A DNA stretch of 55,569 bases from a virus. Shown here in pieces: positions 1-55,569 of this stretch. Numbering within the stretch: the first letter of the stretch is position 1; each line of letters opens with the position of its first letter. The stretch lies in the IMG/VR virus record IMGVR_UViG_3300044644_002107, positions 1-55,569 of that record; one strand, given 5' to 3'. A program made the translations under genes and the position numbers. The notes under the pieces were generated by a model that made no database searches, was not told where the DNA came from, and saw only the letters and a list, made by a program, of their open reading frames with translations.

Positions 1-2
1 TT

Positions 3-425
3 AACATTGCCAACTCTCAACCACCAGAAGAGAATAACTTTAGAACAAACAACTGGTTTGGAAACGAGCCTATTTTGAATACTTATTTTTTAGATAAAAT
101 AACATGGCTTCCGGTAAATTTTAATCTCGTGGTTTCTGAGTGTTTAACAAAACACCTCAATGTAAAAAATAACTTTCAATTTACGGGTCACAACAAACCT
201 TGGTATGGAGACGATTTTGAATCCCAGTTTTCGGAATTTGCTATTCAAAACATTACAAATAATAATTTACTGTATATGCAAAGAATTATTCTCCGTAGAC
301 TAATAATGGCATATGAAGAGGAAGTAAAAGCCCTGTCAGAAAAAGACATTGACGTTAACAATATACCATGTACAATTAAGCCAATTTATGAAAAAAGTAG
401 CATTCGTAGTTCCACACGGCGATGA
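3..425 (+). CDS. C-terminal end of a probable glycosyltransferase (GT8-like), 5' truncated
   Basis: The reading frame is open from base 3, so the gene begins outside the window. About 140 residues are visible. The segment PILNTYFLDKITWLPVNFN resembles the late part of GT8-type transferases, where a conserved Asp-x-x-N-x-x-F region is followed by 'lp..yN'. FTGHNKPW resembles the H-x-G-x-x-K-P-W motif that closes the sugar-nucleotide site in that family. The catalytic DXD motif would lie upstream, outside the window. The tail is basic and ends SSTRR. It overlaps the next gene by about 38 bases in another frame. The next gene is a PIG-L deacetylase, so sugar chemistry fits. The family call is an inference from short motifs; another GT-A family is possible. 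Confidence 0.5.
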   Translation, partial: NIANSQPPEENNFRTNNWFGNEPILNTYFLDKITWLPVNFNLVVSECLTKHLNVKNNFQFTGHNKPWYGDDFESQFSEFAIQNITNNNLLYMQRIILRRLIMAYEEEVKALSEKDIDVNNIPCTIKPIYEKSSIRSSTRR

Positions 426-1038
426 TGAATCATTGGGGTTTGCTGGAGCAATCCAAAAGCATGTTCAAGACAATGATGAGGTGTCTTTAATTTTTTGCAG
501 AGCTCCCATTGATGCTAGAACTCAACAACAATTTAATGATATAGAAAAAGCCAAAGAAGTGTTGGGTTATAATAATGTGTATTACTTGTATGTAACCGAA
601 AAAGAAATATCAAACGAGACTTTAACTTTATTCCGAAAGGTTGAAGCTAAATTATTGGAAATACAACCAGAAGTAGTTTACACTACATTCTGGGGAGACA
701 TTCATCAAGATCATAAATTTACATACGAAAGCGTTATGAGATCAGTGCGAGTGTGGGGAGGCCTCAAAGTCAAACAATTTTTTGTAGGAGAAATTCCTAG
801 TTCTACTGATCAGTTTCCTACTATAACAGGAACAGCATTTACTCCAAATTATTATGTACCTCTCACAAAAGATCAAATAACAACAAAAGTAAAATCTTTA
901 TATGCTTATGGCGGAGAAACTAATCAATATCCTCATCCAAGATCTGAAAAGGGAATCATTACAAGAGCAGCAATTAGAGGACAAGAGTGTGGTTGTGAAT
1001 ATGCAGAAGCGTTCATGTGTTTGAGATATATTTGCTAA
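388..1038 (+). CDS. PIG-L/LmbE-family deacetylase
   Basis: A 216-residue protein beginning MKKVAFVVPHGDDE. The PHGDDE motif at residues 9-14 corresponds to the PHPDDE zinc and catalytic motif of the PIG-L/LmbE superfamily. The second zinc motif, HQDH, follows near residue 110 (GDIHQDH). Family members remove acetyl groups from N-acetylglucosamine-type sugars (PIG-L, MshB, BshB, antibiotic pathways). The substrate here is not known. The frame is open further upstream from a TTG at 349, but the ATG at 388 places the first beta strand at the N-terminus as usual and is preferred. It overlaps the upstream glycosyltransferase end, suggesting co-expression in a sugar-modification block. The converging gene at 1046 starts only 7 bases beyond its stop. 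Confidence 0.85.
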   Translation: MKKVAFVVPHGDDESLGFAGAIQKHVQDNDEVSLIFCRAPIDARTQQQFNDIEKAKEVLGYNNVYYLYVTEKEISNETLTLFRKVEAKLLEIQPEVVYTTFWGDIHQDHKFTYESVMRSVRVWGGLKVKQFFVGEIPSSTDQFPTITGTAFTPNYYVPLTKDQITTKVKSLYAYGGETNQYPHPRSEKGIITRAAIRGQECGCEYAEAFMCLRYIC

Positions 1039-1045
1039 CCAACCA

Positions 1046-2374
1046 CTAAAATCCTCTTTTTTGATTTGGTTCGTAGGGAAATTCAGTTTGCTTAAAATAA
1101 AAGTCAAGAGGGGCTTTATAGGCGTTGTTTTTAAAATTAGCAGAAAGCCACAAAAATTCTTGCACTAGTTGCTTGTCTAAAAAAGGATATCTCATTTCAA
1201 TTCCGTAACTGCCTCCGACATATTCTTCTTTAGCTAAATACGATTCCATAGTGGAGTTGAAAAAACTTCCCCAAGGAAAAATAGGTGCCAGATCATCAGG
1301 AAATAATCCTCCAAAATTGCTGTGAGGAAAATACCGAGTTCCGTTGTATCCATAATCAGATATAATTTCATCTGCTCCGGATCCTGATAGACATATTTTG
1401 CATCCGTCTCGTTTAGCTAATTTACATATGGTAGCAAGGTTGTTAGATCCCTCGTCGTGAATTAAAAGCTTGTTGGCTTCGTTATAATCTCCGATATCAG
1501 ATTTTATTGTATACGTAAATGGTTCTGTGCGCTTTTTTATAAACAGATGAGATAAATTAAAATCCATATCCGTTTTTGGAATTAGCTTACTTTTACAGAT
1601 GCTCTCTGTGTCTAATTGCAGTCTCTTATTAATAATTTCATCGTTTTCAGTGCCAGTCAAAGTATAAGAAAAAAATGAACGTTTATTTGCTAATAATTCG
1701 TTGTATATAGCCCCACTATCATAACCACTGCTTAAACCTATAAAAATATTTTTGTTGGTTTGCGTTCGTTTCTGAACTGCTGATTTGAAAGATATGACCC
1801 AATCTTCATAAGTTGATTTGTGTTGATTTAAATCAAAATAGGTTACTGATTGGGTTTTTAATAATTCAAACGTATTAAGATTAAAAACATAAGTTGTGTT
1901 TGGTTTGCAAGAAACGACCTGGTCAAAGTTTAGCTGTTCCAATGGAGTCTTGTACGTAGAGCACGCAAAGTTGTTTTCAGAAACTCCAAAAAACAACGGT
2001 TTTGTTTTAAATGTGTCAGAGCTACAAACGATTATTTTTTGCTTGTAGTCTATCAAACATATAGCAAACTCTCCATCTAAAAAGGAAGGAAAAGACGGAC
2101 CATTGATTTTATATAAATCAATAATACATTCTCCGTCTGTTTTGTAGTTTCCAAATTCTTTATAATTGTAAATCTCTCCATTGAATAACACAACGATATC
2201 TTCTTTAAGAAACGGCTGATGAGTCAATTCTCCTGTAATAGATAACAGGTTATGAACATATAAATGTTGATTAATTGTTTGAACATTTGTATAATCTGGT
2301 CCTCTAAACTTTAAATAATAATTAAGTTTTTCAACATCTACGTCCTTTTTGGTTGAAAATAAGAAACTACACAT
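1046..2374 (-). CDS. Asparagine-synthase-like glutamine amidotransferase
   Basis: 442 residues with the two-domain layout of glutamine-hydrolysing asparagine synthetase (AsnB). The N-terminus is MCSF, so Cys2 can be the class-II amidotransferase nucleophile after Met removal. FRGPD (about 28-32) and LFNGEIYNY (about 84-92) are signature motifs of the glutaminase domain. The synthetase half carries a pyrophosphate loop SSGYDS near 215 and LSGSGADE near 330. The protein stops at YEPNQKRGF, near the place where AsnB proteins (about 550 residues) still have a C-terminal helix region, so it is short. AsnB-like enzymes also amidate sugars or peptides in surface-polysaccharide pathways. With glycosyltransferases on both sides, that role is as likely as making asparagine. 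It diverges from the gene at 2393 across an 18-base gap. Confidence 0.85.
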   Translation of the reverse strand: MCSFLFSTKKDVDVEKLNYYLKFRGPDYTNVQTINQHLYVHNLLSITGELTHQPFLKEDIVVLFNGEIYNYKEFGNYKTDGECIIDLYKINGPSFPSFLDGEFAICLIDYKQKIIVCSSDTFKTKPLFFGVSENNFACSTYKTPLEQLNFDQVVSCKPNTTYVFNLNTFELLKTQSVTYFDLNQHKSTYEDWVISFKSAVQKRTQTNKNIFIGLSSGYDSGAIYNELLANKRSFFSYTLTGTENDEIINKRLQLDTESICKSKLIPKTDMDFNLSHLFIKKRTEPFTYTIKSDIGDYNEANKLLIHDEGSNNLATICKLAKRDGCKICLSGSGADEIISDYGYNGTRYFPHSNFGGLFPDDLAPIFPWGSFFNSTMESYLAKEEYVGGSYGIEMRYPFLDKQLVQEFLWLSANFKNNAYKAPLDFYFKQTEFPYEPNQKRGF

Positions 2375-2392
2375 CTAAATAACTTAACTCAA

Positions 2393-3148
2393 ATGCCAAT
2401 ACCTGTCAATGCTTTCGCTGCTCCTTATGGGATTTTAGGACCAGGAGAAGTTGGAATATCGATAAAAGGGGTTTATGATACAAAAAACCTAGCAACCATT
2501 TTAAAAGACAAACATGATACGTTTTCGTTTCCAAAAGTAAGCGTGTTGAATGTTTGCATTCCTTATACTGAAAATTTTGTAGAATTAGTTAAGCAAGAGA
2601 TTGTTCACTCTAAGCCAGAGCTTACTATAGTTCATTCGACCGTTCCTGTAGGAACGACGACTAAATTGGATTTGTCTTTGAATTCTGAATACAATATTGT
2701 TCACAGCCCAATTCGAGGAAACCATCCAAATTTAACCAAAAGCATTCAAACATTTGTGAAGTATATTGGTTCTAATAATCCTGCAGCACTTAAGTTAGCT
2801 GCAACACATTTAAGAGATTTAGATATTCTAGTGCATGCTTGTAATTCTTTTGAAAAAACAGAAGTAGCAAAATTATTGTGCACTACCTATTATGGATTAT
2901 GCATTGCGTGGCACAATGAAATTAAAAAAACGTGTGAACCATTAGGAGTAGATGTCTCTTTTATTAAAGACTGGAACGCTTCTTATAATAAAGGGTATGA
3001 AGCCCTTGGATTGTCTAAATTTAACAGACCTGTACTTGATCCTCCTCAAGACAACAAAATCGGAGGACATTGCGTGATTCCCAACGCGGAATTACTTGAT
3101 CAAATTATTGATAGCAAATTAATCAAAGAAATCTTAACATACAAATGA
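2393..3148 (+). CDS. Short UDP-glucose/GDP-mannose dehydrogenase-like protein
   Basis: 251 residues, compared with 390-450 for usual nucleotide-sugar dehydrogenases. A glycine-rich turn (GILGPGEVG, about 13-21) sits where the NAD-binding loop would be. HSTVPVGTT (about 83-91) matches the family's TVPPGTT. The central helix region EVAKLLCTTYYGL...NEIKKTCEPLGVD matches the dehydrogenase dimer helix. GGHCVIPN near 222-229 matches the GGHCIPxD motif with the catalytic cysteine. The C-terminal UDP-binding Rossmann domain is essentially absent. The start is the ATG at 2393; its stop overlaps the next gene in ATGA (3145-3148). Either a reduced enzyme or a degenerate relative; the active-site Cys is retained, so activity cannot be excluded. 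Confidence 0.7.
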   Translation: MPIPVNAFAAPYGILGPGEVGISIKGVYDTKNLATILKDKHDTFSFPKVSVLNVCIPYTENFVELVKQEIVHSKPELTIVHSTVPVGTTTKLDLSLNSEYNIVHSPIRGNHPNLTKSIQTFVKYIGSNNPAALKLAATHLRDLDILVHACNSFEKTEVAKLLCTTYYGLCIAWHNEIKKTCEPLGVDVSFIKDWNASYNKGYEALGLSKFNRPVLDPPQDNKIGGHCVIPNAELLDQIIDSKLIKEILTYK

Positions 3149-4023
3149 GCATAGAAGAACAAATAATTGCTTTTCTGGAGCATGGGTTTTTATTGCAAGT
3201 AGACTACACTTGCATGCAAACAAACGAACAAAAGTATTGCTTCTTGATGAAAGGAATGTGGTACAACAAACTATCGGTTCTCAACAAAGCAGTTAACAAG
3301 GAGCTAATATGGGACGTAGTGACAGATACTCCGTTTCAATTCTCAGAAAAAACAATTGAACAAATTGCATACATCCAGTGGCCAGAAAAAGCTGATAGGG
3401 ATCAAATTCTCGAACAGCCAACAAATCTCACAGAAGAGAGTTTTATAACAACTGATCCTGAATATGCAGACAAAACAGCACTTTTTATATTAGAACTCAA
3501 GTTAAGACTGCAAACTCACTTGAGAGACAACTGCATGGAATTCTATCACACTTATAATCAAGAAGAATTACAAGACCGCTGCACTATGTCTTTATACCCA
3601 AAACAAGTTCAAATTAACGAAAGCGTCTTTCTAAATTTAAAGAAAACGATTATTGAAGACTTTTTTACTTTCTCTAAGCAAACCACTCCAGAACTCGTTC
3701 AATATCAAGCACTGAAAATGTTTAATCTTAAACAAACATATATTGATACAAGCGATCCGCTTTTAATAACCGCTTTCAAAAATCAATGGAAGCGATTAAT
3801 TTTGAAAGAAAAAAAACAGTTGCTGGAATCTATTAATAGTGTAGATCTAACAGACTTTGAGGAAGAGGAAAAAGTAGAATATATGGAAGAAGCGCAACAT
3901 CTTGATCAAGAGTTAAACGAAAACATGCTTAAAGAGCTTGAGCGCTTGAGCACTATAAGAGAAATCATAAAGTTTTGGCCCGTGTTGTTACAACCAATTC
4001 CCAGCTTCGTTTTAACGGATTAG
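3145..4023 (+). CDS. Hypothetical protein in the sugar-modification block
   Basis: 292 residues that I do not recognise. It starts with ATG overlapping the stop of the dehydrogenase-like gene (ATGA), which indicates translational coupling. No signal peptide or membrane segment is visible. The N-terminal 100 residues look globular with aromatic residues (KGMWYNKLS, IQWPEK). The C-terminal half is strongly helical and charged, with an acidic run near 240-255 (DFEEEEKVEYMEEAQ). It is followed 9 bases later by a GT32-like gene. Its position between sugar genes suggests a linked role, but nothing in the sequence shows one. Confidence 0.75.
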   Translation: MSIEEQIIAFLEHGFLLQVDYTCMQTNEQKYCFLMKGMWYNKLSVLNKAVNKELIWDVVTDTPFQFSEKTIEQIAYIQWPEKADRDQILEQPTNLTEESFITTDPEYADKTALFILELKLRLQTHLRDNCMEFYHTYNQEELQDRCTMSLYPKQVQINESVFLNLKKTIIEDFFTFSKQTTPELVQYQALKMFNLKQTYIDTSDPLLITAFKNQWKRLILKEKKQLLESINSVDLTDFEEEEKVEYMEEAQHLDQELNENMLKELERLSTIREIIKFWPVLLQPIPSFVLTD

Positions 4024-4032
4024 TTTCTGCAT

Positions 4033-4776
4033 ATGAATATTAACTTTTTATGGATAGGAGACAGCTTAACTAAAAACGGACAACTAACGTTGAAGTCGTT
4101 TATTGATCACGGGCACACTCCTGTATTGTGGGCTTACAACAAACAATGCGAAAATATTCCAGAAGGAGTCGTAATAGAAGATGCTGGACAAATCTTGCCT
4201 CCTTCTAAAATTTTTTCTTATAAAAACAACGGAGATTGTAGACAAGGCAGCTATGGAGGATTTTCGGATATATTTAGATATTATTTACTTTATGAAGTGG
4301 GAGGCTGGTATTGCGACATGGATGTTGTATGCTTGAAAAACTTTGAAGAAATTTCAAGTGCACCATACGTCCTCCGTCCACACAAAACAACACCAATTGT
4401 AGCGAACATTATAAAAACACCTAAAGCGTGTGAATTTATAAAAAAATGTATCGACAATACAGAGTCTCAAGTAGATGAAAATAATTGCAGATGGATACGT
4501 CCCTTGGAGATACTCAGCGACACATTTAAAATGTTCGACTTAGAACAATATGTAGTTCCAAAAGAATATTTTGGAGATGATGATATTCGGGATATAAAAC
4601 AATTCATAGACATCGGCTATCATGTCAACAAATTTAAACTACCAACATATGCCCTACATTGGTGCAACGAAGCAATCACGACCGGACAATGGGACCGCTC
4701 AATTAAAAGAGATTGGGAAAGTCCAATGAGAACGACATTGTATCGTAAGCTGTTAAAACAACACAACCTATTATGA
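4033..4776 (+). CDS. GT32-type glycosyltransferase with DXD motif
   Basis: 247 residues. The N-terminus (INFLWIGDSL...SFIDHGHTPVLW) is typical of 'glycosyltransferase family 32 / Gly_transf_sug' enzymes, which are GT-A fold transferases using sugar nucleotides. The signature region GFSDIFRYYLLYEVGGWYCD ends in the metal-binding D-x-D (CDMDVVCLKNF, about 95-105). A later HWCNEA segment near 217 fits the family's conserved H-W region. Acceptor and sugar are unknown. The gene sits in a run of sugar genes and overlaps the next small gene by four bases (4773-4776). Confidence 0.85.
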   Translation: MNINFLWIGDSLTKNGQLTLKSFIDHGHTPVLWAYNKQCENIPEGVVIEDAGQILPPSKIFSYKNNGDCRQGSYGGFSDIFRYYLLYEVGGWYCDMDVVCLKNFEEISSAPYVLRPHKTTPIVANIIKTPKACEFIKKCIDNTESQVDENNCRWIRPLEILSDTFKMFDLEQYVVPKEYFGDDDIRDIKQFIDIGYHVNKFKLPTYALHWCNEAITTGQWDRSIKRDWESPMRTTLYRKLLKQHNLL

Positions 4777-4964
4777 ATATTTTAGATTTTTTTTGCGAAG
4801 AAAAAACGTGTGATAAGGACTTTAATGAATTAAAGCAAAACTATTTTACGGAGTTGAAGCAATCGTTTAATTCGTGCACAGAATGTGATATGTTTAGTGT
4901 TCAGAAAAAATATTTGAATCTTTTATATTACGCAATGAAAAATAATAACCATAAAGATAAGTAA
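4773..4964 (+). CDS. Small hypothetical protein, cysteine-containing
   Basis: 63 residues, translationally coupled to the glycosyltransferase through an ATGA overlap at 4773-4776. It is mostly helical and charged, with four cysteines in two pairs (CEEKTC near 8-13 and CTECD near 35-39). Such pairs could bind a metal, but the spacings do not match a zinc ribbon I know. No family recognised. The coupling and short gap to the following gene support it as a real gene. Confidence 0.6.
   Translation: MNILDFFCEEKTCDKDFNELKQNYFTELKQSFNSCTECDMFSVQKKYLNLLYYAMKNNNHKDK
4956..4963 (+). promoter_or_regulatory. Late-promoter-like motif GATAAGTA
   Basis: GATAAGTA lies 7 bases before the ATG at 4971. It is one of the repeated NATAARTA sites in this window and resembles the T4 late promoter TATAAATA. 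The slightly longer spacing makes it weaker evidence than the N5 sites. Confidence 0.4.
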
Positions 4965-4970
4965 ACATAC

Positions 4971-5912
4971 ATGAAGAATCCTCTTTCAGATTTATACGAA
5001 CAAGTCTTGCTCAAGGAAGCAGAAAAATTTCAGCTCCAAAATCCTTCTCAAGACGAAGTAGGAAACTTAAATTCAAAACAAGATTTATTTGGCGAAAAAC
5101 CAAAAGCGGTTGAAGGTCCTGATAAAGCTACATTAGCTCAGGGTCCTTCTTATAAAGAAACAACCGGAGCAGCAAATCATTTGGCAAAAGGTTCTAATGG
5201 GACTTCATTCAAAGGAGCCGCTCCAGCCAAACATGCAAAAGGAGAAAAGCCAACCGAAATGAAAAACACGGACGTTGATCCTTCTAACAAATCTGATGAG
5301 GACGAAGATAAAGATAAAAAGAAAAAAGAAAAACACGAAGAAAGTTTTACTATGAGCGCATTTGAAACACTATTTAAAAAAACACTAAACGAAGAAATGG
5401 ATGAAGCTTCTCCAATGGAAGCTCCAGCCTCAGAAACTTCTGAACCAATTAATAACGTTGATACTGAAGAAGAATCAGCTGAATCAGAAGAAGAGCTAGA
5501 AGAAGAGGAAGGGGATCTTATTTCCGACCTGCACGACTTAAAAGATAAACTCGACTCTATTCTTTCTAAGTTAGAAGACATCCAAGAAGAAGAGGAAGGG
5601 CTCGAAAGTTCCGAAGACTCTTATACGGAAGAAGAATTTAATGATGAATTTTCTGATGAAGAAGGCGAAGAAGAGGAAGAAGAGCCATTTAAAGAATCTT
5701 TAGACAAACCAAAAGCTCTTGCTCCTGCTAAAGGCAAAACTTTGATGAACAAAAAAAACAAAGTTGGCAAGCTCTCTGCTAAAGGCGGCAAAGCTCATGG
5801 AGGATCTATTAAAACTCAACCAAAGCCAACTGCTCTTGGAGACAAGAAAACAACGCTCCAAAAAGGCCACACCGTTAAGTCAAACATCTCTAAGGGTGAA
5901 TTTTTCAAATAA
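4971..5912 (+). CDS. Acidic, low-complexity putative internal head/prohead-core protein
   Basis: 313 residues, extremely charged. Residues about 100-125 are Lys/Asp/Glu runs. About 155-240 is a long acidic stretch (EEESAESEEELEEEEGD and similar) surrounding a helical segment. The last 70 residues are basic and Gly/Lys-rich. The N-terminus MKNPLSDLYEQVLLKEAEKF is an amphipathic helix with L-K-E|A at 14-17, which fits the L/I-x-E cleavage rule of the T4 gp21 prohead protease. A second such element, FETLFKKTLNEE, lies near residue 130. T4 prohead-core proteins are similarly acidic and are cleaved during maturation. That role is an inference from composition and leader, not from homology. A strong terminator follows at 5938. 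GATAAGTA stands seven bases before the ATG. Confidence 0.7.
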   Translation: MKNPLSDLYEQVLLKEAEKFQLQNPSQDEVGNLNSKQDLFGEKPKAVEGPDKATLAQGPSYKETTGAANHLAKGSNGTSFKGAAPAKHAKGEKPTEMKNTDVDPSNKSDEDEDKDKKKKEKHEESFTMSAFETLFKKTLNEEMDEASPMEAPASETSEPINNVDTEEESAESEEELEEEEGDLISDLHDLKDKLDSILSKLEDIQEEEEGLESSEDSYTEEEFNDEFSDEEGEEEEEEPFKESLDKPKALAPAKGKTLMNKKNKVGKLSAKGGKAHGGSIKTQPKPTALGDKKTTLQKGHTVKSNISKGEFFK

Positions 5913-5937
5913 TAGTTAACATCTGAACAACAAATGT

Positions 5938-5967
5938 AAAAAGGCTCCGGAAACGGAGCCTTTTTTT
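5938..5967 (+). terminator. Intrinsic terminator after the acidic head protein
   Basis: GGCTCC (5943-5948) pairs with GGAGCC (5955-5960) around a six-base loop GGAAAC. The stem is extended by five A upstream and seven T downstream. It lies 25 bases after the stop of the acidic protein and just before the next start at 5981, so it separates two plus-strand transcripts. Confidence 0.9.
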
Positions 5968-5980
5968 ATTAAATAAAGAC

Positions 5981-6466
5981 ATGGAAAAACGCTTTAACCA
6001 AAAGCTTAAAGACTACCTGACTGTTTACAAAATACCCATAGCTCCTAATAGCTTAGATCCTTTGTTATTTTATTTTCCAGAGACAGGAGAAGAACCAACA
6101 CTTTTACCAATAATACATGCTCAGATTATGAGCGATTTAGAAGCTTTTGCTGGAGATCAACCTCAAAGAATTAAAAAATACTATTTGACGGGAGAGGCTG
6201 TGCTTCCTGGCAATGAAAACAGAAAGGCCGAACTAAAAGTATTAATTGTTCTTAACAAAGATTTAATGGATTTAGACATTGATGGGTTACTCGGAGAAGA
6301 CTTGTTGAAGTTAGCTAATACTCTAAGCAATCGGTTGGCTTCTGGTACAGTTCACCCTATTCGTTATCTTTTAACGGTAAGAGAACCAGATCCTTCCCAA
6401 CATGAGGGACTTTATGACATTGCTACACAAACATGGATTAAATTACCAAATGGCGTTGCTCGTTAA
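5981..6466 (+). CDS. Hypothetical protein upstream of gp14, nucleotidyltransferase-like look
   Basis: 161 residues. The middle (YYLTGEAVLP at about 68-77, then AELKVLIVLNKDL near 85-97) has a strand-helix-strand rhythm seen in minimal nucleotidyltransferase folds, but I see no clear G-S-x(n)-D-x-D catalytic set. No membrane segment. The gene starts 14 bases after a terminator and ends 2 bases before the gp14-like gene, so the two are probably co-transcribed and it may belong to the neck/tail module. Function not assigned. Confidence 0.75.
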   Translation: MEKRFNQKLKDYLTVYKIPIAPNSLDPLLFYFPETGEEPTLLPIIHAQIMSDLEAFAGDQPQRIKKYYLTGEAVLPGNENRKAELKVLIVLNKDLMDLDIDGLLGEDLLKLANTLSNRLASGTVHPIRYLLTVREPDPSQHEGLYDIATQTWIKLPNGVAR

Positions 6467-6468
6467 CT

Positions 6469-7353
6469 ATGCTTCAAGTAACAACAGATAAGGTTCGTTA
6501 TCTTAATAAGAATAATAATGCTAACGAACGAGAAAACTACTCTAGGTGGTGGAAAGAACAAATAGAACACTACGGGACTAGAACGGATTACTATACTCAC
6601 GGGTACGAATTAACTTCTCACAACTTTTTATACGGAGAAGACCCAACTGCTTCTTATAGAAAACATCAGGACGTTATAATGTTAACTGATATCACTAATG
6701 ACTCTTTGATGCTTTCTAAATTTGGAATTCAAGCAGATTGCGACATGACTGCTGTAGTTCACATTTCTTCCTTTTACGAAAAACTAGGTTGTGGATTCGA
6801 ACCAAAAGCTGGGGATTTAATCCGTCTAACCGAATACGGAGCAGATAGACCTGGAGGAAGATCAGCTCCAATTTATGAGATAACAGAACGAGATGATGAA
6901 TATCTTCCGATGACTAATCCTTTAATTGGTCATTATGTTTGGTATATCAAATGCAAACGCTTTGAATTCTCTTACGAACCAACTATTCCAAACTCTGCAA
7001 ACAACAAACAAATTAGTGACGGAGGAGATTATGGCAGACTTGCTGGCGGAGAAAATCCCGAAGATCTATTTCAGCCATATCCAGATTCTGTACAGAATTC
7101 TTCCAAGTGCATCTACGATTATTATAGCGACGATCCAGCAGGACTATATAACGGACCGGATCATTTTATACCTCCCTCTAAACCATCTTGTTCTACGACT
7201 ACTTTGACTTCCATAGCAGATGTACCTGGACCTTATCAAGATACTGCATTGTTTGGAGAAGTTAGTTTGAAAGATTTCCTAGATGCTTCCAAAACAATGG
7301 AATTTGTTGAAGACAATTCCTCCAACATCTTAATGAGGACCTTAAGTGCATAA
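6469..7353 (+). CDS. 14: Neck protein, T4 gp14-like
   Basis: 294 residues. The first 180 residues follow the T4 gp14 neck pattern: an early 'IEHYGTRTDYYTHGY' element like the 'IQIYGHDIFYLPR' start of gp14, then FLYGEDPTASYRK (like 'EIFGEDPLSEYKK'), LSKFGIQ, the globular FEPKAGDLIRL (like 'RPREGDLIYFP'), and a closing WYIKCKRFEFSYE (like 'YELKCELFEYSNE'). In T4, gp14 binds with gp13 at the portal side of the filled head and makes the site for tail joining. The C-terminal 110 residues are Pro/Ser/Asp-rich and less conserved. Unlike T4, the gp13-like gene is not adjacent but 19 kb away next to the portal. Homology is inferred from motif order. Confidence 0.8.
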   Translation: MLQVTTDKVRYLNKNNNANERENYSRWWKEQIEHYGTRTDYYTHGYELTSHNFLYGEDPTASYRKHQDVIMLTDITNDSLMLSKFGIQADCDMTAVVHISSFYEKLGCGFEPKAGDLIRLTEYGADRPGGRSAPIYEITERDDEYLPMTNPLIGHYVWYIKCKRFEFSYEPTIPNSANNKQISDGGDYGRLAGGENPEDLFQPYPDSVQNSSKCIYDYYSDDPAGLYNGPDHFIPPSKPSCSTTTLTSIADVPGPYQDTALFGEVSLKDFLDASKTMEFVEDNSSNILMRTLSA

Positions 7354-7356
7354 TAT

Positions 7357-7731
7357 ATGAGAAGAAGAAATAGATCTGCGGCTTATGGCTACTATGGAGG
7401 AGTTAGTGCTCAAAAGCATTATGTTCCTTCTTCTGAACAAAATTGGATCCCTCAAGAAGCTAATGCTCAATTCACGGAACAAGACAGACAAAGATTAATA
7501 CAAGTATTGACTGCTGCTCAGTTTGTTAAAGGTAATGCTTCAAACATTTTATTACGAGTGAATACTGAACACACTCCAGAAAACGTAGACACGTTCGTTA
7601 TTTCTACATCTGGAAATCCTCAAGATAAACTCATATACACCTCAAACAAAGATCAAGTTATTTTGGACGACATGGCTGGTAACGGAATTATTAGTGACTC
7701 GATTCCTAATATTGATGGAGGATATTTTTAA
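7357..7731 (+). CDS. Hypothetical small virion-type protein with C-terminal IDGGYF
   Basis: 124 residues, starting 3 bases after gp14. The N-terminus is basic and Tyr-rich (RRRNRSAAYGYYGG). The C-terminal 47 residues (TFVISTSGNPQDKLIYTSN ... MAGNGI ... NIDGGYF) closely match most of the next, 54-residue gene, so the two are tandem paralogues sharing one small beta-rich domain. No enzyme motif. The position in the neck/fibre block suggests a virion component; this is inference. Confidence 0.7.
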   Translation: MRRRNRSAAYGYYGGVSAQKHYVPSSEQNWIPQEANAQFTEQDRQRLIQVLTAAQFVKGNASNILLRVNTEHTPENVDTFVISTSGNPQDKLIYTSNKDQVILDDMAGNGIISDSIPNIDGGYF

Positions 7732-7734
7732 AAA

Positions 7735-7899
7735 ATGGAAGAACAAACAAAGACGTTTGTGATTATGACTTCTGGAAAACCAGAAGACGTATTAATTTAT
7801 AAGTCGAATCAAAAAGAAGTTTATTTAAGTTCTGTTGCTGGAAATGGGATTATTAATACAGACGGAAAAATTGTTATAATTGACGCGGGTACATTTTAA
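7735..7899 (+). CDS. 54-residue paralogue of the preceding gene's C-terminal domain
   Basis: ATG at 7735, stop TAA at 7897-7899. The product starts MEEQTKTFVIMTSGKPEDV and ends IIDAGTF. Aligned with the preceding protein, TFVI-TSG-P-D-LIY-SN---V-L---AGNGII are shared, so it is a stand-alone copy of that C-terminal domain. GGAGG at 7717-7721 lies 13 bases upstream of the ATG and may serve as a distant ribosome site. The gap to the previous stop is three bases. It is too similar to its neighbour to be a chance frame. Role unknown. Confidence 0.75.
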   Translation: MEEQTKTFVIMTSGKPEDVLIYKSNQKEVYLSSVAGNGIINTDGKIVIIDAGTF

Positions 7900-7971
7900 A
7901 AAAAGACAGCAAAAACAATAAGTAATATTGTTGCTCAGAAAAGACAACCTTTAACAAAAAAAAATACATAT

Positions 7972-8991
7972 ATGTTTAACTCAATTCTAATCAAACGCAG
8001 ACCCTGGTGGAGTATTCTTGGAATGGGAGCTCCTGCTAGCCTTTCTGGTGGTGAACTCGCATTCAACGATATAGATCAAACATTGTACTACGGCTTAAGC
8101 ACGGAAACTGCGGGAATTTCCGCAATTGCAATTGCTGGTCCTGGTGCATTTGTTAGTCGTACCTTATCTCAAGACGTTTCTGGTGAAAAGACGTTCATTG
8201 ATAAGACTTACTTTAAGAGTAATGTTGAAATGAGCCAAGACTTAACCGTCTTCGGTAATTTAAGTGTCCTTGGTGATTTTACCCAAATCGACACAAACGT
8301 AACTACCACAAGTGCGTTTGAAATTACTAACTACGGTTCTACTACAGCTTTAACTGTTACTCAAGTCGACGGTTCAAATGACGTTGCTGAATTTAAAGAT
8401 GGTTCAAATACATCATTAATCGTCAAGGGTTCAGGATTTGTTGGTGTTAATACATTCGACCCAAACAAAACATTTACTGTTGTTGGAGATGTTTCTGCTA
8501 CAGGAACGCTTGACATCACTAGTGCTACAACTCTTCAAGATACTCTTTATGTAGCAAATGCTGCTACTTTTGCTAATACTGTTTCTGCTAACAGCACTTT
8601 AACAGTTGAAGGTTTAGCTACATTTAACAATGATGTTACAGTCGTTGATAAATTACAAGTTCAATCATCTGACTTCAACCCAGGTGTTGCTGGTAATCAC
8701 GTAGAAGTCGAAGGAACTACAGTTAAAGTAGTTCAAGATGGTGCAACGTCTGTTGAGGCAAACTACGGTTTAAATGGCATCTCTACTACTAACGCAAACG
8801 CCACTTATACAATTCAAACAGATAATAGCCAGGAGATCCTTATTAGTGCAAACGGTGGAGGTAACGATATTGATTTACAAGCTAGTAATGTAAACATCAC
8901 TACTGGAGATTTAGAAGTACAGTCAGGTGATCTTAACGGTAACGGAGCAAACTTCATAAACGACTTCATCATTGATGGTGGAACGTTCTAA
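7972..8991 (+). CDS. Tail-fibre/structural repeat protein
   Basis: 339 residues. Residues about 22-40 (ASLSGGELAFNDIDQTLYYG) form the 'GELAxNxxDxxLyy' element common at the start of phage fibre proteins. It is followed by SQDVSGEKTF and a series of short beta-type repeats (GNLSVLGDF, GDVSATGTL, STLTVEGLATF), as in trimeric beta-structured shafts. Residues about 110-175 (EITNYGSTTALTVTQ ... FVGVNTFDPNKTFTV) resemble a segment of the fibre at 51858-53876. The C-terminus ends IDGGTF, like the two preceding small proteins. It is followed by a strong terminator. Likely a virion fibre or decoration; the exact site is unknown. Confidence 0.8.
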   Translation: MFNSILIKRRPWWSILGMGAPASLSGGELAFNDIDQTLYYGLSTETAGISAIAIAGPGAFVSRTLSQDVSGEKTFIDKTYFKSNVEMSQDLTVFGNLSVLGDFTQIDTNVTTTSAFEITNYGSTTALTVTQVDGSNDVAEFKDGSNTSLIVKGSGFVGVNTFDPNKTFTVVGDVSATGTLDITSATTLQDTLYVANAATFANTVSANSTLTVEGLATFNNDVTVVDKLQVQSSDFNPGVAGNHVEVEGTTVKVVQDGATSVEANYGLNGISTTNANATYTIQTDNSQEILISANGGGNDIDLQASNVNITTGDLEVQSGDLNGNGANFINDFIIDGGTF

Positions 8992-9019
8992 TAAACATAA
9001 TTCATAAATAAAAAAAGCT

Positions 9020-9053
9020 AACCTCAGGATCCCAAGTCCTGAGGTTTTCTTTT
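9020..9053 (+). terminator. Intrinsic terminator after the fibre gene
   Basis: CCTCAGGA (9022-9029) pairs with TCCTGAGG (9037-9044), extended by AA/TT, around the loop TCCCAAG. It is followed by TTTTCTTTT. It lies 29 bases after the stop at 8991. Confidence 0.9.
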
Positions 9054-9081
9054 AAAAATAAATTCAATAAGTATATACCGT

Positions 9082-9288
9082 ATGTGGAACAACATTAAAA
9101 CATTCTTTCAAAAAGCATTTACAGAACAACCAGAGGAACCTGCACAAGAAGTATTTTCTTCAGAAAAAACCACAAAAAAAGCTCCTAAAAAAACTTCTGA
9201 AAAGAAAAATCCAACTCCAACGAAGAAAGAATCCCCAACTATTAAGCCTGGATCTACTTCTGTTATTAAGAGACTTAAAAATCAATAA
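9082..9288 (+). CDS. Small Lys/Thr/Pro-rich hypothetical protein
   Basis: 68 residues: a short amphipathic start (MWNNIKTFFQKAF), then a Lys/Thr/Pro/Glu-rich low-complexity tail (KKAPKKTSEKKNPTPTKKE). It sits alone between a terminator and the fibre gene at 9304. CAATAAGTA occurs eight bases before the ATG and could be its promoter. The basic tail could contact nucleic acid or a virion surface, but no family is recognised. Confidence 0.6.
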   Translation: MWNNIKTFFQKAFTEQPEEPAQEVFSSEKTTKKAPKKTSEKKNPTPTKKESPTIKPGSTSVIKRLKNQ

Positions 9289-9303
9289 CATTAAGTAAGA
9301 TCA

Positions 9304-11589
9304 ATGCCTTCTACGATTCTCCATAAGAGAAACGACACGCCAGGACATGCTCCTTCAACTAATTCGTTGAGCGCCGGAGAGCTAGCGATGAACGTTACAG
9401 ATGGAAAGTTGTTTATCAAAACAACTAACGACGATATTCGTTCGTTTTCTAATGATAGCCAAGTTCCTTACACTTTAGACAAAACACTCAGTTCTGTTGA
9501 ATTTCAGTATGGAAACAATTCAATAACTCAATCGTTTGGAGCGGTGTTGGGAGGATACAATAACGATATTTCTGGAGCTGGTTCAACTGTAATCAATGGA
9601 GAAGATAATGACATTGCCGGAGACTTTGCTCTTATAGGAGGAGGGTATAAAAACAAAATTACATCAGCTGGAGATTACTCAGCAATATTGGCCGGCAGCA
9701 ATAATTTAATTTCTCACGAAAACAGCTTTGCTATAGGGTCTAATTTAAGCTCGCATTCAGCCAATTTTGTTTATGTAAACAACCTAAGTGCTGAGAACGC
9801 CATATATGGAGACGGAGAGGGTATAACTAATCTTAATGCAACAAATCTTAAAAGTGGTACAATAGACGCTGCTAGACTTCCAATATTTAATGGTGATATA
9901 ACAGCAGACACTTCAGCTGGATCTGTAAGTGCTACGGTAGTAGCTATTCAAGGGGAACCAATATCTACTCAAACTCCAAACATTGGCCAGGTATTGCAAT
10001 GGACCGGAACTGCTTGGACTCCAGGGGCAATTACAACAGGTGGTTCTGGTGGTGGGGGGTTAGTTTATTATTTAAATTTTGAAAATCAAGCACAAGCCCC
10101 AACAACAAATCTCCCATCTACTCCTCATACACCAAGAGAGCTTGGAGCAGAAGGAACTATAGCATCTTCTTCTGTTACAAAAAATAACGTTTCAACAACA
10201 GGCTATGACTTAATTTGTGGATTTGTTTCTTTAACTGGTTCGCCTGGTTCAGTAACAATACCAGCAGGTCTGTGGGATTTTAATATATGGGCAAGTGCTA
10301 CTTCGACTACAACGAACCAAACGAGTTTATTGCTAAATGTATACAAGTATGATGGCTCGAACACTCCTACATTAATTGCATCTTCTGGAGATATCTTTGT
10401 GTATGATCCGATTACGACTGCTCAATATATTGGTTCTGTAGTATTTCCTCCAACAACACTTTTAGAAACAGATAGAATATACATTGAATTAACAGCTAAA
10501 GCAACCCAACATAATAAAAACATTACAATTTATTTTGGAGGAACAACACCGACTCATGTTCATACTACCTTTCCGAGTGTGCGTGGTTCTGGGTTAGTAA
10601 AAGTTATTAATGGTGTTTATCAGTCTCCAGCTTCTTTATTAGTTAACACAGACGTAGCAGCTAATGCCGCTATTGATCAATCTAAGATTAATGGATTAAC
10701 TGATGTAGCTGATAAAGCTAATTTGGTATTCACTACAGTACAAACAAATTCAGCAAATTGGGAATCTGTATATACAACATTTAAAACCACAAGTGCTGAT
10801 TTCGCTGTAGGTACAATTACAGACTATTTACCTTTAAGTGGTGGTACGATAAGTGGAAGTTTACATGTAACCCAAACACTAAGTTCTGCTTCAACAGTTT
10901 ACTCCCAAGAATTTGCTTACAACAGTACTGAAAGACCAGACCTAACAGGGGTTAAACAAGCATTAGACGAATTACTTTACACATTACCAGCCTTTAATAG
11001 TTTAACTGTAAATGGAGGAAACACATTAGAAGTGGGACAGTCCATAAGCACACCAACTATTTCTTGGACAACAAACAAAACATTTAATTCATTTACCTTA
11101 ACATTCCCTAACGGAACTACATCAAGTGGAAATGGTTCATTTTTATCAACAGGCGATCCAAGTTCATATACGTTTTCTTCATCAACAGGATCAAAAACAT
11201 GGTCTGTACAAGGTTCAGATTGGAAATCAGCAACAGCAAATAGATCAACTACTGTAAATTGGTATTATAAAGTTTATATGGGAGCTTTTAATACAACAAC
11301 ACCATCATCATCTGATGTTTTAACAAATACTCAACATAGTTCATTAGGATCAACAAGAACAACTCTCGGTTCGAAATCTATTACTTTAAGTAATGAATAT
11401 TTTTATGTGGCATATCCTGCTGCATTTGGAGTTACTTCTCAATTGAAAGTAAATGGTCTTAATTTTACTGATATAGCATCTGTTTATACAATAACCCCGT
11501 TTACAAATTCTTCTGGAGGAACTGCGAGTTATTATGTTTATAGAACAAATAATAAGTTAACAGGAACATATACAATGGAGGTCTTATAA
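9304..11589 (+). CDS. Large tail fibre with YadA-like head repeats
   Basis: 761 residues. It begins MPSTILHKRNDTPG followed by LSAGELAMNVTDGKLFIKT, the same 'GELAxNxxD' attachment element as the fibre at 7972. Residues about 65-165 contain YadA-type head repeats with alternating Asn-Asp-Ile and Gly-x-x-N (NNDISGAGS, DNDIAGDFA, YKNKITSAGD, SNNLISHENS, FAIGSNLS), a fold that forms trimeric left-handed beta-rolls. TNSANWESVYTTF near 480 is the S-A-N-W-x-S-V-Y repeat found in other fibres here. The C-terminal 200 residues are Ser/Thr/Gly-rich beta domain. ATTAAGTA stands six bases before the ATG. Likely a trimeric host-binding fibre. Confidence 0.8.
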   Translation: MPSTILHKRNDTPGHAPSTNSLSAGELAMNVTDGKLFIKTTNDDIRSFSNDSQVPYTLDKTLSSVEFQYGNNSITQSFGAVLGGYNNDISGAGSTVINGEDNDIAGDFALIGGGYKNKITSAGDYSAILAGSNNLISHENSFAIGSNLSSHSANFVYVNNLSAENAIYGDGEGITNLNATNLKSGTIDAARLPIFNGDITADTSAGSVSATVVAIQGEPISTQTPNIGQVLQWTGTAWTPGAITTGGSGGGGLVYYLNFENQAQAPTTNLPSTPHTPRELGAEGTIASSSVTKNNVSTTGYDLICGFVSLTGSPGSVTIPAGLWDFNIWASATSTTTNQTSLLLNVYKYDGSNTPTLIASSGDIFVYDPITTAQYIGSVVFPPTTLLETDRIYIELTAKATQHNKNITIYFGGTTPTHVHTTFPSVRGSGLVKVINGVYQSPASLLVNTDVAANAAIDQSKINGLTDVADKANLVFTTVQTNSANWESVYTTFKTTSADFAVGTITDYLPLSGGTISGSLHVTQTLSSASTVYSQEFAYNSTERPDLTGVKQALDELLYTLPAFNSLTVNGGNTLEVGQSISTPTISWTTNKTFNSFTLTFPNGTTSSGNGSFLSTGDPSSYTFSSSTGSKTWSVQGSDWKSATANRSTTVNWYYKVYMGAFNTTTPSSSDVLTNTQHSSLGSTRTTLGSKSITLSNEYFYVAYPAAFGVTSQLKVNGLNFTDIASVYTITPFTNSSGGTASYYVYRTNNKLTGTYTMEVL

Positions 11590-11590
11590 T

Positions 11591-12370
11591 ATGGCAAATA
11601 TACCTGGTACAATTTTAGCTGCAATGATCTCCCCTGGAGATACTACTGCAACATTTGCCACACACGAAGACATATACGGTAAAGGCGGATTAATGACTTT
11701 TACCTACTTGTCTTCTCTATCTAGTATACCACTAGATAGACAAAAAATTGGTATGCTTGTTTATATAAACGAAACAAGTGAGTATTATAAAGTTAACACA
11801 ACCGCATCTCCTTTAACAGATTATTCTATATTTGAAAACGGAGATATAGAAGTTAGTACGCTTGTAAGAACAAATTCTGCAAACTGGGATGCTGCATACA
11901 GTTCTGCTGGAGCAGATTTACAAGTTAGAGCTTTAACAGGTAACTGGGAATCTACATATACAACAGTTCAATCTAATAGTGGGAGCTGGAATTACCAGGG
12001 TACCGATTTAAAAGGCCTTTCTGCTAATTGGCAAACGGCATATGCTTATGTTAGTGCAAATTCTGTAAATTTAACAGCTACTAACATTTTTGTAAATAAT
12101 AATCTAACAGTAACAAATACCGTTTCTGCAAAATACTATCAAGGAACTTTAATTGATTGGATGACATTAGTTAGAGGTTATAAAACAACACCAACATTAT
12201 TAGCAACAATAGGAACTGGAGAAGTATATACATATGTATATGCAACTACGGGAACCGATAAAACGTATTATAGATACATAGCAACCAATGGAAGTGAAGA
12301 TTCTTTCTATGGAAATTTCTCTAATCCGACGCTAAGTAATCTGATAACAACCAAAAAAATAATTTTATAA
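11591..12370 (+). CDS. Tail-fibre segment protein with S-A-N-W repeats
   Basis: 259 residues, starting one base after the previous fibre gene. Residues about 90-165 carry loose repeats of N-S-A/G-x-W-x-x-x-Y (NSANWDAAYSS, LTGNWESTYTTVQ, NSGSWNYQ, LSANWQTAYAYV). These heptad-like repeats recur in fibres at 9304, 51145 and 51858 and probably form a coiled-coil or beta-coil shaft. The C-terminus is small and beta-rich. Lies in an apparent operon of three fibre genes (9304-15961). Confidence 0.75.
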   Translation: MANIPGTILAAMISPGDTTATFATHEDIYGKGGLMTFTYLSSLSSIPLDRQKIGMLVYINETSEYYKVNTTASPLTDYSIFENGDIEVSTLVRTNSANWDAAYSSAGADLQVRALTGNWESTYTTVQSNSGSWNYQGTDLKGLSANWQTAYAYVSANSVNLTATNIFVNNNLTVTNTVSAKYYQGTLIDWMTLVRGYKTTPTLLATIGTGEVYTYVYATTGTDKTYYRYIATNGSEDSFYGNFSNPTLSNLITTKKIIL

Positions 12371-12373
12371 TTT

Positions 12374-15300
12374 ATGGCATTTTCAGCACCTTCAGGAGGA
12401 GTAATAACACAAACAGGCAGAGACTTAAATTTTTCAGGTCTTGCGGGGAACGCAGGGGTTACAAGAACCGTAAATAGTGGTATAACATATTATGATTTTG
12501 GATTAAATAGGTTAGCTGTCCAAGGAACTGTTTTTCATGACCCCGAAAGAGAAGTTTTAATTTTCCAACATAACGCTACTAGTGTAGCTTCCGACGTATC
12601 ATGTTTGTACATATATAAAGCCGTAGATACTTGGATAGTTCCATCGTGGTCTAGAGATGCAGAGGGATATTTGGTTGTCGGTAGAGTTTCCCATGGGTAT
12701 TTGGCTGGTGATGCTATACATATACGAAGTACTAATGTAGGTGCTGTTAATAGAATACACAGGGTTCGTTCCGCTACAACAAATACCATTACTCTAGATA
12801 GTTCTATCTCATACCCTACACCAACTATAAATGTAGGTCAAATGGCTACCCTTCCACGTGCATGTTACAATTATGGAAAAGAAGTCACTACTTCTGGAAG
12901 AACTCGTTATGCAAAAGGAACTGGTATGTTTTTTACTGGATCAAGTACCACGATTTGGAATCCAAATGAATCCGCTATATCTTGTACTGCAACCTCCACG
13001 GCAGGTGGATTTTTTTGGGCAAGAGGCGGAAGCATTGTAAGTAACCGTCCTTTTAATCTTCAAGGTGCTCTTGATGTAGTTGGAACACAATTAATTGGAA
13101 CCAGACAAGTTGAAAATAGAGGGTTTGGTTATGGGATTATTGCAGATACAACTATATCAAGCGTGGATACATCAGATCTTAGAGCATTGACTGATCCGGG
13201 GTTTGTAGTGGAACAAGGTTCATTTTTTGAAACCGCAGCAGATCCATATTTTGAACTAAAAATTTTTAATTTAGATGTATCAAAAAACGCAAGAACTGTT
13301 GACATAGCTCATGATTGGTCGTCCACATATCCACATAGAGATTGGGTTATAATAAATTCAGTAAACGGATCTAATATAAAATCTATGTGGCGTAATGCTT
13401 CTACATCTCAAAGAGGAGGTTGTGTTGTTAAAAAACAAGTATCTTTTAATATAAAAGATACCAGCAATACTGCAATTTCTGGAGCAAAAGTTTATCTAAT
13501 AGATAACCCATCTGCTTATGCTAAGAACGTAACGTTCCCTAAACCCACCAATTTATCTTTTCAATACTACAACGGGGCTGGTAGCGAGTCTGGTGGAGTA
13601 TATGATGCAGTCAATGGTACAATGACGTACAATCTTACTGGTGCAATAACTTATCAAAAAACAACTGATTCCAGTGGCAATATTGGAACATTTAGTGTAA
13701 CTACAGCCTATCAATTTTTAGAATATGATTCGAATCAGTCTAGTGCATTAAGTGCAAACGGTGGTCCATATAATATTCCAAAATTTGTTGGTGGTCTTTG
13801 GCAAGAAGCAGATAATCAAAATCCCACACTTCAAGATTGGGATACAACTAGGTTTGGTGGTTTCTATAAAGTAGATCGTAGATCAAATAGTAACACAGAT
13901 GCTGATGACTTTACATTTAAATTTTGTTCATATAGACACTCCTTAGCTAATTCTATACAAGCATTAAAAGGAATTGGTGTATTATCAGTAAATTGGGTTT
14001 TATTTAATGATGCTACTATTACTGAAACAAATAAAACAATTGTTGATGCTTATACAACAATCGATACTCCAGAAAAATTTTATGATAGAGCAAAGTCATA
14101 TTTATATGATAACTTTGCAGGACAAACTTCTACATTAGTTACAAGAAATGGTAACGTTATAAATGTTGGTAGTTATAATGTTGTCATAGACACACTTGCT
14201 GCTAGTGCTTTTGCGTTCGATGGTACAACACTTACTATTAAAGCTGACAATTTTGTAGGTACAATACAGACAACTGGTACGCTTACCCTTTTAAATGGAG
14301 CATTTAATACCGACCCTCGATATATAGATTTAACTTTAGATGGTGCATCTATTGCAATATATGATGATGTTGGGGCGTTAAGATACTATACCTCTACTGA
14401 TCAAAATATAACATTACCATTAAGTTCTACTGGATTGTGGACTTACAAATATGCAAAATATGGATATAAATTGGGACAGGGATCATTTACAGTCAATGGT
14501 GGTGTTATTGAATTAACCCCAATATCTATACCAGATGTATATGTTTCTGATACTGTAATAAATGTGTCAGCATACAATACATTTTATAAAACTCAGCAAA
14601 TTTATGATTATCTTTCATACTACAGAACAACAAGTGCCGGTTTAGATTACGGAGATTTAAATTCTTACATTTCTACATTGGATATTGGTTCTAAAAATAT
14701 TATTCTTTTTGATTCTGCTTCGCCAGTGTTTAGTTATGATGGTTCTACATTCACTTTAAATACATTGAATCTATCTGGTGCAGCAATTACAACATCAGGT
14801 ACGATAAGTTTATCTGGTAATAGTTCAATTTCTGATATTACATTAACAACAGATGTAATAGATCAAACTCCAGCAGATTTAACTAATGTTGATATCAATG
14901 GCACTTTAGCTTATAATACCGATTCTCCAGCATCTATTACATATACTAATACAACGGTATCTACTGTAGTTAACAATGGAACGGGAACTGTTTTAATTCA
15001 AAGAATTAATTCCAGTATTAATAATGCAACTGATCCAGAGATTGATGATTATGCACCGACAATTATAAATGTAACACCAAACGGAGGCAGTGTTGCAATT
15101 TATAATAACTTAGGCGTAAGACAATATTTTATTAAAACTAATTCAACTGTAGTTCTTCCTTTTGATGCTACAGGTACGTGGTCGTATAAAGTTGCAAAAT
15201 ACGGTTTTGATTTAATAAATCAACCATTTACTATAAATTCATCTACTGGTGCAACAATTAACATTGTTCCAAATTATATTCCGGATAACTTTATTGATGC

Positions 15301-15961
15301 ACTTGAAGCTAATGTAGCAAATTATACCGATTTAAATAATGCAAATCAAATACATGATTATTTGATGTATTTTCAAACTTTATCAACAGGTATTGATTTT
15401 GGTGATTTAGAATTTGAAACATTTGGAACTATCACATTTACTAATGGTCTTGCATTGAGTGCAAATGCTTCTTCTATGGTATCCTTGTCAGGAAGTACTG
15501 TAATATTAAATTCAACTTATTTGACTGATGATATCACATTAGTTTCAACAAACGGAAATATCACACAACACAATGGAAATACAATTTCTGATGGTATTAA
15601 ATTGAGAGCAAATAATCTTGATAGTGAAATTTATTTTAATACCGTTGATTCAATTACATTTTATCCAAATGCAACAGACAGAGATAATAACGTTAACGGC
15701 AACATTACACTAACGAGTGCTACAATCTATAGATTTAAATATGGATCTACGGTAAGTGGTATAACATTTACAAATTATGCATATGCAAGAGTTACGGTAG
15801 GAGGAGCTACATTATTAGTTGCTACTCCAATTGCTCTCGGTACTAATACAATTGATTTTGGTGTCACTGGTAACTTGCAAACTCTTAACAATAATTTAAG
15901 AATCGTTAATACTGGTGTACAGAAGTCGAGTATATTGGTTCCACATACAACTAATATTTAA
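12374..15961 (+). CDS. Very large fibre/adhesin with internal duplications
   Basis: 1195 residues, starting 3 bases after the previous stop. The first 330 residues look like a beta-structured head. VSFNIKDTSNTAISGAKVYL near 355 resembles an immunoglobulin-like or carboxypeptidase-regulatory-like insert. The C-terminal half contains duplicated modules about 248 residues apart: LDGASIAIYDDVGALRYY (about 652) repeats as PNGGSVAIYNNLGVRQYF (about 898), and QIYDYLSYYRTTSAGLDYGDL (about 735) repeats as QIHDYLMYFQTLSTGIDFGDL (about 983). A partial third copy lies near 560. No peptidase or depolymerase motif is evident. Probably a receptor-binding or spacer fibre. It ends in a four-base convergent overlap with the next minus gene. 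Confidence 0.75.
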   Translation: MAFSAPSGGVITQTGRDLNFSGLAGNAGVTRTVNSGITYYDFGLNRLAVQGTVFHDPEREVLIFQHNATSVASDVSCLYIYKAVDTWIVPSWSRDAEGYLVVGRVSHGYLAGDAIHIRSTNVGAVNRIHRVRSATTNTITLDSSISYPTPTINVGQMATLPRACYNYGKEVTTSGRTRYAKGTGMFFTGSSTTIWNPNESAISCTATSTAGGFFWARGGSIVSNRPFNLQGALDVVGTQLIGTRQVENRGFGYGIIADTTISSVDTSDLRALTDPGFVVEQGSFFETAADPYFELKIFNLDVSKNARTVDIAHDWSSTYPHRDWVIINSVNGSNIKSMWRNASTSQRGGCVVKKQVSFNIKDTSNTAISGAKVYLIDNPSAYAKNVTFPKPTNLSFQYYNGAGSESGGVYDAVNGTMTYNLTGAITYQKTTDSSGNIGTFSVTTAYQFLEYDSNQSSALSANGGPYNIPKFVGGLWQEADNQNPTLQDWDTTRFGGFYKVDRRSNSNTDADDFTFKFCSYRHSLANSIQALKGIGVLSVNWVLFNDATITETNKTIVDAYTTIDTPEKFYDRAKSYLYDNFAGQTSTLVTRNGNVINVGSYNVVIDTLAASAFAFDGTTLTIKADNFVGTIQTTGTLTLLNGAFNTDPRYIDLTLDGASIAIYDDVGALRYYTSTDQNITLPLSSTGLWTYKYAKYGYKLGQGSFTVNGGVIELTPISIPDVYVSDTVINVSAYNTFYKTQQIYDYLSYYRTTSAGLDYGDLNSYISTLDIGSKNIILFDSASPVFSYDGSTFTLNTLNLSGAAITTSGTISLSGNSSISDITLTTDVIDQTPADLTNVDINGTLAYNTDSPASITYTNTTVSTVVNNGTGTVLIQRINSSINNATDPEIDDYAPTIINVTPNGGSVAIYNNLGVRQYFIKTNSTVVLPFDATGTWSYKVAKYGFDLINQPFTINSSTGATINIVPNYIPDNFIDALEANVANYTDLNNANQIHDYLMYFQTLSTGIDFGDLEFETFGTITFTNGLALSANASSMVSLSGSTVILNSTYLTDDITLVSTNGNITQHNGNTISDGIKLRANNLDSEIYFNTVDSITFYPNATDRDNNVNGNITLTSATIYRFKYGSTVSGITFTNYAYARVTVGGATLLVATPIALGTNTIDFGVTGNLQTLNNNLRIVNTGVQKSSILVPHTTNI

Positions 15962-16230
15962 AGTTCGTATCCTTCTTCTAATACTTCGTAGTTGATTACA
16001 GAATCTAATTTAAATGAACGGAAGGCACTCTTTTCAACGTCCCACACCACTACGAGATTATCGTTTTCTTTTTTGTCCCTTTTACGTTCAGTTTTAGGTT
16101 CGTAAGGCACTACGACATCTTCATGCAATGTGCACGTCATTTTTCGCTGAGCTCCGTTTGTTTTAGTAAATGTGACTCTAACGTATTTTTTCTGGAGGAG
16201 TTCAGTTAGTTTATTTTTTTCGATTACCAT
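15958..16230 (-). CDS. WYL_2 (DUF2693)-like small protein
   Basis: 90 residues. The pattern LLQKKYVRVTFTKTNGAQRKMTCTL, then NLVVVWDVEKSAFRSFKLDSV, is that of the phage WYL_2/DUF2693 family: a small SH3-like beta barrel with 'V.FTK.dGt.R.m.CTL' and 'v.v.Dve...wRsfr.d.i'. Family function is not established; related WYL domains bind ligands or nucleic acid. A second relative is encoded at 33830-34216. The stop region overlaps the fibre gene's stop by four bases (convergent). Confidence 0.7.
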   Translation of the reverse strand: MVIEKNKLTELLQKKYVRVTFTKTNGAQRKMTCTLHEDVVVPYEPKTERKRDKKENDNLVVVWDVEKSAFRSFKLDSVINYEVLEEGYEL

Positions 16231-16273
16231 AAATAGAGCGTACCTGGGAATTAAGGTTCTTCAACAGTAAAAC

Positions 16274-16281
16274 AATAAATA
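16274..16281 (+). promoter_or_regulatory. Late-promoter-like motif AATAAATA
   Basis: AATAAATA followed by ACTTTT and the ATG at 16288 (spacing 6). Same element as before several other genes here. No Shine-Dalgarno site is visible in between, so a transcript would be leaderless or nearly so. Confidence 0.55.
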
Positions 16282-16287
16282 ACTTTT

Positions 16288-16920
16288 ATGACACCGCTTT
16301 TAACTGCTACTCCGGGAACTTCTCCTACATATAATACAGGAATGGCTGAAACGTTTTCTTGGGTTCCGGTAGAAGGAGCGGGGCGTCCATTGTATGCCAA
16401 AGCAACATATCTCACGAATGCTTCAGACATAAGCATTACTACAGGAGCTCTCTCGTTGGACATGACTCCGACAAATAATAAAATTGACACTACAAACACT
16501 AAACTTAATACTGTCAACACAAAGTTAGATTCTTTAACTGCTATTCAGACTAGCAAACAAAATGAAATTATTACTTTGTTGAATAGCGTAACTGGCATGG
16601 CAATACAAGTTGATTTAAATACGAATGATTTAAACTTAAACGTCGATCAAGTTGAAACGTTAATGCAGCGTCTCACGGCTCAAATGGAAATCCAAAACGG
16701 CCAAATTGGAGTGGACGTATTAGTGCCAGGAACAACTCATACTGGCAAGTGGACAAAAATTACTGTAATTTCTGCTGCTAAGTTTCAAACGTTTGAAGCT
16801 CAAAATTCCAATACTTCAAATATAACATCCTTTGAGCTGCCTTATTATTTTAGCTTTTCTGCTCCAATTACATCATTAAGATTGGCCTATGGAGCAGTCA
16901 TTGCATCAAGAGGAATTTAA
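16288..16920 (+). CDS. Hypothetical coiled-coil virion-type protein
   Basis: 210 residues. Residues about 60-90 form a repeat helix (NNKIDTTNTKLNTVNTKLDSL), followed by further helical segments to about 140; both ends are beta-rich. That layout (small domain, coiled coil, beta domain) is common in trimeric fibre or connector proteins. The antisense frame is also open but lacks such order. It starts six bases after AATAAATA and ends in a four-base convergent overlap with the membrane-protein gene. Function unknown. Confidence 0.7.
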   Translation: MTPLLTATPGTSPTYNTGMAETFSWVPVEGAGRPLYAKATYLTNASDISITTGALSLDMTPTNNKIDTTNTKLNTVNTKLDSLTAIQTSKQNEIITLLNSVTGMAIQVDLNTNDLNLNVDQVETLMQRLTAQMEIQNGQIGVDVLVPGTTHTGKWTKITVISAAKFQTFEAQNSNTSNITSFELPYYFSFSAPITSLRLAYGAVIASRGI

Positions 16921-18113
16921 ATCTTTGGCTTGAGGCGCCCAGTTGCTTTTATTTTTCCTGAAACAATTGTAGTTTTAGATTTGTCTGCTAATTCCAAGGA
17001 ATAAGGATTATTCTCATCAATATACTCAATTCCTTCTGTTGATAACTCTACCATTGGTTCTGGAGTTGAAGTAGGTGTTGAAGTCGGAAGAGGAATCTCG
17101 GTTGATGTGGGATTTGGTGTTGAAGTCGGAAGAGGAATCTCGGTTGATGTGGGATTTGGTGTCGGAGTAGGAGTAGGAGTAGGTGTTAATGTTGGAAGCG
17201 GAGTCAAGGTAAGTGTTGAAGTCAGAAAAGGAATCTCAGTTGATGTAGGAATTGGTGTCAACGCTGGAGTAAGAGACGGGGATGGGGTTAATGTTGGTTG
17301 CATCGTCGGGAGAGGACAATCCGTAGGAGCAGGAGTTGGCTCAGGAAGAACGCCGGCAGGTTCCTTTAACGTGTTTCCTCTAGTAGCGACATTATATGCC
17401 AACACCAATGATACAGCAAGGGGATCAAACACGCAAATTAAAACACAAATAAATATTATAACCACTGTATCCAAAGGTTTATTGATTGTTTGAGCAACAA
17501 ACTTAAAGGTTCCTATGTCTTTTGCTTGAGCTATTTCTTGATTAAATTTTATAAGCTCCGCATCTTTATTAAATTTGTCTATCTGTAACGATTGATTTCG
17601 TTCGGTTAACTTTTGAATCTCCTGATTAGCTTTATCAATAGCAGCATATGCTTGCTCTCTTGGAAGTTTGTAGTTTCCGGCCTGTTGAACGCGTTCTTCT
17701 TGAGCTTTTCGAACTTCATTAAGCATTTCGATTCTTTTTGTGTTTTGCTCAACTTCGTTCGTGAGTAATTCTTTTTGAGAATTAACCATCTCAATTTGCT
17801 GATCTATTTGAGAAAATTTGGAAGAATTGACTTGATATGCAGCAGAAAGATACCCAAAAATACCCAAAGAAGTAATGCCCATTAATATTAAAACTGCTGT
17901 AATGAGATATATTTTGAGCCACCATACTGTTTTTGTCCAGTAACGATACAAATAAGAAGTAGCCACTAGCTTACCAAACTCCAACGTACCAGCCATTATG
18001 AGTACTTGATAGTAACTACCCGAAAACAAAGTTGCAATGCCTAATACAGAGAAATACCCAGCTGCACCTGCAACCGCTAAAGCACTTAACCCAAGCAATA
18101 GTATAAAAAACAT
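16917..18113 (-). CDS. Membrane protein with coiled coil and Pro/Thr-repeat tail
   Basis: 398 residues. Three hydrophobic segments lie at about 2-28, 35-55 and 64-92, a charged coiled coil spans about 95-205, and a fourth segment lies near 218-242 (DTVVIIFICVLICVFD). From about 250 to 355 the chain is a Pro/Thr/Ser tail with repeats like [22 protein letters not shown]4-like environmental phages often carry a similar multi-pass/coiled-coil membrane protein of unknown role; the Pro/Thr tail is the unusual part and matches tails or linkers in two other proteins of this window. Only a weak late-type motif (GATAAGTA, spacing 8) precedes the start. It may be a host-membrane protein made late in infection, with the tail as a possible glycosylation site (inference). 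Confidence 0.75.
   Translation of the reverse strand: MFFILLLGLSALAVAGAAGYFSVLGIATLFSGSYYQVLIMAGTLEFGKLVATSYLYRYWTKTVWWLKIYLITAVLILMGITSLGIFGYLSAAYQVNSSKFSQIDQQIEMVNSQKELLTNEVEQNTKRIEMLNEVRKAQEERVQQAGNYKLPREQAYAAIDKANQEIQKLTERNQSLQIDKFNKDAELIKFNQEIAQAKDIGTFKFVAQTINKPLDTVVIIFICVLICVFDPLAVSLVLAYNVATRGNTLKEPAGVLPEPTPAPTDCPLPTMQPTLTPSPSLTPALTPIPTSTEIPFLTSTLTLTPLPTLTPTPTPTPTPNPTSTEIPLPTSTPNPTSTEIPLPTSTPTSTPEPMVELSTEGIEYIDENNPYSLELADKSKTTIVSGKIKATGRLKPKI
17041..17335 (-). repeat. Pro/Thr-encoding degenerate repeat tract (membrane protein tail)
   Basis: Repeated GGAGTAGGTGTTGAAGTC-type units on the plus strand; on the minus strand they encode TPTPTPT / STEIPLPT units. Two near-identical copies of about 42 bases lie at about 17077-17160. 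A coding repeat, not a CRISPR array. Confidence 0.85.
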
Positions 18114-18140
18114 ATTACAACTACTTATCGTTTAATTCTG

Positions 18141-19217
18141 TTATATATGAATAGGATATTCTAATCTGTCAAGCCACTTGCCGTTATTGTCTACTGGCCA
18201 CACCACAACTCTATGAGGCTTAGTTGTTGAGCTAAACGTAACAGTGTGTTTATTTTGCTTAAAAGTGCATATGTCGGGTTGTTCTTGTGGATTGAAGTCA
18301 CAGCGATGTATAACTGATGTTGTGCAATCCTCGATACCTACGTACCAAAAACTGTAGTCTGAAGCTTTTGTGATTTTGTCAATATCCCACGAAAATTCTA
18401 TAGTGTAATCTTTCTTATTATGTTTTGCATATAAGTGGAACTCTTCTCTCCAGTCACACTTCACTAATTCAAATAAATTTGGTTGATCGCAATAGCATAG
18501 ATCAAATATTTTCTCATCTGATCCAATAAACTTATCTTCAATGCATTTTACAACATTTTTATCAAACAACTCACATAGCCTATTAATACAAGAACCATCC
18601 AAAAAGAAAATAGTTCCTTTTAAAAATCGCATTTGAGACATGCAGTGCTCTTCCTTGGTTGTATTAGAAAGACCTTGTTCTACATAATCATTAATACAAA
18701 AGAATCTTACTTTGTTTTCTTTGAGAGTGAGCTTCGTTGGATCTGGCCATTCTGTATTGTTTACTATCCATTTTTCATCTCTAATAAATCCAGTATCAAC
18801 CCAACTAAAAAACTTAGTGTTAAATGGGTTTTGTTGAATTACATGCTTCAGGAAAAAAACTTTATTAAACATCAACACGTTGTATAACGGCTTTGTCATT
18901 TCAGGAACATTGTGATGAGTTTTTTTAACAAATTCTTCGGAACTCATCAATTTTTCTAACAACGAATTGTATCTCTTCCAAGCCTCTAGAGTTTCAATAT
19001 TACAGATATTAATAATCGTATTTTTTAATTCTGGATCTACCTTCTTTCGTTCCTCTACAATACAGTCGTAAAACTTTTCTTCTGTTTGGATGTAAAGCTT
19101 TATATTCAGAGACAACACATTTTTAAACCAATACATGTATGTATTGCTGTGTATGCCAAAGTTGTCCCAATTAGTCCTACCAATATCAAAAAAGAAAGTG
19201 CAAAATGTTATATCCAT
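18141..19217 (-). CDS. HtrL/YibB-family predicted glycosyltransferase
   Basis: 358 residues from the ATG at 19217 (a TTG two codons upstream, at 19223, is an alternative). The start MDITFCTFFFDIGRTNW matches the 'T..taFfDigR..w' opening of HtrL/YibB proteins. YNVLMFNKVFFLKHVIQQNP near 120-140 and FFSWVDTGFIR near 145-155 match their 'yn.l...K..fl..a...np' and 'w.DaG..r' elements. These are GT-A-like proteins linked with lipopolysaccharide or capsule genes (WlaTC). The C-terminal 80 residues look like a separate beta domain, and its final motif VVWPVDNNGKWLDR resembles the end of the protein at 20844 (VVWPHSKSKGWCER). First of four consecutive sugar-transferase-like genes in reverse order; overlaps the next by ten bases. 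Confidence 0.7.
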   Translation of the reverse strand: MDITFCTFFFDIGRTNWDNFGIHSNTYMYWFKNVLSLNIKLYIQTEEKFYDCIVEERKKVDPELKNTIINICNIETLEAWKRYNSLLEKLMSSEEFVKKTHHNVPEMTKPLYNVLMFNKVFFLKHVIQQNPFNTKFFSWVDTGFIRDEKWIVNNTEWPDPTKLTLKENKVRFFCINDYVEQGLSNTTKEEHCMSQMRFLKGTIFFLDGSCINRLCELFDKNVVKCIEDKFIGSDEKIFDLCYCDQPNLFELVKCDWREEFHLYAKHNKKDYTIEFSWDIDKITKASDYSFWYVGIEDCTTSVIHRCDFNPQEQPDICTFKQNKHTVTFSSTTKPHRVVVWPVDNNGKWLDRLEYPIHI

Positions 19218-19984
19218 GTCCAAGTAAAATTATCGTTTTTGTGAGTAAGAGCACATTTAGTTTTGGGATTTATAAAATACTCATCTTCTTCGCTCAACAT
19301 GCTGGCAACCGCAAACCCATCGCTGGCTAGGGAAGTAGGAACAAACCCCTCTGAATAGCCATAATAGTTTTGTTCGTTTAATTCTATTAAATGTTTCATT
19401 GCTCTGTTTGAATATCTCACAATCGGAAAAAAGCAACCCATGTGCCGTTCAGTAGACTTGTAATTGTCTCCATGACCAGGAGCGAAATGTAACCAATTGC
19501 CGTGAGACCCCATCCTATCATTTGCCTTGCTCACAAAAGGAAACTCTTCATAATCCTTCTTTTTGAAAAGCTGAATTGCTAAAAAGTCTTCTTTGTGGGG
19601 TTCATATTCTGTTAAAAATGGATTTAAATTTGCGTCAAAATAAACATCATCATCAAAGAACCAATAATAATCAAACTGATTATATTTTTTATAAAAAAGC
19701 AGCATTCTAAAATGAGCATAAAAATAATTTGGATTTTGGTGATTACCCCAACGATGCTTTGGGTCTATCGGTCTGTTAAAATTGTGCTTGTCAAAATCTT
19801 TAAGATTGTAAGCATAAACAGGAACGTCTTTGTATGGGTTTGGATTGTTTATTTCCTTGCCTTGATCATCAAATAATACAAAAAAATTTTTAAATTGTTC
19901 GTTTTTGTACTTTAAAAAATTATCATAAAATCCTCCTCCAATTGAACGAGGATATGTGCAAAAAACAACTGCTGTATTATTCAT
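19208..19984 (-). CDS. GT-A-like glycosyltransferase with DDD motif
   Basis: 258 residues. The N-terminal AVVFCTYPRS strand, the YYWFFDDDVYFDANLNPFL element near 105-123 and the later FAPGHGD and DGFAVAS segments are those of a GT-A fold transferase: a hydrophobic strand ending in acidic metal-binding residues, then a downstream acceptor region. I cannot name the family. It overlaps the neighbouring genes on both sides by about 8-10 bases, so it is translationally linked to them. Confidence 0.7.
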   Translation of the reverse strand: MNNTAVVFCTYPRSIGGGFYDNFLKYKNEQFKNFFVLFDDQGKEINNPNPYKDVPVYAYNLKDFDKHNFNRPIDPKHRWGNHQNPNYFYAHFRMLLFYKKYNQFDYYWFFDDDVYFDANLNPFLTEYEPHKEDFLAIQLFKKKDYEEFPFVSKANDRMGSHGNWLHFAPGHGDNYKSTERHMGCFFPIVRYSNRAMKHLIELNEQNYYGYSEGFVPTSLASDGFAVASMLSEEDEYFINPKTKCALTHKNDNFTWTWI

Positions 19985-20795
19985 ATTTAGAAGTTAAAAT
20001 ATTGTTCCATTCAGGTATACGATTAAATTGATGAACTATATCAAACGGAGAACCGTTACCAACAATAACTCCATTTTCCAAAGTTGGCAAGCAATATTTT
20101 CGTTCAAGTAGTCTGTCTTTAAAACCCCAAGACTCAAAAAATTGAGTCGGTCCAGCTACAGCACAATGAGCTGCCCAACCATCATTTAAGTTTAATTGTT
20201 TGAGGTTTGGGATTTTATTCAAGGCTACTAAAACGTGTAAAGCTGCTTGATCCTTAATATTGTCTGTATCTGGACTGTTTTCACACATTTCAAACATCTC
20301 GCTATACAAGGGGATTAAAGCTTTTGGTTTTCCTGCAATGACTCCTGAACAGACGACCGGTATAGGTCTGCATATACTGAGATGCTCAGGAAAAAGCTTT
20401 TCTATGTTTCCTGTATTCCAACCCGATTCGTATACGAGAACGCCTTCCTGACCTATAAACACGTCCCAATTGTTAAAATCCAATTTAGAAAAAGGATCGC
20501 TCTGAAAAATAACATCAAACACGTCCGTAATTATAACTTGTTTTTCCTGCAATGTTTTTAGCACATCTAACACGTGTTTAAGTCTTCTGTGAAACATACA
20601 CCACGTGTTACTTTCTTCTACTGGAATTGCTTTGACTCCAAGCTGAGCAACCATTCCCAATTCTTCTTTGGTTGCATTAGCACACACAAGATACACCGTT
20701 CCCTCTGAGCAAGCCATGAAACTTTTAGCCCATACTTTAATTTTGTCAAAGTTACTAGTTATATTATTAGACACTCCGACCAATGCTTTATTCAT
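19977..20795 (-). CDS. GT-A-like glycosyltransferase
   Basis: 272 residues. KQVIITDVFDVIFQSDPFSKL near 84-104 is a typical strand-D-x-x-D element of GT-A transferases ('vl..DvfDv.f..dpf'). VCSGVIAGKP near 148-157 and KDQAALHVL near 180 fit the 'nsGl..G....' and 'DQ..ln' acceptor-side motifs of plant- and animal-type GTs. This combination is seen in PLOD/COLGALT-like and DUF-type phage transferases. Acceptor unknown. An AAATAAATAAATAAAT tract lies 8-24 bases before the ATG. Confidence 0.7.
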   Translation of the reverse strand: MNKALVGVSNNITSNFDKIKVWAKSFMACSEGTVYLVCANATKEELGMVAQLGVKAIPVEESNTWCMFHRRLKHVLDVLKTLQEKQVIITDVFDVIFQSDPFSKLDFNNWDVFIGQEGVLVYESGWNTGNIEKLFPEHLSICRPIPVVCSGVIAGKPKALIPLYSEMFEMCENSPDTDNIKDQAALHVLVALNKIPNLKQLNLNDGWAAHCAVAGPTQFFESWGFKDRLLERKYCLPTLENGVIVGNGSPFDIVHQFNRIPEWNNILTSKYE

Positions 20796-20843
20796 AATTG
20801 CTGATTTATTTATTTATTTTTTATTTCTTCCAAATACATTTTG

Positions 20844-22103
20844 TTATTTAGATAGTTCTTGACGGATGCGTTCACACCATCCCTTGGATTTTGAGTGGGG
20901 CCACACTACCCAATACGTTGGATGGGTTTCTGTTTGGAACTCTCTCCAAATTTTGTAAAAAGAATCAGTGGTGTTTTGAATTTGTTTAATCTCTTCCTCT
21001 GCTGCATCCTGTCTGTATATCGTTTTATCAAAACTATCATGGAAAGCCACTACCCAAAAATCATAATCCGTTTCAGGCACATCTGCTTTGGGCAAATCAA
21101 TGCAGTGCTTAAAAATTTGTAAGAACGATTTCTCAAATTCTTCTTCTGTGTTAAACTGAGGGTTTGGAGGAGGATTGTGTTCCAAAGTATACTTTTGAAT
21201 TGCTCGTTTCTTAAAAGAGACGCCAGCATACTTTTCGTAATCTAGTAAAGTACGAACACTTCCAAAACCATACTTGCCAAAGTCAATATCATTCACTAAA
21301 CCATCCATTCCAAATAGCTTGCGATTGCGTTCGTGACAATCTTTGTTTTTGACCCACCATTCTTTGTCGTCGTCCCATTGTTTGGTTCTACCTTTTCGTG
21401 TGTACTCATGCCACACGACTACTTTATGTGGATGAAACAAATCATAACCATGTGTAAACGCTCTCACAGCAATTGAAATTTCTTCTCCGTGAAAATAATA
21501 GTTAGGATCATGTTGAACTTCTGTTGCAAAAGCTCCATCAGTAAAACAGAAGTGAGCTGAATAAAAGCGAGCTGGAGCTGGTTCGTCTGGTTTTTGGTGA
21601 TCAGGATAACCAGCAGGCAAAAAGAATATGGCTCCTTCAGGAATGAACCTATCAAAGTTCATCCTCCAAGGAATTTGCACTCGTTCTTCTGGATCTTTCT
21701 CTGGATTAAAGCTAGGAATGTAACTTGTCAACAGAGGTTTTTTATGTCCTTTTGATCTAAGGCCTTCTAACATATTAATCAGCTCTTCGTCCCAATTTTT
21801 TATAAATCTGTGATGGCTGTCTAATTGTAGAGTATATGTTTCGTTGTCGTATTCTTGTTGAATCTTGTTACGGGCCCAACAAGCTCCTTTGCTCTCTTGA
21901 TATGGAATATCTAAGATTTTAAATTTAGGACCTGGTCCAAAACTATCTAGTGTTTCTTGAGAAAGAGTTTCTTCTGGACCATGTTGCCATGCTATGCAGA
22001 AAACTAAATTTTCCGGATGCTTGGCGTTTGAAATACAATCCTTCAAGGTTGGTACGAGCTGAGGATCTCTATATGAAGCAATTTGAATAAAAATGTTTGA
22101 CAT
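20844..22103 (-). CDS. GlcNAc-transferase family (Skp1-type) glycosyltransferase
   Basis: 419 residues from ATG at 22103, chosen because IFIQIASYRDPQLVPTLKD directly follows as in the family; an upstream start would run into the preceding gene. The opening, LVFCIAWQHG near 40, TYTLQLDSHHRF near 85-97 (D-x-H metal site) and FYSAHFCFTDGAFATEV near 180-196 match the GlcNAc family (PF11397). Its eukaryotic members add GlcNAc to hydroxyproline of Skp1. The C-terminal 110 residues (ETDYDFWVVAFHD, THPTYWVVWPHSKSKGW) form an extra domain also seen at the end of the gene at 18141. It heads the four-gene sugar block. Confidence 0.8.
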   Translation of the reverse strand: MSNIFIQIASYRDPQLVPTLKDCISNAKHPENLVFCIAWQHGPEETLSQETLDSFGPGPKFKILDIPYQESKGACWARNKIQQEYDNETYTLQLDSHHRFIKNWDEELINMLEGLRSKGHKKPLLTSYIPSFNPEKDPEERVQIPWRMNFDRFIPEGAIFFLPAGYPDHQKPDEPAPARFYSAHFCFTDGAFATEVQHDPNYYFHGEEISIAVRAFTHGYDLFHPHKVVVWHEYTRKGRTKQWDDDKEWWVKNKDCHERNRKLFGMDGLVNDIDFGKYGFGSVRTLLDYEKYAGVSFKKRAIQKYTLEHNPPPNPQFNTEEEFEKSFLQIFKHCIDLPKADVPETDYDFWVVAFHDSFDKTIYRQDAAEEEIKQIQNTTDSFYKIWREFQTETHPTYWVVWPHSKSKGWCERIRQELSK

Positions 22104-22120
22104 AATGTTGTTGTTTAAAT

Positions 22121-22387
22121 TTAGCGACCCAACCAACTTGTGGCTCCTTGAACGTCCGTTACGTCAAAGTAAATTGCATGACCAATTGAGTTGTTTTCAT
22201 TAACAAGAAACCCTCTTAATTTTCTTGGCGTTTTGGAATAAGGAGTTACTTTTTCTTCAATTAACTCTTTGGTAACATAATATTCCTTACCTTCAAATTG
22301 TTTGGTAATTGCATTGCGGAGAAAATCCCCAACATCTTCGTTTCCTACTTGTTCGGGCCGTACGTGATAAAAAACTGGTTGATTCAC
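22121..22387 (-). CDS. Small hypothetical protein
   Basis: 88 residues from a GTG at 22387. Mixed alpha/beta, no cysteines, no membrane segment. KYYVTKELIEE-like elements and RGFLVNENNSIGHAIYF suggest a compact fold. It ends 17 bases before the GlcNAc-transferase gene and is probably in the same transcript. No family recognised. Confidence 0.6.
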   Translation of the reverse strand: MNQPVFYHVRPEQVGNEDVGDFLRNAITKQFEGKEYYVTKELIEEKVTPYSKTPRKLRGFLVNENNSIGHAIYFDVTDVQGATSWLGR

Positions 22388-22425
22388 GTATATAAGTTAT
22401 AGCCAAAAAATAAAAAAGTCAATGC

Positions 22426-22713
22426 TTAAAACCACAATTCTGAACATTGTCTGGAAATATCTTTAATGAGATTCAAACAAGTTGTAGTTTTGTATCGCAA
22501 AGAAGATAATCTACTTCTCTTTGCTGGACTATGATTGATAGGATTTTCCTCAGCAGCTTTAAGTTTTTTAAAAATTGAATCCATTTTAGAATACACGTCA
22601 GCAATGTCGGAGTCAAAATTTTCGAGAGGAAAAGGCATTGGTTTTTTTGACTTTGGTTCTAAAGCTGATGGATTGACAACATTAAAAACGTTGGCATCTT
22701 TAAACGAATTCAT
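22426..22713 (-). CDS. Small hypothetical helical protein
   Basis: 95 residues. A Pro/Lys-rich stretch (ALEPKSKKPMPFPLENF) precedes a helix (DIADVYSKMDSIFKKLKAAEE) and a basic C-terminus with two cysteines. It starts exactly five bases after AATAAATA, the recurring late-type motif, which supports it as a real gene. Function unknown. Confidence 0.6.
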   Translation of the reverse strand: MNSFKDANVFNVVNPSALEPKSKKPMPFPLENFDSDIADVYSKMDSIFKKLKAAEENPINHSPAKRSRLSSLRYKTTTCLNLIKDISRQCSELWF

Positions 22714-22718
22714 AATTG

Positions 22719-22726
22719 TATTTATT
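22719..22726 (-). promoter_or_regulatory. Late-promoter-like motif AATAAATA
   Basis: AATAAATA then CAATT then ATG (22713) on the minus strand; spacing 5, identical to the sites at 25622 and 27151. It overlaps the last codon of the upstream gene. Confidence 0.6.
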
Positions 22727-23168
22727 AAATCATTTGAGCTGCGCTTGATTTAATCTCAACTGATTCGATGTTGGTTTCAATTGATGTTACTGGAGTAGTT
22801 AAAGGAGTTGCTGTAAACTGCATAGCAATACTGTTAACTTGATTGCATGACTCGCACTTAAATGTATTTTTTTGGTTGAGCTGAATAGGAGTTATATTTG
22901 GTTGCTGGCAATAAGAACAATAAATTTTTATTGTAAATTTGGAAAATTGCTCTAATGCTCTGACAGCCAAGTTTTCAGATGTAGTTCTTTCCTTTTGAAT
23001 GAGAAAGGAATTGACTCCAACAAATAAAACGACTTGTACAAGAGCTGAAATCCAAAACCAAGACCAAAACGAACCAAATAAAGAGCTTCCTGCAAATCCG
23101 AATAGCGTTGAAATTGCACCAGTAATTCCAATCGATATTCCCAATATTAATAGTTCAAACTTCTTCAT
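22725..23168 (-). CDS. Two-helix membrane protein with zinc-ribbon-like motif
   Basis: 147 residues from the ATG at 23168 (MKKFELLILGISIGITG). Two hydrophobic segments (about 5-25 and 32-55) are followed by a cytoplasmic-type domain with C-x2-C ... C-x2-C (YCSYCQQPN, FKCESCNQ) spaced by about 20 residues, a zinc-ribbon pattern. The C-terminus is Thr/Ser/Ile-rich. A longer frame upstream would overlap the next gene further. It overlaps the gene at 23155 by 14 bases. Function unknown; a membrane-anchored zinc ribbon. Confidence 0.7.
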   Translation of the reverse strand: MKKFELLILGISIGITGAISTLFGFAGSSLFGSFWSWFWISALVQVVLFVGVNSFLIQKERTTSENLAVRALEQFSKFTIKIYCSYCQQPNITPIQLNQKNTFKCESCNQVNSIAMQFTATPLTTPVTSIETNIESVEIKSSAAQMI

Positions 23169-23385
23169 GTTGTAGTACTTTATAATACAAAGCGTCAGTT
23201 GCCGTGTCAACATATTTAAGGAGATCCAAGGGCTTTAGATCGAATGTATTAAAATCTAGTTTCTTTTCGTCGCATTTGTCTCCAACAATGTCTACAGCAT
23301 CTTTTAGAGCTGCCCAGCGACAAAGCTCATAAAGATCCATTCCATCGATTGTAATTTGTGGCTTGTTGTTTTTAGTGTGTTTCAT
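23155..23385 (-). CDS. Small hypothetical acidic protein
   Basis: 76 residues, helical, with three-Cys composition too sparse for a known motif (YELCRWAALKDAVD, GDKCDEKK). AAAGGAG directly abuts the ATG, a Shine-Dalgarno-like sequence with almost no spacer, so initiation could also use the internal Met15 (MDLYELC). It overlaps the membrane-protein gene downstream. No function assigned. Confidence 0.6.
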   Translation of the reverse strand: MKHTKNNKPQITIDGMDLYELCRWAALKDAVDIVGDKCDEKKLDFNTFDLKPLDLLKYVDTATDALYYKVLQHEEV

Positions 23386-23400
23386 CTCCTTTATTATGCG

Positions 23401-23664
23401 TTAGCTGGTTGGACATGACAACGAAATACTTTCTTTATATACATCTTCTGGTAATTGTTCTACAAATGTCAAAATTCCTTTTTGAATCGATTCTGTAAAA
23501 TCTTTAATAGAAAGATAAAAAGGTTCTGCTCCAGGTACATACAAAAACTTATAACTATCTGAAACCATTTCTATAAAAATTAAAAAGTCTCCAGCTCTTT
23601 CAACATTGAAAGCATAAAACCCTCTTGGGATGGGTTTAAGGTTAGTTCTTGTTTTTTTGAACAT
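23401..23664 (-). CDS. Small hypothetical protein
   Basis: 87 residues. Basic start (MFKKTRTNLKPIPRG), then a beta-rich centre (FYAFNVERAGDFLIFIEMVSD) and an acidic helix. It is divergent from the portal gene, with 62 bases between the two starts. AAGG lies about 10 bases before the ATG. No family recognised. Confidence 0.6.
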   Translation of the reverse strand: MFKKTRTNLKPIPRGFYAFNVERAGDFLIFIEMVSDSYKFLYVPGAEPFYLSIKDFTESIQKGILTFVEQLPEDVYKESISLSCPTS

Positions 23665-23726
23665 TTTAATACCTTAATGTATTAAATAAAGTTGTTCAAG
23701 ATCTGTTGCTCAAATAATTAATTAAA

Positions 23727-25610
23727 ATGATTTATAGACCATATACGAATAACGGAGGAGTTCCAGGAAGTTCGACTGGTTCAGTAAAACCTCAACCTTA
23801 TCCTCAAACATCCTTACTAGGAGCATTCGTTTCTCGATTGCCTTATGCCTATCAAATTATTGATGCAATGGTCAAAAACAATCCAAAGTTTGATGATTTT
23901 AAACATCAAACTTCTATGCGGGATGAGATGCTACAAGACCAATCGGTCTTCTTATCACAGCCTGAAGGCAGAGACAATTATAATGTTGGATCTCCGGGAT
24001 CTTTTTTAATCAACAAAGATTACCAAGCATTCGTATATGCTAATATAGATAAAGACAAGCCAAGAAGACTAACGGATTATAGAAGAATGGCAGCTTATGC
24101 TGAGTTGGCTGATTGTTTAGATGAAATTTGTGATGAGTGTATTGTTTCAGACGAGAATGGAGAAATTCTTAAGTTTGAAATAGGTAACGAAAGTTATAGC
24201 AAAACCATACAAGACGAATTGCAGAAAGAATTTAAAAAGTTTGTTACAATATTTGATTTGGAAAATACTGGTTGGGAAAAGTTCCGTCAATTGCTCGTTG
24301 ATGGAGAGTTGTTTTTTGAAAATTTGATAAAACAAGGTAAAGAAGAACTCGGAGTTATCGGGTTAATGTCGATTCCGTCTGAATTGATTAATCCTGTTTT
24401 TCACAATGTGCAAAATGAATTGTTAAAAGGGTATCTTTTACAAAAGCCTATTGTTGGTCCAACAACTTCCCTCAACACAGAAGACCAACAACAATTAATG
24501 TTTTTGCAAAAGGCTCAAGTTTCTTATGTTCATTCTGGATTATGGAATGAATTTAAAACATTTAAATTGCCTTTTGTGGAAAACGCAAAAAGAGCTTACA
24601 GACAATTAAGCTTAATTGAGGACTCTGTTGTCATTTACCGTTTAGTTAGAGCTCCAGAAAGACTTGTATTTAAAGTCTATACCGGAAACATGCCTCCGCC
24701 AAAAGCTGAATCATATATTAAAGGATTAATGATGAAGTACTGGTCTAAAAAGACATTTAACAGTGCTGAAGGAAGAACTGCTAACGTATATGATCCTCAA
24801 TCAATGTTGGATGCTTATTGGTTTCCTGTTGATGCTCAAGGAAAAGGAACAGACGTTAGTACATTGCCGTCCGGAGGTAATTTAGGAGAAATTAAAGACT
24901 TAGATTATTTTTTAACAAAACTTTACAAAAGTCTTAAAGTTCCTATTTCGAGATTTTTAACTGCTGGAGATCCGTTTAAAGACGGAGCAGAAATTACAAG
25001 AGACGAATTACGCTTTGCACGGTTTATTATGAGATTGCAAGCAAGATTTGCAATTGGAATAAAAGAAACATTTATTACTCATTTAAAGTTAAAAGGACTT
25101 TGGAAAGACTACAAACTCAGAGAACAGCATTTAAAGATAAAGTTTAACGAACCAACTTCGTTCATGGCGATGCGTAATCAGCAATTGCTGCAGATGAAGT
25201 TTGAAAATTATAATACAGCTACTCAATCAGAAGCTATTTCTAAATCTTTTGCTCAGAAATATTATCTAAATATGTCAGCAAATGAGATGTTGGAAAACAG
25301 AGAGTGGTTGAGAAAAGACGCTGCTATGACTTGGGAAATTGCTAAAATTACTGAAATGGGTCCAAACTTCAGAGAACAACTAGCATTACAACAACCAGCA
25401 GCTGGAGGAGAAGCTGAGGCTGGAGGAGTTGTAGCTGGAGGAGGGGGAGGCGGAGGAAGTTCTGCTATACCAGAGTTTGGAGCAGGAGGTGGGTCCGAAA
25501 TGCCTCCTCCAACAGGAGAAGAAGCTGCAGGAGGAGCTGAAGCAACCCCAGAAGCTCCTTCTGCTGGAGCTACTCCGACTGCTCCAACTGCTCCTTCTGG
25601 AGTCGTTTAA
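23727..25610 (+). CDS. 20: Portal vertex protein, T4 gp20-like
   Basis: 627 residues. The gp20 core is clear: RRLTDYRRMAAYAELADCLDEICDE near 113-137 (T4-type 'R..eYR.Ma...E...A.deI..E'), the WEKFRQLLVDGELFFE segment, VHSGL, SVVIYRLVRAPERLVFKVYTGNMP near 305-330, LPSGGNLGEIKDLDYFLTKLY and KVPISRF. Gp20 forms the twelve-fold ring through which DNA enters and to which gp13/gp14 and the tail attach. T4 gp20 has 524 residues; here an extra Ala/Gly/Pro/Glu-rich tail of about 75 residues (GGGGGGGSS, EATPEAPSAGATPT) follows. It is directly followed by the gp13-like neck gene. Confidence 0.95.
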   Translation: MIYRPYTNNGGVPGSSTGSVKPQPYPQTSLLGAFVSRLPYAYQIIDAMVKNNPKFDDFKHQTSMRDEMLQDQSVFLSQPEGRDNYNVGSPGSFLINKDYQAFVYANIDKDKPRRLTDYRRMAAYAELADCLDEICDECIVSDENGEILKFEIGNESYSKTIQDELQKEFKKFVTIFDLENTGWEKFRQLLVDGELFFENLIKQGKEELGVIGLMSIPSELINPVFHNVQNELLKGYLLQKPIVGPTTSLNTEDQQQLMFLQKAQVSYVHSGLWNEFKTFKLPFVENAKRAYRQLSLIEDSVVIYRLVRAPERLVFKVYTGNMPPPKAESYIKGLMMKYWSKKTFNSAEGRTANVYDPQSMLDAYWFPVDAQGKGTDVSTLPSGGNLGEIKDLDYFLTKLYKSLKVPISRFLTAGDPFKDGAEITRDELRFARFIMRLQARFAIGIKETFITHLKLKGLWKDYKLREQHLKIKFNEPTSFMAMRNQQLLQMKFENYNTATQSEAISKSFAQKYYLNMSANEMLENREWLRKDAAMTWEIAKITEMGPNFREQLALQQPAAGGEAEAGGVVAGGGGGGGSSAIPEFGAGGGSEMPPPTGEEAAGGAEATPEAPSAGATPTAPTAPSGVV

Positions 25611-25621
25611 TAATACAAAAT

Positions 25622-25629
25622 AATAAATA
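25622..25629 (+). promoter_or_regulatory. Late-promoter-like motif AATAAATA
   Basis: AATAAATA, then GTATT, then ATG at 25635 (spacing 5). Nearly identical to the site at 27151. It lies in the 24-base gap after the portal gene. No ribosome site is present between motif and start. Confidence 0.6.
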
Positions 25630-25634
25630 GTATT

Positions 25635-27149
25635 ATGCCAGCTACTCCCAATCCCGTTGATACTACTCAAATTTATACCAATTGGTTGGGGGGACGCGTT
25701 CTCGATTATATCGGTTTGCTCAACGGAGTTCCAGCTTATTCATATGGAGATGAACGAATTTATTGGAACGGAACTTTTTGGGGAATGTACAACGTTGTGG
25801 GAGGAAGTGACGTTTTGTATTGGTCTTCCACCAATGACGTTTCTTATCCATGGGAAGTAACTACCTGGACTCCCTCAGTTCCTACTGTTCCTGAAATCTC
25901 TGTATATGTTGTGGCAGGATCAGTTCCTCCTACTCCGACTCCTACTGAAACAGAGACCCCAACGCCAACACCAACAGAATCTTCCACACCAACTCCAACG
26001 CCAACAGAATCTTCAACACCAACTCCAACGCCAACAGAATCTTCAACACCAACACCAACTCCAACAGAGACGGAAATTCCAACACCAACTCCAACACCAA
26101 CAGAATCTTCAACACCAACACCAACTCCAACATCTACTCCAACACCAACGCAATCTTCGACTCCTAATCCAACATCAACATCTGCTCCAGTACCAACTCC
26201 CACTCCCACAAAATCTTCAACTCCTGTTCCGACACCTACTGCCTCTCCTACTCAACCTCCTCTTCCGACTCCATTCCCAACATCAGCCTCTGTGTTGCCT
26301 CCTGGATATAATAGAGGAGGAACTACATACAATCCTTCTGTAACTACATATGAAGAGCTGTCCAATCGTTTGCAAAGACAACTCGGAGCTCCTTTAATTA
26401 ATTTAGAAATTTCGGACGAACAAGTTTACGACAACATTACAGACTCTATTGAATATTTCACTAAATGGGCTGGTTATACAGAAGAATACTTAGTATTTGA
26501 TTCTAAGCTTTATGTCAAAGGGGTGGGTATTAAAGTTGATGACCTAATCAACAAAACTTCAGAAATGAGAAGTAGCAGAACACCTACTCTTTCTACTGGG
26601 TTTGATTATGACTTGGCAAGTTGGAGACGCGTAACTGATTGCTTTGAATTTTCAAAGGGAGAAGACACAGGTATCAATACGTTATTTACGATGGAGCAAG
26701 CAATGGCTCAACAAATTTATTCTTCTTATATGGTTGGAAATTTTGGTTTTGATTTAGTTACATGGGAAGTATTAAAAGGATTTATTGACACGAGAAATAA
26801 AGTTCTAGCTATGCAGCCTCAGTTTAGGTTTGACCCAAGAACACAAGTCCTCAGAATTATACCTGAACCTCAAGAAAATCATACCTACTTGGGAATTTTA
26901 GGTTGTTATATTGAGCGACCAATTAAAGATTTAATTAGCGAAAGATGGGTTCAAAAATACGCCCTTGCTTTAACTAAAATTTCCATTGCTCGGGTTCGAG
27001 AAAAATTCTCCGGAACTAATTTATTTGGCGGAGGTCAAGTAAATAGTCAAACTCTGTTAGCTGAAGGCATCAAAGAAAAGGAAGTTCTTGAACAAGAATT
27101 AATGAACAGCTACCAAGACAATGCTCCTCCGACATTTTTTATTGGATAA
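25635..27149 (+). CDS. 13: Fusion: N-terminal domain + Pro/Thr linker + gp13-like neck protein
   Basis: 504 residues in three parts. Residues 1-95 form an aromatic-rich small domain ([30 protein letters not shown]), possibly a virion surface or binding domain. Residues about 97-215 are a mucin-like linker of [10 protein letters not shown] and TETEIPTPT units. Residues about 235-504 resemble T4 gp13: [26 protein letters not shown] with [23 protein letters not shown] matches the 'l...l.r.LG.P.i.vevtdeQ..d.i..ai..f' opening, and [11 protein letters not shown] / [15 protein letters not shown] fit its middle. Gp13 binds the portal after packaging. The neighbour (portal) supports this. The linker is the unusual feature. 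Confidence 0.75.
25921..26280 (+). repeat. Pro/Thr-encoding tandem repeats in the gp13-like gene
   Basis: Units such as CCAACACCAACTCCAACAG and AATCTTCAACACCAACTCC repeat with about 30-base periodicity and encode [10 protein letters not shown]. The DNA is C/A-rich on this strand, unlike the neighbouring AT-rich coding DNA. Confidence 0.9.
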
Positions 27150-27150
27150 C

Positions 27151-27158
27151 AATAAATA
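27151..27158 (+). promoter_or_regulatory. Late-promoter-like motif AATAAATA
   Basis: AATAAATA, GCATT, ATG at 27164 (spacing 5) in the 14-base gap after the neck gene. It matches the element and spacing at 25622. Confidence 0.6.
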
Positions 27159-27163
27159 GCATT

Positions 27164-27442
27164 ATGGATTTCAAATTGTTAGTAGAAGAAGTGTTGTTTG
27201 AAGCTTCATCCAAATGCACAGGCCCTACTAAAAAAACCTCGTCTGACCGCAAAGGAAAAAAGTGGACAAAATGCGCTAGACAATCGGATGGCTCATATAA
27301 AAGAATCCATTGGGGACAAAAAGGCGTTAGGGTAACAGGTAAATCAGGAAACACTACACGCAAAAAAGCGTTTAGAGCTCGTCACAAATGTTCTTCAGCA
27401 AAAGCTGGCAGTCCTCAAGCTGCAGCGTGTTCTGATTGGTAA
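27164..27442 (+). CDS. Small basic Cys-containing putative internal head protein
   Basis: 92 residues. The leader MDFKLLVEEVLFEASSK is an amphipathic helix ending in L-F-E|A (11-14), consistent with gp21 protease processing. The mature part is basic: GPTKKTSSDRKGKKWTKC, HWGQKGVRVTGKSG, KKAFRARHKCSSAKAG, and it has four Cys. The 'RKGKKW ... vHfG.kG ... FRaRHkC ... C..W' arrangement resembles a widespread small viral domain (DUF5872-type, from memory and not certain). A basic protein cut from a head-targeting leader would be a good DNA-associated internal head protein. Gene context (between gp13 and gp4) fits the head module. Confidence 0.65.
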   Translation: MDFKLLVEEVLFEASSKCTGPTKKTSSDRKGKKWTKCARQSDGSYKRIHWGQKGVRVTGKSGNTTRKKAFRARHKCSSAKAGSPQAAACSDW

Positions 27443-27449
27443 ACAAATA

Positions 27450-27457
27450 AATAAATA
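27450..27457 (+). promoter_or_regulatory. Late-promoter-like motif AATAAATA
   Basis: Within AAATAAATAAATAAAA, an AATAAATA copy lies five bases (AAAAT) before the ATG at 27463. The repeated AAAT units make the exact register ambiguous. Confidence 0.5.
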
Positions 27458-27462
27458 AAAAT

Positions 27463-27990
27463 ATGCCATACTATTCTAAAAATAAATGCGTCTATAAAAA
27501 GAAAACAAACAAAAAAGTTGGATGCACTAAAGGTCCGGTTAAAGATTATATGGCAGCTCTTCACGCCAATGTAGAAGAGTCATTAGATTCTTCTGTAAGT
27601 TCAAATTTAGAATTTAAAAATTTAAGATTTCCTTCTAAAAATGTAGCTATTGCAACGTATCACCACTTGTCCAAAAAAGATAGCATTGATTTAATGTTGT
27701 ATTACAAATTAGGAAAAACTGCTGAAGAAGCAGATTATTTATATACGTTAGCAAAGGATAATGGGGATTTGCACGGACAGCCTGTCAAATTTGAGGATCC
27801 TCAGTCACAAGAGTTCTCTCAATTTTGTCAATCAAAAAAACTCAACTTAACTTCAGAAGACGTTGAAATGGCTGGTCAAGATGCTACTCAAAGAATACAA
27901 GACAGTTTTTCTCACGCTCCTAAATTAAATGAGCCTTATGAAGAAGGATTAGAATTTTTTAAAGTATTCCAAACAATAATTGCTGAGTGA
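27463..27990 (+). CDS. Hypothetical protein of the head module
   Basis: 175 residues. A basic N-terminus with Cys (YYSKNKCVYKKKTNKKVGC) leads to GPVKDYMAALHANVEESL, then a mainly helical body (SKKDSIDLMLYYKLGKTAEEADYLYTLA) and an acidic C-terminus. No enzyme motif. Its stop overlaps the start of the gp4-like gene (GTGA), so the two are translationally coupled. Possibly a virion or assembly protein; not recognised. Confidence 0.7.
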   Translation: MPYYSKNKCVYKKKTNKKVGCTKGPVKDYMAALHANVEESLDSSVSSNLEFKNLRFPSKNVAIATYHHLSKKDSIDLMLYYKLGKTAEEADYLYTLAKDNGDLHGQPVKFEDPQSQEFSQFCQSKKLNLTSEDVEMAGQDATQRIQDSFSHAPKLNEPYEEGLEFFKVFQTIIAE

Positions 27991-28436
27991 AAAGAAATTC
28001 CAGTTTTAAGCAAGGAATATTTACTCCTAAACACCCTGAAAAATATAAAGGCACGTTTCCTATAACATATCGTTCTGGTTGGGAATGCAAGTGCATGTTA
28101 TTGTTTGACCACAACCCAAATATCCTATCGTGGGGGTCAGAAACAATAGTAGTCCCATATCAAAATCCTTTAACTGGACGAGTTAGCAGATATTTTACGG
28201 ATTTTAATATTATCATGAGGGATAAAAACGGACAAGTTAAAAAATTTATTGTTGAAGTCAAACCCCATTCTCAGACGCTTCCTCCAAATCAAAAAAACAG
28301 AAAAACAAAAAGTTTAATGAGACAACAAGCTGAATATGTAAAAAATCAAGCTAAATGGAAGGCTGCGACAGAGTATGGAGAAAAACACGGCTACCAGTTT
28401 GTTATTTTAACAGAAAAACATTTAAACGTAATTTAA
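27987..28436 (+). CDS. 4: Head completion protein, T4 gp4-like
   Basis: 149 residues from a GTG that overlaps the upstream stop. The body follows the gp4 family: FTPKHPEKYKG, ITYRSGWECKCM, LSWGSETIVVPYQNPLTGRVSRYFTDF (a nuclease-like core with Glu and Asp), KKFIVEVKPHSQTLPP (E-x-K catalytic type), then KNQAKWKAATEYGEKHGYQFVILTE. T4 gp4 acts after packaging in head completion; relatives share the TnsA/restriction-type nuclease fold. The E...D...E-V-K set looks intact here. It converges with a minus fibre gene, overlapping by four bases. Confidence 0.85.
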   Translation: MKRNSSFKQGIFTPKHPEKYKGTFPITYRSGWECKCMLLFDHNPNILSWGSETIVVPYQNPLTGRVSRYFTDFNIIMRDKNGQVKKFIVEVKPHSQTLPPNQKNRKTKSLMRQQAEYVKNQAKWKAATEYGEKHGYQFVILTEKHLNVI

Positions 28437-29614
28437 GTTAAATTTACATTTCCTGAAGCAAAAGTACCAAAAAACGTTGGACCTAAGTCAGTAGATATCG
28501 AACCTCCTAAAGAAGGTCCTATCTTATAGCCAAACTGAGTGCCTATGCGGTCTTCTGTAAAATCTACTACCGAATGAGGCACTCCGCTTATTTGTATTAC
28601 CATTGAAGCAAAAGAAGTGTTTGTTTTGTTCCAATTGCTCTTAAAATATAATTTATCATAAGAACCATTTGTAAATATCCCAACTTTTTGCTCATCATCA
28701 GTAGCGTCTGGTCCTGTAAGAATTTTGTCCCAAACGGAAATTAAATCTCCTGTCAAATACCATTCATTTTCGTTTTTAAAATGAGCTACAGCTATTCCGT
28801 TTAGATTTGATATTTTTTTGTATGTAGGATTTACTGTTGAATAAAGCTTAACCCCCGGAGCTTCAACAAATTCTACACTATTTGTTCCAGCATTTATGAA
28901 AGTATATTGAGAACCAGAGTTAGCATTTGGTGGCAACTCTACTGTTAAGGCATTTTCCGAGCTCAATAAAGCAATTTTATTACCGCTCAATAATTGACTA
29001 GTAGCTGTAAGATTGCTTGTAAAAAGTAAAGGGGAATTTGTCTGAATTCTAAACAATCCATTTAAGTTGTATTTGTCTTGAGAAGACATCACTCCAGCAG
29101 TGGTTGGAGTAGCTGCTGACAAAGTAACTTCTTCCCCAGTAGAAGAATATAATACTAAATTTTGCTCAACATACGTTGCTGATAGGTCTGTTGGTAGGTG
29201 AGGGTTTATGTTCGAAATTGTAAACTGGCCTGGCTCTGAACTGAGAGCAATGTGAGGTCCTGCAACCAATTCAACTTTTCGGAGAATTCCAAATGCATCT
29301 CCGATTAAAATTTGGTTTTCTGTGTAGGAGTTATATCCAGTTCCTCCAAATCCTTGTGGAATTACGCCTGTAATTTCAGCAGAAAGTTGTTTTGTGAGAG
29401 GATCATAAAACATTGCGATCTGCTCAGAATCAGATGTATTTAGAGTACTACTAGAAAGCTTATCAATTAAAGTAATAAGGTCACGAATGTATTCCTTCGT
29501 AACGAGAGCTGTCCCCCAAGCTTTTCTTGTAGTCTCTCCTCTGGCAATCAGAAGTTGATCTGTATTTTTAATTTCATCAACTTCTGGAAGATCTGTAATT
29601 CTTATACCGGCCAT
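28433..29614 (-). CDS. Tail-fibre-type protein
   Basis: 393 residues. The opening MAGIRITDLPEVDEIKNTDQLLIARG is a common phage-fibre start ('I.dLp......dd.l.v.r...t.k'). IPQGFGGTGYNSYTENQILIG near 104-124 is the 'GGTGxxxyt.gdiL' element of fibre proteins. The rest is beta-rich with Ser/Thr/Asn. It lies on the minus strand inside the otherwise plus-strand head module, between gp4 and gp21, so it may be an inserted accessory fibre gene. Fibre position unknown. Confidence 0.7.
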   Translation of the reverse strand: MAGIRITDLPEVDEIKNTDQLLIARGETTRKAWGTALVTKEYIRDLITLIDKLSSSTLNTSDSEQIAMFYDPLTKQLSAEITGVIPQGFGGTGYNSYTENQILIGDAFGILRKVELVAGPHIALSSEPGQFTISNINPHLPTDLSATYVEQNLVLYSSTGEEVTLSAATPTTAGVMSSQDKYNLNGLFRIQTNSPLLFTSNLTATSQLLSGNKIALLSSENALTVELPPNANSGSQYTFINAGTNSVEFVEAPGVKLYSTVNPTYKKISNLNGIAVAHFKNENEWYLTGDLISVWDKILTGPDATDDEQKVGIFTNGSYDKLYFKSNWNKTNTSFASMVIQISGVPHSVVDFTEDRIGTQFGYKIGPSLGGSISTDLGPTFFGTFASGNVNLT

Positions 29615-29649
29615 ATAATACAGTAATTATCTATTAAATGGAATTTTGC

Positions 29650-29841
29650 TTATGCCTCACAAGGCATTAACAGAAAATCTCCAGTTTCTAAATATAATAC
29701 ATATTCTTCTCCCTCTTGTAGAACGAGAGGACAAATTTTTACAGCAGTTTCTATTGGGCAATTTAAATTTGGAAATGAAATACCTCTATTGCCTGTAGCA
29801 ACAAAGAGAGTAGAAGGGGCGTTTTCTATTTGACAATCCAT
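29650..29841 (-). CDS. Small hypothetical protein
   Basis: 63 residues with four Cys (CQIENAPS, LNCPIE, VKICPL, MPCEA) and a beta-rich pattern. It is 35 bases upstream of the fibre gene on the same strand; TTAAATAA lies five bases before its ATG, like other late-type starts. No family. It may be co-expressed with the fibre. The short length leaves some doubt. Confidence 0.5.
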   Translation of the reverse strand: MDCQIENAPSTLFVATGNRGISFPNLNCPIETAVKICPLVLQEGEEYVLYLETGDFLLMPCEA

Positions 29842-29904
29842 TATTATTATTTAAGTAAAAAACAGATAAATAAATTATCCTGCAATTAATTAAATATATA
29901 ATAT

Positions 29905-30582
29905 ATGGGCTTGAAATTTCTTACAACTGAACTGCACGAACAACTTGATTTTCTTATTGAAGAAAAAAATTCAGCCGAGCCTCAAAAGTATTACATCACC
30001 GGTCCATACATGATGGCTGAAAAAAGAAATCAAAATGGCCGAGTGTATAATTTAAACGAAATGACCAGTGAAGTGGATCGCTATTCTACTGACATGATCA
30101 AAACTCGCAGAGCAATTGGAGAAATGAATCATCCCCAATCTACTGAAGTAAATCCAGTAAATGCTTGTCACTTAGTTACTGAATTAAGACAAAACGGGAA
30201 TTATTTTATTGGCAAGTCCCTTATTCTGGATACTCCAATGGGACAATTGCTCAAAAGTCTTGTTAAAGATAAGATTCAGATGGGAATTTCAACCCGAGGT
30301 CTTGGTAACCTCGCAGAATCGACTGAGGGTAAACGCGTTTCTAACTTCCATTTAATTTGTTTGGACGTAGTTCATCAGCCTTCAGTTCAAAATGCCATGT
30401 TGGAATCCATATTAGAGTCTAAGGAGTGGATTATGGGAACAGATGGCAGAATTTTAGAAGTTTCAGAAGCTGCATACGGCAATCTCTACCATAGCCTAGC
30501 TCGTCTTCCTAAAAAAGACGCAAACGTTTTCCTTAAAGAGCAATTAACTATTTTTATTAATTCTCTCAAAGCAGCTAAATAA
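29905..30582 (+). CDS. 21: Prohead core protease, T4 gp21-like
   Basis: 225 residues. The family motifs of the gp21 serine protease are visible: YYITGPYMMAEKRNQNGRVYNLNEM near 29-53, the catalytic His in GEMNHPQ near 74-79, and the nucleophile in MGISTRGLG near 128-136, followed by FHLICLDVVHQPSVQNA with an Asp. This enzyme digests the scaffold and trims the capsid and internal proteins during head maturation, which is the basis for the L-x-E cleavage predictions elsewhere in this window. The gene begins the 21-core-22-23 block, in the same order as in T4. Confidence 0.92.
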   Translation: MGLKFLTTELHEQLDFLIEEKNSAEPQKYYITGPYMMAEKRNQNGRVYNLNEMTSEVDRYSTDMIKTRRAIGEMNHPQSTEVNPVNACHLVTELRQNGNYFIGKSLILDTPMGQLLKSLVKDKIQMGISTRGLGNLAESTEGKRVSNFHLICLDVVHQPSVQNAMLESILESKEWIMGTDGRILEVSEAAYGNLYHSLARLPKKDANVFLKEQLTIFINSLKAAK

Positions 30583-30591
30583 CATTAATAT

Positions 30592-30732
30592 ATGAAAAAC
30601 ACAAAACCTGTAAAAGAATTTATTTCAAATATTGCAGAGAAAAACTACAGCCAAGCAAACGCTTCTCTTCAACGAATGATTGAAACCAAACTTAAAGAGC
30701 GAGTCCAGCGAGCGCTTGCTGTAAAAAAATAA
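30592..30732 (+). CDS. Small prohead-core protein (gp67/gp68-like position)
   Basis: 46 residues from ATG at 30592 to TAA at 30730-30732, directly after the protease and before the scaffold. The pattern VKEFISNIAEKNYSQANASL then KLKERVQRALAVKK is that of small T4-group prohead-core proteins ('.fi..i...ny..A...f......K......'). T4 places such genes (67, 68) beside 21 and 22. Role: core assembly, by analogy; too short for firm homology. Confidence 0.7.
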   Translation: MKNTKPVKEFISNIAEKNYSQANASLQRMIETKLKERVQRALAVKK

Positions 30733-30760
30733 TTCAATTTAGATAAGTAAAAACAAGACC

Positions 30761-31726
30761 ATGATTAAGAATATTCTTAACGAACAATTTAAGGATCTAA
30801 TTTCAGAGGAAACTTTGAACGAATTAGAAAACACATTTCAACTTGCTGTTGAAGAAAAGGCTTCTGAAAAAATTAAGCTTGAAAAGGAAAATGTAACACA
30901 ACAGTTAGATGAGTCCTATACACAAAAACTTCAAACAGTAATTGAAAAAATTGATCAAGATCATACAACAAAGCTTAAAAAGCTTGTTGAAGCAATCGAT
31001 ACTGATCATGCTGTCAAGCTTCAAAAGCTTGTTAAAGGAATTGATAAAAAGTATACATCAATGCTTAATCAAGTTATCGAAAAGCATGAAAAAGAAAATG
31101 TCGAAGAAGCTAAAAATTTCCAAGGCCGCTTAGTAGAAGAGATTTCAAATTATCTTGATTTGTATATCGACAAAGCTCTTCCTAAAAAGCAAATTTCAGA
31201 AGCAGTCGAAAACATTCGTGCTGTTAGACAATTAGAGCAAATTCGTCAAATCGTAGGAATTTCAGAAGAATTCGTTGACGGAGAAATTAAAGAAGCTTTA
31301 GTTGATGGCAAAAAGACAATTGACTCACTTCGTTCTGAACTAAATTCAGTTTTAAAAGAAAACGCCAACTTAGCTCTCAGAACAAACAAAGCTGAAGCTC
31401 ACATTCTTCTCGAAAAGAAGACAACGGAGCTCCCAACAGCTAAAAAAGCTTTCATTGTCAAATTGCTTGGAAACAAAAATCCAGGTTACATCGAAGAAAA
31501 TTTTGATTATGTAGTAAGTATGTTTGAAAAAGAATCTCAAGACGAGGTCGAACTCATCAAAGAGTCTGTTCATTCAGAAACCACTAAGACAATCAATGTT
31601 GATCGTCCTACATTAATCGAAGAAACACAAAATTTTAACAATGAGATTGAGCGCAACAGTTCTTCAAGTGAAGGTGTTAGCGGCTATCTGAACGAGATGA
31701 AGAAACTTAACAGATTTGCTAGGTAA
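30761..31726 (+). CDS. 22: Prohead scaffold protein, T4 gp22-like
   Basis: 321 residues, almost entirely charged alpha-helix, as gp22. Coiled-coil repeats (KLQTVIEKIDQDHTTKLKKL, KLQKLVKGIDKKYTSMLNQ) fill about 50-110. The conserved gp22 middle is present: YLDLYIDKALPKKQISEAVENIR near 124-146 and LEQIRQIVGISEEFVDGEIK near 150-170. The C-terminal stretch (NFDYVVSMFEKE) also fits. Gp22 forms the core around which the shell assembles and is degraded by gp21. It sits 34 bases before the capsid gene. GATAAGTA occurs 11 bases before the start. Confidence 0.88.
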   Translation: MIKNILNEQFKDLISEETLNELENTFQLAVEEKASEKIKLEKENVTQQLDESYTQKLQTVIEKIDQDHTTKLKKLVEAIDTDHAVKLQKLVKGIDKKYTSMLNQVIEKHEKENVEEAKNFQGRLVEEISNYLDLYIDKALPKKQISEAVENIRAVRQLEQIRQIVGISEEFVDGEIKEALVDGKKTIDSLRSELNSVLKENANLALRTNKAEAHILLEKKTTELPTAKKAFIVKLLGNKNPGYIEENFDYVVSMFEKESQDEVELIKESVHSETTKTINVDRPTLIEETQNFNNEIERNSSSSEGVSGYLNEMKKLNRFAR

Positions 31727-31742
31727 TTCACTCACAATAAAC

Positions 31743-31749
31743 AAAGGAG
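31743..31749 (+). promoter_or_regulatory. Shine-Dalgarno site of the major capsid gene
   Basis: AAAGGAG lies 12 bases before the ATG at 31762, followed by an A-rich spacer. Clear ribosome sites are rare in this window, so a leader with one here suggests specially efficient translation of the capsid gene. Confidence 0.6.
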
Positions 31750-31761
31750 ACAAAAAAAATT

Positions 31762-33216
31762 ATGGCTAACTTAATGCATATTAATAAAGATTACGCTCAG
31801 ACACTTGTCGAAAAATGGAGTCCAGTATTGGATTTCAAATCAGACAAAGTTGCTGAGATCACTAACGAAACAACACGTTTAAACACTGCTATTCTCTTGG
31901 AAAACCAAGAAAAGTGGTGCTTACGTGAAAACTCCAACACAGCTGCTGCTGGTGGTGTTTTTGGTAGTAGCCTTCAAGGTACTGCTGGAACATTTTCTGG
32001 TGACAACTACGCTGGAGGAGACGCTCGTTTACCTAAAGTCCTCATCCCAATGATTCGTCGTACATTCCCTGAACTCATCACAAATGAGATCGTCGGTGTG
32101 CAACCAATGACTGGACCAGTTGGACTCGCCTTTGCCATGCGCTACAAGTACGAAGACAACGCTCTTGGTTCTTCAGTAAATGGTGGAGACGGCAGCTTAG
32201 GAACAAGCCCAATTGGAACTGGCGGTAATACTGCTATTTCCAGTAATAAGGAACTTGGTTATAACTACCTCAACACATCCTTCACAGGTGCCTCATCATC
32301 AGCCCTTAGTGGCAATGCTGAATGGGATAACATCGCTGAAGATGCTGGTGTTGGCGCTCTTATCAGCCAATTCGAGCTCAGCTCGAAGATTCCTCAAATC
32401 ACTGTTTCGTTCGAAAAAACAGCCGTTGAAGCTCTAACCCGTAGGTTAGCAGCCAGATGGTCTGTTGAGCTCGAACAGGATCTTAAAAATATGAACGGTA
32501 TCGATATCGACACCGAGCTTACCAACGCTATGTCTTATGAGATTCAGGCTGAAATCGACCGCGAAATGATCGCTCGTATGATTCAAGTCTGTCTCAATGC
32601 TGGCGCTGGTGTTGGTTATTCCACATGGTCTGCTATCTCTGCTGATGGACGCTGGTCTGGAGAGCGTGCACGTGACTTCTACAACAGAATCGTTGTTGAA
32701 GCTAACCGTGTCGCTATTCGCAACCGCCGTGGTGCTGCTAATTTCATTATTGCTACACCTCGCATTTGCGCAATCCTCGAGACATTGCCAAACTTCACAT
32801 GGATGCCAGTCAACGGAAACGTCAACACTCAACCTGTTGGTATTGCTAAGGTCGGTTCGGTCGGTGGTCGTTTCCAAATCTATCGTGACACTCGTACAGA
32901 AGCTCAGCTTAACGCTGGATATACTGCTACCAATAAAGGTGGCGGCTATGGCACAACTCGTACGAAGCCCGTTGATTATGCCCTTCTTGGATATAAAGGC
33001 ACAGAATACTACGACAGTGGTATCGTCTATTGCCCATACATCCCTGTAATGGTTCAACGCACGATCGGTCCAAACGACTTCAGCCCACGTGTCGGATTGC
33101 TCACTCGTTATGGTGTTGTTGATCACATTTTTGGTGCATCACTCTACTATCACTTGGTCATCTGCACAGGCCTCGGACAATCGTTCGTTCCTGGTCAAGC
33201 AGCAACATATCTCTAA
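31762..33216 (+). CDS. 23: Major capsid protein, T4 gp23-like
   Basis: 484 residues. The gp23 core is clear: VLIPMIRRTFPELITNEIVGVQPMTGPVGLAFAMRYKY near 88-125, the SKIPQITVSFEKTAVEALTRRLAARWSVELEQDLKNMNGID region near 208-250, LTNAMSYEIQAEIDREMI, FIIATPRICAILETLP and the C-terminal GVVDHIFGASLYYHLV. It forms the hexamers of the head. The N-terminal 60 residues are probably trimmed by gp21; LRE|N near 54-57 is a possible site. Codon use is unlike most neighbours: arginine is mostly CGT/CGC, as expected for a very highly expressed gene. A terminator follows. Confidence 0.96.
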   Translation: MANLMHINKDYAQTLVEKWSPVLDFKSDKVAEITNETTRLNTAILLENQEKWCLRENSNTAAAGGVFGSSLQGTAGTFSGDNYAGGDARLPKVLIPMIRRTFPELITNEIVGVQPMTGPVGLAFAMRYKYEDNALGSSVNGGDGSLGTSPIGTGGNTAISSNKELGYNYLNTSFTGASSSALSGNAEWDNIAEDAGVGALISQFELSSKIPQITVSFEKTAVEALTRRLAARWSVELEQDLKNMNGIDIDTELTNAMSYEIQAEIDREMIARMIQVCLNAGAGVGYSTWSAISADGRWSGERARDFYNRIVVEANRVAIRNRRGAANFIIATPRICAILETLPNFTWMPVNGNVNTQPVGIAKVGSVGGRFQIYRDTRTEAQLNAGYTATNKGGGYGTTRTKPVDYALLGYKGTEYYDSGIVYCPYIPVMVQRTIGPNDFSPRVGLLTRYGVVDHIFGASLYYHLVICTGLGQSFVPGQAATYL

Positions 33217-33248
33217 GAGATATTTGCTTCTCGTACAGCAAACTTCAG

Positions 33249-33279
33249 AAACCCGGTCGCAAGGCCGGGTTTCTTTTTT
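33249..33279 (+). terminator. Intrinsic terminator after the major capsid gene
   Basis: AAACCCGG (33249-33256) pairs with CCGGGTTT (33265-33272) around the loop TCGCAAGG, followed by CTTTTTTT. It lies 32 bases after the gp23 stop and ends the head-gene transcript. Confidence 0.92.
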
Positions 33280-33321
33280 TACTCAGTTGATGTTTTTTAA
33301 TACTCAGTAAAATATCGTATT

Positions 33322-33471
33322 ATGAGTAACAACAACCAAGCAGGAAAGGGAGATAAACCTCGTCCAGTTAAGAAAAAAGTATATGATACAAATTACGAGG
33401 ACATTAATTGGAAGCAAAACGCCAACCCTAACAGCGTTACTAAAAAGGGAAGAACTACCTACAAGTATTAG
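33322..33471 (+). CDS. 49-residue protein with a GDKPRPV motif
   Basis: ATG at 33322, stop TAG at 33469-33471. The product has NNQAGKGDKPRPVKKKVYDTNYEDINW; the G-K-G-D-K-P-R-P-V-x-K-K-x-Y/F-x-x-N-Y pattern recurs in small proteins of T4-group phages (from memory). It is Lys-rich and probably disordered. It starts after the gp23 terminator and converges with the next gene, overlapping by four bases. Role unknown. Confidence 0.65.
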   Translation: MSNNNQAGKGDKPRPVKKKVYDTNYEDINWKQNANPNSVTKKGRTTYKY

Positions 33472-33833
33472 TTTTTAACTGATATCTCTAAAATTTTGTT
33501 AAAGTATGAAGAAGATACTTTGTGAGATATAATTGGAAGAGAAGATGAATTCAAAGCTACGGTTCTATAATCAAAGTAAGCTATGCCTTCGTCTTCATGT
33601 TCTTCTACATTGAACGGAAAAGGTATTTCAAAATTTTCTTTTTCTTTCTTAGAATTAAAAAGAGTTATTTGAATAAAAAAATGGGTCCGTCTAAATAATA
33701 ACAATCTACCTTGTTTGATTGGTTTATTGCTTAAATAAAACGACATTTCTTTTTGCAAACAAGAAAGGAGAAACTCTTCTCCAGGCATTTTGATAAAAGT
33801 AATATCATCAAGACTGTAAATTGAATCTGTCAT
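33468..33833 (-). CDS. Hypothetical protein in the co-chaperonin operon
   Basis: 121 residues, predicted mixed alpha/beta, with no motif that I recognise. It begins with ATGA overlap (33830-33833) with the stop of the WYL_2-like gene, so it is translationally coupled to it and to the GroES-like gene further upstream. Confidence 0.65.
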   Translation of the reverse strand: MTDSIYSLDDITFIKMPGEEFLLSCLQKEMSFYLSNKPIKQGRLLLFRRTHFFIQITLFNSKKEKENFEIPFPFNVEEHEDEGIAYFDYRTVALNSSSLPIISHKVSSSYFNKILEISVKN

Positions 33834-34216
33834 GTGTCCATGAATTGAGCTTTTTGAGTAGCCGACATATTGGATAGACGCTCAAAAAAGTATTTCCAAA
33901 ATTCAGCAGGATCTGGAGAAGTTTTAATAACAGCAATGACTTCTACGTCATCGCAATTAATCATTCTCCAATTCTGCATAAAGATATCCCACGTTACTAC
34001 TAAGTTTTTTGCTGCAGGATCGTATCTAAGAGAGCCGTTGGGGGGAACAAAGTGTAATATTTTTTTTCCAGGAGTTGATTGTAATAATCTTCTATCGTTG
34101 GTGCACAACATTCGTCTATAATCTTTAAATCCTGGTTTTGAACTGCGTCTGTGGAATCGAAGTTCTGCTGCATTCAAATGCAGTAAAGTCCATAATGCTG
34201 TGCGGCCTAATCTCAT
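33830..34216 (-). CDS. WYL_2-like protein, second copy of the family
   Basis: 128 residues. The segment NLVVTWDIFMQNWRMINCDDVEVIAVI near 70-96 parallels NLVVVWDVEKSAFRSFKLDSV of the gene at 15958, the defining element of the small SH3-like WYL_2/DUF2693 fold. The N-terminal part is basic (ELRFHRRSSKPGFKDYRR) and the C-terminus adds a helix (DPAEFWKYFFERLSNM). It starts in a TAATG overlap with the GroES-like gene. Role unknown; membership in the family is an inference from one motif. Confidence 0.55.
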   Translation of the reverse strand: MRLGRTALWTLLHLNAAELRFHRRSSKPGFKDYRRMLCTNDRRLLQSTPGKKILHFVPPNGSLRYDPAAKNLVVTWDIFMQNWRMINCDDVEVIAVIKTSPDPAEFWKYFFERLSNMSATQKAQFMDT

Positions 34217-34593
34217 TAAACTTCTGAATTTGGCTTACAAATGCCGAAAATTCTTTCTTCATTCAAGAAGACGTTCGTCTTTCCGTTTCTTTGAATACCA
34301 ACGATGCCCTTATCTCCCGGAAAGATAACATAGTGCCCTTGTTTTACTTGTTTGGTATTTGGTCCTGTGAGAACCACTCTTCCTACCCTCCAAGCCTTGT
34401 TGTCCACAACAGAGTGAGGCAACACAATGCCGTTTCTGACAAGCGAATTTCCATCAGATGCTACGTCTGCGTATTCAACTTGAATAACATCTCCTAAAAG
34501 CTCCGTAATTTCAAAATCTTCTGGAAGAGGGCAATTGTGATAAGGGTCGATGTCTGCTAGTCCATTGTTGTTACGTGGTAGTTCAGGTCGCAT
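34216..34593 (-). CDS. GroES/gp31-like co-chaperonin
   Basis: 125 residues from the ATG at 34593 (a TTG at 34632 is possible). Beta-barrel co-chaperonin features: GDVIQVEY near 35, RNGIVLPHSVVDNKAWRVGRVVLTGPNTKQVKQGHYVIFPGDKGI near 54-98 (like GroES 'GIvLP....ek...g.VvavG.G......vkvGD.V.f.k..G'), then NVFLNEERIFGI at the end (GroES '...l.e.diLai'). T4 gp31 replaces GroES so the host GroEL can fold gp23, so a capsid-folding role is likely. The mobile loop, which should be near VEYADVASDGNSLVRNG, is short. It diverges from the gene at 34644 over a 50-base gap. Confidence 0.8.
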   Translation of the reverse strand: MRPELPRNNNGLADIDPYHNCPLPEDFEITELLGDVIQVEYADVASDGNSLVRNGIVLPHSVVDNKAWRVGRVVLTGPNTKQVKQGHYVIFPGDKGIVGIQRNGKTNVFLNEERIFGICKPNSEV

Positions 34594-34630
34594 ATGAGGT
34601 TTACTTACTTGGAAAAAAGTGGTTGTCAAC

Positions 34631-34638
34631 AATAAGTA
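34631..34638 (+). promoter_or_regulatory. Late-promoter-like motif AATAAGTA
   Basis: AATAAGTA, AGCTT, ATG at 34644 (spacing 5), in the short divergent region with the co-chaperonin gene. Confidence 0.55.
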
Positions 34639-34643
34639 AGCTT

Positions 34644-35102
34644 ATGATATTTAAAGACCAGGAATTATTGTCAGAAGCCTATAACAAAGTAGCTAAAAAC
34701 AAATGCACGTGTGGTAAAAACTGCACATGCAGAAAAGAAGCTAAAAAACCTGTAAAGGAAGCTAAGCACGAAAAGCCTGATTACTTAGATGCAGATGAAG
34801 ATGGAGACGAAGAAGAGTCTTTAAAACAAGCTCTCAAAGATAAAGAAGCAAAGACTGAAAGTTTGTCTCTTTTCAAGTCTCTTTATAAGACAACAATTAA
34901 AGAAGAGAGTCCTTACTCCAACACTTTTGAGACTGACAAAAAAATTTGGACTTTAAGACGCCAAATTCACCCAGAAGCTCAATACTTTGTTCACTACAAA
35001 GATGGCAGAAAGTCTAAGCCACTAAAGGGAGAATCAGTGTTAATGACACTCAAAGCTGATGTGCATGACATTGAGTCAGTTGAGTCCGTTCACGAGGAGT
35101 AA
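34644..35102 (+). CDS. Putative internal head protein with Cys cluster and protease-site leader
   Basis: 152 residues from ATG at 34644, preferred over an upstream frame because of the promoter-like motif five bases before it. The N-terminus MIFKDQELLSEAYNKV has L-S-E|A at 9-12, as in two other candidate head proteins. A C-x-C-x4-C-x-C cluster follows (CTCGKNCTC, about 20-28), then charged linker (KPDYLDADEDGDEEESL), a second FKSLYKTTIKEES element and a globular C-terminus (IWTLRRQIHPEAQYFVHYKDG). The Cys cluster may bind metal. Role by analogy: internal or core head protein. The last 27 bases overlap the convergent gp62 gene. Confidence 0.65.
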   Translation: MIFKDQELLSEAYNKVAKNKCTCGKNCTCRKEAKKPVKEAKHEKPDYLDADEDGDEEESLKQALKDKEAKTESLSLFKSLYKTTIKEESPYSNTFETDKKIWTLRRQIHPEAQYFVHYKDGRKSKPLKGESVLMTLKADVHDIESVESVHEE

Positions 35103-35420
35103 AGCTTCTCGTTCGGAGATTTCTAATCCCTGAGCAAGAACTTTTATTCTTTTGTCTTCTTCTTCAACGGTATCCTTAACTTTTTTGATATAGTTAATTC
35201 TTGGACTATGGTTCATTCTCGGAAACATTGTTATCATTGTTTTATAATGGATTTGCTTGTCCTCTAACAATGTTTTGTTGTTCAAACCATTAATCGCTTC
35301 TCCTATTGTTGGATTAATAAAGCTTAACCAACGATTAACTAAAAAAGGAACGTAACCATCTAATACAAGATCTCCTTTTTTAGTTACTATTATATCTTTA
35401 AGGTAATCAAAAATTGTCAC
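35076..35420 (-). CDS. 62: Clamp-loader small subunit, T4 gp62-like
   Basis: 114 residues from a GTG at 35420, which gives the start (M)TIFDYLKDI; a TTG at 35432 is also open. KKGDLVLDGYVPFLVNRWLSF near 14-34 then EAINGLNNKTLLEDKQIHYKTMITMFPR near 42-70 follow gp62 of cyanophages ('K.dlm....y.pfmvNr.lS...d....ane.N....ldn..qydf....irkrkRf'). Gp62 joins gp44 to load the sliding clamp gp45 onto DNA. Gp44, gp45 and the polymerase are not in the window. It ends inside the convergent gene's 3' end, overlapping by 27 bases. Confidence 0.7.
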   Translation of the reverse strand: MTIFDYLKDIIVTKKGDLVLDGYVPFLVNRWLSFINPTIGEAINGLNNKTLLEDKQIHYKTMITMFPRMNHSPRINYIKKVKDTVEEEDKRIKVLAQGLEISEREALLLVNGLN

Positions 35421-35946
35421 GTCTTGTCTCAATAAAAATGCTTCTGGTCAATTGACGGAATGACTCCACAATACTGATTTCAAGGTCTAGCATTTTTTGA
35501 ATATCTAAGCTCAACAAATAAAAAGCATTGTCAGTATTTCCTTCCTCTAAGGGAAAAATTAAATGTAAGATAATTGAATCTTTAACTTGATTAATCATTG
35601 ACAAAGAAGCTTGTTTGTCATCAATAAAAATGCAGCTCTCGTCAACAATGCATTCTTTGCTTGTCATGGCTGTTAGCATTGATCCTATTTGAGCTGCATA
35701 CAAACGAGCAAAACATGCTCCTCCAAATACTTCTGTGTTAGGCAATTCTGCAACTACAACAAGAGCGTTCTTAAACGCCAATGGTCCAATTTTTGTTGGA
35801 GCATTAAACAGGACAACGTCTCCTAACGAAGAAACTGAATTGTGAAAAAGCTTGTATGCAAAGCGCTGTTGAGCTAAACAACAATCATACAATCCATCTT
35901 CTGTCAATAAATTAGTCTTTTGTATATGGTCTGGTGCTAATCTCAT
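35407..35946 (-). CDS. Hypothetical protein in the clamp-loader operon
   Basis: 179 residues. No recognised motif. AFKNALVVVAELPNTEVFGGACFARLYAAQIGSML suggests a mixed alpha/beta globular fold. It has about five Cys spread along the chain. It is linked by an ATGA-type overlap (35943-35946) to the glycosyltransferase before it and by overlap to gp62 after it, so it is expressed with replication and sugar genes. Not recognised. Confidence 0.65.
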   Translation of the reverse strand: MRLAPDHIQKTNLLTEDGLYDCCLAQQRFAYKLFHNSVSSLGDVVLFNAPTKIGPLAFKNALVVVAELPNTEVFGGACFARLYAAQIGSMLTAMTSKECIVDESCIFIDDKQASLSMINQVKDSIILHLIFPLEEGNTDNAFYLLSLDIQKMLDLEISIVESFRQLTRSIFIETRRDNF

Positions 35947-36614
35947 AAATATGTTTGTTTAAATTTTAAATTTGCCTCTTCCCATTGAGATGTCAACATT
36001 GAATCTCCAATTCCATAATGAATTACTCGGACAGGAAGCACTCCGCAAGTTACTTTTTTGTCATTTGCTCTCAAACAAAAGGCAATGTCGTAAAAATGAA
36101 AGTTAAAATTTTCATCAAAGTAAAGTTCTTTTTCTACTAAATCTTTTACTTTGCAAGAAATAAACAAACCATCAATGACAAGAGCTCTTGAATTTGTTGG
36201 ACCAAATATAGTGGTCCATATTTTGTTTTGATGAAAATGAGACACTTCTCCAACGTAGTTAGAGGCCTCTGCAGCAAGGTGCCAGGCAAGTTTGTTAGCG
36301 TGTTTATTAAACGTTTTAGCGCCAGCAAGGCCTGTAATCGAATATCGACTATTGATTAGTTTTTCGTATAAAAAGAGATCTTCCAATACAACATCGTCAT
36401 GCACAAACAAAACTACTTTGTCAATGTTTTCTGGGTCCTTCAAAACTTCGTTATAGCACTCCGATAACCCTTTTTGATTATCTTTAAAAACATGAAAGCT
36501 TATATTTGAATTTGTGTCATATTGCTTTTTCAAACTCTCGTATATTGGCTTTTGACTAAATTCATCGTTAGTCTTTGCTTGAGTGCAAACTACAATAAGC
36601 AGCTTGGTGTTCAT
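35943..36614 (-). CDS. GT2-like (StrF/family 2_5) glycosyltransferase
   Basis: 223 residues. KVVLFVHDDVVLEDLFLYEKL near 66-86 and AGAKTFNKHA near 96-105 follow the StrF-type GT2 pattern ('y..fvhqDv.l......' then 'vaGa.'). IDGLFISCKVKDL near 145-157 and FHFYDIAFCLRANDKK near 172-187 are the acceptor and 'h.yD.dlcl.....g' elements. The gene overlaps both neighbours by four bases in a compact operon with the TGT-like gene upstream. Substrate unknown; a glycosyl donor to modified bases is conceivable, but nothing shows that. Confidence 0.75.
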   Translation of the reverse strand: MNTKLLIVVCTQAKTNDEFSQKPIYESLKKQYDTNSNISFHVFKDNQKGLSECYNEVLKDPENIDKVVLFVHDDVVLEDLFLYEKLINSRYSITGLAGAKTFNKHANKLAWHLAAEASNYVGEVSHFHQNKIWTTIFGPTNSRALVIDGLFISCKVKDLVEKELYFDENFNFHFYDIAFCLRANDKKVTCGVLPVRVIHYGIGDSMLTSQWEEANLKFKQTYL

Positions 36615-37402
36615 ATATTTTTATATTTCTGCTTTAGGTATTGAATATTTGTTTTTGCAAGTTGCTGTTGCTCTTTTGTAAGAGTTACATCAAAATATTC
36701 ATTAGTGGTTGGAATCCTAGTTGTATTTCCACTTTCGAAAAGAATGTTGTTAATTGCAGCAAGAACAGTATAACAGCTATCCGAACTACGAATAAAAGGA
36801 AGTTTATGTTTTAAATAATATTCAAACTCATCGTGTTCCCCCATTCCTAATAGATGTAGTGGTTTTGTAAGTAAACCATTCTCATAAAGTTCCTTTACAC
36901 ATTCGTTACGAGACACTGCTATCATTTTATCATCCGTGGCATCATTCCAACACTTTGGAACGGCTATTTTGCTTAATCCTATAGTCTTTACGAACGGATT
37001 GAGACACATTTGCATGTAACACTCTATCCATTCTTTCTTTGTAGAACCTTGAGGACAAGCAAATATATTTGTCTTGTCTAGCAAATGCCTTTTAAACATT
37101 TCTTGAATAAAGTTGTCGAGATTTTTAAGTGTTTGCTTTTGATTAAAAAGGACATCTGGAGCAATGACTTCTGTAGGTTGCAACTCTTCTGTTGCTTCCA
37201 AAAGCATTTCTTGAGTAACCAAACTATGTTCGGCTGCTCCGTTATCAAGCAAAATAAAAGCGTCTGGTTTCTTTTTCCTTAAATCCAAAAAATACCTTCT
37301 GTACTGTTTGTTTTGTACATAATGATGGCACAACGCAAAGTACCAATCTCCGTTATCCATCATATCTAAATGGCTGTTTGGTGGTATGCAGAAAAATTTC
37401 AT
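36611..37402 (-). CDS. TGT/DpdA-like (7-deazaguanine transglycosylase) protein
   Basis: 263 residues. AFILLDNGAAEHSLVT near 48-63 corresponds to the 'lDnGafe' catalytic Asp element of TIM-barrel TGT-like proteins; EVIAPDVLFNQKQTLKNL near 78-95, IFACPQGSTKKEWIECY near 113-129, KTIGLSKIAVP near 138-148, HLLGMGEHDEFEYYL and FIRSSDSCYTVLA near 208-220 match the order of phage DpdA-type transferases, including a second Asp (SSDS). DpdA swaps guanine in DNA for a 7-deazaguanine such as preQ0. I see no C-x-C-x2-C zinc site. It forms a four-base-overlap chain with the kinase upstream and the GT downstream. Could instead act on tRNA. Confidence 0.65.
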   Translation of the reverse strand: MKFFCIPPNSHLDMMDNGDWYFALCHHYVQNKQYRRYFLDLRKKKPDAFILLDNGAAEHSLVTQEMLLEATEELQPTEVIAPDVLFNQKQTLKNLDNFIQEMFKRHLLDKTNIFACPQGSTKKEWIECYMQMCLNPFVKTIGLSKIAVPKCWNDATDDKMIAVSRNECVKELYENGLLTKPLHLLGMGEHDEFEYYLKHKLPFIRSSDSCYTVLAAINNILFESGNTTRIPTTNEYFDVTLTKEQQQLAKTNIQYLKQKYKNI

Positions 37403-37833
37403 TGCTTTAAAATATATTTTTTAACTCCCAAAATACCTAAATTAATATCTCCTTGTTCTGCTTCTTTAAAAGGAACAGCATCTCCTTGTCGAGCTCTTTG
37501 TTTGTAACGCTTTTTGCGTTCTTTCTTCGGACATTCAATCCAAAGCAAAGTTGCTTCAGGAAAATGTTCTAGTATTTCCTTTTGCCTAACTCCACAAATT
37601 ACATAGTTGTTGGTGATATCTAGCTCATCTCTAAGATGTATTTTGTATTTTAGCTGTTTAACGATTGTTTCATGAAGTTCTTTTGAATTCTGAAGCTCTC
37701 TGCGCTCTGAAGTATTTTTAATTTCTCTTACAATATCTCCAACTTCAATAAACAAACCTGCCACTGACCCAGCCATGGCTTTAGCATACCGAGTTTTTCC
37801 AGAACAAAGCTGACCACAGACAAACGTAATCAT
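37399..37833 (-). CDS. P-loop kinase
   Basis: 144 residues. VCGQLCSGKTRYAKAMA near 4-20 is a Walker A (GxxxxGKT) with a following helix, IEVGDIVREI an early NMP-binding-like element, and ECPKKERKKRYKQRARQGD near 97-115 a lid with Arg cluster, as in small (d)NMP or adenylate-kinase-type enzymes. In this operon a nucleotide or dNMP kinase would fit DNA modification or nucleotide supply. Substrate not determined. Four-base overlaps link it to the QueD-like and TGT-like genes. Confidence 0.75.
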   Translation of the reverse strand: MITFVCGQLCSGKTRYAKAMAGSVAGLFIEVGDIVREIKNTSERRELQNSKELHETIVKQLKYKIHLRDELDITNNYVICGVRQKEILEHFPEATLLWIECPKKERKKRYKQRARQGDAVPFKEAEQGDINLGILGVKKYILKQ

Positions 37834-38189
37834 TTATATACCTTAGCTCCGTTTTCGTTGTCTTCAAGAACTTCTACGATCTCACAATCAAATTTTTTGA
37901 GAAGCTCTTCGGCCAGCATCTCACATGACCTTGATCCAAGTTCTCCTGGTCGGCCATACTTTGTTTCGAGATAATTTTGCACTCGACGCTTAAAAAGAAT
38001 AATTTCCACATCTCTATCATCATGAGTTACGTGCTTTTCTAGCGTAACGAAAAACAAATGTCTGTGTCTATCAAAGAGGAAATGGATTTCTGGGTTGTCA
38101 GGAAGAGCCTCTTTGACTCCCTGCCAGTTGTGAAAAGCTTCGTATTGAAGTGTAATAATAACAGTAGTAGTAGTCATTGACATAATCAT
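37830..38189 (-). CDS. QueD/6-pyruvoyl-tetrahydropterin-synthase-like protein
   Basis: 119 residues from ATG at 38189 (alternative ATGs at 38183 and 38177). LQYEAFHNWQGV near 14-25 parallels the 'F.AaH' of QueD, HRHLFFVTLEKHV near 42-54 the 'lHGH.y.v.v...g' zinc-binding strand, DVEIILFKRRVQNYL the 'g.viDF..lk' element, and SRSCEMLAEELL plus VLEDNENGAKVY the closing 'ptsE.la..i' and 'v.Et..n...y'. The two His of H-x-H and an earlier His could bind zinc. The LDH catalytic region is not clear. It starts the operon ahead of the kinase and TGT-like genes. A T-fold assignment is likely; activity uncertain. Confidence 0.55.
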   Translation of the reverse strand: MIMSMTTTTVIITLQYEAFHNWQGVKEALPDNPEIHFLFDRHRHLFFVTLEKHVTHDDRDVEIILFKRRVQNYLETKYGRPGELGSRSCEMLAEELLKKFDCEIVEVLEDNENGAKVYK

Positions 38190-38214
38190 ACTTTCGAATT
38201 GTCAGTGATCAACG

Positions 38215-39192
38215 TTAGATTTTAATATTTTTGAGCCAAACATTATTTTTCTCATGCCACTTTAATGTTTTTATTAATCCCTCTTCAAATGATACTGTTG
38301 GTTCATATCCTATTAACGTTTTTGCTTTTGTTATATTAGCTTGAGTAGTTAAAATATCAGCAGCATGAAAGTCTCTAGTTTCTCTAACCGGACTATCTAC
38401 TCCTCTTTGCTTGCAAATAAAATCAATTGTCCAGTTTAAACTTTTAGGATCTCTTCCTCCTCCGAGGTTCAAAATTTCGTATCCTAAAAGTTTAGAAGCT
38501 TGAATCGTTCCTCTTGCAATATCATCTACATATGTGAAATCCCGAGACTGAGATCCGTCTCCAAAAATTTCAAGCGGGTGGCTTTCGTCAATCCATTTAA
38601 TAAACCTAAAAATACTCATGTCTGGCCTTCCTGCAGGACCAAATACTGTAAAATACCGTACTACTGAAATATCTAAACCATAAAGGTGATGATAACTATA
38701 AGCCATTAGTTCTGCTGCTTTTTTTGAAGCTGCATATGGAGACAAAGGAGTGTTTACAGCAAGGTCTTCTCTAAAAGGCATTTGTTGTCCAGCATATAAA
38801 GAAGAGGTAGAAGCTAACACCATTTTCTGTACGCTTGTGTTTCTCATGGCCTCTAAAAGATTTAAAGTTCCTACAGCGTTTGTTGACATGTACACATAAG
38901 GATTCTTTAAGCTATTGTGAACTCCTGCTCGAGCAGCTAAGTTGTAAATAGTTTCAAATTGAACTGATTCAAATAGCTCAAAAATTTTATTTTTATCTTC
39001 AATATCTATTTCTAAAAATTTAAAATTCTTAGTACAATAATGTAATTCATTTAATCTGTGAGTTTTAAGAGTGGGACTATAATAGTCGTTTAAATTATCG
39101 ATACCTACTACATTGTGTCCTTCTGCTAAAAGCATTTTACAAACGACAGAACCTATAAACCCAGCACAACCTGTAACTAAAACAGTATTCAT
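38215..39192 (-). CDS. NAD-dependent nucleotide-sugar epimerase (UDP-glucuronate epimerase-like)
   Basis: 325 residues. An extended SDR: TGCAGFIG near 7-14 (NAD-binding), NLNDYYSP near 33-40 typical of UDP-glucuronate 4-epimerases, NLAARAGVHNSLKNP near 83-97, STSSLYA near 128-134, the catalytic YAASK near 152-156 (Tyr, Lys), FTVFGPAGRPDMSIF near 180-195 and DGSQSRDFTYVDDI near 216-229. UDP-GlcA 4-epimerases have the same 'VYGP.GRPDMA' and 'RDFTYIDDI' signatures. It would supply galacturonic acid or another sugar for the window's glycosyltransferases. It is separated from the upstream gene by a terminator. Confidence 0.88.
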   Translation of the reverse strand: MNTVLVTGCAGFIGSVVCKMLLAEGHNVVGIDNLNDYYSPTLKTHRLNELHYCTKNFKFLEIDIEDKNKIFELFESVQFETIYNLAARAGVHNSLKNPYVYMSTNAVGTLNLLEAMRNTSVQKMVLASTSSLYAGQQMPFREDLAVNTPLSPYAASKKAAELMAYSYHHLYGLDISVVRYFTVFGPAGRPDMSIFRFIKWIDESHPLEIFGDGSQSRDFTYVDDIARGTIQASKLLGYEILNLGGGRDPKSLNWTIDFICKQRGVDSPVRETRDFHAADILTTQANITKAKTLIGYEPTVSFEEGLIKTLKWHEKNNVWLKNIKI

Positions 39193-39207
39193 TGTTTTTA
39201 TTTAAAC

Positions 39208-39240
39208 AAAAAAAAGCCCTTTGCAACAGCAAAGGGCTTT
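39208..39240 (-). terminator. Intrinsic terminator for the small codon-biased gene
   Basis: AAAGCCCTTTGC (39213-39224) pairs with GCAAAGGGCTTT (39229-39240) around AACA; on the minus strand the hairpin is followed by a run of T. It lies 22 bases after the stop of the gene at 39262 and just before the epimerase start. Confidence 0.92.
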
Positions 39241-39261
39241 GATTCAGAAGCTATAAAAAGC

Positions 39262-39495
39262 TTATGCTTCTACTGTAGCAAAACGACCAAACTCATCACG
39301 AACGTTGTAGAAACGCTCACGAAGAACAGCGCTATTGGAGCGATCCAAAAAGCCAAGAAACTCATAGCGACTTGGATTGATCTTGCGCTGAATCATCTTG
39401 GTCTTCTTCGCGACGGAAAGACCAGAAGGAATGTTGTTTTTGCCGGTGATTGCCTCGAGAGGCTTGATGCGTGTGTTTGTTGGTGATGTATTCAT
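39262..39495 (-). CDS. Small basic protein with strong capsid-like codon bias
   Basis: 77 residues. All eight arginines are CGT or CGC, while most neighbours use AGA; the major capsid gene shows a similar bias. Together with its own strong terminator and an AAGG before the ATG, this suggests high expression. The chain is basic in the centre (AKKTKMIQRKINPSRYEF) and ends ERFYNVRDEFGRFATVEA. No family is recognised. An overlapping frame at 39362-39601 is shorter in sense and ignored. Perhaps an abundant virion or DNA-binding protein. Confidence 0.75.
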   Translation of the reverse strand: MNTSPTNTRIKPLEAITGKNNIPSGLSVAKKTKMIQRKINPSRYEFLGFLDRSNSAVLRERFYNVRDEFGRFATVEA

Positions 39496-39551
39496 CGGCC
39501 CTTAATATCCCATATGTTTGAGGCCAGTTCAACGGTATTTTTAAAAGAATA

Positions 39552-39689
39552 TTAAATAGCTGCGTTAATAGCTGCCATAAGAGCTGAAACTCTTGTGTCA
39601 AGTTTAGCTAGATCAATTGCTTCTCCTATTGAATAAAAAGACAAACGATGATCCGCGCGATTATTACTAGTAAAACTTCCAAATACCAT
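39552..39689 (-). CDS. 45-residue protein coupled to the fibre gene
   Basis: ATG at 39689, stop TAA at 39552-39554. The start overlaps the stop of the large fibre gene in TAATG, so it is translationally coupled. Sequence: a short polar start (VFGSFTSNNRADHRLS), then a helix (IGEAIDLAKLDTRVSALMAA). The length and tight coupling suggest a chaperone-like or tail-end helix protein, but this is not shown. No family. Confidence 0.55.
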   Translation of the reverse strand: MVFGSFTSNNRADHRLSFYSIGEAIDLAKLDTRVSALMAAINAAI

Positions 39690-42481
39690 TAATTTGAATC
39701 TCCAAAATCATCGCTCCAACTAGCAATAAGTTTTCCTGCGATATCAGTCGTTAAACTGTTAGCTAACAGTTTTCCAATAGTATTTTCTGCAGTAAGTTGA
39801 GCAGTTAAAACATTATAAAAATCAGAAGCATCCATAATTGCTTCTCCTACTGTGTTGTCCACTGGAGTATTCAATCTAACAGATTTAGGGCTTGGAATAA
39901 TGCAAGTTCCAACCAATGTATTATTAGCATAAGAAACACCCTCTCTTACTGCTGATACTGGAGGCATTGAAAACGCACTCAACGAGTCTGTTGAATACAT
40001 GTTTAGTTTTTCGTTGTTAAGGCTCGAATAAGAAATAACAGTATTTGTTGCTGGCGGATGAAGCTGATATGTTAATGAATATATAGCAACTCTGCCAGAG
40101 GGATCATCTATTATGTTTCCACTAAAATAATTTTGAGTATACTTACCGTATGTTTCACTAACATTAGTGCCTGTTGTAAATCTCGCGGAACGGAACGCTG
40201 AAGAAGTTGGAGAAGCAATTGCATTACCGAATAGCTGAAATACTCCATATCTTGATTCGTTTATAACACCATAAGCTTCTGGTCCTTCTCCTCCTACTAT
40301 ATTTCCTTTGACAACAATGTTTGTTGTTGATCTTTCATCTGCTAATGACGTTTGTATGCCTGCTCCCAAAGAACCTCCAATTACGGTGCCATTTACAAAA
40401 ACACTTCCTCCTAAGTTTTGTATACCGTAAGTAGTCGAGCTTCCTCCTCCAATTACAAGTCCGTTTACATAAACAGTTCCATGATAGTTGTATATTCCGG
40501 TTCTAATATTAGCTGTAGATCTTTCAGCACTAACTGACCCATTAACTTTTATTATAGAGGAATGGTAGTTATTTAGCGACGTATAATCGCTTTGGAGATA
40601 AATGCCGTGTCCTGCTGACGTTCCGTTTACAGCACCATTAATTTCTAAAACGGAATCTGCAACAACATTAATTCCGTGAGAACTGTGATTAGATGTGCTG
40701 TTCGCGGCGTTTACGTTGGCAATAGTGATTACTCCAGAAACTGGAGCTAATATTGAAAGTCCGTGGCTACTGGTATTTGCTCCAGCTTCTATGCTAGCGT
40801 TGGGTGTGTTGTTGGTTATAGTTAAATTATTAATTGGAATATTAATTTCCATTCCAGGAGCAGATGTCCCAGTTCCTCCAAGAATATTCCCTTGAACAGT
40901 AACGTTGTTAATTGGAATATTTCCTGATAATTGTAAACCTAATGCAGAAGTACTAGAACCTCCAGAAATTGTTTTTTGAGCGTTTAGTGTTGACACACTT
41001 CCTCTTATAATCCCTCCTGTGGTGTTAGGACCCGATCCTCCTATATGCGTTCCTTCTACATCAATGGTATCAAAAGATCCCTTCAACACGTATCCTGGAC
41101 CTCCTCCTGCCGCTCCTCCGAGTACATTCCCGTGTATATACACAGAGGAGGCTGAACAATCTGCAGATAGTCCGGGCCCAAGAGAGGATCCGCCTGTAAT
41201 GTTTCCATATATATCAATGTTTCCTGTTCCGTTATAATACACTCCTCCACATTGAGCTCCAGTTCCTCCTTTTACGTTTCCTATAATTAATACTCCTCCT
41301 GAACCCACGTGATGCAGTCCATAAGATGAATTAGAATTGCCTCCCGTAATGTTTCCCTGAAAAACAGCAGTGTCTCCTCCTCCTATTTGAGTTTCATCTG
41401 AAACTGAACTGCTTAAGAGGGTCATAGAGCTGTTAATAAACCCGGGAGCAGACAACGTAGTGACCGTCGTCGGCCGAGTTACCGTATACATGCCCGTATC
41501 ACTAATTGAATTAAAATTCTGAGCAACGTTTCTTATCGTTTGGACTTCCACCTCTGTGTTTATTTCTACTACATTTGCATTAGCGTATACGTGGTCAGTT
41601 GACAACGGAACGAGCTCTTCGATCCACGTATTTGGGTCTGTCCATAACCCACTTTGCTTAGCATAAGTGGACCGTTCGGTTATTCCCCACTTTCTGCCTA
41701 AATACAATTCCACTTTAGTTCTTTCTTCCGTCGTTAAGCTCCTATTATAACACAACAATTCTGAAAGATAAAAGTTAACAGAAGTGTTATTAGCACCAAA
41801 CGTGATTCCTCCTGCTGCTGGTATGCCCATTCCAAGTCTAGTAACATTAATAGAAGCATTGAGAGTGCTATTACTTCTGGTGTTTTGAATTCCATTTAAA
41901 AACGTCGTTCCTGTTGTTCCGTTGTGAGTGGAAGTAAATACATCAAATTTGTTTCTTGGAGTTACAGACCCTGTATTTAACGCAGGATTAGTGGAATATA
42001 AACCCAGCAATGTTGCTGTAGAAGCAACAATTGGAAGAATGTTATTCGGAGTTGTTGTATCAGTATGAGTTATTCCAGATTGAGAGTACAATCTTCCGTT
42101 AGTAGGATATGCCTGGTTGGTTGATAGCACAGCGAACACTGTTTGAGAAGTATAATTGTTATTGAAATATGCAGTTAACGCGTCATTAGCTCCGTCGAAC
42201 CAAACAGTTGGATTCTGGTTATTAATATACAAAAATGTTGGATTACGAGAGACGTTGGTGTTTTGAACAAATGCACTTATTCCACTAACGGTTGTTCCTA
42301 ATTGATTTAACGACGTTAAATTTGAATTCCAAGCAGCTTTGTTTTTCCAATATGCAACCGGCTCTCCTGACGACTGTACCTGGTTTTGTCCTGTACCTAA
42401 AAGAAACATAGAGGCAAGATCACTGGCGTCTAACCAAATGAGACAATCTGAGATGCCTAAAGGAGTTGTTAATGCAGCCAT
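39689..42481 (-). CDS. Fibre protein: LamG-like N-terminus + beta-helix repeats
   Basis: 930 residues. Residues about 1-270 form a LamG/concanavalin-like domain starting with DCLIWLDASD and NPTVWFDGANDAL and ending RTKVELYLGRKWG, as in phage and surface-binding proteins. After a short linker come about 20 beta-helix repeats built on GNITGGxxx and GxVxxV (GNITGGNSNSSYGLHHVG, GNVKGGTGAQCGGVYYNG, GNILGGTGTSAPGMEI). The C-terminal 100 residues (SMPPVSAVREGVSYANN, then ENTIGKLLANSLTTDIAGKLIAS) are shared with the next fibres. Likely a receptor-binding or surface-decorating fibre. AATAAATA lies 16 bases before its ATG. Confidence 0.82.
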   Translation of the reverse strand: MAALTTPLGISDCLIWLDASDLASMFLLGTGQNQVQSSGEPVAYWKNKAAWNSNLTSLNQLGTTVSGISAFVQNTNVSRNPTFLYINNQNPTVWFDGANDALTAYFNNNYTSQTVFAVLSTNQAYPTNGRLYSQSGITHTDTTTPNNILPIVASTATLLGLYSTNPALNTGSVTPRNKFDVFTSTHNGTTGTTFLNGIQNTRSNSTLNASINVTRLGMGIPAAGGITFGANNTSVNFYLSELLCYNRSLTTEERTKVELYLGRKWGITERSTYAKQSGLWTDPNTWIEELVPLSTDHVYANANVVEINTEVEVQTIRNVAQNFNSISDTGMYTVTRPTTVTTLSAPGFINSSMTLLSSSVSDETQIGGGDTAVFQGNITGGNSNSSYGLHHVGSGGVLIIGNVKGGTGAQCGGVYYNGTGNIDIYGNITGGSSLGPGLSADCSASSVYIHGNVLGGAAGGGPGYVLKGSFDTIDVEGTHIGGSGPNTTGGIIRGSVSTLNAQKTISGGSSTSALGLQLSGNIPINNVTVQGNILGGTGTSAPGMEINIPINNLTITNNTPNASIEAGANTSSHGLSILAPVSGVITIANVNAANSTSNHSSHGINVVADSVLEINGAVNGTSAGHGIYLQSDYTSLNNYHSSIIKVNGSVSAERSTANIRTGIYNYHGTVYVNGLVIGGGSSTTYGIQNLGGSVFVNGTVIGGSLGAGIQTSLADERSTTNIVVKGNIVGGEGPEAYGVINESRYGVFQLFGNAIASPTSSAFRSARFTTGTNVSETYGKYTQNYFSGNIIDDPSGRVAIYSLTYQLHPPATNTVISYSSLNNEKLNMYSTDSLSAFSMPPVSAVREGVSYANNTLVGTCIIPSPKSVRLNTPVDNTVGEAIMDASDFYNVLTAQLTAENTIGKLLANSLTTDIAGKLIASWSDDFGDSN

Positions 42482-42500
42482 AATAAAACCGTATCTGTAT

Positions 42501-44075
42501 TTATTCTAAACTAGCAATAGTCTGTCCTAAAATTTCTGTCGTTGCTGTGCTTGCTAGTTTTTTTCCAATTGTATTAGCTTGATTTAAAAGTTCTGTAGGG
42601 CTATACAAATAAAAATCTAACGGATTAACTGTTGCAGTTCCTACCAGCATGCCGTTATGATCATAACGCACCCCATAATACACTTTTTCCGGAGCTGGAA
42701 TTTCGCAACTTCCTGTATAATAACCGTATTGGACACCGCTTCTAACAGAGCTTATTGGAGGAACGGACATTTGAACGCTTGAATCAGTTGTATAATAATT
42801 CTGCATATCAAATGTTGTTGGAGAAACAACGAGTGAGGATTTTGCATGAGTAATATATGGCTGATAAACATTGGAACTAAAAACAACAAAAGGAGCTTGG
42901 ATTGCTGGAACTCCCTGAGGACTTCCTATTAGGTTTCCGTTAACAAAAATAATTCCTGTGCTCGTACTGGCGCTGTAAACAGCTGGTTCTATGTCTGTTG
43001 TAACAACATTTCCGTTAATGTAAACTTCTGCGTTTACGTTAGATACCCCAACAGAAGGTCTCGTGACTATATTACCATTAACGGTAATTTTTCCTTTGTT
43101 TGTTCCACTATAGTTAATTGGATACCCACGGATTCCTGAAATTAAATTCCCATTAACAGTTGCTGTCACTTGAGAAGTAACTGTTGTTTGGAATAATATA
43201 GCGTTAGGGCAATTGTACGCATATATATTGCCGTTAACTGTTAAGGACACAGGACCAGAAGTAGTTTCTATATCTATAGGCCGAGCTGCGGAACTGGTTG
43301 AGTCTGTAGCTGCTGACCCGATAATGTCTCCATTTACGGTCACAATATTTTGTCCTGTAATGTTCAATCCCCTTGAATCACTACTGCGAGGAGTCATTAG
43401 ATCGAATCTAATGCTTCCATGTACGTTAATAGTCGATTTAGAGGTAGCAGCGGTAGTAATTTGTCTGCTTCGACTATTGTCGTGAGATCCTCTGGTTCGA
43501 GCTGAATAAATGGTTCCATATACTGTCGTAGATGCTTGTGTAGTCTTAGTATTATCATACAAAGCAAAAACATTTCCGTATGTAGTATTGCCTGTAGTGT
43601 ATCCATTGAAGTTGGGTCCTGAAATGTCTCCTCGTATTGTGACAGGACTCTCTATTTCGTTCCAAAAAGTATATCCAACAAAAGTAGCAGTAGCTCCGGA
43701 TTCCGGGGCATAAATGTTCCCGTATATATTTAAAGCATTGGATCCAACCGCGGACACCATTATACTATTATTAACTAAAGCTGTGCCGATTATTTGTGAC
43801 GCTGTTATGTTAATAACATTGGTAGAAGTGTCAATTTTAAATCGTCCTCCAGGCGTGGCTGATCCTCCGAAACGACCAGAACCATTGTGTAGTGCTAGAC
43901 AATTTACATCTTGTGTAATGTCAATAATCTTACCGTTTGCAATTGCTACATCATCAATTGTTGGAGGTTCTACTATAGAATAGCCTGCTACATTGGAAGC
44001 AGAAGCGTTGTACCAAATTGAACTAGCGCCTGTACTGTGAAAGTTTCCATTAGATGCAGCATATTTGTTAGCCAT
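42501..44075 (-). CDS. Fibre protein: beta-helix repeats, shared C-terminus
   Basis: 524 residues. It lacks the LamG domain; the N-terminus begins with MANKYAASNGNFHSTGASSIWYN and then runs as beta-helix with repeats like VNGDIIGSA, VNGNIYAYN, VNGNLISGI, VNGNIVTRP. The C-terminal 90 residues (SVPPISSVRSGVQYGYYTGSC, then NTIGKKLASTATTEILGQTIAS) match those of the genes at 39689, 44088 and 48248, indicating a common tip or trimer-forming module. Only 12 bases lie between it and the next gene, so they are co-transcribed. Confidence 0.8.
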   Translation of the reverse strand: MANKYAASNGNFHSTGASSIWYNASASNVAGYSIVEPPTIDDVAIANGKIIDITQDVNCLALHNGSGRFGGSATPGGRFKIDTSTNVINITASQIIGTALVNNSIMVSAVGSNALNIYGNIYAPESGATATFVGYTFWNEIESPVTIRGDISGPNFNGYTTGNTTYGNVFALYDNTKTTQASTTVYGTIYSARTRGSHDNSRSRQITTAATSKSTINVHGSIRFDLMTPRSSDSRGLNITGQNIVTVNGDIIGSAATDSTSSAARPIDIETTSGPVSLTVNGNIYAYNCPNAILFQTTVTSQVTATVNGNLISGIRGYPINYSGTNKGKITVNGNIVTRPSVGVSNVNAEVYINGNVVTTDIEPAVYSASTSTGIIFVNGNLIGSPQGVPAIQAPFVVFSSNVYQPYITHAKSSLVVSPTTFDMQNYYTTDSSVQMSVPPISSVRSGVQYGYYTGSCEIPAPEKVYYGVRYDHNGMLVGTATVNPLDFYLYSPTELLNQANTIGKKLASTATTEILGQTIASLE

Positions 44076-44087
44076 ATTTTTGAGACG

Positions 44088-47000
44088 TTAAAAAGTTGCT
44101 CCGGTTAGTTTGACAGCACTACTTAATAAAACTTGTTTTGTGCAAATGTTTTTGATTTTTTCTCCAAAGGTATTTTGTATATTTTGAGATAAGTCTGTGT
44201 TTAGTGCTGCTATAAAGTCTTCTTTGAGAAGTTTTATTTTTCCTAGTTCTATTCCAACAGGAACCCCAAACGAAACAGAAGAAGCTGACGGAACAATCAT
44301 TGTGCCTGTAAGTTCGTTAATATTAACAAACGGTTTTCCTGAAAGCTGAGACATTTCTGCATATTTGACTCCAAAAGCAACAGAAGAAGCATTGGGAATT
44401 AAAGTAGAATGGTAGGCTTCAGGAGCATAAAAAACAATTTGTGAACCAGCGTCATTAAAATGTGTTATGTACTGATTGTAATTGCTAGCATCTTGAAAAT
44501 ATGTTCTAGCCCAGACGGCTTGTCTGCCGTTTGAGGCATTAACAATAGGTCCTGTAATATCAACCATTGAAGACTGGCTTGAAGACCAAATAGCTGATTG
44601 GTTTGTTGAGGCTCTTACTATACCTGTAACTTTTACGGACGTGTCGCCAATTATATTAACTGTAGGCAAAGTAGTTGTGACTGATCCACCATCAATGTCT
44701 CCATTAATGGTTACCGGGCCTTGTTCATTAACTACATAAAGAGCGGGAGAAGCGGTACCAATTAAATTTCCGTATAAAAATAAATTTGCATTTAATCCTG
44801 TATTTGCGTTATGTATAGCATACCCCACTGTCCCTGTTCCGCCAAGAACAAACGGACTAAATACGTAAATGTTTCCGTACATTAACATATTAACGAATGC
44901 TGGGCCTGTTCTGCCAACTATATTATTTGACGACAGAGCAACAGTTGAAATATAATTAGAATGATAACCCTCTAAAATCATCCCACTCGCTGTCGCGTTC
45001 GTTCCTCCTGACAAGTTTCCACTAAGAGTAAAGGTCTGTAATAAATTTTTAATATTAACTCCATAACAAAACGCTGCAGTTCCTCCTGAAACGTTTCCTA
45101 CTATTCTCACATCTGTTGCAGTTAAAGCATGAAAAGCTCCAATGTCTGAGTCGTCAGCGGTAGTTCCAGTTATATTTCCGGTAATTGATGCGCTATTTGT
45201 GGAATCTAAGTATAATCCAGAATAACTACTTCCTAGTATGTTTCCTATTACCTCTACTCTATTTGCAGAAATAGCTCTCACGCCAGAGACAGAACCTCCT
45301 ACTATATTTCCATATATTTTAATGCTATCAGTCAAAGGAGCGTACACTCCTTGAGAGCTACTAGTGCCTCCTAAAATATTGTCTCCTGATATAGTGAGGG
45401 TTGTAACAACTGGACACGTCAGTCCGTCAGCATCAGTACTAGATCCTCCTCTTATGTTTCCTACAATATTGACAGAACCGCTTGCAGAAAGACCCACTAT
45501 TCCTTTTGAATTAAAGCCTGAACTTCCTGAAATATTTCCTGTTACGGAAAGATTATTAAAATAATCAACGCTCATTCCTACAGCAAACCGGCCGGAACCT
45601 CCAGCAACATTTCCGAATATCTCTATATTGTTTGCAGATAAAGTTCTTAATCCAAATGTGTTTGTTTGAGTGCTGCCTAAAATGTTTCCGGTAACAAAAA
45701 TATTATGCGTAGACTCACTGTACACGCCACAAGCAGATAAACCAGTATTAGCAAATATGCCTCCCGATACAACAAGATTGCCAGTTGAAGTGCTAGAAAT
45801 ACCTGCACATCTTGTACTGGTTCCACCACGCACGCTGCTTAAAACTGTTATATTGCAAAAAGGAGAGGTGTTGTACAAGCCATACGCATCGTCATTGCCT
45901 CCTCCTGTTAGCGTTCCTGTTATTGTGATGCTTGTTCCTGCTAAATTCCTTAAAGCTATCTCGCGGTTGCCTACAACATTGCCATCGATAATAATCGGAG
46001 CAGTTCCTTTTTGGATTATTCCGTAAGCGGATAGCGCTGTTCCAGAACAAACGTTTCCTGTGAGATATACTACGCCGGAATTGACGTTCATATTCAAACA
46101 AACAGCGCTTCCAGCAATTACGTTAAACAAACGATGGTTAATTGCAGTAGTTGATCCAGAAACGTTCAATGTATAAGGTTGGTTCAACAAAAACATGCCT
46201 CCATCAGACAAATATGGAAACGTGACGTAAGGAGCGGTTTGTAAAGTATTAACTGTAATGTTTTGATCGATAGTTACTTGGTAACCGTTAGCATAAACTC
46301 TAGAACTTAAACCAGGAACGTCGTTGGAGTACCACGTTGCATTGTTTGACCAATTTCCATTGTATACAGGATACGTAAAATTTGCTAAAGGAATGTTCCA
46401 CTTGCTGGCTAGATAAAACTCAATTTGATGTCTTTCTTCTTCTGTTACGAATCTATCATATACTAACACTTCAGAAATTTCCCCGTCATAAAAAGTACCT
46501 ACTGCTGGAGCTCCTGTACTTCCGTTTAAATTTGCTCCTATTCTAGAACAAACCGAGCTAACAGCCGTACCAAAAGACGTGGCAGCATAATTCACAATTG
46601 ACAACCCATTTGTAACGTTTGTTCCTTGGATGTCTCTTGCTCTCTGAGATAAAACAACAAAAGAACTAAGTGCTGGAACAGCTACTTGTCCAAATACAAT
46701 GCTGTTTCTCATAGCACTTCTTGTATTCAAACTGTTGAGATGTTCTGCAACTCTGTAGTTTGCAGCATTGTTAGTCGTATCAGCTTGAGTTATAGTTCCA
46801 ACTTGAGTATAAATTCTTCCTCCAGAGCTACTAGCCAAACTTCTTCCTGTTTGAACTATAAAAGTTGACTGCTCTGTGTTTACGCTTGTTGCGTTTAATG
46901 TCAAAAATTGAGTTCCATTAAACCATACCGATGGATACCCGTGAAAACTGCTTGTATAATAAGTTGGCCTGGAAGCAGTAGTGACTCCTGTGGTTATAAA

Positions 47001-47954
47001 ATTAACAAAATTATTTTGGTTAGCTGTCTTGTCTGCCCAACACCCAATCGGCTGAGCGTTAGTCGTAACTGGAGTCGTTTTTGCTGCTTCTTGATATAGT
47101 GTAGAAGAATCACTAGCATCAAGCCACGTCCGCAAATTAAATACGACTGGGTTATTAGATGAGAACCATTTGTTGTAAAGATATCCTTCAAGCTGCTTAA
47201 TTTCGTAATTGTTATATGGAGTATTTCGAAGATACACTCCACATTCGCAAATGTCTCCATTAAAATAATATTCAGGATCAGAATTGTCAGCAAAGCCTGT
47301 AGAATCGTTACTTCCACCAATACAAAACCTGGACGAAAGAGTTGCATTAAAACCATTATCTCCTCCCCCTGCATCTGTGCTATTTTGAAATCTATTAGCC
47401 CGCATTCTCATCGGTCCGTTGACTGATTGAGTTCTTAAAACGTTCCAGCAAACAATTGTGTAGTCGGAACACGTATTTGACAAAGTAGTATTCATGTTCC
47501 CGTTTGAATGCACCAATCCCAATAAACCATTGGCGATGATGGTGTCTGCAGGAGACGTTCTACTAAGAAAATACCGACCAACAGAACCAGGTCGGCTCTT
47601 AGACATTATATGTTGAACATTAAAAGTCGGAGCAACTGTATTTTTAATAACAGCAAAAAGTAAAGCGTGATTAGTTCCTAAACTTAATACGTCTCCTGCA
47701 GCAAGTAACCCGTTGCCTCCAAATCTTATCGTGTTACTATACTTTTCCGGAGAAGTTCTAATATTTGTTATGTAAGTAGGCCTAGTGCCACTACTAGAGC
47801 TTACGTGATTGTTGTTGCCACTTTGATCTCGCCAAGTCCCAATAGAAGTTCCGCTAGCGGTCACAGGATTGCCAAATTGATCCAAGACTCCTTGATTAGC
47901 ATCTAACCAAAGCTGACAGCCAGTAATATCTAATGGTGACGTTATTAAAGCCAT
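44088..47954 (-). CDS. Very large fibre protein with two LamG-like domains and beta-helix
   Basis: 1288 residues. Two LamG-like units open it: LWLDANQGVLDQFGNP (about 12-27) and LRTWLDASDSSTLYQEA (about 276-292), each running to a 'YLYNKW' or 'FYLASKW' closing. Then a long beta-helix (GNILGSTQTNTFG, GNVAGGSGRFAVG, GNISGSSGFNSKG, GNIRGGSSTDADG) spans about 650-1150. The end carries the C-terminal module (PNASSVAFGVKYAEM, NTFGEKIKNICTKQVL). Same family as its neighbours but with a duplicated N-terminal domain, pointing to domain shuffling. Probably a host-binding fibre. Confidence 0.82.
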   Translation of the reverse strand: MALITSPLDITGCQLWLDANQGVLDQFGNPVTASGTSIGTWRDQSGNNNHVSSSSGTRPTYITNIRTSPEKYSNTIRFGGNGLLAAGDVLSLGTNHALLFAVIKNTVAPTFNVQHIMSKSRPGSVGRYFLSRTSPADTIIANGLLGLVHSNGNMNTTLSNTCSDYTIVCWNVLRTQSVNGPMRMRANRFQNSTDAGGGDNGFNATLSSRFCIGGSNDSTGFADNSDPEYYFNGDICECGVYLRNTPYNNYEIKQLEGYLYNKWFSSNNPVVFNLRTWLDASDSSTLYQEAAKTTPVTTNAQPIGCWADKTANQNNFVNFITTGVTTASRPTYYTSSFHGYPSVWFNGTQFLTLNATSVNTEQSTFIVQTGRSLASSSGGRIYTQVGTITQADTTNNAANYRVAEHLNSLNTRSAMRNSIVFGQVAVPALSSFVVLSQRARDIQGTNVTNGLSIVNYAATSFGTAVSSVCSRIGANLNGSTGAPAVGTFYDGEISEVLVYDRFVTEEERHQIEFYLASKWNIPLANFTYPVYNGNWSNNATWYSNDVPGLSSRVYANGYQVTIDQNITVNTLQTAPYVTFPYLSDGGMFLLNQPYTLNVSGSTTAINHRLFNVIAGSAVCLNMNVNSGVVYLTGNVCSGTALSAYGIIQKGTAPIIIDGNVVGNREIALRNLAGTSITITGTLTGGGNDDAYGLYNTSPFCNITVLSSVRGGTSTRCAGISSTSTGNLVVSGGIFANTGLSACGVYSESTHNIFVTGNILGSTQTNTFGLRTLSANNIEIFGNVAGGSGRFAVGMSVDYFNNLSVTGNISGSSGFNSKGIVGLSASGSVNIVGNIRGGSSTDADGLTCPVVTTLTISGDNILGGTSSSQGVYAPLTDSIKIYGNIVGGSVSGVRAISANRVEVIGNILGSSYSGLYLDSTNSASITGNITGTTADDSDIGAFHALTATDVRIVGNVSGGTAAFCYGVNIKNLLQTFTLSGNLSGGTNATASGMILEGYHSNYISTVALSSNNIVGRTGPAFVNMLMYGNIYVFSPFVLGGTGTVGYAIHNANTGLNANLFLYGNLIGTASPALYVVNEQGPVTINGDIDGGSVTTTLPTVNIIGDTSVKVTGIVRASTNQSAIWSSSQSSMVDITGPIVNASNGRQAVWARTYFQDASNYNQYITHFNDAGSQIVFYAPEAYHSTLIPNASSVAFGVKYAEMSQLSGKPFVNINELTGTMIVPSASSVSFGVPVGIELGKIKLLKEDFIAALNTDLSQNIQNTFGEKIKNICTKQVLLSSAVKLTGATF

Positions 47955-47957
47955 TTG

Positions 47958-48239
47958 TTATAAACCTTTAGCAATAATATATTTTTGAACAGCTTGATAA
48001 ATTTCTTGCATTGCTTCTTGTTCTGGTCCTGTTAAATCCGACACAGTAGCAATTGCGATTGTTTTAGCATGTTGTTCTGATGTTGCTGAATTACCTTGCT
48101 CGTCGAGTTTAGTAGGCACAAGCCTTAAAGAAGTATAAGCTTCAAACTTATTATTTTTATAAAGAGACGTAATAGCTAAATTTGCTCCAAACAACGGATA
48201 AATTTCACCGTTAATTTCAGTAGGGTTTGTTGATTGCAT
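47958..48239 (-). CDS. Small hypothetical protein between fibre genes
   Basis: 93 residues from the ATG at 48239, which has CATAAATA five bases upstream; an upstream start at 48263 would overlap the fibre gene end. NPTEINGEIYPLFGANLAITSLYKNNKFEAYTSLRLVPTKL is mixed; the C-terminal helix QEAMQEIYQAVQKYIIAKGL is amphipathic. Might be a fibre chaperone or a virion protein; not recognised. It ends 3 bases before the large fibre gene starts. Confidence 0.65.
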   Translation of the reverse strand: MQSTNPTEINGEIYPLFGANLAITSLYKNNKFEAYTSLRLVPTKLDEQGNSATSEQHAKTIAIATVSDLTGPEQEAMQEIYQAVQKYIIAKGL

Positions 48240-48244
48240 AATTG

Positions 48245-48252
48245 TATTTATG
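48245..48252 (-). promoter_or_regulatory. Late-promoter-like motif CATAAATA
   Basis: CATAAATA, CAATT, ATG at 48239 on the minus strand (spacing 5). It overlaps the last codons of the upstream fibre gene and has the same CAATT spacer as the site at 22719. Confidence 0.55.
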
Positions 48253-51127
48253 CAAAAACCCAACTATCAACAAGAGCAGTTAACGTTTGAGTTGTTACTG
48301 TGTTTATAAGCCTTTGGCCTATGCTATTGGGGTGTAATGCTGCTGTTAACGGTACAGTCAAGATTGTATCAGGATCAAATACTGTTGAACCATAATACCT
48401 TTTGTCTGGAGGACCAGCAATTGCTCCAAAATAAAGATTAGAAGAAGCAGGAAGAGCAACGGTTCCCACGAGAGAATTGTTGTTGTATAAAGTATCTTTT
48501 ACCACATCTGATTCGCTAGGATAGCTAAACGTGGCGTTCTCGGTCCAATTGTATACATAAGAGCCTCTATCAGCTCCATTGTGCCTTGTGTATTGAACAG
48601 GATTTCCGATTGGAATGTATTTTACAGAAGGAGCACAAATAGTTTGCATTCCATTTTGAGCATTTAAAATGTTTCCTGTTAAGAAAACCGATAACGTGCT
48701 CGTGCTAGTGGAAAAAATTGAAGGAGTGTGTACGTTTGGCATTAAATTGTCCCCGCTTAACCAAATTTCCATTGAAGCAGTATCAGCCAACCAAACAACA
48801 GGAACAATAGAAGTATTTTTCTCATTCGTTTGTAAATACGAAACCATGTTCACGTCGTTAAAGTATGACCTTGTTCCTCCTGCAAAATAAACAGCTGGCT
48901 TGTACGCTCCAGTCGATGTGCCTTGACTTGGATATAATGTACATTTTGTCATGTATAAAATGCCGTTTGCACTTTGAACTCCAATAGATTCGGTAATGTC
49001 AACAAGATTATTACTGTTGTTTCTAACATCAAAAGAACAATTAGACATTACAGCTGTTGCAGTAGAATTGTTTAAAATAATACAAGGGGAATAACTCCGG
49101 CCGGTTCCGTTTGGAGTATAATTAATGTTTGTTAAATTAACGACGCTATTTGCTCCATTTAACAATAAAGCAGGCCTCGCTCTACTACCAGAGCCGCTTT
49201 TGGAATTGCCCTTCATGCCAACCCTGTCAGCAGATAAAATTGAATTGTCAAGCAAAGTAATACATCCATAAGTTCCGGCTCTTGCTCCTTGCAGACCGTA
49301 TCCTTCTGTGCTAATAACACAGCTCGACAAAACATTTAATGTACTAAAAGAAGCTACGGCTATAGCGTTTTCAAGATATACATTCGTAGCGCTTAACTGA
49401 GTAGGTTGAGATTGAGAAGAAGACACAAGAACCGTGTAAGTAGGCGTCGATACATCGTTTCCGTTTATTACTTCGGCTCTCAATGTGCCAACTCTATTGA
49501 GCATAAATGTTCCTCCTTGAGTTATTAAAGGATTTGCAGAATATCCTCCAATTATTGCAGCTTGTATAGAAGCAAGGTCGCTTGCTGTTACTTGTTTGTT
49601 ATTTGTGTAAAAATAATCTGTTGGTTTGATTGCATTGTGTGGAGCTGGTTCTAAATTAACACTCCACACAGTTGGGTCGCTCCAATCTCCGTTTTTTGTT
49701 GGATACACTGTTCTTGGAACGTTCAGAAAACTCCATTTTCTGGCTAAATAATAGTTTACGTCTTCAATTTCAGTTGGAGTAAGTCCTCTGTCGTAAACAA
49801 TAACTTCACAACATTCTCCTTGATAAAAACCACTGTAACTTGAATGATTTAAATGAGTTTCATTTGTAGCAAAATTGCATAAAGGAGTTAGTGTATAAAA
49901 AACTTTAGCGGGGTCAGTGTATGGGGTATTGTTGGATTGGCTTACAACGTAATAAGCTCCGTGCGATCCGTTTTGAGCTAGGGCTAACGCACTTCCTGAA
50001 AGTTGTGACATGAACACGGAGAAACGGTTGTTTTGCGGGTGAGCATGAGAAATATAACTTCTGTAAGTAGTAGTTGAGCGGCCGCCGGTGTCTACAGGAT
50101 CATAATAATTTCTCATTCCTGGTTCCCAGACAAGCGGCATGAAATTTCTCGTTGAAGCTGTCCCGGCTGTAGATGCTCCTACTGCTACATTAAAGCCATT
50201 TGTTTCTCCACAACGTTGTCCGTATACTGTGCGTTGGCCTGTAGCTGCTCCGTTTGGTCTAGTTAAAACAAAAACCGTTTGAGAAGTATACTGTTTGTCA
50301 AAATGAGATGTAAATCCATCATCTGTTCCGTCAAAAACTAAAGCACTAAGCGTGGAGCTCCACGTTGGTCTTGTTGTTAATAATTTATTACCAATCGAAA
50401 AATGATTATTGTTAGAAGTTTTGTCTTTCCAAAAACCAACCGCTTCTCCGTTTCCAACAACCTGAGAACTCATTGGAGCTACAACAGAACCATACAAATG
50501 TCCTCGATATGTAGCACTCAATTCAAGTTGAGTGTTGTATACGTATACGTTTCCTGCTCTTGGTAGTAGTATTTTAGGATAATAAGTTAAATTTGCGTTT
50601 GTTAAATTGTTGACCGTAAGAGTACAATAAAACCAGCCATTTGTTGATAAAGTTATTGTGGCTGTGGAATTTATTGTTGATCCATATTGAATTAGCGTGT
50701 TCGCAGAGAGGGATCCATTAGAGCTTAAAATATAAGAACAACTAGCCCCTTGAGTCTGATTCAAATTAGTTAATTCCAACTTAACTACTGACAACGGAAC
50801 AAATGGGGACAGTATTGGCTTTATGTATGCAGCAAAAGTGTATCCAGATGGAGCCAAAGTTACTGAAGTTGACAAACCTTGTACTCCCGTAGATGAGGAT
50901 GTGCCTAAAATTCTAGCTCCTTGCAAACCATGAGGACTATATACCGGAGAAGCAATAGATACAGAAGAGACTCCTGTTGTGGCAGTTGGACGCGACCAGT
51001 TGTTAATATCAATCGGATTAGGAATGAGATTTTGTCGGGTTGCACTAACGTTTAAATACATCGTAGAAATGTCCGATGCATCTAACCAGACTATACATTT
51101 AGAAAGATCTGTTGGCTTAGTGATCAT
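48248..51127 (-). CDS. Fibre protein with two lectin-like beta domains and shared C-terminus
   Basis: 959 residues. KCIVWLDASDISTMYLN near 10-26 opens a LamG-like domain, into which a beta-sandwich of carbohydrate-binding type is inserted (about 35-205: NNWSRPTATTGVSS ... GYTFAAYIKP ... NVYVYNTQLELS). The LamG part resumes to NYYLARKWSF near 480. A beta-helix-like region follows (about 560-830), then the shared end (NATFSYPSESDVVKDT, NSIGQRLINTVTTQTLT). It is the first of the four paralogous large fibres as transcribed. GTTGACA and CATAAGTA lie upstream of the ATG. Confidence 0.8.
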   Translation of the reverse strand: MITKPTDLSKCIVWLDASDISTMYLNVSATRQNLIPNPIDINNWSRPTATTGVSSVSIASPVYSPHGLQGARILGTSSSTGVQGLSTSVTLAPSGYTFAAYIKPILSPFVPLSVVKLELTNLNQTQGASCSYILSSNGSLSANTLIQYGSTINSTATITLSTNGWFYCTLTVNNLTNANLTYYPKILLPRAGNVYVYNTQLELSATYRGHLYGSVVAPMSSQVVGNGEAVGFWKDKTSNNNHFSIGNKLLTTRPTWSSTLSALVFDGTDDGFTSHFDKQYTSQTVFVLTRPNGAATGQRTVYGQRCGETNGFNVAVGASTAGTASTRNFMPLVWEPGMRNYYDPVDTGGRSTTTYRSYISHAHPQNNRFSVFMSQLSGSALALAQNGSHGAYYVVSQSNNTPYTDPAKVFYTLTPLCNFATNETHLNHSSYSGFYQGECCEVIVYDRGLTPTEIEDVNYYLARKWSFLNVPRTVYPTKNGDWSDPTVWSVNLEPAPHNAIKPTDYFYTNNKQVTASDLASIQAAIIGGYSANPLITQGGTFMLNRVGTLRAEVINGNDVSTPTYTVLVSSSQSQPTQLSATNVYLENAIAVASFSTLNVLSSCVISTEGYGLQGARAGTYGCITLLDNSILSADRVGMKGNSKSGSGSRARPALLLNGANSVVNLTNINYTPNGTGRSYSPCIILNNSTATAVMSNCSFDVRNNSNNLVDITESIGVQSANGILYMTKCTLYPSQGTSTGAYKPAVYFAGGTRSYFNDVNMVSYLQTNEKNTSIVPVVWLADTASMEIWLSGDNLMPNVHTPSIFSTSTSTLSVFLTGNILNAQNGMQTICAPSVKYIPIGNPVQYTRHNGADRGSYVYNWTENATFSYPSESDVVKDTLYNNNSLVGTVALPASSNLYFGAIAGPPDKRYYGSTVFDPDTILTVPLTAALHPNSIGQRLINTVTTQTLTALVDSWVFA

Positions 51128-51144
51128 TATTTGTCAACGTATAC

Positions 51145-51849
51145 TTATGTATAAGTTGCTGTATATCTATCAGACCAAGCTACATTTACTGCTACTTGAT
51201 TACTTGATACTGTTCCAACAAGAGTTGTTTTTAATCTGGTTATTTTCCAAATGTTTTGATTGTCATACGTTCCGTATAGAGCTACTCCAGAATATGTGGT
51301 AAATCCTCCATCTCGAATGTCAAATTTTCTTATTGGAGCATATTGTCCTCCAGAAATTGTCCGGACAGTAGAATAAACAGAATCCCAATTGGCTGATGTA
51401 GATGCGTTTGAAGAATAAACAGAATCCCAACTGGCTGATGTAGATACGTTTGAAGAATAAACAGAATCCCAATTAGCTGACGTGTTAGATACAGAACTAT
51501 AAACAGAATCCCAATTAGCTGACGTGTTAGATACAGAACTATAAACAGAATCCCAATTAGCAGAAGTTGATTCTAATTTTGTAGAAACTACAGCGTAGCG
51601 GTCAATATCAAATGGAACTAAATCCTCATCAGATATTCCATCTCTGTACCAATATTTTTGAGGAACATCATTGACAAGTAACCTGACCTCAAGAGATTTA
51701 AATCTTACTGCTGGGGAAATTGCTAAATTTGCTGCGCTAATGGCTCCAGCTATTGTAATGCCATCATATGGACCAGACCACGCGTCTGCTGGAACAGCAA
51801 CTGTCGGCTGAAATCCGTATGGTACTTGAAATCCTGTTGTTAAAGCCAT
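51145..51849 (-). CDS. Fibre protein with five tandem TSANWDSVYSS repeats
   Basis: 234 residues. The N-terminus resembles a small attachment domain (GFQVPYGFQPTVAVPADAW ... RFKSLEVRLLVNDVPQKYW). Residues about 95-165 carry five copies of a 14-residue unit, TSANWDSVYSSVSN or close variants. The same S-A-N-W-x-S-V-Y element appears singly in fibres at 9304, 11591 and 51858. The C-terminal 70 residues are beta-rich. Starts five bases after CATAAATA. Confidence 0.78.
   Translation of the reverse strand: MALTTGFQVPYGFQPTVAVPADAWSGPYDGITIAGAISAANLAISPAVRFKSLEVRLLVNDVPQKYWYRDGISDEDLVPFDIDRYAVVSTKLESTSANWDSVYSSVSNTSANWDSVYSSVSNTSANWDSVYSSNVSTSASWDSVYSSNASTSANWDSVYSTVRTISGGQYAPIRKFDIRDGGFTTYSGVALYGTYDNQNIWKITRLKTTLVGTVSSNQVAVNVAWSDRYTATYT
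51365..51570 (-). repeat. 42-base tandem repeats encoding TSANWDSVYSSVSN
   Basis: Five units of about 42 bases with the core AACAGAATCCCAATTAGCTG; two adjacent units are almost identical. They are in frame and encode the fibre's 14-residue repeats. The period equals a multiple of codons, so the tract can expand or shrink without a frameshift. Confidence 0.9.
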
Positions 51850-51854
51850 GTTAT

Positions 51855-51862
51855 TATTTATG
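51855..51862 (-). promoter_or_regulatory. Late-promoter-like motif CATAAATA
   Basis: CATAAATA, ATAAC, ATG at 51849 on the minus strand (spacing 5). It overlaps the end of the upstream gene. Confidence 0.5.
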
Positions 51863-53876
51863 CTCTAGTTACTTGATGTCTGTGATTGCTACTGTAAGGT
51901 ATGCCAGCAGTTAGTGTGTATACTTTATATGAAGTAGCAGTACCCGCATAATCATTAACGTTGAACGGATTGTTAATATAGTTATTAGTTAAAGGAGCAT
52001 TTGAAGCATCCAAATCAATTACGTTTGTTATGCTCAAGCTATTGGGCATAGCTACGGTGAAATTAGTATGAGTAGTGCCTGTATGTAAATCAAATGGATT
52101 TTGAGTGCTTGTATTAATGCTTAAAATTGACGATAGAGCTCTGACTTGGCTTGAAGTTGTTGGAGCAGAAGAAGACGGCCCGAGGAATATTAAATTATAA
52201 AAATTAATAAGACTTGTTGAGCTGTAATCTTGAGTTGCATCTGAACGTCTAAATTGATCAACAACTTTAATTCTGTAGCCAATTGAATTGGATCCAGAAA
52301 GCGTCGCATTATTATGATTTGTAGCTGTTATAGTATGAGAATTTGTAATCTGAGCCGTAAACAACCCATTCACTAAACTGACAAGCGTATAAGACACTCC
52401 TGTTGAGGGATTTACTACCTTGGAAACATTTGGAGTAATCCATGCGTTGTTGGTTGCAAGAGCATTTCCGTTGACGTCTGAAATATTAAACGTTGTTCCA
52501 GTAGGCGTTGTTGCAATACGATAAGTATTTCCAATAAATCCAGAGCCTACAGGAAGATCCGAGAAAGTAACTTGGTCGTTTACTGCAATTCCTAGAGATG
52601 CAATATCCCCAGTAAATTGCCCTGATATTCCTGTCTCAAACCACGACCCGCTACCATTAACTTGATATTCTATTGCATAACTAACTAAAGGAACATATGT
52701 TGAAATCCTTGTAATCGTTCCGCTAATATTTGAACTTACATTGCCTTTTTCTCTGGCTAAATTACTCTCACTTCCAGAAATATTAGGCCCAGTCACACTT
52801 ATAGTAATTGTTGGAGCACTGTAAGCTACTACTGTTACGTTATTTGTAGCTGTTACTGCTGCTCCTGCTGTATCTGTTACAACGTATCTGTAGTTAAACG
52901 GTTGAGTGTTGTAATTTGTATCCGTAAGACTATGAATATAAGAACCAGCTGATAAAGTTGTTGCTGATAAGTTGGTCCAAGCTCCTGTGTTGTTTCTTCT
53001 CCAGTCTATAGTTCCTGAAGCACAAGTAGCATTGAGACTTGAAATAAAATGAGTAAAGTTGAGAGTATTGTAAATCGCTGTTTTGTTAAACGTTGTCGTG
53101 GAAGAAGACGGAGTAATAAATGCGGCCGGGGTAATCGGTTCTTGTATGGAAAGTAAAATAACTTCTTTTGGAGTTTTTCCTGTAGCGGGAATAACGGATC
53201 CATTTGAATATCTACCAAATGATTTTCCAATAGGAAGAGAAACTATTAAATCGTTTTGAAATGTCCAATACGCTGAAGCTTGATTAACGTTACTGAAGAC
53301 ACTATTCCAAGTGTCTGAAGACCCTCCCTTTCCGTCATAAATAGCTGATGCGCTTATTTCTCCGTTGACGGTAAATTCTTTATTTGGAGTGCTTGTTCTA
53401 ACGCCTACAAAATTATTTAGAGAATGATCTCCTCCAACGTGAAGGACTTCAATGCCAGAATCCTTATCGTAGAATGACGCAATGTCTCCAGTTCCGTCTT
53501 GGGACACGTATAAAGCAGCACTTGATCCAAAATTAACAACACTTAAAGCACTAGTCGTGTTAAAAATCGTGTTGGCGAAGTATTGAGTTCCAGAAGAAGA
53601 CAAATCTCCGTGAATAGTCACGTCTCCGTATATTTTTCCTCCAGTTAAAGATAAAAATTTAGAAACACCTTGCAAGCTTATGTCTATCCACTTGTCTCTG
53701 GCAGCATTTAGTTGGTATATTTTTCCGTCTTGTAAGTCAGTAACTATCTGACCTGCGTATCTTCTTTCTTGAGTAAGAAAATTGTTTCTCTGAAGAGTTG
53801 TAGAAAAAACTAAATCTAGATCCAGTGGTCCACTGAACTGCCTTTTAAACTGGAGAGGAAAAATAAAATCGCCCAT
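51858..53876 (-). CDS. Large tail-fibre-type protein
   Basis: 672 residues. N-terminal FPLQFKRQFSGPLDLD and NNFLTQERRYAGQIVTDLQDGKIYQL is a fibre attachment region. Near 75-170 the protein follows the fibre at 7972 (GDLSSSGTQYF ... VVNFGSSAALYVSQDGTGDIASF ... FVGVRTSTPNKEFTVNGEIS). A DTWNSVFSNVNQASAYW element near 190 is the S-x-W repeat. Residues about 260-520 hold two or more Ig-like beta domains. C-terminus beta-rich. Probably a distal or side fibre. Confidence 0.78.
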   Translation of the reverse strand: MGDFIFPLQFKRQFSGPLDLDLVFSTTLQRNNFLTQERRYAGQIVTDLQDGKIYQLNAARDKWIDISLQGVSKFLSLTGGKIYGDVTIHGDLSSSGTQYFANTIFNTTSALSVVNFGSSAALYVSQDGTGDIASFYDKDSGIEVLHVGGDHSLNNFVGVRTSTPNKEFTVNGEISASAIYDGKGGSSDTWNSVFSNVNQASAYWTFQNDLIVSLPIGKSFGRYSNGSVIPATGKTPKEVILLSIQEPITPAAFITPSSSTTTFNKTAIYNTLNFTHFISSLNATCASGTIDWRRNNTGAWTNLSATTLSAGSYIHSLTDTNYNTQPFNYRYVVTDTAGAAVTATNNVTVVAYSAPTITISVTGPNISGSESNLAREKGNVSSNISGTITRISTYVPLVSYAIEYQVNGSGSWFETGISGQFTGDIASLGIAVNDQVTFSDLPVGSGFIGNTYRIATTPTGTTFNISDVNGNALATNNAWITPNVSKVVNPSTGVSYTLVSLVNGLFTAQITNSHTITATNHNNATLSGSNSIGYRIKVVDQFRRSDATQDYSSTSLINFYNLIFLGPSSSAPTTSSQVRALSSILSINTSTQNPFDLHTGTTHTNFTVAMPNSLSITNVIDLDASNAPLTNNYINNPFNVNDYAGTATSYKVYTLTAGIPYSSNHRHQVTRA

Positions 53877-53880
53877 ATGT

Positions 53881-55206
53881 TTATATTGTTACTATATAAT
53901 TAACAGCTTCGCTGAACGGTTCGACAGGAGCGTATGTATAAACGTTGTAATTGACAGGAGTATAATCATTTAATCCTGAAACCGCAATTGTTGTTAACGT
54001 AAAGTTCTCTTTAACATCTGCCCCAAGACCTTCAATGTATTCTACTGTAGACACAGAACCCAAGGAAGCTGGATAAGCAAAGCAAACATCTATAGAATTA
54101 AGTGGTATATTAATTCTTAACACCGATCCTTTTACTGGATTTAATATATTGTTTTGTAACAACCGTATTCCGTCGCTGTCAGCAGAGCTTAAATCTGTTC
54201 CGTAAAACGCTCTTCTTTTACCTAAAATGCTTGTTGTAGCAGATAAATTTCCAGCTGGTAAAGAAAGTAAATATGGTTGGTTTTTGTTGTTTAGTGGTTG
54301 GTCTCCAGAAAGATATTCAACCGTAGCTGCAAACGTATTTGTTCCTTCTTCTACTTGAAATACAGGAAATTCTAAAATAAAATCCCCTCCGTTATCTAAA
54401 CCACTAAGAATATATTTAGAAGCTTCTCCTGCTCTTGTGTTTTGTAAGGCGTTATTACTCCAAATTCCTCCGATCAAAGTGCCTACAATAGAACCTGGAT
54501 TATATATTGCAGAAAGAGTTACGCCGTACATTCCAACTTCTACGATAGAAGATAAGCTTGTTTGGAGAGTTAGAGTGGGGTCAATTATTGTTGGATAAAA
54601 GGTGGTCTTAAGCAATTGTTCCACGAATCCTTGTAAAGTAGTTCCTCCTGGAACAATTTCCCCAGCACTTATTGACCCTACTTGCATGTCAGCTGTGATT
54701 GAAGGATCTGGGTTGTTTATCGTAAAATTGTTGTTAACTTTAATCAAATAATAATTGTTAAATTCAAATTGCTCAAATGGATTTATTTGATTTGAAGGAA
54801 CATATGTTCTAAGAATTGATTTGTCCTTAGAAGTTGTTTTAACTTCATCTATAAAAGAATTATACGAGCTTATTGAAAGAGAAGTTACAAACGGATAACG
54901 AAATATTGTATATTTACTTGGAGATGAACCAATAAAATCTATTTTATCCAGTATAGTTTCTGATTGAAAATTTTGAAAAGAAATTGGTTGTTTGGCAAAA
55001 ATAATATAACCAGAAAGAGAATCTAAAATTGAAAAATCATTCTGTTGTCCGGAAATGTATTCAGTTAAGGTAGTGTCATTTCCAGAAAGAGTCTTTACAC
55101 TTATTAACTTTTCGTCTATTGAACTAAGCGGAACAAAAGTAATGGAATCATTAGTGATTAAATTAAACTTGCCCAAATAATCTCCTTGACAAAAAACGCC
55201 TTTCAT
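53881..55206 (-). CDS. Fibre/baseplate-type beta-rich protein
   Basis: 441 residues, first gene of the minus-strand fibre array after a terminator. Beta-rich throughout. SAGEIVPGGTTLQGFVEQLLKTTFYP near 180-205 is a pattern common in phage fibre or spike proteins ('ipaGttl.dfv..ml.k...P'). The remaining sequence has Ig-like repeats (EYLSGDQPLNNKNQPYLLSLP). It may link the fibres to the tail. GATAAGTA lies six bases before the start. Confidence 0.72.
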   Translation of the reverse strand: MKGVFCQGDYLGKFNLITNDSITFVPLSSIDEKLISVKTLSGNDTTLTEYISGQQNDFSILDSLSGYIIFAKQPISFQNFQSETILDKIDFIGSSPSKYTIFRYPFVTSLSISSYNSFIDEVKTTSKDKSILRTYVPSNQINPFEQFEFNNYYLIKVNNNFTINNPDPSITADMQVGSISAGEIVPGGTTLQGFVEQLLKTTFYPTIIDPTLTLQTSLSSIVEVGMYGVTLSAIYNPGSIVGTLIGGIWSNNALQNTRAGEASKYILSGLDNGGDFILEFPVFQVEEGTNTFAATVEYLSGDQPLNNKNQPYLLSLPAGNLSATTSILGKRRAFYGTDLSSADSDGIRLLQNNILNPVKGSVLRINIPLNSIDVCFAYPASLGSVSTVEYIEGLGADVKENFTLTTIAVSGLNDYTPVNYNVYTYAPVEPFSEAVNYIVTI

Positions 55207-55212
55207 TTTTTA

Positions 55213-55220
55213 TACTTATC
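55213..55220 (-). promoter_or_regulatory. Late-promoter-like motif GATAAGTA
   Basis: GATAAGTA then TAAAAA then ATG (55206) on the minus strand (spacing 6). It would start the long fibre transcript after the terminator at 55258. Confidence 0.55.
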
Positions 55221-55257
55221 ATTTTTAAATAAAATACCTTAACTACTCTCTTGCAAA

Positions 55258-55293
55258 AACAAAAAAAACCCCTTGGTGTTATCCAAGGGGTTT
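55258..55293 (-). terminator. Intrinsic terminator for the Pro/Thr-repeat gene
   Basis: AAACCCCTTGG (55266-55276) pairs with CCAAGGGGTTT (55283-55293) around TGTTAT; on the minus strand the hairpin is followed by eight or more T. It lies 31 bases after the stop of the gene at the window's right end. Confidence 0.92.
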
Positions 55294-55324
55294 AAAATAC
55301 TCGAAGAGTGGTTCTATTACGTTA

Positions 55325-55569
55325 TCAGATGACTTCAGTCTCCGTTGGAGTTGGAGTTGGAGTTGGAGGAACCTCGGTCTCTGTTGGAGTTGGAGTTGGA
55401 GGAACCTCGGTCTCTGTTGGAGTTGGAGTTGGAGTTGGAGGAACCTCGGTCTCTGTTGGAGTTGGAGTTGGAGGAACCTCAGTTGCTGTTGGAGTTGGAG
55501 TTGGAGGAACCTCAGTTGCTGTTGGAGTTGGAGTTGGAGGAACCTCAGTTGCTGTTGGAGTTGGAGTTG
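55325..55569 (-). CDS. C-terminal end of a Pro/Thr-repeat protein, 5' truncated
   Basis: The frame is open from the right edge to the stop at 55325-55327 and encodes at least 80 residues made of repeats TPTPTATEVPP and [11 protein letters not shown], ending TETEVI. The start is beyond the window. Its DNA units (GGAGTTGGAGTTGGAGG, about 33-39 bases) are of the same type as the linkers at 25921 and 17041. It is followed by a strong terminator. What precedes the repeats is not known; the protein could be a virion or membrane protein carrying a mucin-like tail. Confidence 0.8.
   Translation of the reverse strand, partial: TPTPTATEVPPTPTPTATEVPPTPTPTATEVPPTPTPTETEVPPTPTPTPTETEVPPTPTPTETEVPPTPTPTPTETEVI
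55325..55569 (-). repeat. Pro/Thr-encoding tandem repeats at the right edge
   Basis: At least six units of GTTGGAGTTGGAGTTGGAGG followed by AACCTCGGTCTCT or AACCTCAGTTGCT, 33-39 bases each. Coding, not CRISPR, because units differ only by codon changes and have no spacers. Confidence 0.9.

Follow-up and report, generated by a model that had tools for sequence, protein, structure and literature searches.

What is the function of three short, overlapping genes which resemble genes of 7-deazaguanine metabolism and share an operon with a clamp-loader gene in a phage genome? The window, i.e., the whole stretch of DNA analyzed, is a complete virus record of 55,569 bases, and this record is itself a fragment. 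Gene families for the portal, the major head protein and the head protease were found in the window, which points to a tailed phage, and a T4-like build was evident from the clamp-loader and head genes. The three genes probably form a cassette that makes 7-deazaguanine and inserts it into the phage DNA, and its kinase may phosphorylate the exchanged nucleotide. The genes, the folds, the conserved residues and the gene association are established, and from these we infer each of the reactions.

An earlier note on this DNA had described three genes in a chain of four-base overlaps. This arrangement was confirmed at positions 36611-38189 on the minus strand, where the three open reading frames (ORFs) start with ATG and overlap successively by four bases. 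The first ORF (37830..38189) encodes a protein of 119 aa with a QueD fold, as suggested by the fold of its homologue from contig L019 and a QueD profile match, and is a DpdL-like candidate for a decarboxylase of 7-carboxy-7-deazaguanine (CDG). Its true start may lie a few codons inward, since the protein of the relative L004 begins at a later MTTT. The second ORF (37399..37833) encodes a small P-loop kinase of 144 aa, a putative adenylate-kinase-like nucleotide kinase according to Pfam and a model of the fused homologue. The third ORF (36611..37402) encodes a TGT-fold protein of 263 aa, which was classified by predicted fold and conserved residues as a DpdA3-like candidate DNA or nucleotide guanine transglycosylase. 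Both a glycosyltransferase and a clamp loader were found in the same operon, as anticipated in the earlier note. The ORF for the glycosyltransferase-like protein (35943..36614, minus strand; 223 aa; PF13712 with 30.8 bits, cut-off 27) shares four bases with the TGT-like ORF, and the gene is kept in L004, L005 and L012. It is separated from the gene of the clamp-loader subunit (35076..35432, minus strand; phrog_225, E-value of 7e-07) by a single gene (35407..35946, minus strand), which encodes a protein of 179 aa without any family match. Upstream of the cassette, a NAD-dependent nucleotide-sugar epimerase was recognized by family matches (38215..39192, minus strand). It was rejected as a core part of the cassette, being present in L004 but absent from L005.

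The gene order QueD-like, kinase, TGT-like was also found in Cellulophaga phage phiST, Chryseobacterium phage MA9V-3 and about 17 viral contigs, and the TGT-like proteins of the cassette relatives showed 39-80% identity. Since this gene order recurs, the gene features are not due to chance. In L012, the QueD-like gene is displaced 2.4 kb upstream, and in six contigs (L016-L021) the QueD-like protein and the kinase are fused to a single polypeptide of 304-328 aa. No relatives appeared when bacterial genome contigs were scanned once by pattern search, and within the limits of that search the system looks phage-borne. No matches were obtained with the Weizmannia DpdA-like protein as query.

The TGT-like protein was identified by its fold. 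Its AlphaFold (AF2) model, built from 17 homologues, had a mean pLDDT of 92.3, and the best 30 Foldseek matches were all TGTs. When a second structure aligner was used, all 50 listed matches were TGTs, and 232 residues were aligned with TGT 2pwu at a Z-score of 17.8 and an rmsd of 3.1. Thus, the comparison of structure models that had been proposed beforehand led to TGTs. Searches of Pfam and NCBIfam gave no TGT match for this protein, and these searches as well as single-sequence PDB searches left both the TGT-like and the QueD-like protein unnamed. When the TGT-like profile was aligned by hhalign with a single E. coli TGT or with five DpdA1 proteins, the motif register was right, but the scores were poor; therefore, the fold evidence was used. 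The predicted identity of the protein as a TGT comes from its fold, and sequence profiles alone do not name it.

All three sequence elements which had been noticed initially in the TGT-like protein, LDNGAAE (D53), PQG (Q118) and SSDS (D208), are present. D53, D83 (PDVLF), H183, G186, S206 and D208 were invariant in 22 of 22 divergent homologues from five lineages, and Q118 was found in 20 of the 22; H183-L185-G186 corresponds to the HxxG element. D53 (codon 37244..37246, minus strand) fits the general-base Asp motif of TGTs and is in register with LDSGAF of DpdA1, while D208 (codon 36779..36781, minus strand) is the candidate nucleophile Asp. SSDS aligns with DMFDC of E. coli TGT, SCDS of DpdA1 and SIDS of 7ui4 (the solved structure of the bacterial DNA-guanine transglycosylase DpdA), and the conserved residues as a set are in register with these proteins and also with DpdA2. 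A canonical TGT (PF01702) was found in none of the 20 records bearing the cassette or its relative L022; therefore, the TGT-like protein is the only transglycosylase candidate found. Protein charge, considered as a sign of DNA binding by the short DpdAs, was uninformative, as DpdA1 and DpdA2 are equally acidic.

As claimed originally, the QueD-like protein shares the fold of QueD; it keeps the zinc histidines but has lost the catalytic residue. In a model of the fused L019 homologue (pLDDT of 86), the N-terminal domain resembled E. coli QueD (b2765; PDB 4ntk; Foldseek E-value of 9e-05), and a profile-profile comparison of the QueD-like protein with an alignment of six QueDs gave an E-value of 6e-05. 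The zinc triad H20/H42/H44 and the terminal Glu109 are kept. However, the catalytic Cys of QueD, which is located four residues ahead of the zinc HxH, is replaced by an invariant Leu38 in 23 of 23 QueD-like homologues, and the Asp-His dyad of QueD is missing. In addition, relatives encode a separate, Cys-bearing QueD besides the QueD-like protein. Therefore, the latter appears to be a QueD paralogue with other chemistry and, judged by its sequence, is not a working QueD. Ribonuclease inhibitors appeared as PDB profile matches of the QueD-like alignment and were dismissed as chance.

FolE, QueD and QueE are absent from the window record, a 55.6-kb fragment, but were found in all of the longer relatives (10/10), and relatives of the TGT-like gene sit within FolE/QueD/QueE clusters. 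In the nearest long relative, G002 (217 kb), whose TGT-like protein is 65% identical to that of the window, QueE is next to QueD (39.2-40.4 kb), and FolE is found at 64.9 kb. QueC, which the earlier note had counted in the preQ0 set, was detected in 0 of 19 cassette-type records, including G002. Among 26 phages, QueC was absent in 14 of the 15 carriers of the QueD-like protein and present in 11 of 11 non-carriers (10 by search, L022 by reading the sequence by eye). This exclusion had a Fisher p-value of 1.6e-06, with phages that are not all independent and kinship left uncorrected. Vibrio phage D479 was the only carrier with any QueC match, which was weak and partial (32.8 bits). When QueC is absent, the pathway stops at CDG; therefore, the QueD-like protein would most simply act on CDG. 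Most likely, as gene content suggests, it takes the place of QueC in a pathway that ends at CDG/7-deazaguanine and not at preQ0. The preQ0-type product named at first was revised to 7-deazaguanine; the QueD-like protein tracks with the absence of QueC.

The small P-loop kinase recognized in the earlier note scored above the Pfam cut-offs for AAA_18 (32.6 bits) and AAA_33 (29.3 bits), and carries the Walker A motif GQLCSGKT at residues 7-14 (37792..37815, minus strand). The kinase domain of the L019 fused model reached a Z-score of 14.2 to adenylate kinase and of 13.8, at 20% identity, to an AMP-bound adenylate-kinase-related protein. The model thus shows a P-loop NMP-kinase fold, and a role as nucleotide kinase is predicted.

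Same-strand P-loop kinases within 2.5 kb of DpdA-type genes were counted. Such a neighbor was found in 12 of 12 window-like and 6 of 7 phiST-like loci, and the seventh (L016) has its fused kinase 2.7 kb off. A direct kinase search of immuto-like loci was positive in 72 of 81, and all nine exceptions were contigs ending before the kinase position; hence, the kinase is present in 72 of 72 immuto-like loci with enough sequence. In Bacillus phage BSP7 and Weizmannia phage Youna2, the kinase gene overlaps the DpdA-type gene by 4 bases. In Aeromonas phage Ahp1 and Vibrio phage D479, a deoxynucleoside-monophosphate-kinase-like gene (phrog_139) directly follows the TGT-like gene, and the same was seen by eye in Bakedbeans. 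An adjacent kinase was found in none of 8 DpdA1 and none of 11 DpdA2 loci, and it is also missing beside the TGT-like genes of L022, Roos and RHph_I1_18. The kinases were of four kinds: adenylate-kinase-like, AAA_28/NadR-like, unclassified (annotated as thymidylate kinase) and T4-type dNMP kinase. The pairing of a short DpdA with a nucleotide-type kinase spans about eight phage groups, with the QueD-kinase fusion in one lineage. Thus, the kinase is no bystander; it stands beside nearly every short DpdA-like gene examined. A limited literature search retrieved no earlier report of this kinase rule, of the QueD-kinase fusion or of the exclusion of QueD-like protein and QueC.

Further nucleotide-related genes were observed near the DpdA-type genes, several of them of NTP-pyrophosphohydrolase type. 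Of this type, MazG lies near the cassette in phiST and G010, PRA-PH near DpdA in 78 of 81 immuto-like loci, and a DCD/dUTPase-like gene near the DpdA-type gene in MA9V-3, L016, L018-L021, Ahp1, D479 and RHph_I1_18. G002 also has a DCD-like gene, far from the cassette. A phosphoribosyltransferase gene was found near DpdA in immuto-like phages, L016, L018-L021 and 7 of 11 DpdA2 loci, and was rejected as a marker of short DpdAs because it occurs near DpdA2, too.

The window locus belongs to a known kind of system. In phage phiST, the three genes are found in identical order beside FolE, QueE and QueD and without QueC, and its TGT-like and QueD-like proteins are 43% and 41-43% identical to those of the window, respectively. 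The TGT-like protein CGPG_00065 is the only such candidate seen in phiST and has no PF01702 match. The names DpdA3 and DpdL were reportedly introduced by Cui and colleagues in 2023; the cassette proteins fit the description, and the phiST genes are candidate bearers of these names. In contrast to phiST, the window lineage has FolE, QueD and QueE elsewhere in the genome, as seen in G002, and the window cassette has an overlapping downstream glycosyltransferase gene but no adjoining MazG-like gene. The DpdA of Flavobacterium phage immuto (QQO91982, annotated as 'DNA guanine transglycosylase') is likewise a short DpdA-like protein (22-23% identity), and FolE, QueD, QueE, an NTP pyrophosphohydrolase and a kinase are encoded nearby. 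However, its kinase belongs to another family (AAA_28, NadR-like), and immuto has QueC, QueF and a formyltransferase, but no QueD-like protein. DpdA1 of phage 9g and DpdA2 of Vibrio phage nt-1 (PMC6884629) have TGT-type motifs in matching register and lie in 7-deazaguanine clusters, too, but they are longer (300-317 and 392-464 aa, respectively), and their loci have QueC and no adjacent kinase.

DNA modification with 7-deazaguanine, as suggested by the earlier note, is well supported by the predicted TGT fold, the catalytic residues, the relatives within FolE/QueD/QueE clusters and the DpdA-annotated immuto relative. In the proposed pathway, FolE, QueD and QueE of phage or host would provide CDG, from which the zinc-dependent, DpdL-like QueD-fold protein would remove the carboxylate to yield 7-deazaguanine. 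The DpdA3-like TGT-fold protein would then exchange guanine for 7-deazaguanine via a covalent intermediate at Asp208. For the kinase, the best fit is a role after base exchange on free dGMP by DpdA3: it would phosphorylate the resulting 7-deaza-dGMP on the way to the triphosphate, which a polymerase would incorporate. The altered DNA would withstand host restriction enzymes; guanine-replacing phages resist many of these enzymes. Exchange on the free nucleotide rather than on DNA is about an even bet, and is suggested because of the kinase rule and the NTP-pyrophosphohydrolases nearby. With slightly less confidence than that, short DpdAs in general may act on free deoxyguanosine nucleotides, their partner kinases and, in many phages, a dGTP pyrophosphohydrolase yielding 7-deaza-dGTP, so that guanine is replaced before replication. 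An analogy is provided by phage S-2L, which makes dZTP via a dGTP pyrophosphohydrolase, a base-modifying enzyme and kinases.

Insertion after replication is the main competitor of this precursor route: DpdA3 would swap guanine in finished DNA, and the kinase, of GMP/dGMP type and assisted by phosphoribosyltransferases in some phages, would only recycle the large amount of released guanine. We consider this quite possible, although we would not favor it: TGT relatives of known function act on polymers, the phosphoribosyltransferases near DpdA2 and some short DpdAs keep salvage in play, and Cui and colleagues, who named DpdA3, are said to have concluded in 2023 that insertion is post-replicative, which counts against the precursor route. 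Yet guanine would be set free with DpdA1 and DpdA2 as well, and none of their 19 loci has the kinase. Moreover, guanine salvage leaves the NTP-pyrophosphohydrolases beside short DpdAs unexplained.

It is rather unlikely that the QueD-fold protein is no decarboxylase but acts at a different step downstream of CDG or as a chaperone that binds the base, the DNA then containing CDG or some other derivative. The loss of the catalytic Cys and the Asp-His dyad excludes QueD chemistry only and does not establish decarboxylation, and Roos combines a QueD-like protein with a TGT-like protein and, read by eye, an apparent YhhQ-type transporter. Against this, unrelated phages that lack QueC carry the QueD-like protein, as expected of a post-CDG replacement of QueC, and both 2'-deoxy-7-deazaguanine in phage DNA and the CDG decarboxylase DpdL were reportedly described in the 2023 work. 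Modification of tRNA (queuosine-type) instead of DNA by the TGT-like protein is highly improbable, even though the TGT fold is common to tRNA enzymes. The zinc motif CxCxxC..H of tRNA TGTs, which is present in E. coli TGT, is absent from the TGT-like protein and the other phage DpdAs examined, and the neighborhoods showed neither a QueA nor a QueG gene. In addition, neighboring genes function in DNA replication (the clamp loader in the window and DNA polymerase A in both BSP7 and Youna2), and the immuto relative is annotated as a DNA transglycosylase.

As a genomic rule, phages in which the QueD-like protein occurs instead of QueC are predicted to have 7-deazaguanine itself rather than derivatives of preQ0. 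The DpdA3 subfamily reportedly permits complete replacement, and the precursor route, if true, would explain how guanine is replaced completely. To our knowledge, the use of a mononucleotide would then be a first for a TGT-family enzyme. Owing to the kinase association, this precursor-level route can be put to a direct test with three purified proteins.

Many sugar genes are present in the window (4033-4776, 18141-19223, 20844-22136, 35943-36614 and 38215-39192), encoding several glycosyltransferase-like proteins, one HtrL_YibB protein and one nucleotide-sugar epimerase. Downstream of the cassette, in the same minus-strand gene run, lies a gene for a GroES-like co-chaperonin (34216-34632, minus strand; phrog_3188), which is kept in L004 and L005, two viral contigs with a related locus. 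Two long genes are also located on the minus strand, at 39689-42481 and 44088-47954. The former is glycine-rich and highly repetitive, with GNxxGG repeats, and probably encodes a tail or surface protein of beta-helical fold; a counterpart of this protein in L004 is 1450 aa long and contains internal repeats that are almost identical to one another.

The QueD-like gene was also observed in other settings. In the jumbo phages PA5oct and Phosso (L172:2708-4231 and L170:3851-5322), it is adjoined by similar glycosyltransferases, and QueE or FolE is encoded close by. A search of both genomes with profile A7 found no TGT-like protein. In Faecalibacterium phage Roos (L055:6007-7875), the QueD-like gene, a gene for a TGT-like protein of 303 aa and a gene for an apparent YhhQ-type transporter are consecutive. 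A FolE-type set was not seen in the neighbourhood of the Roos QueD-like and TGT-like genes. The QueD-like ORF of Chryseobacterium phage MA9V-3 (L002:6644-7528) is extended in frame at the N-terminus, and the extension looks like an HNH homing endonuclease.

The TGT-like protein of Rhizobium phage RHph_I1_18 (L057:6936-8204; 422 aa, annotated as DUF3310) possesses an additional C-terminal region, and its gene is immediately followed by a DCD/dUTPase-like gene. G002 (217 kb), the nearest long relative of the window, encodes a second, NadR-like kinase (AAA_28; L063:6412-7083) directly 3' of QueE, i.e., the same kind of kinase as that near DpdA in immuto phages.
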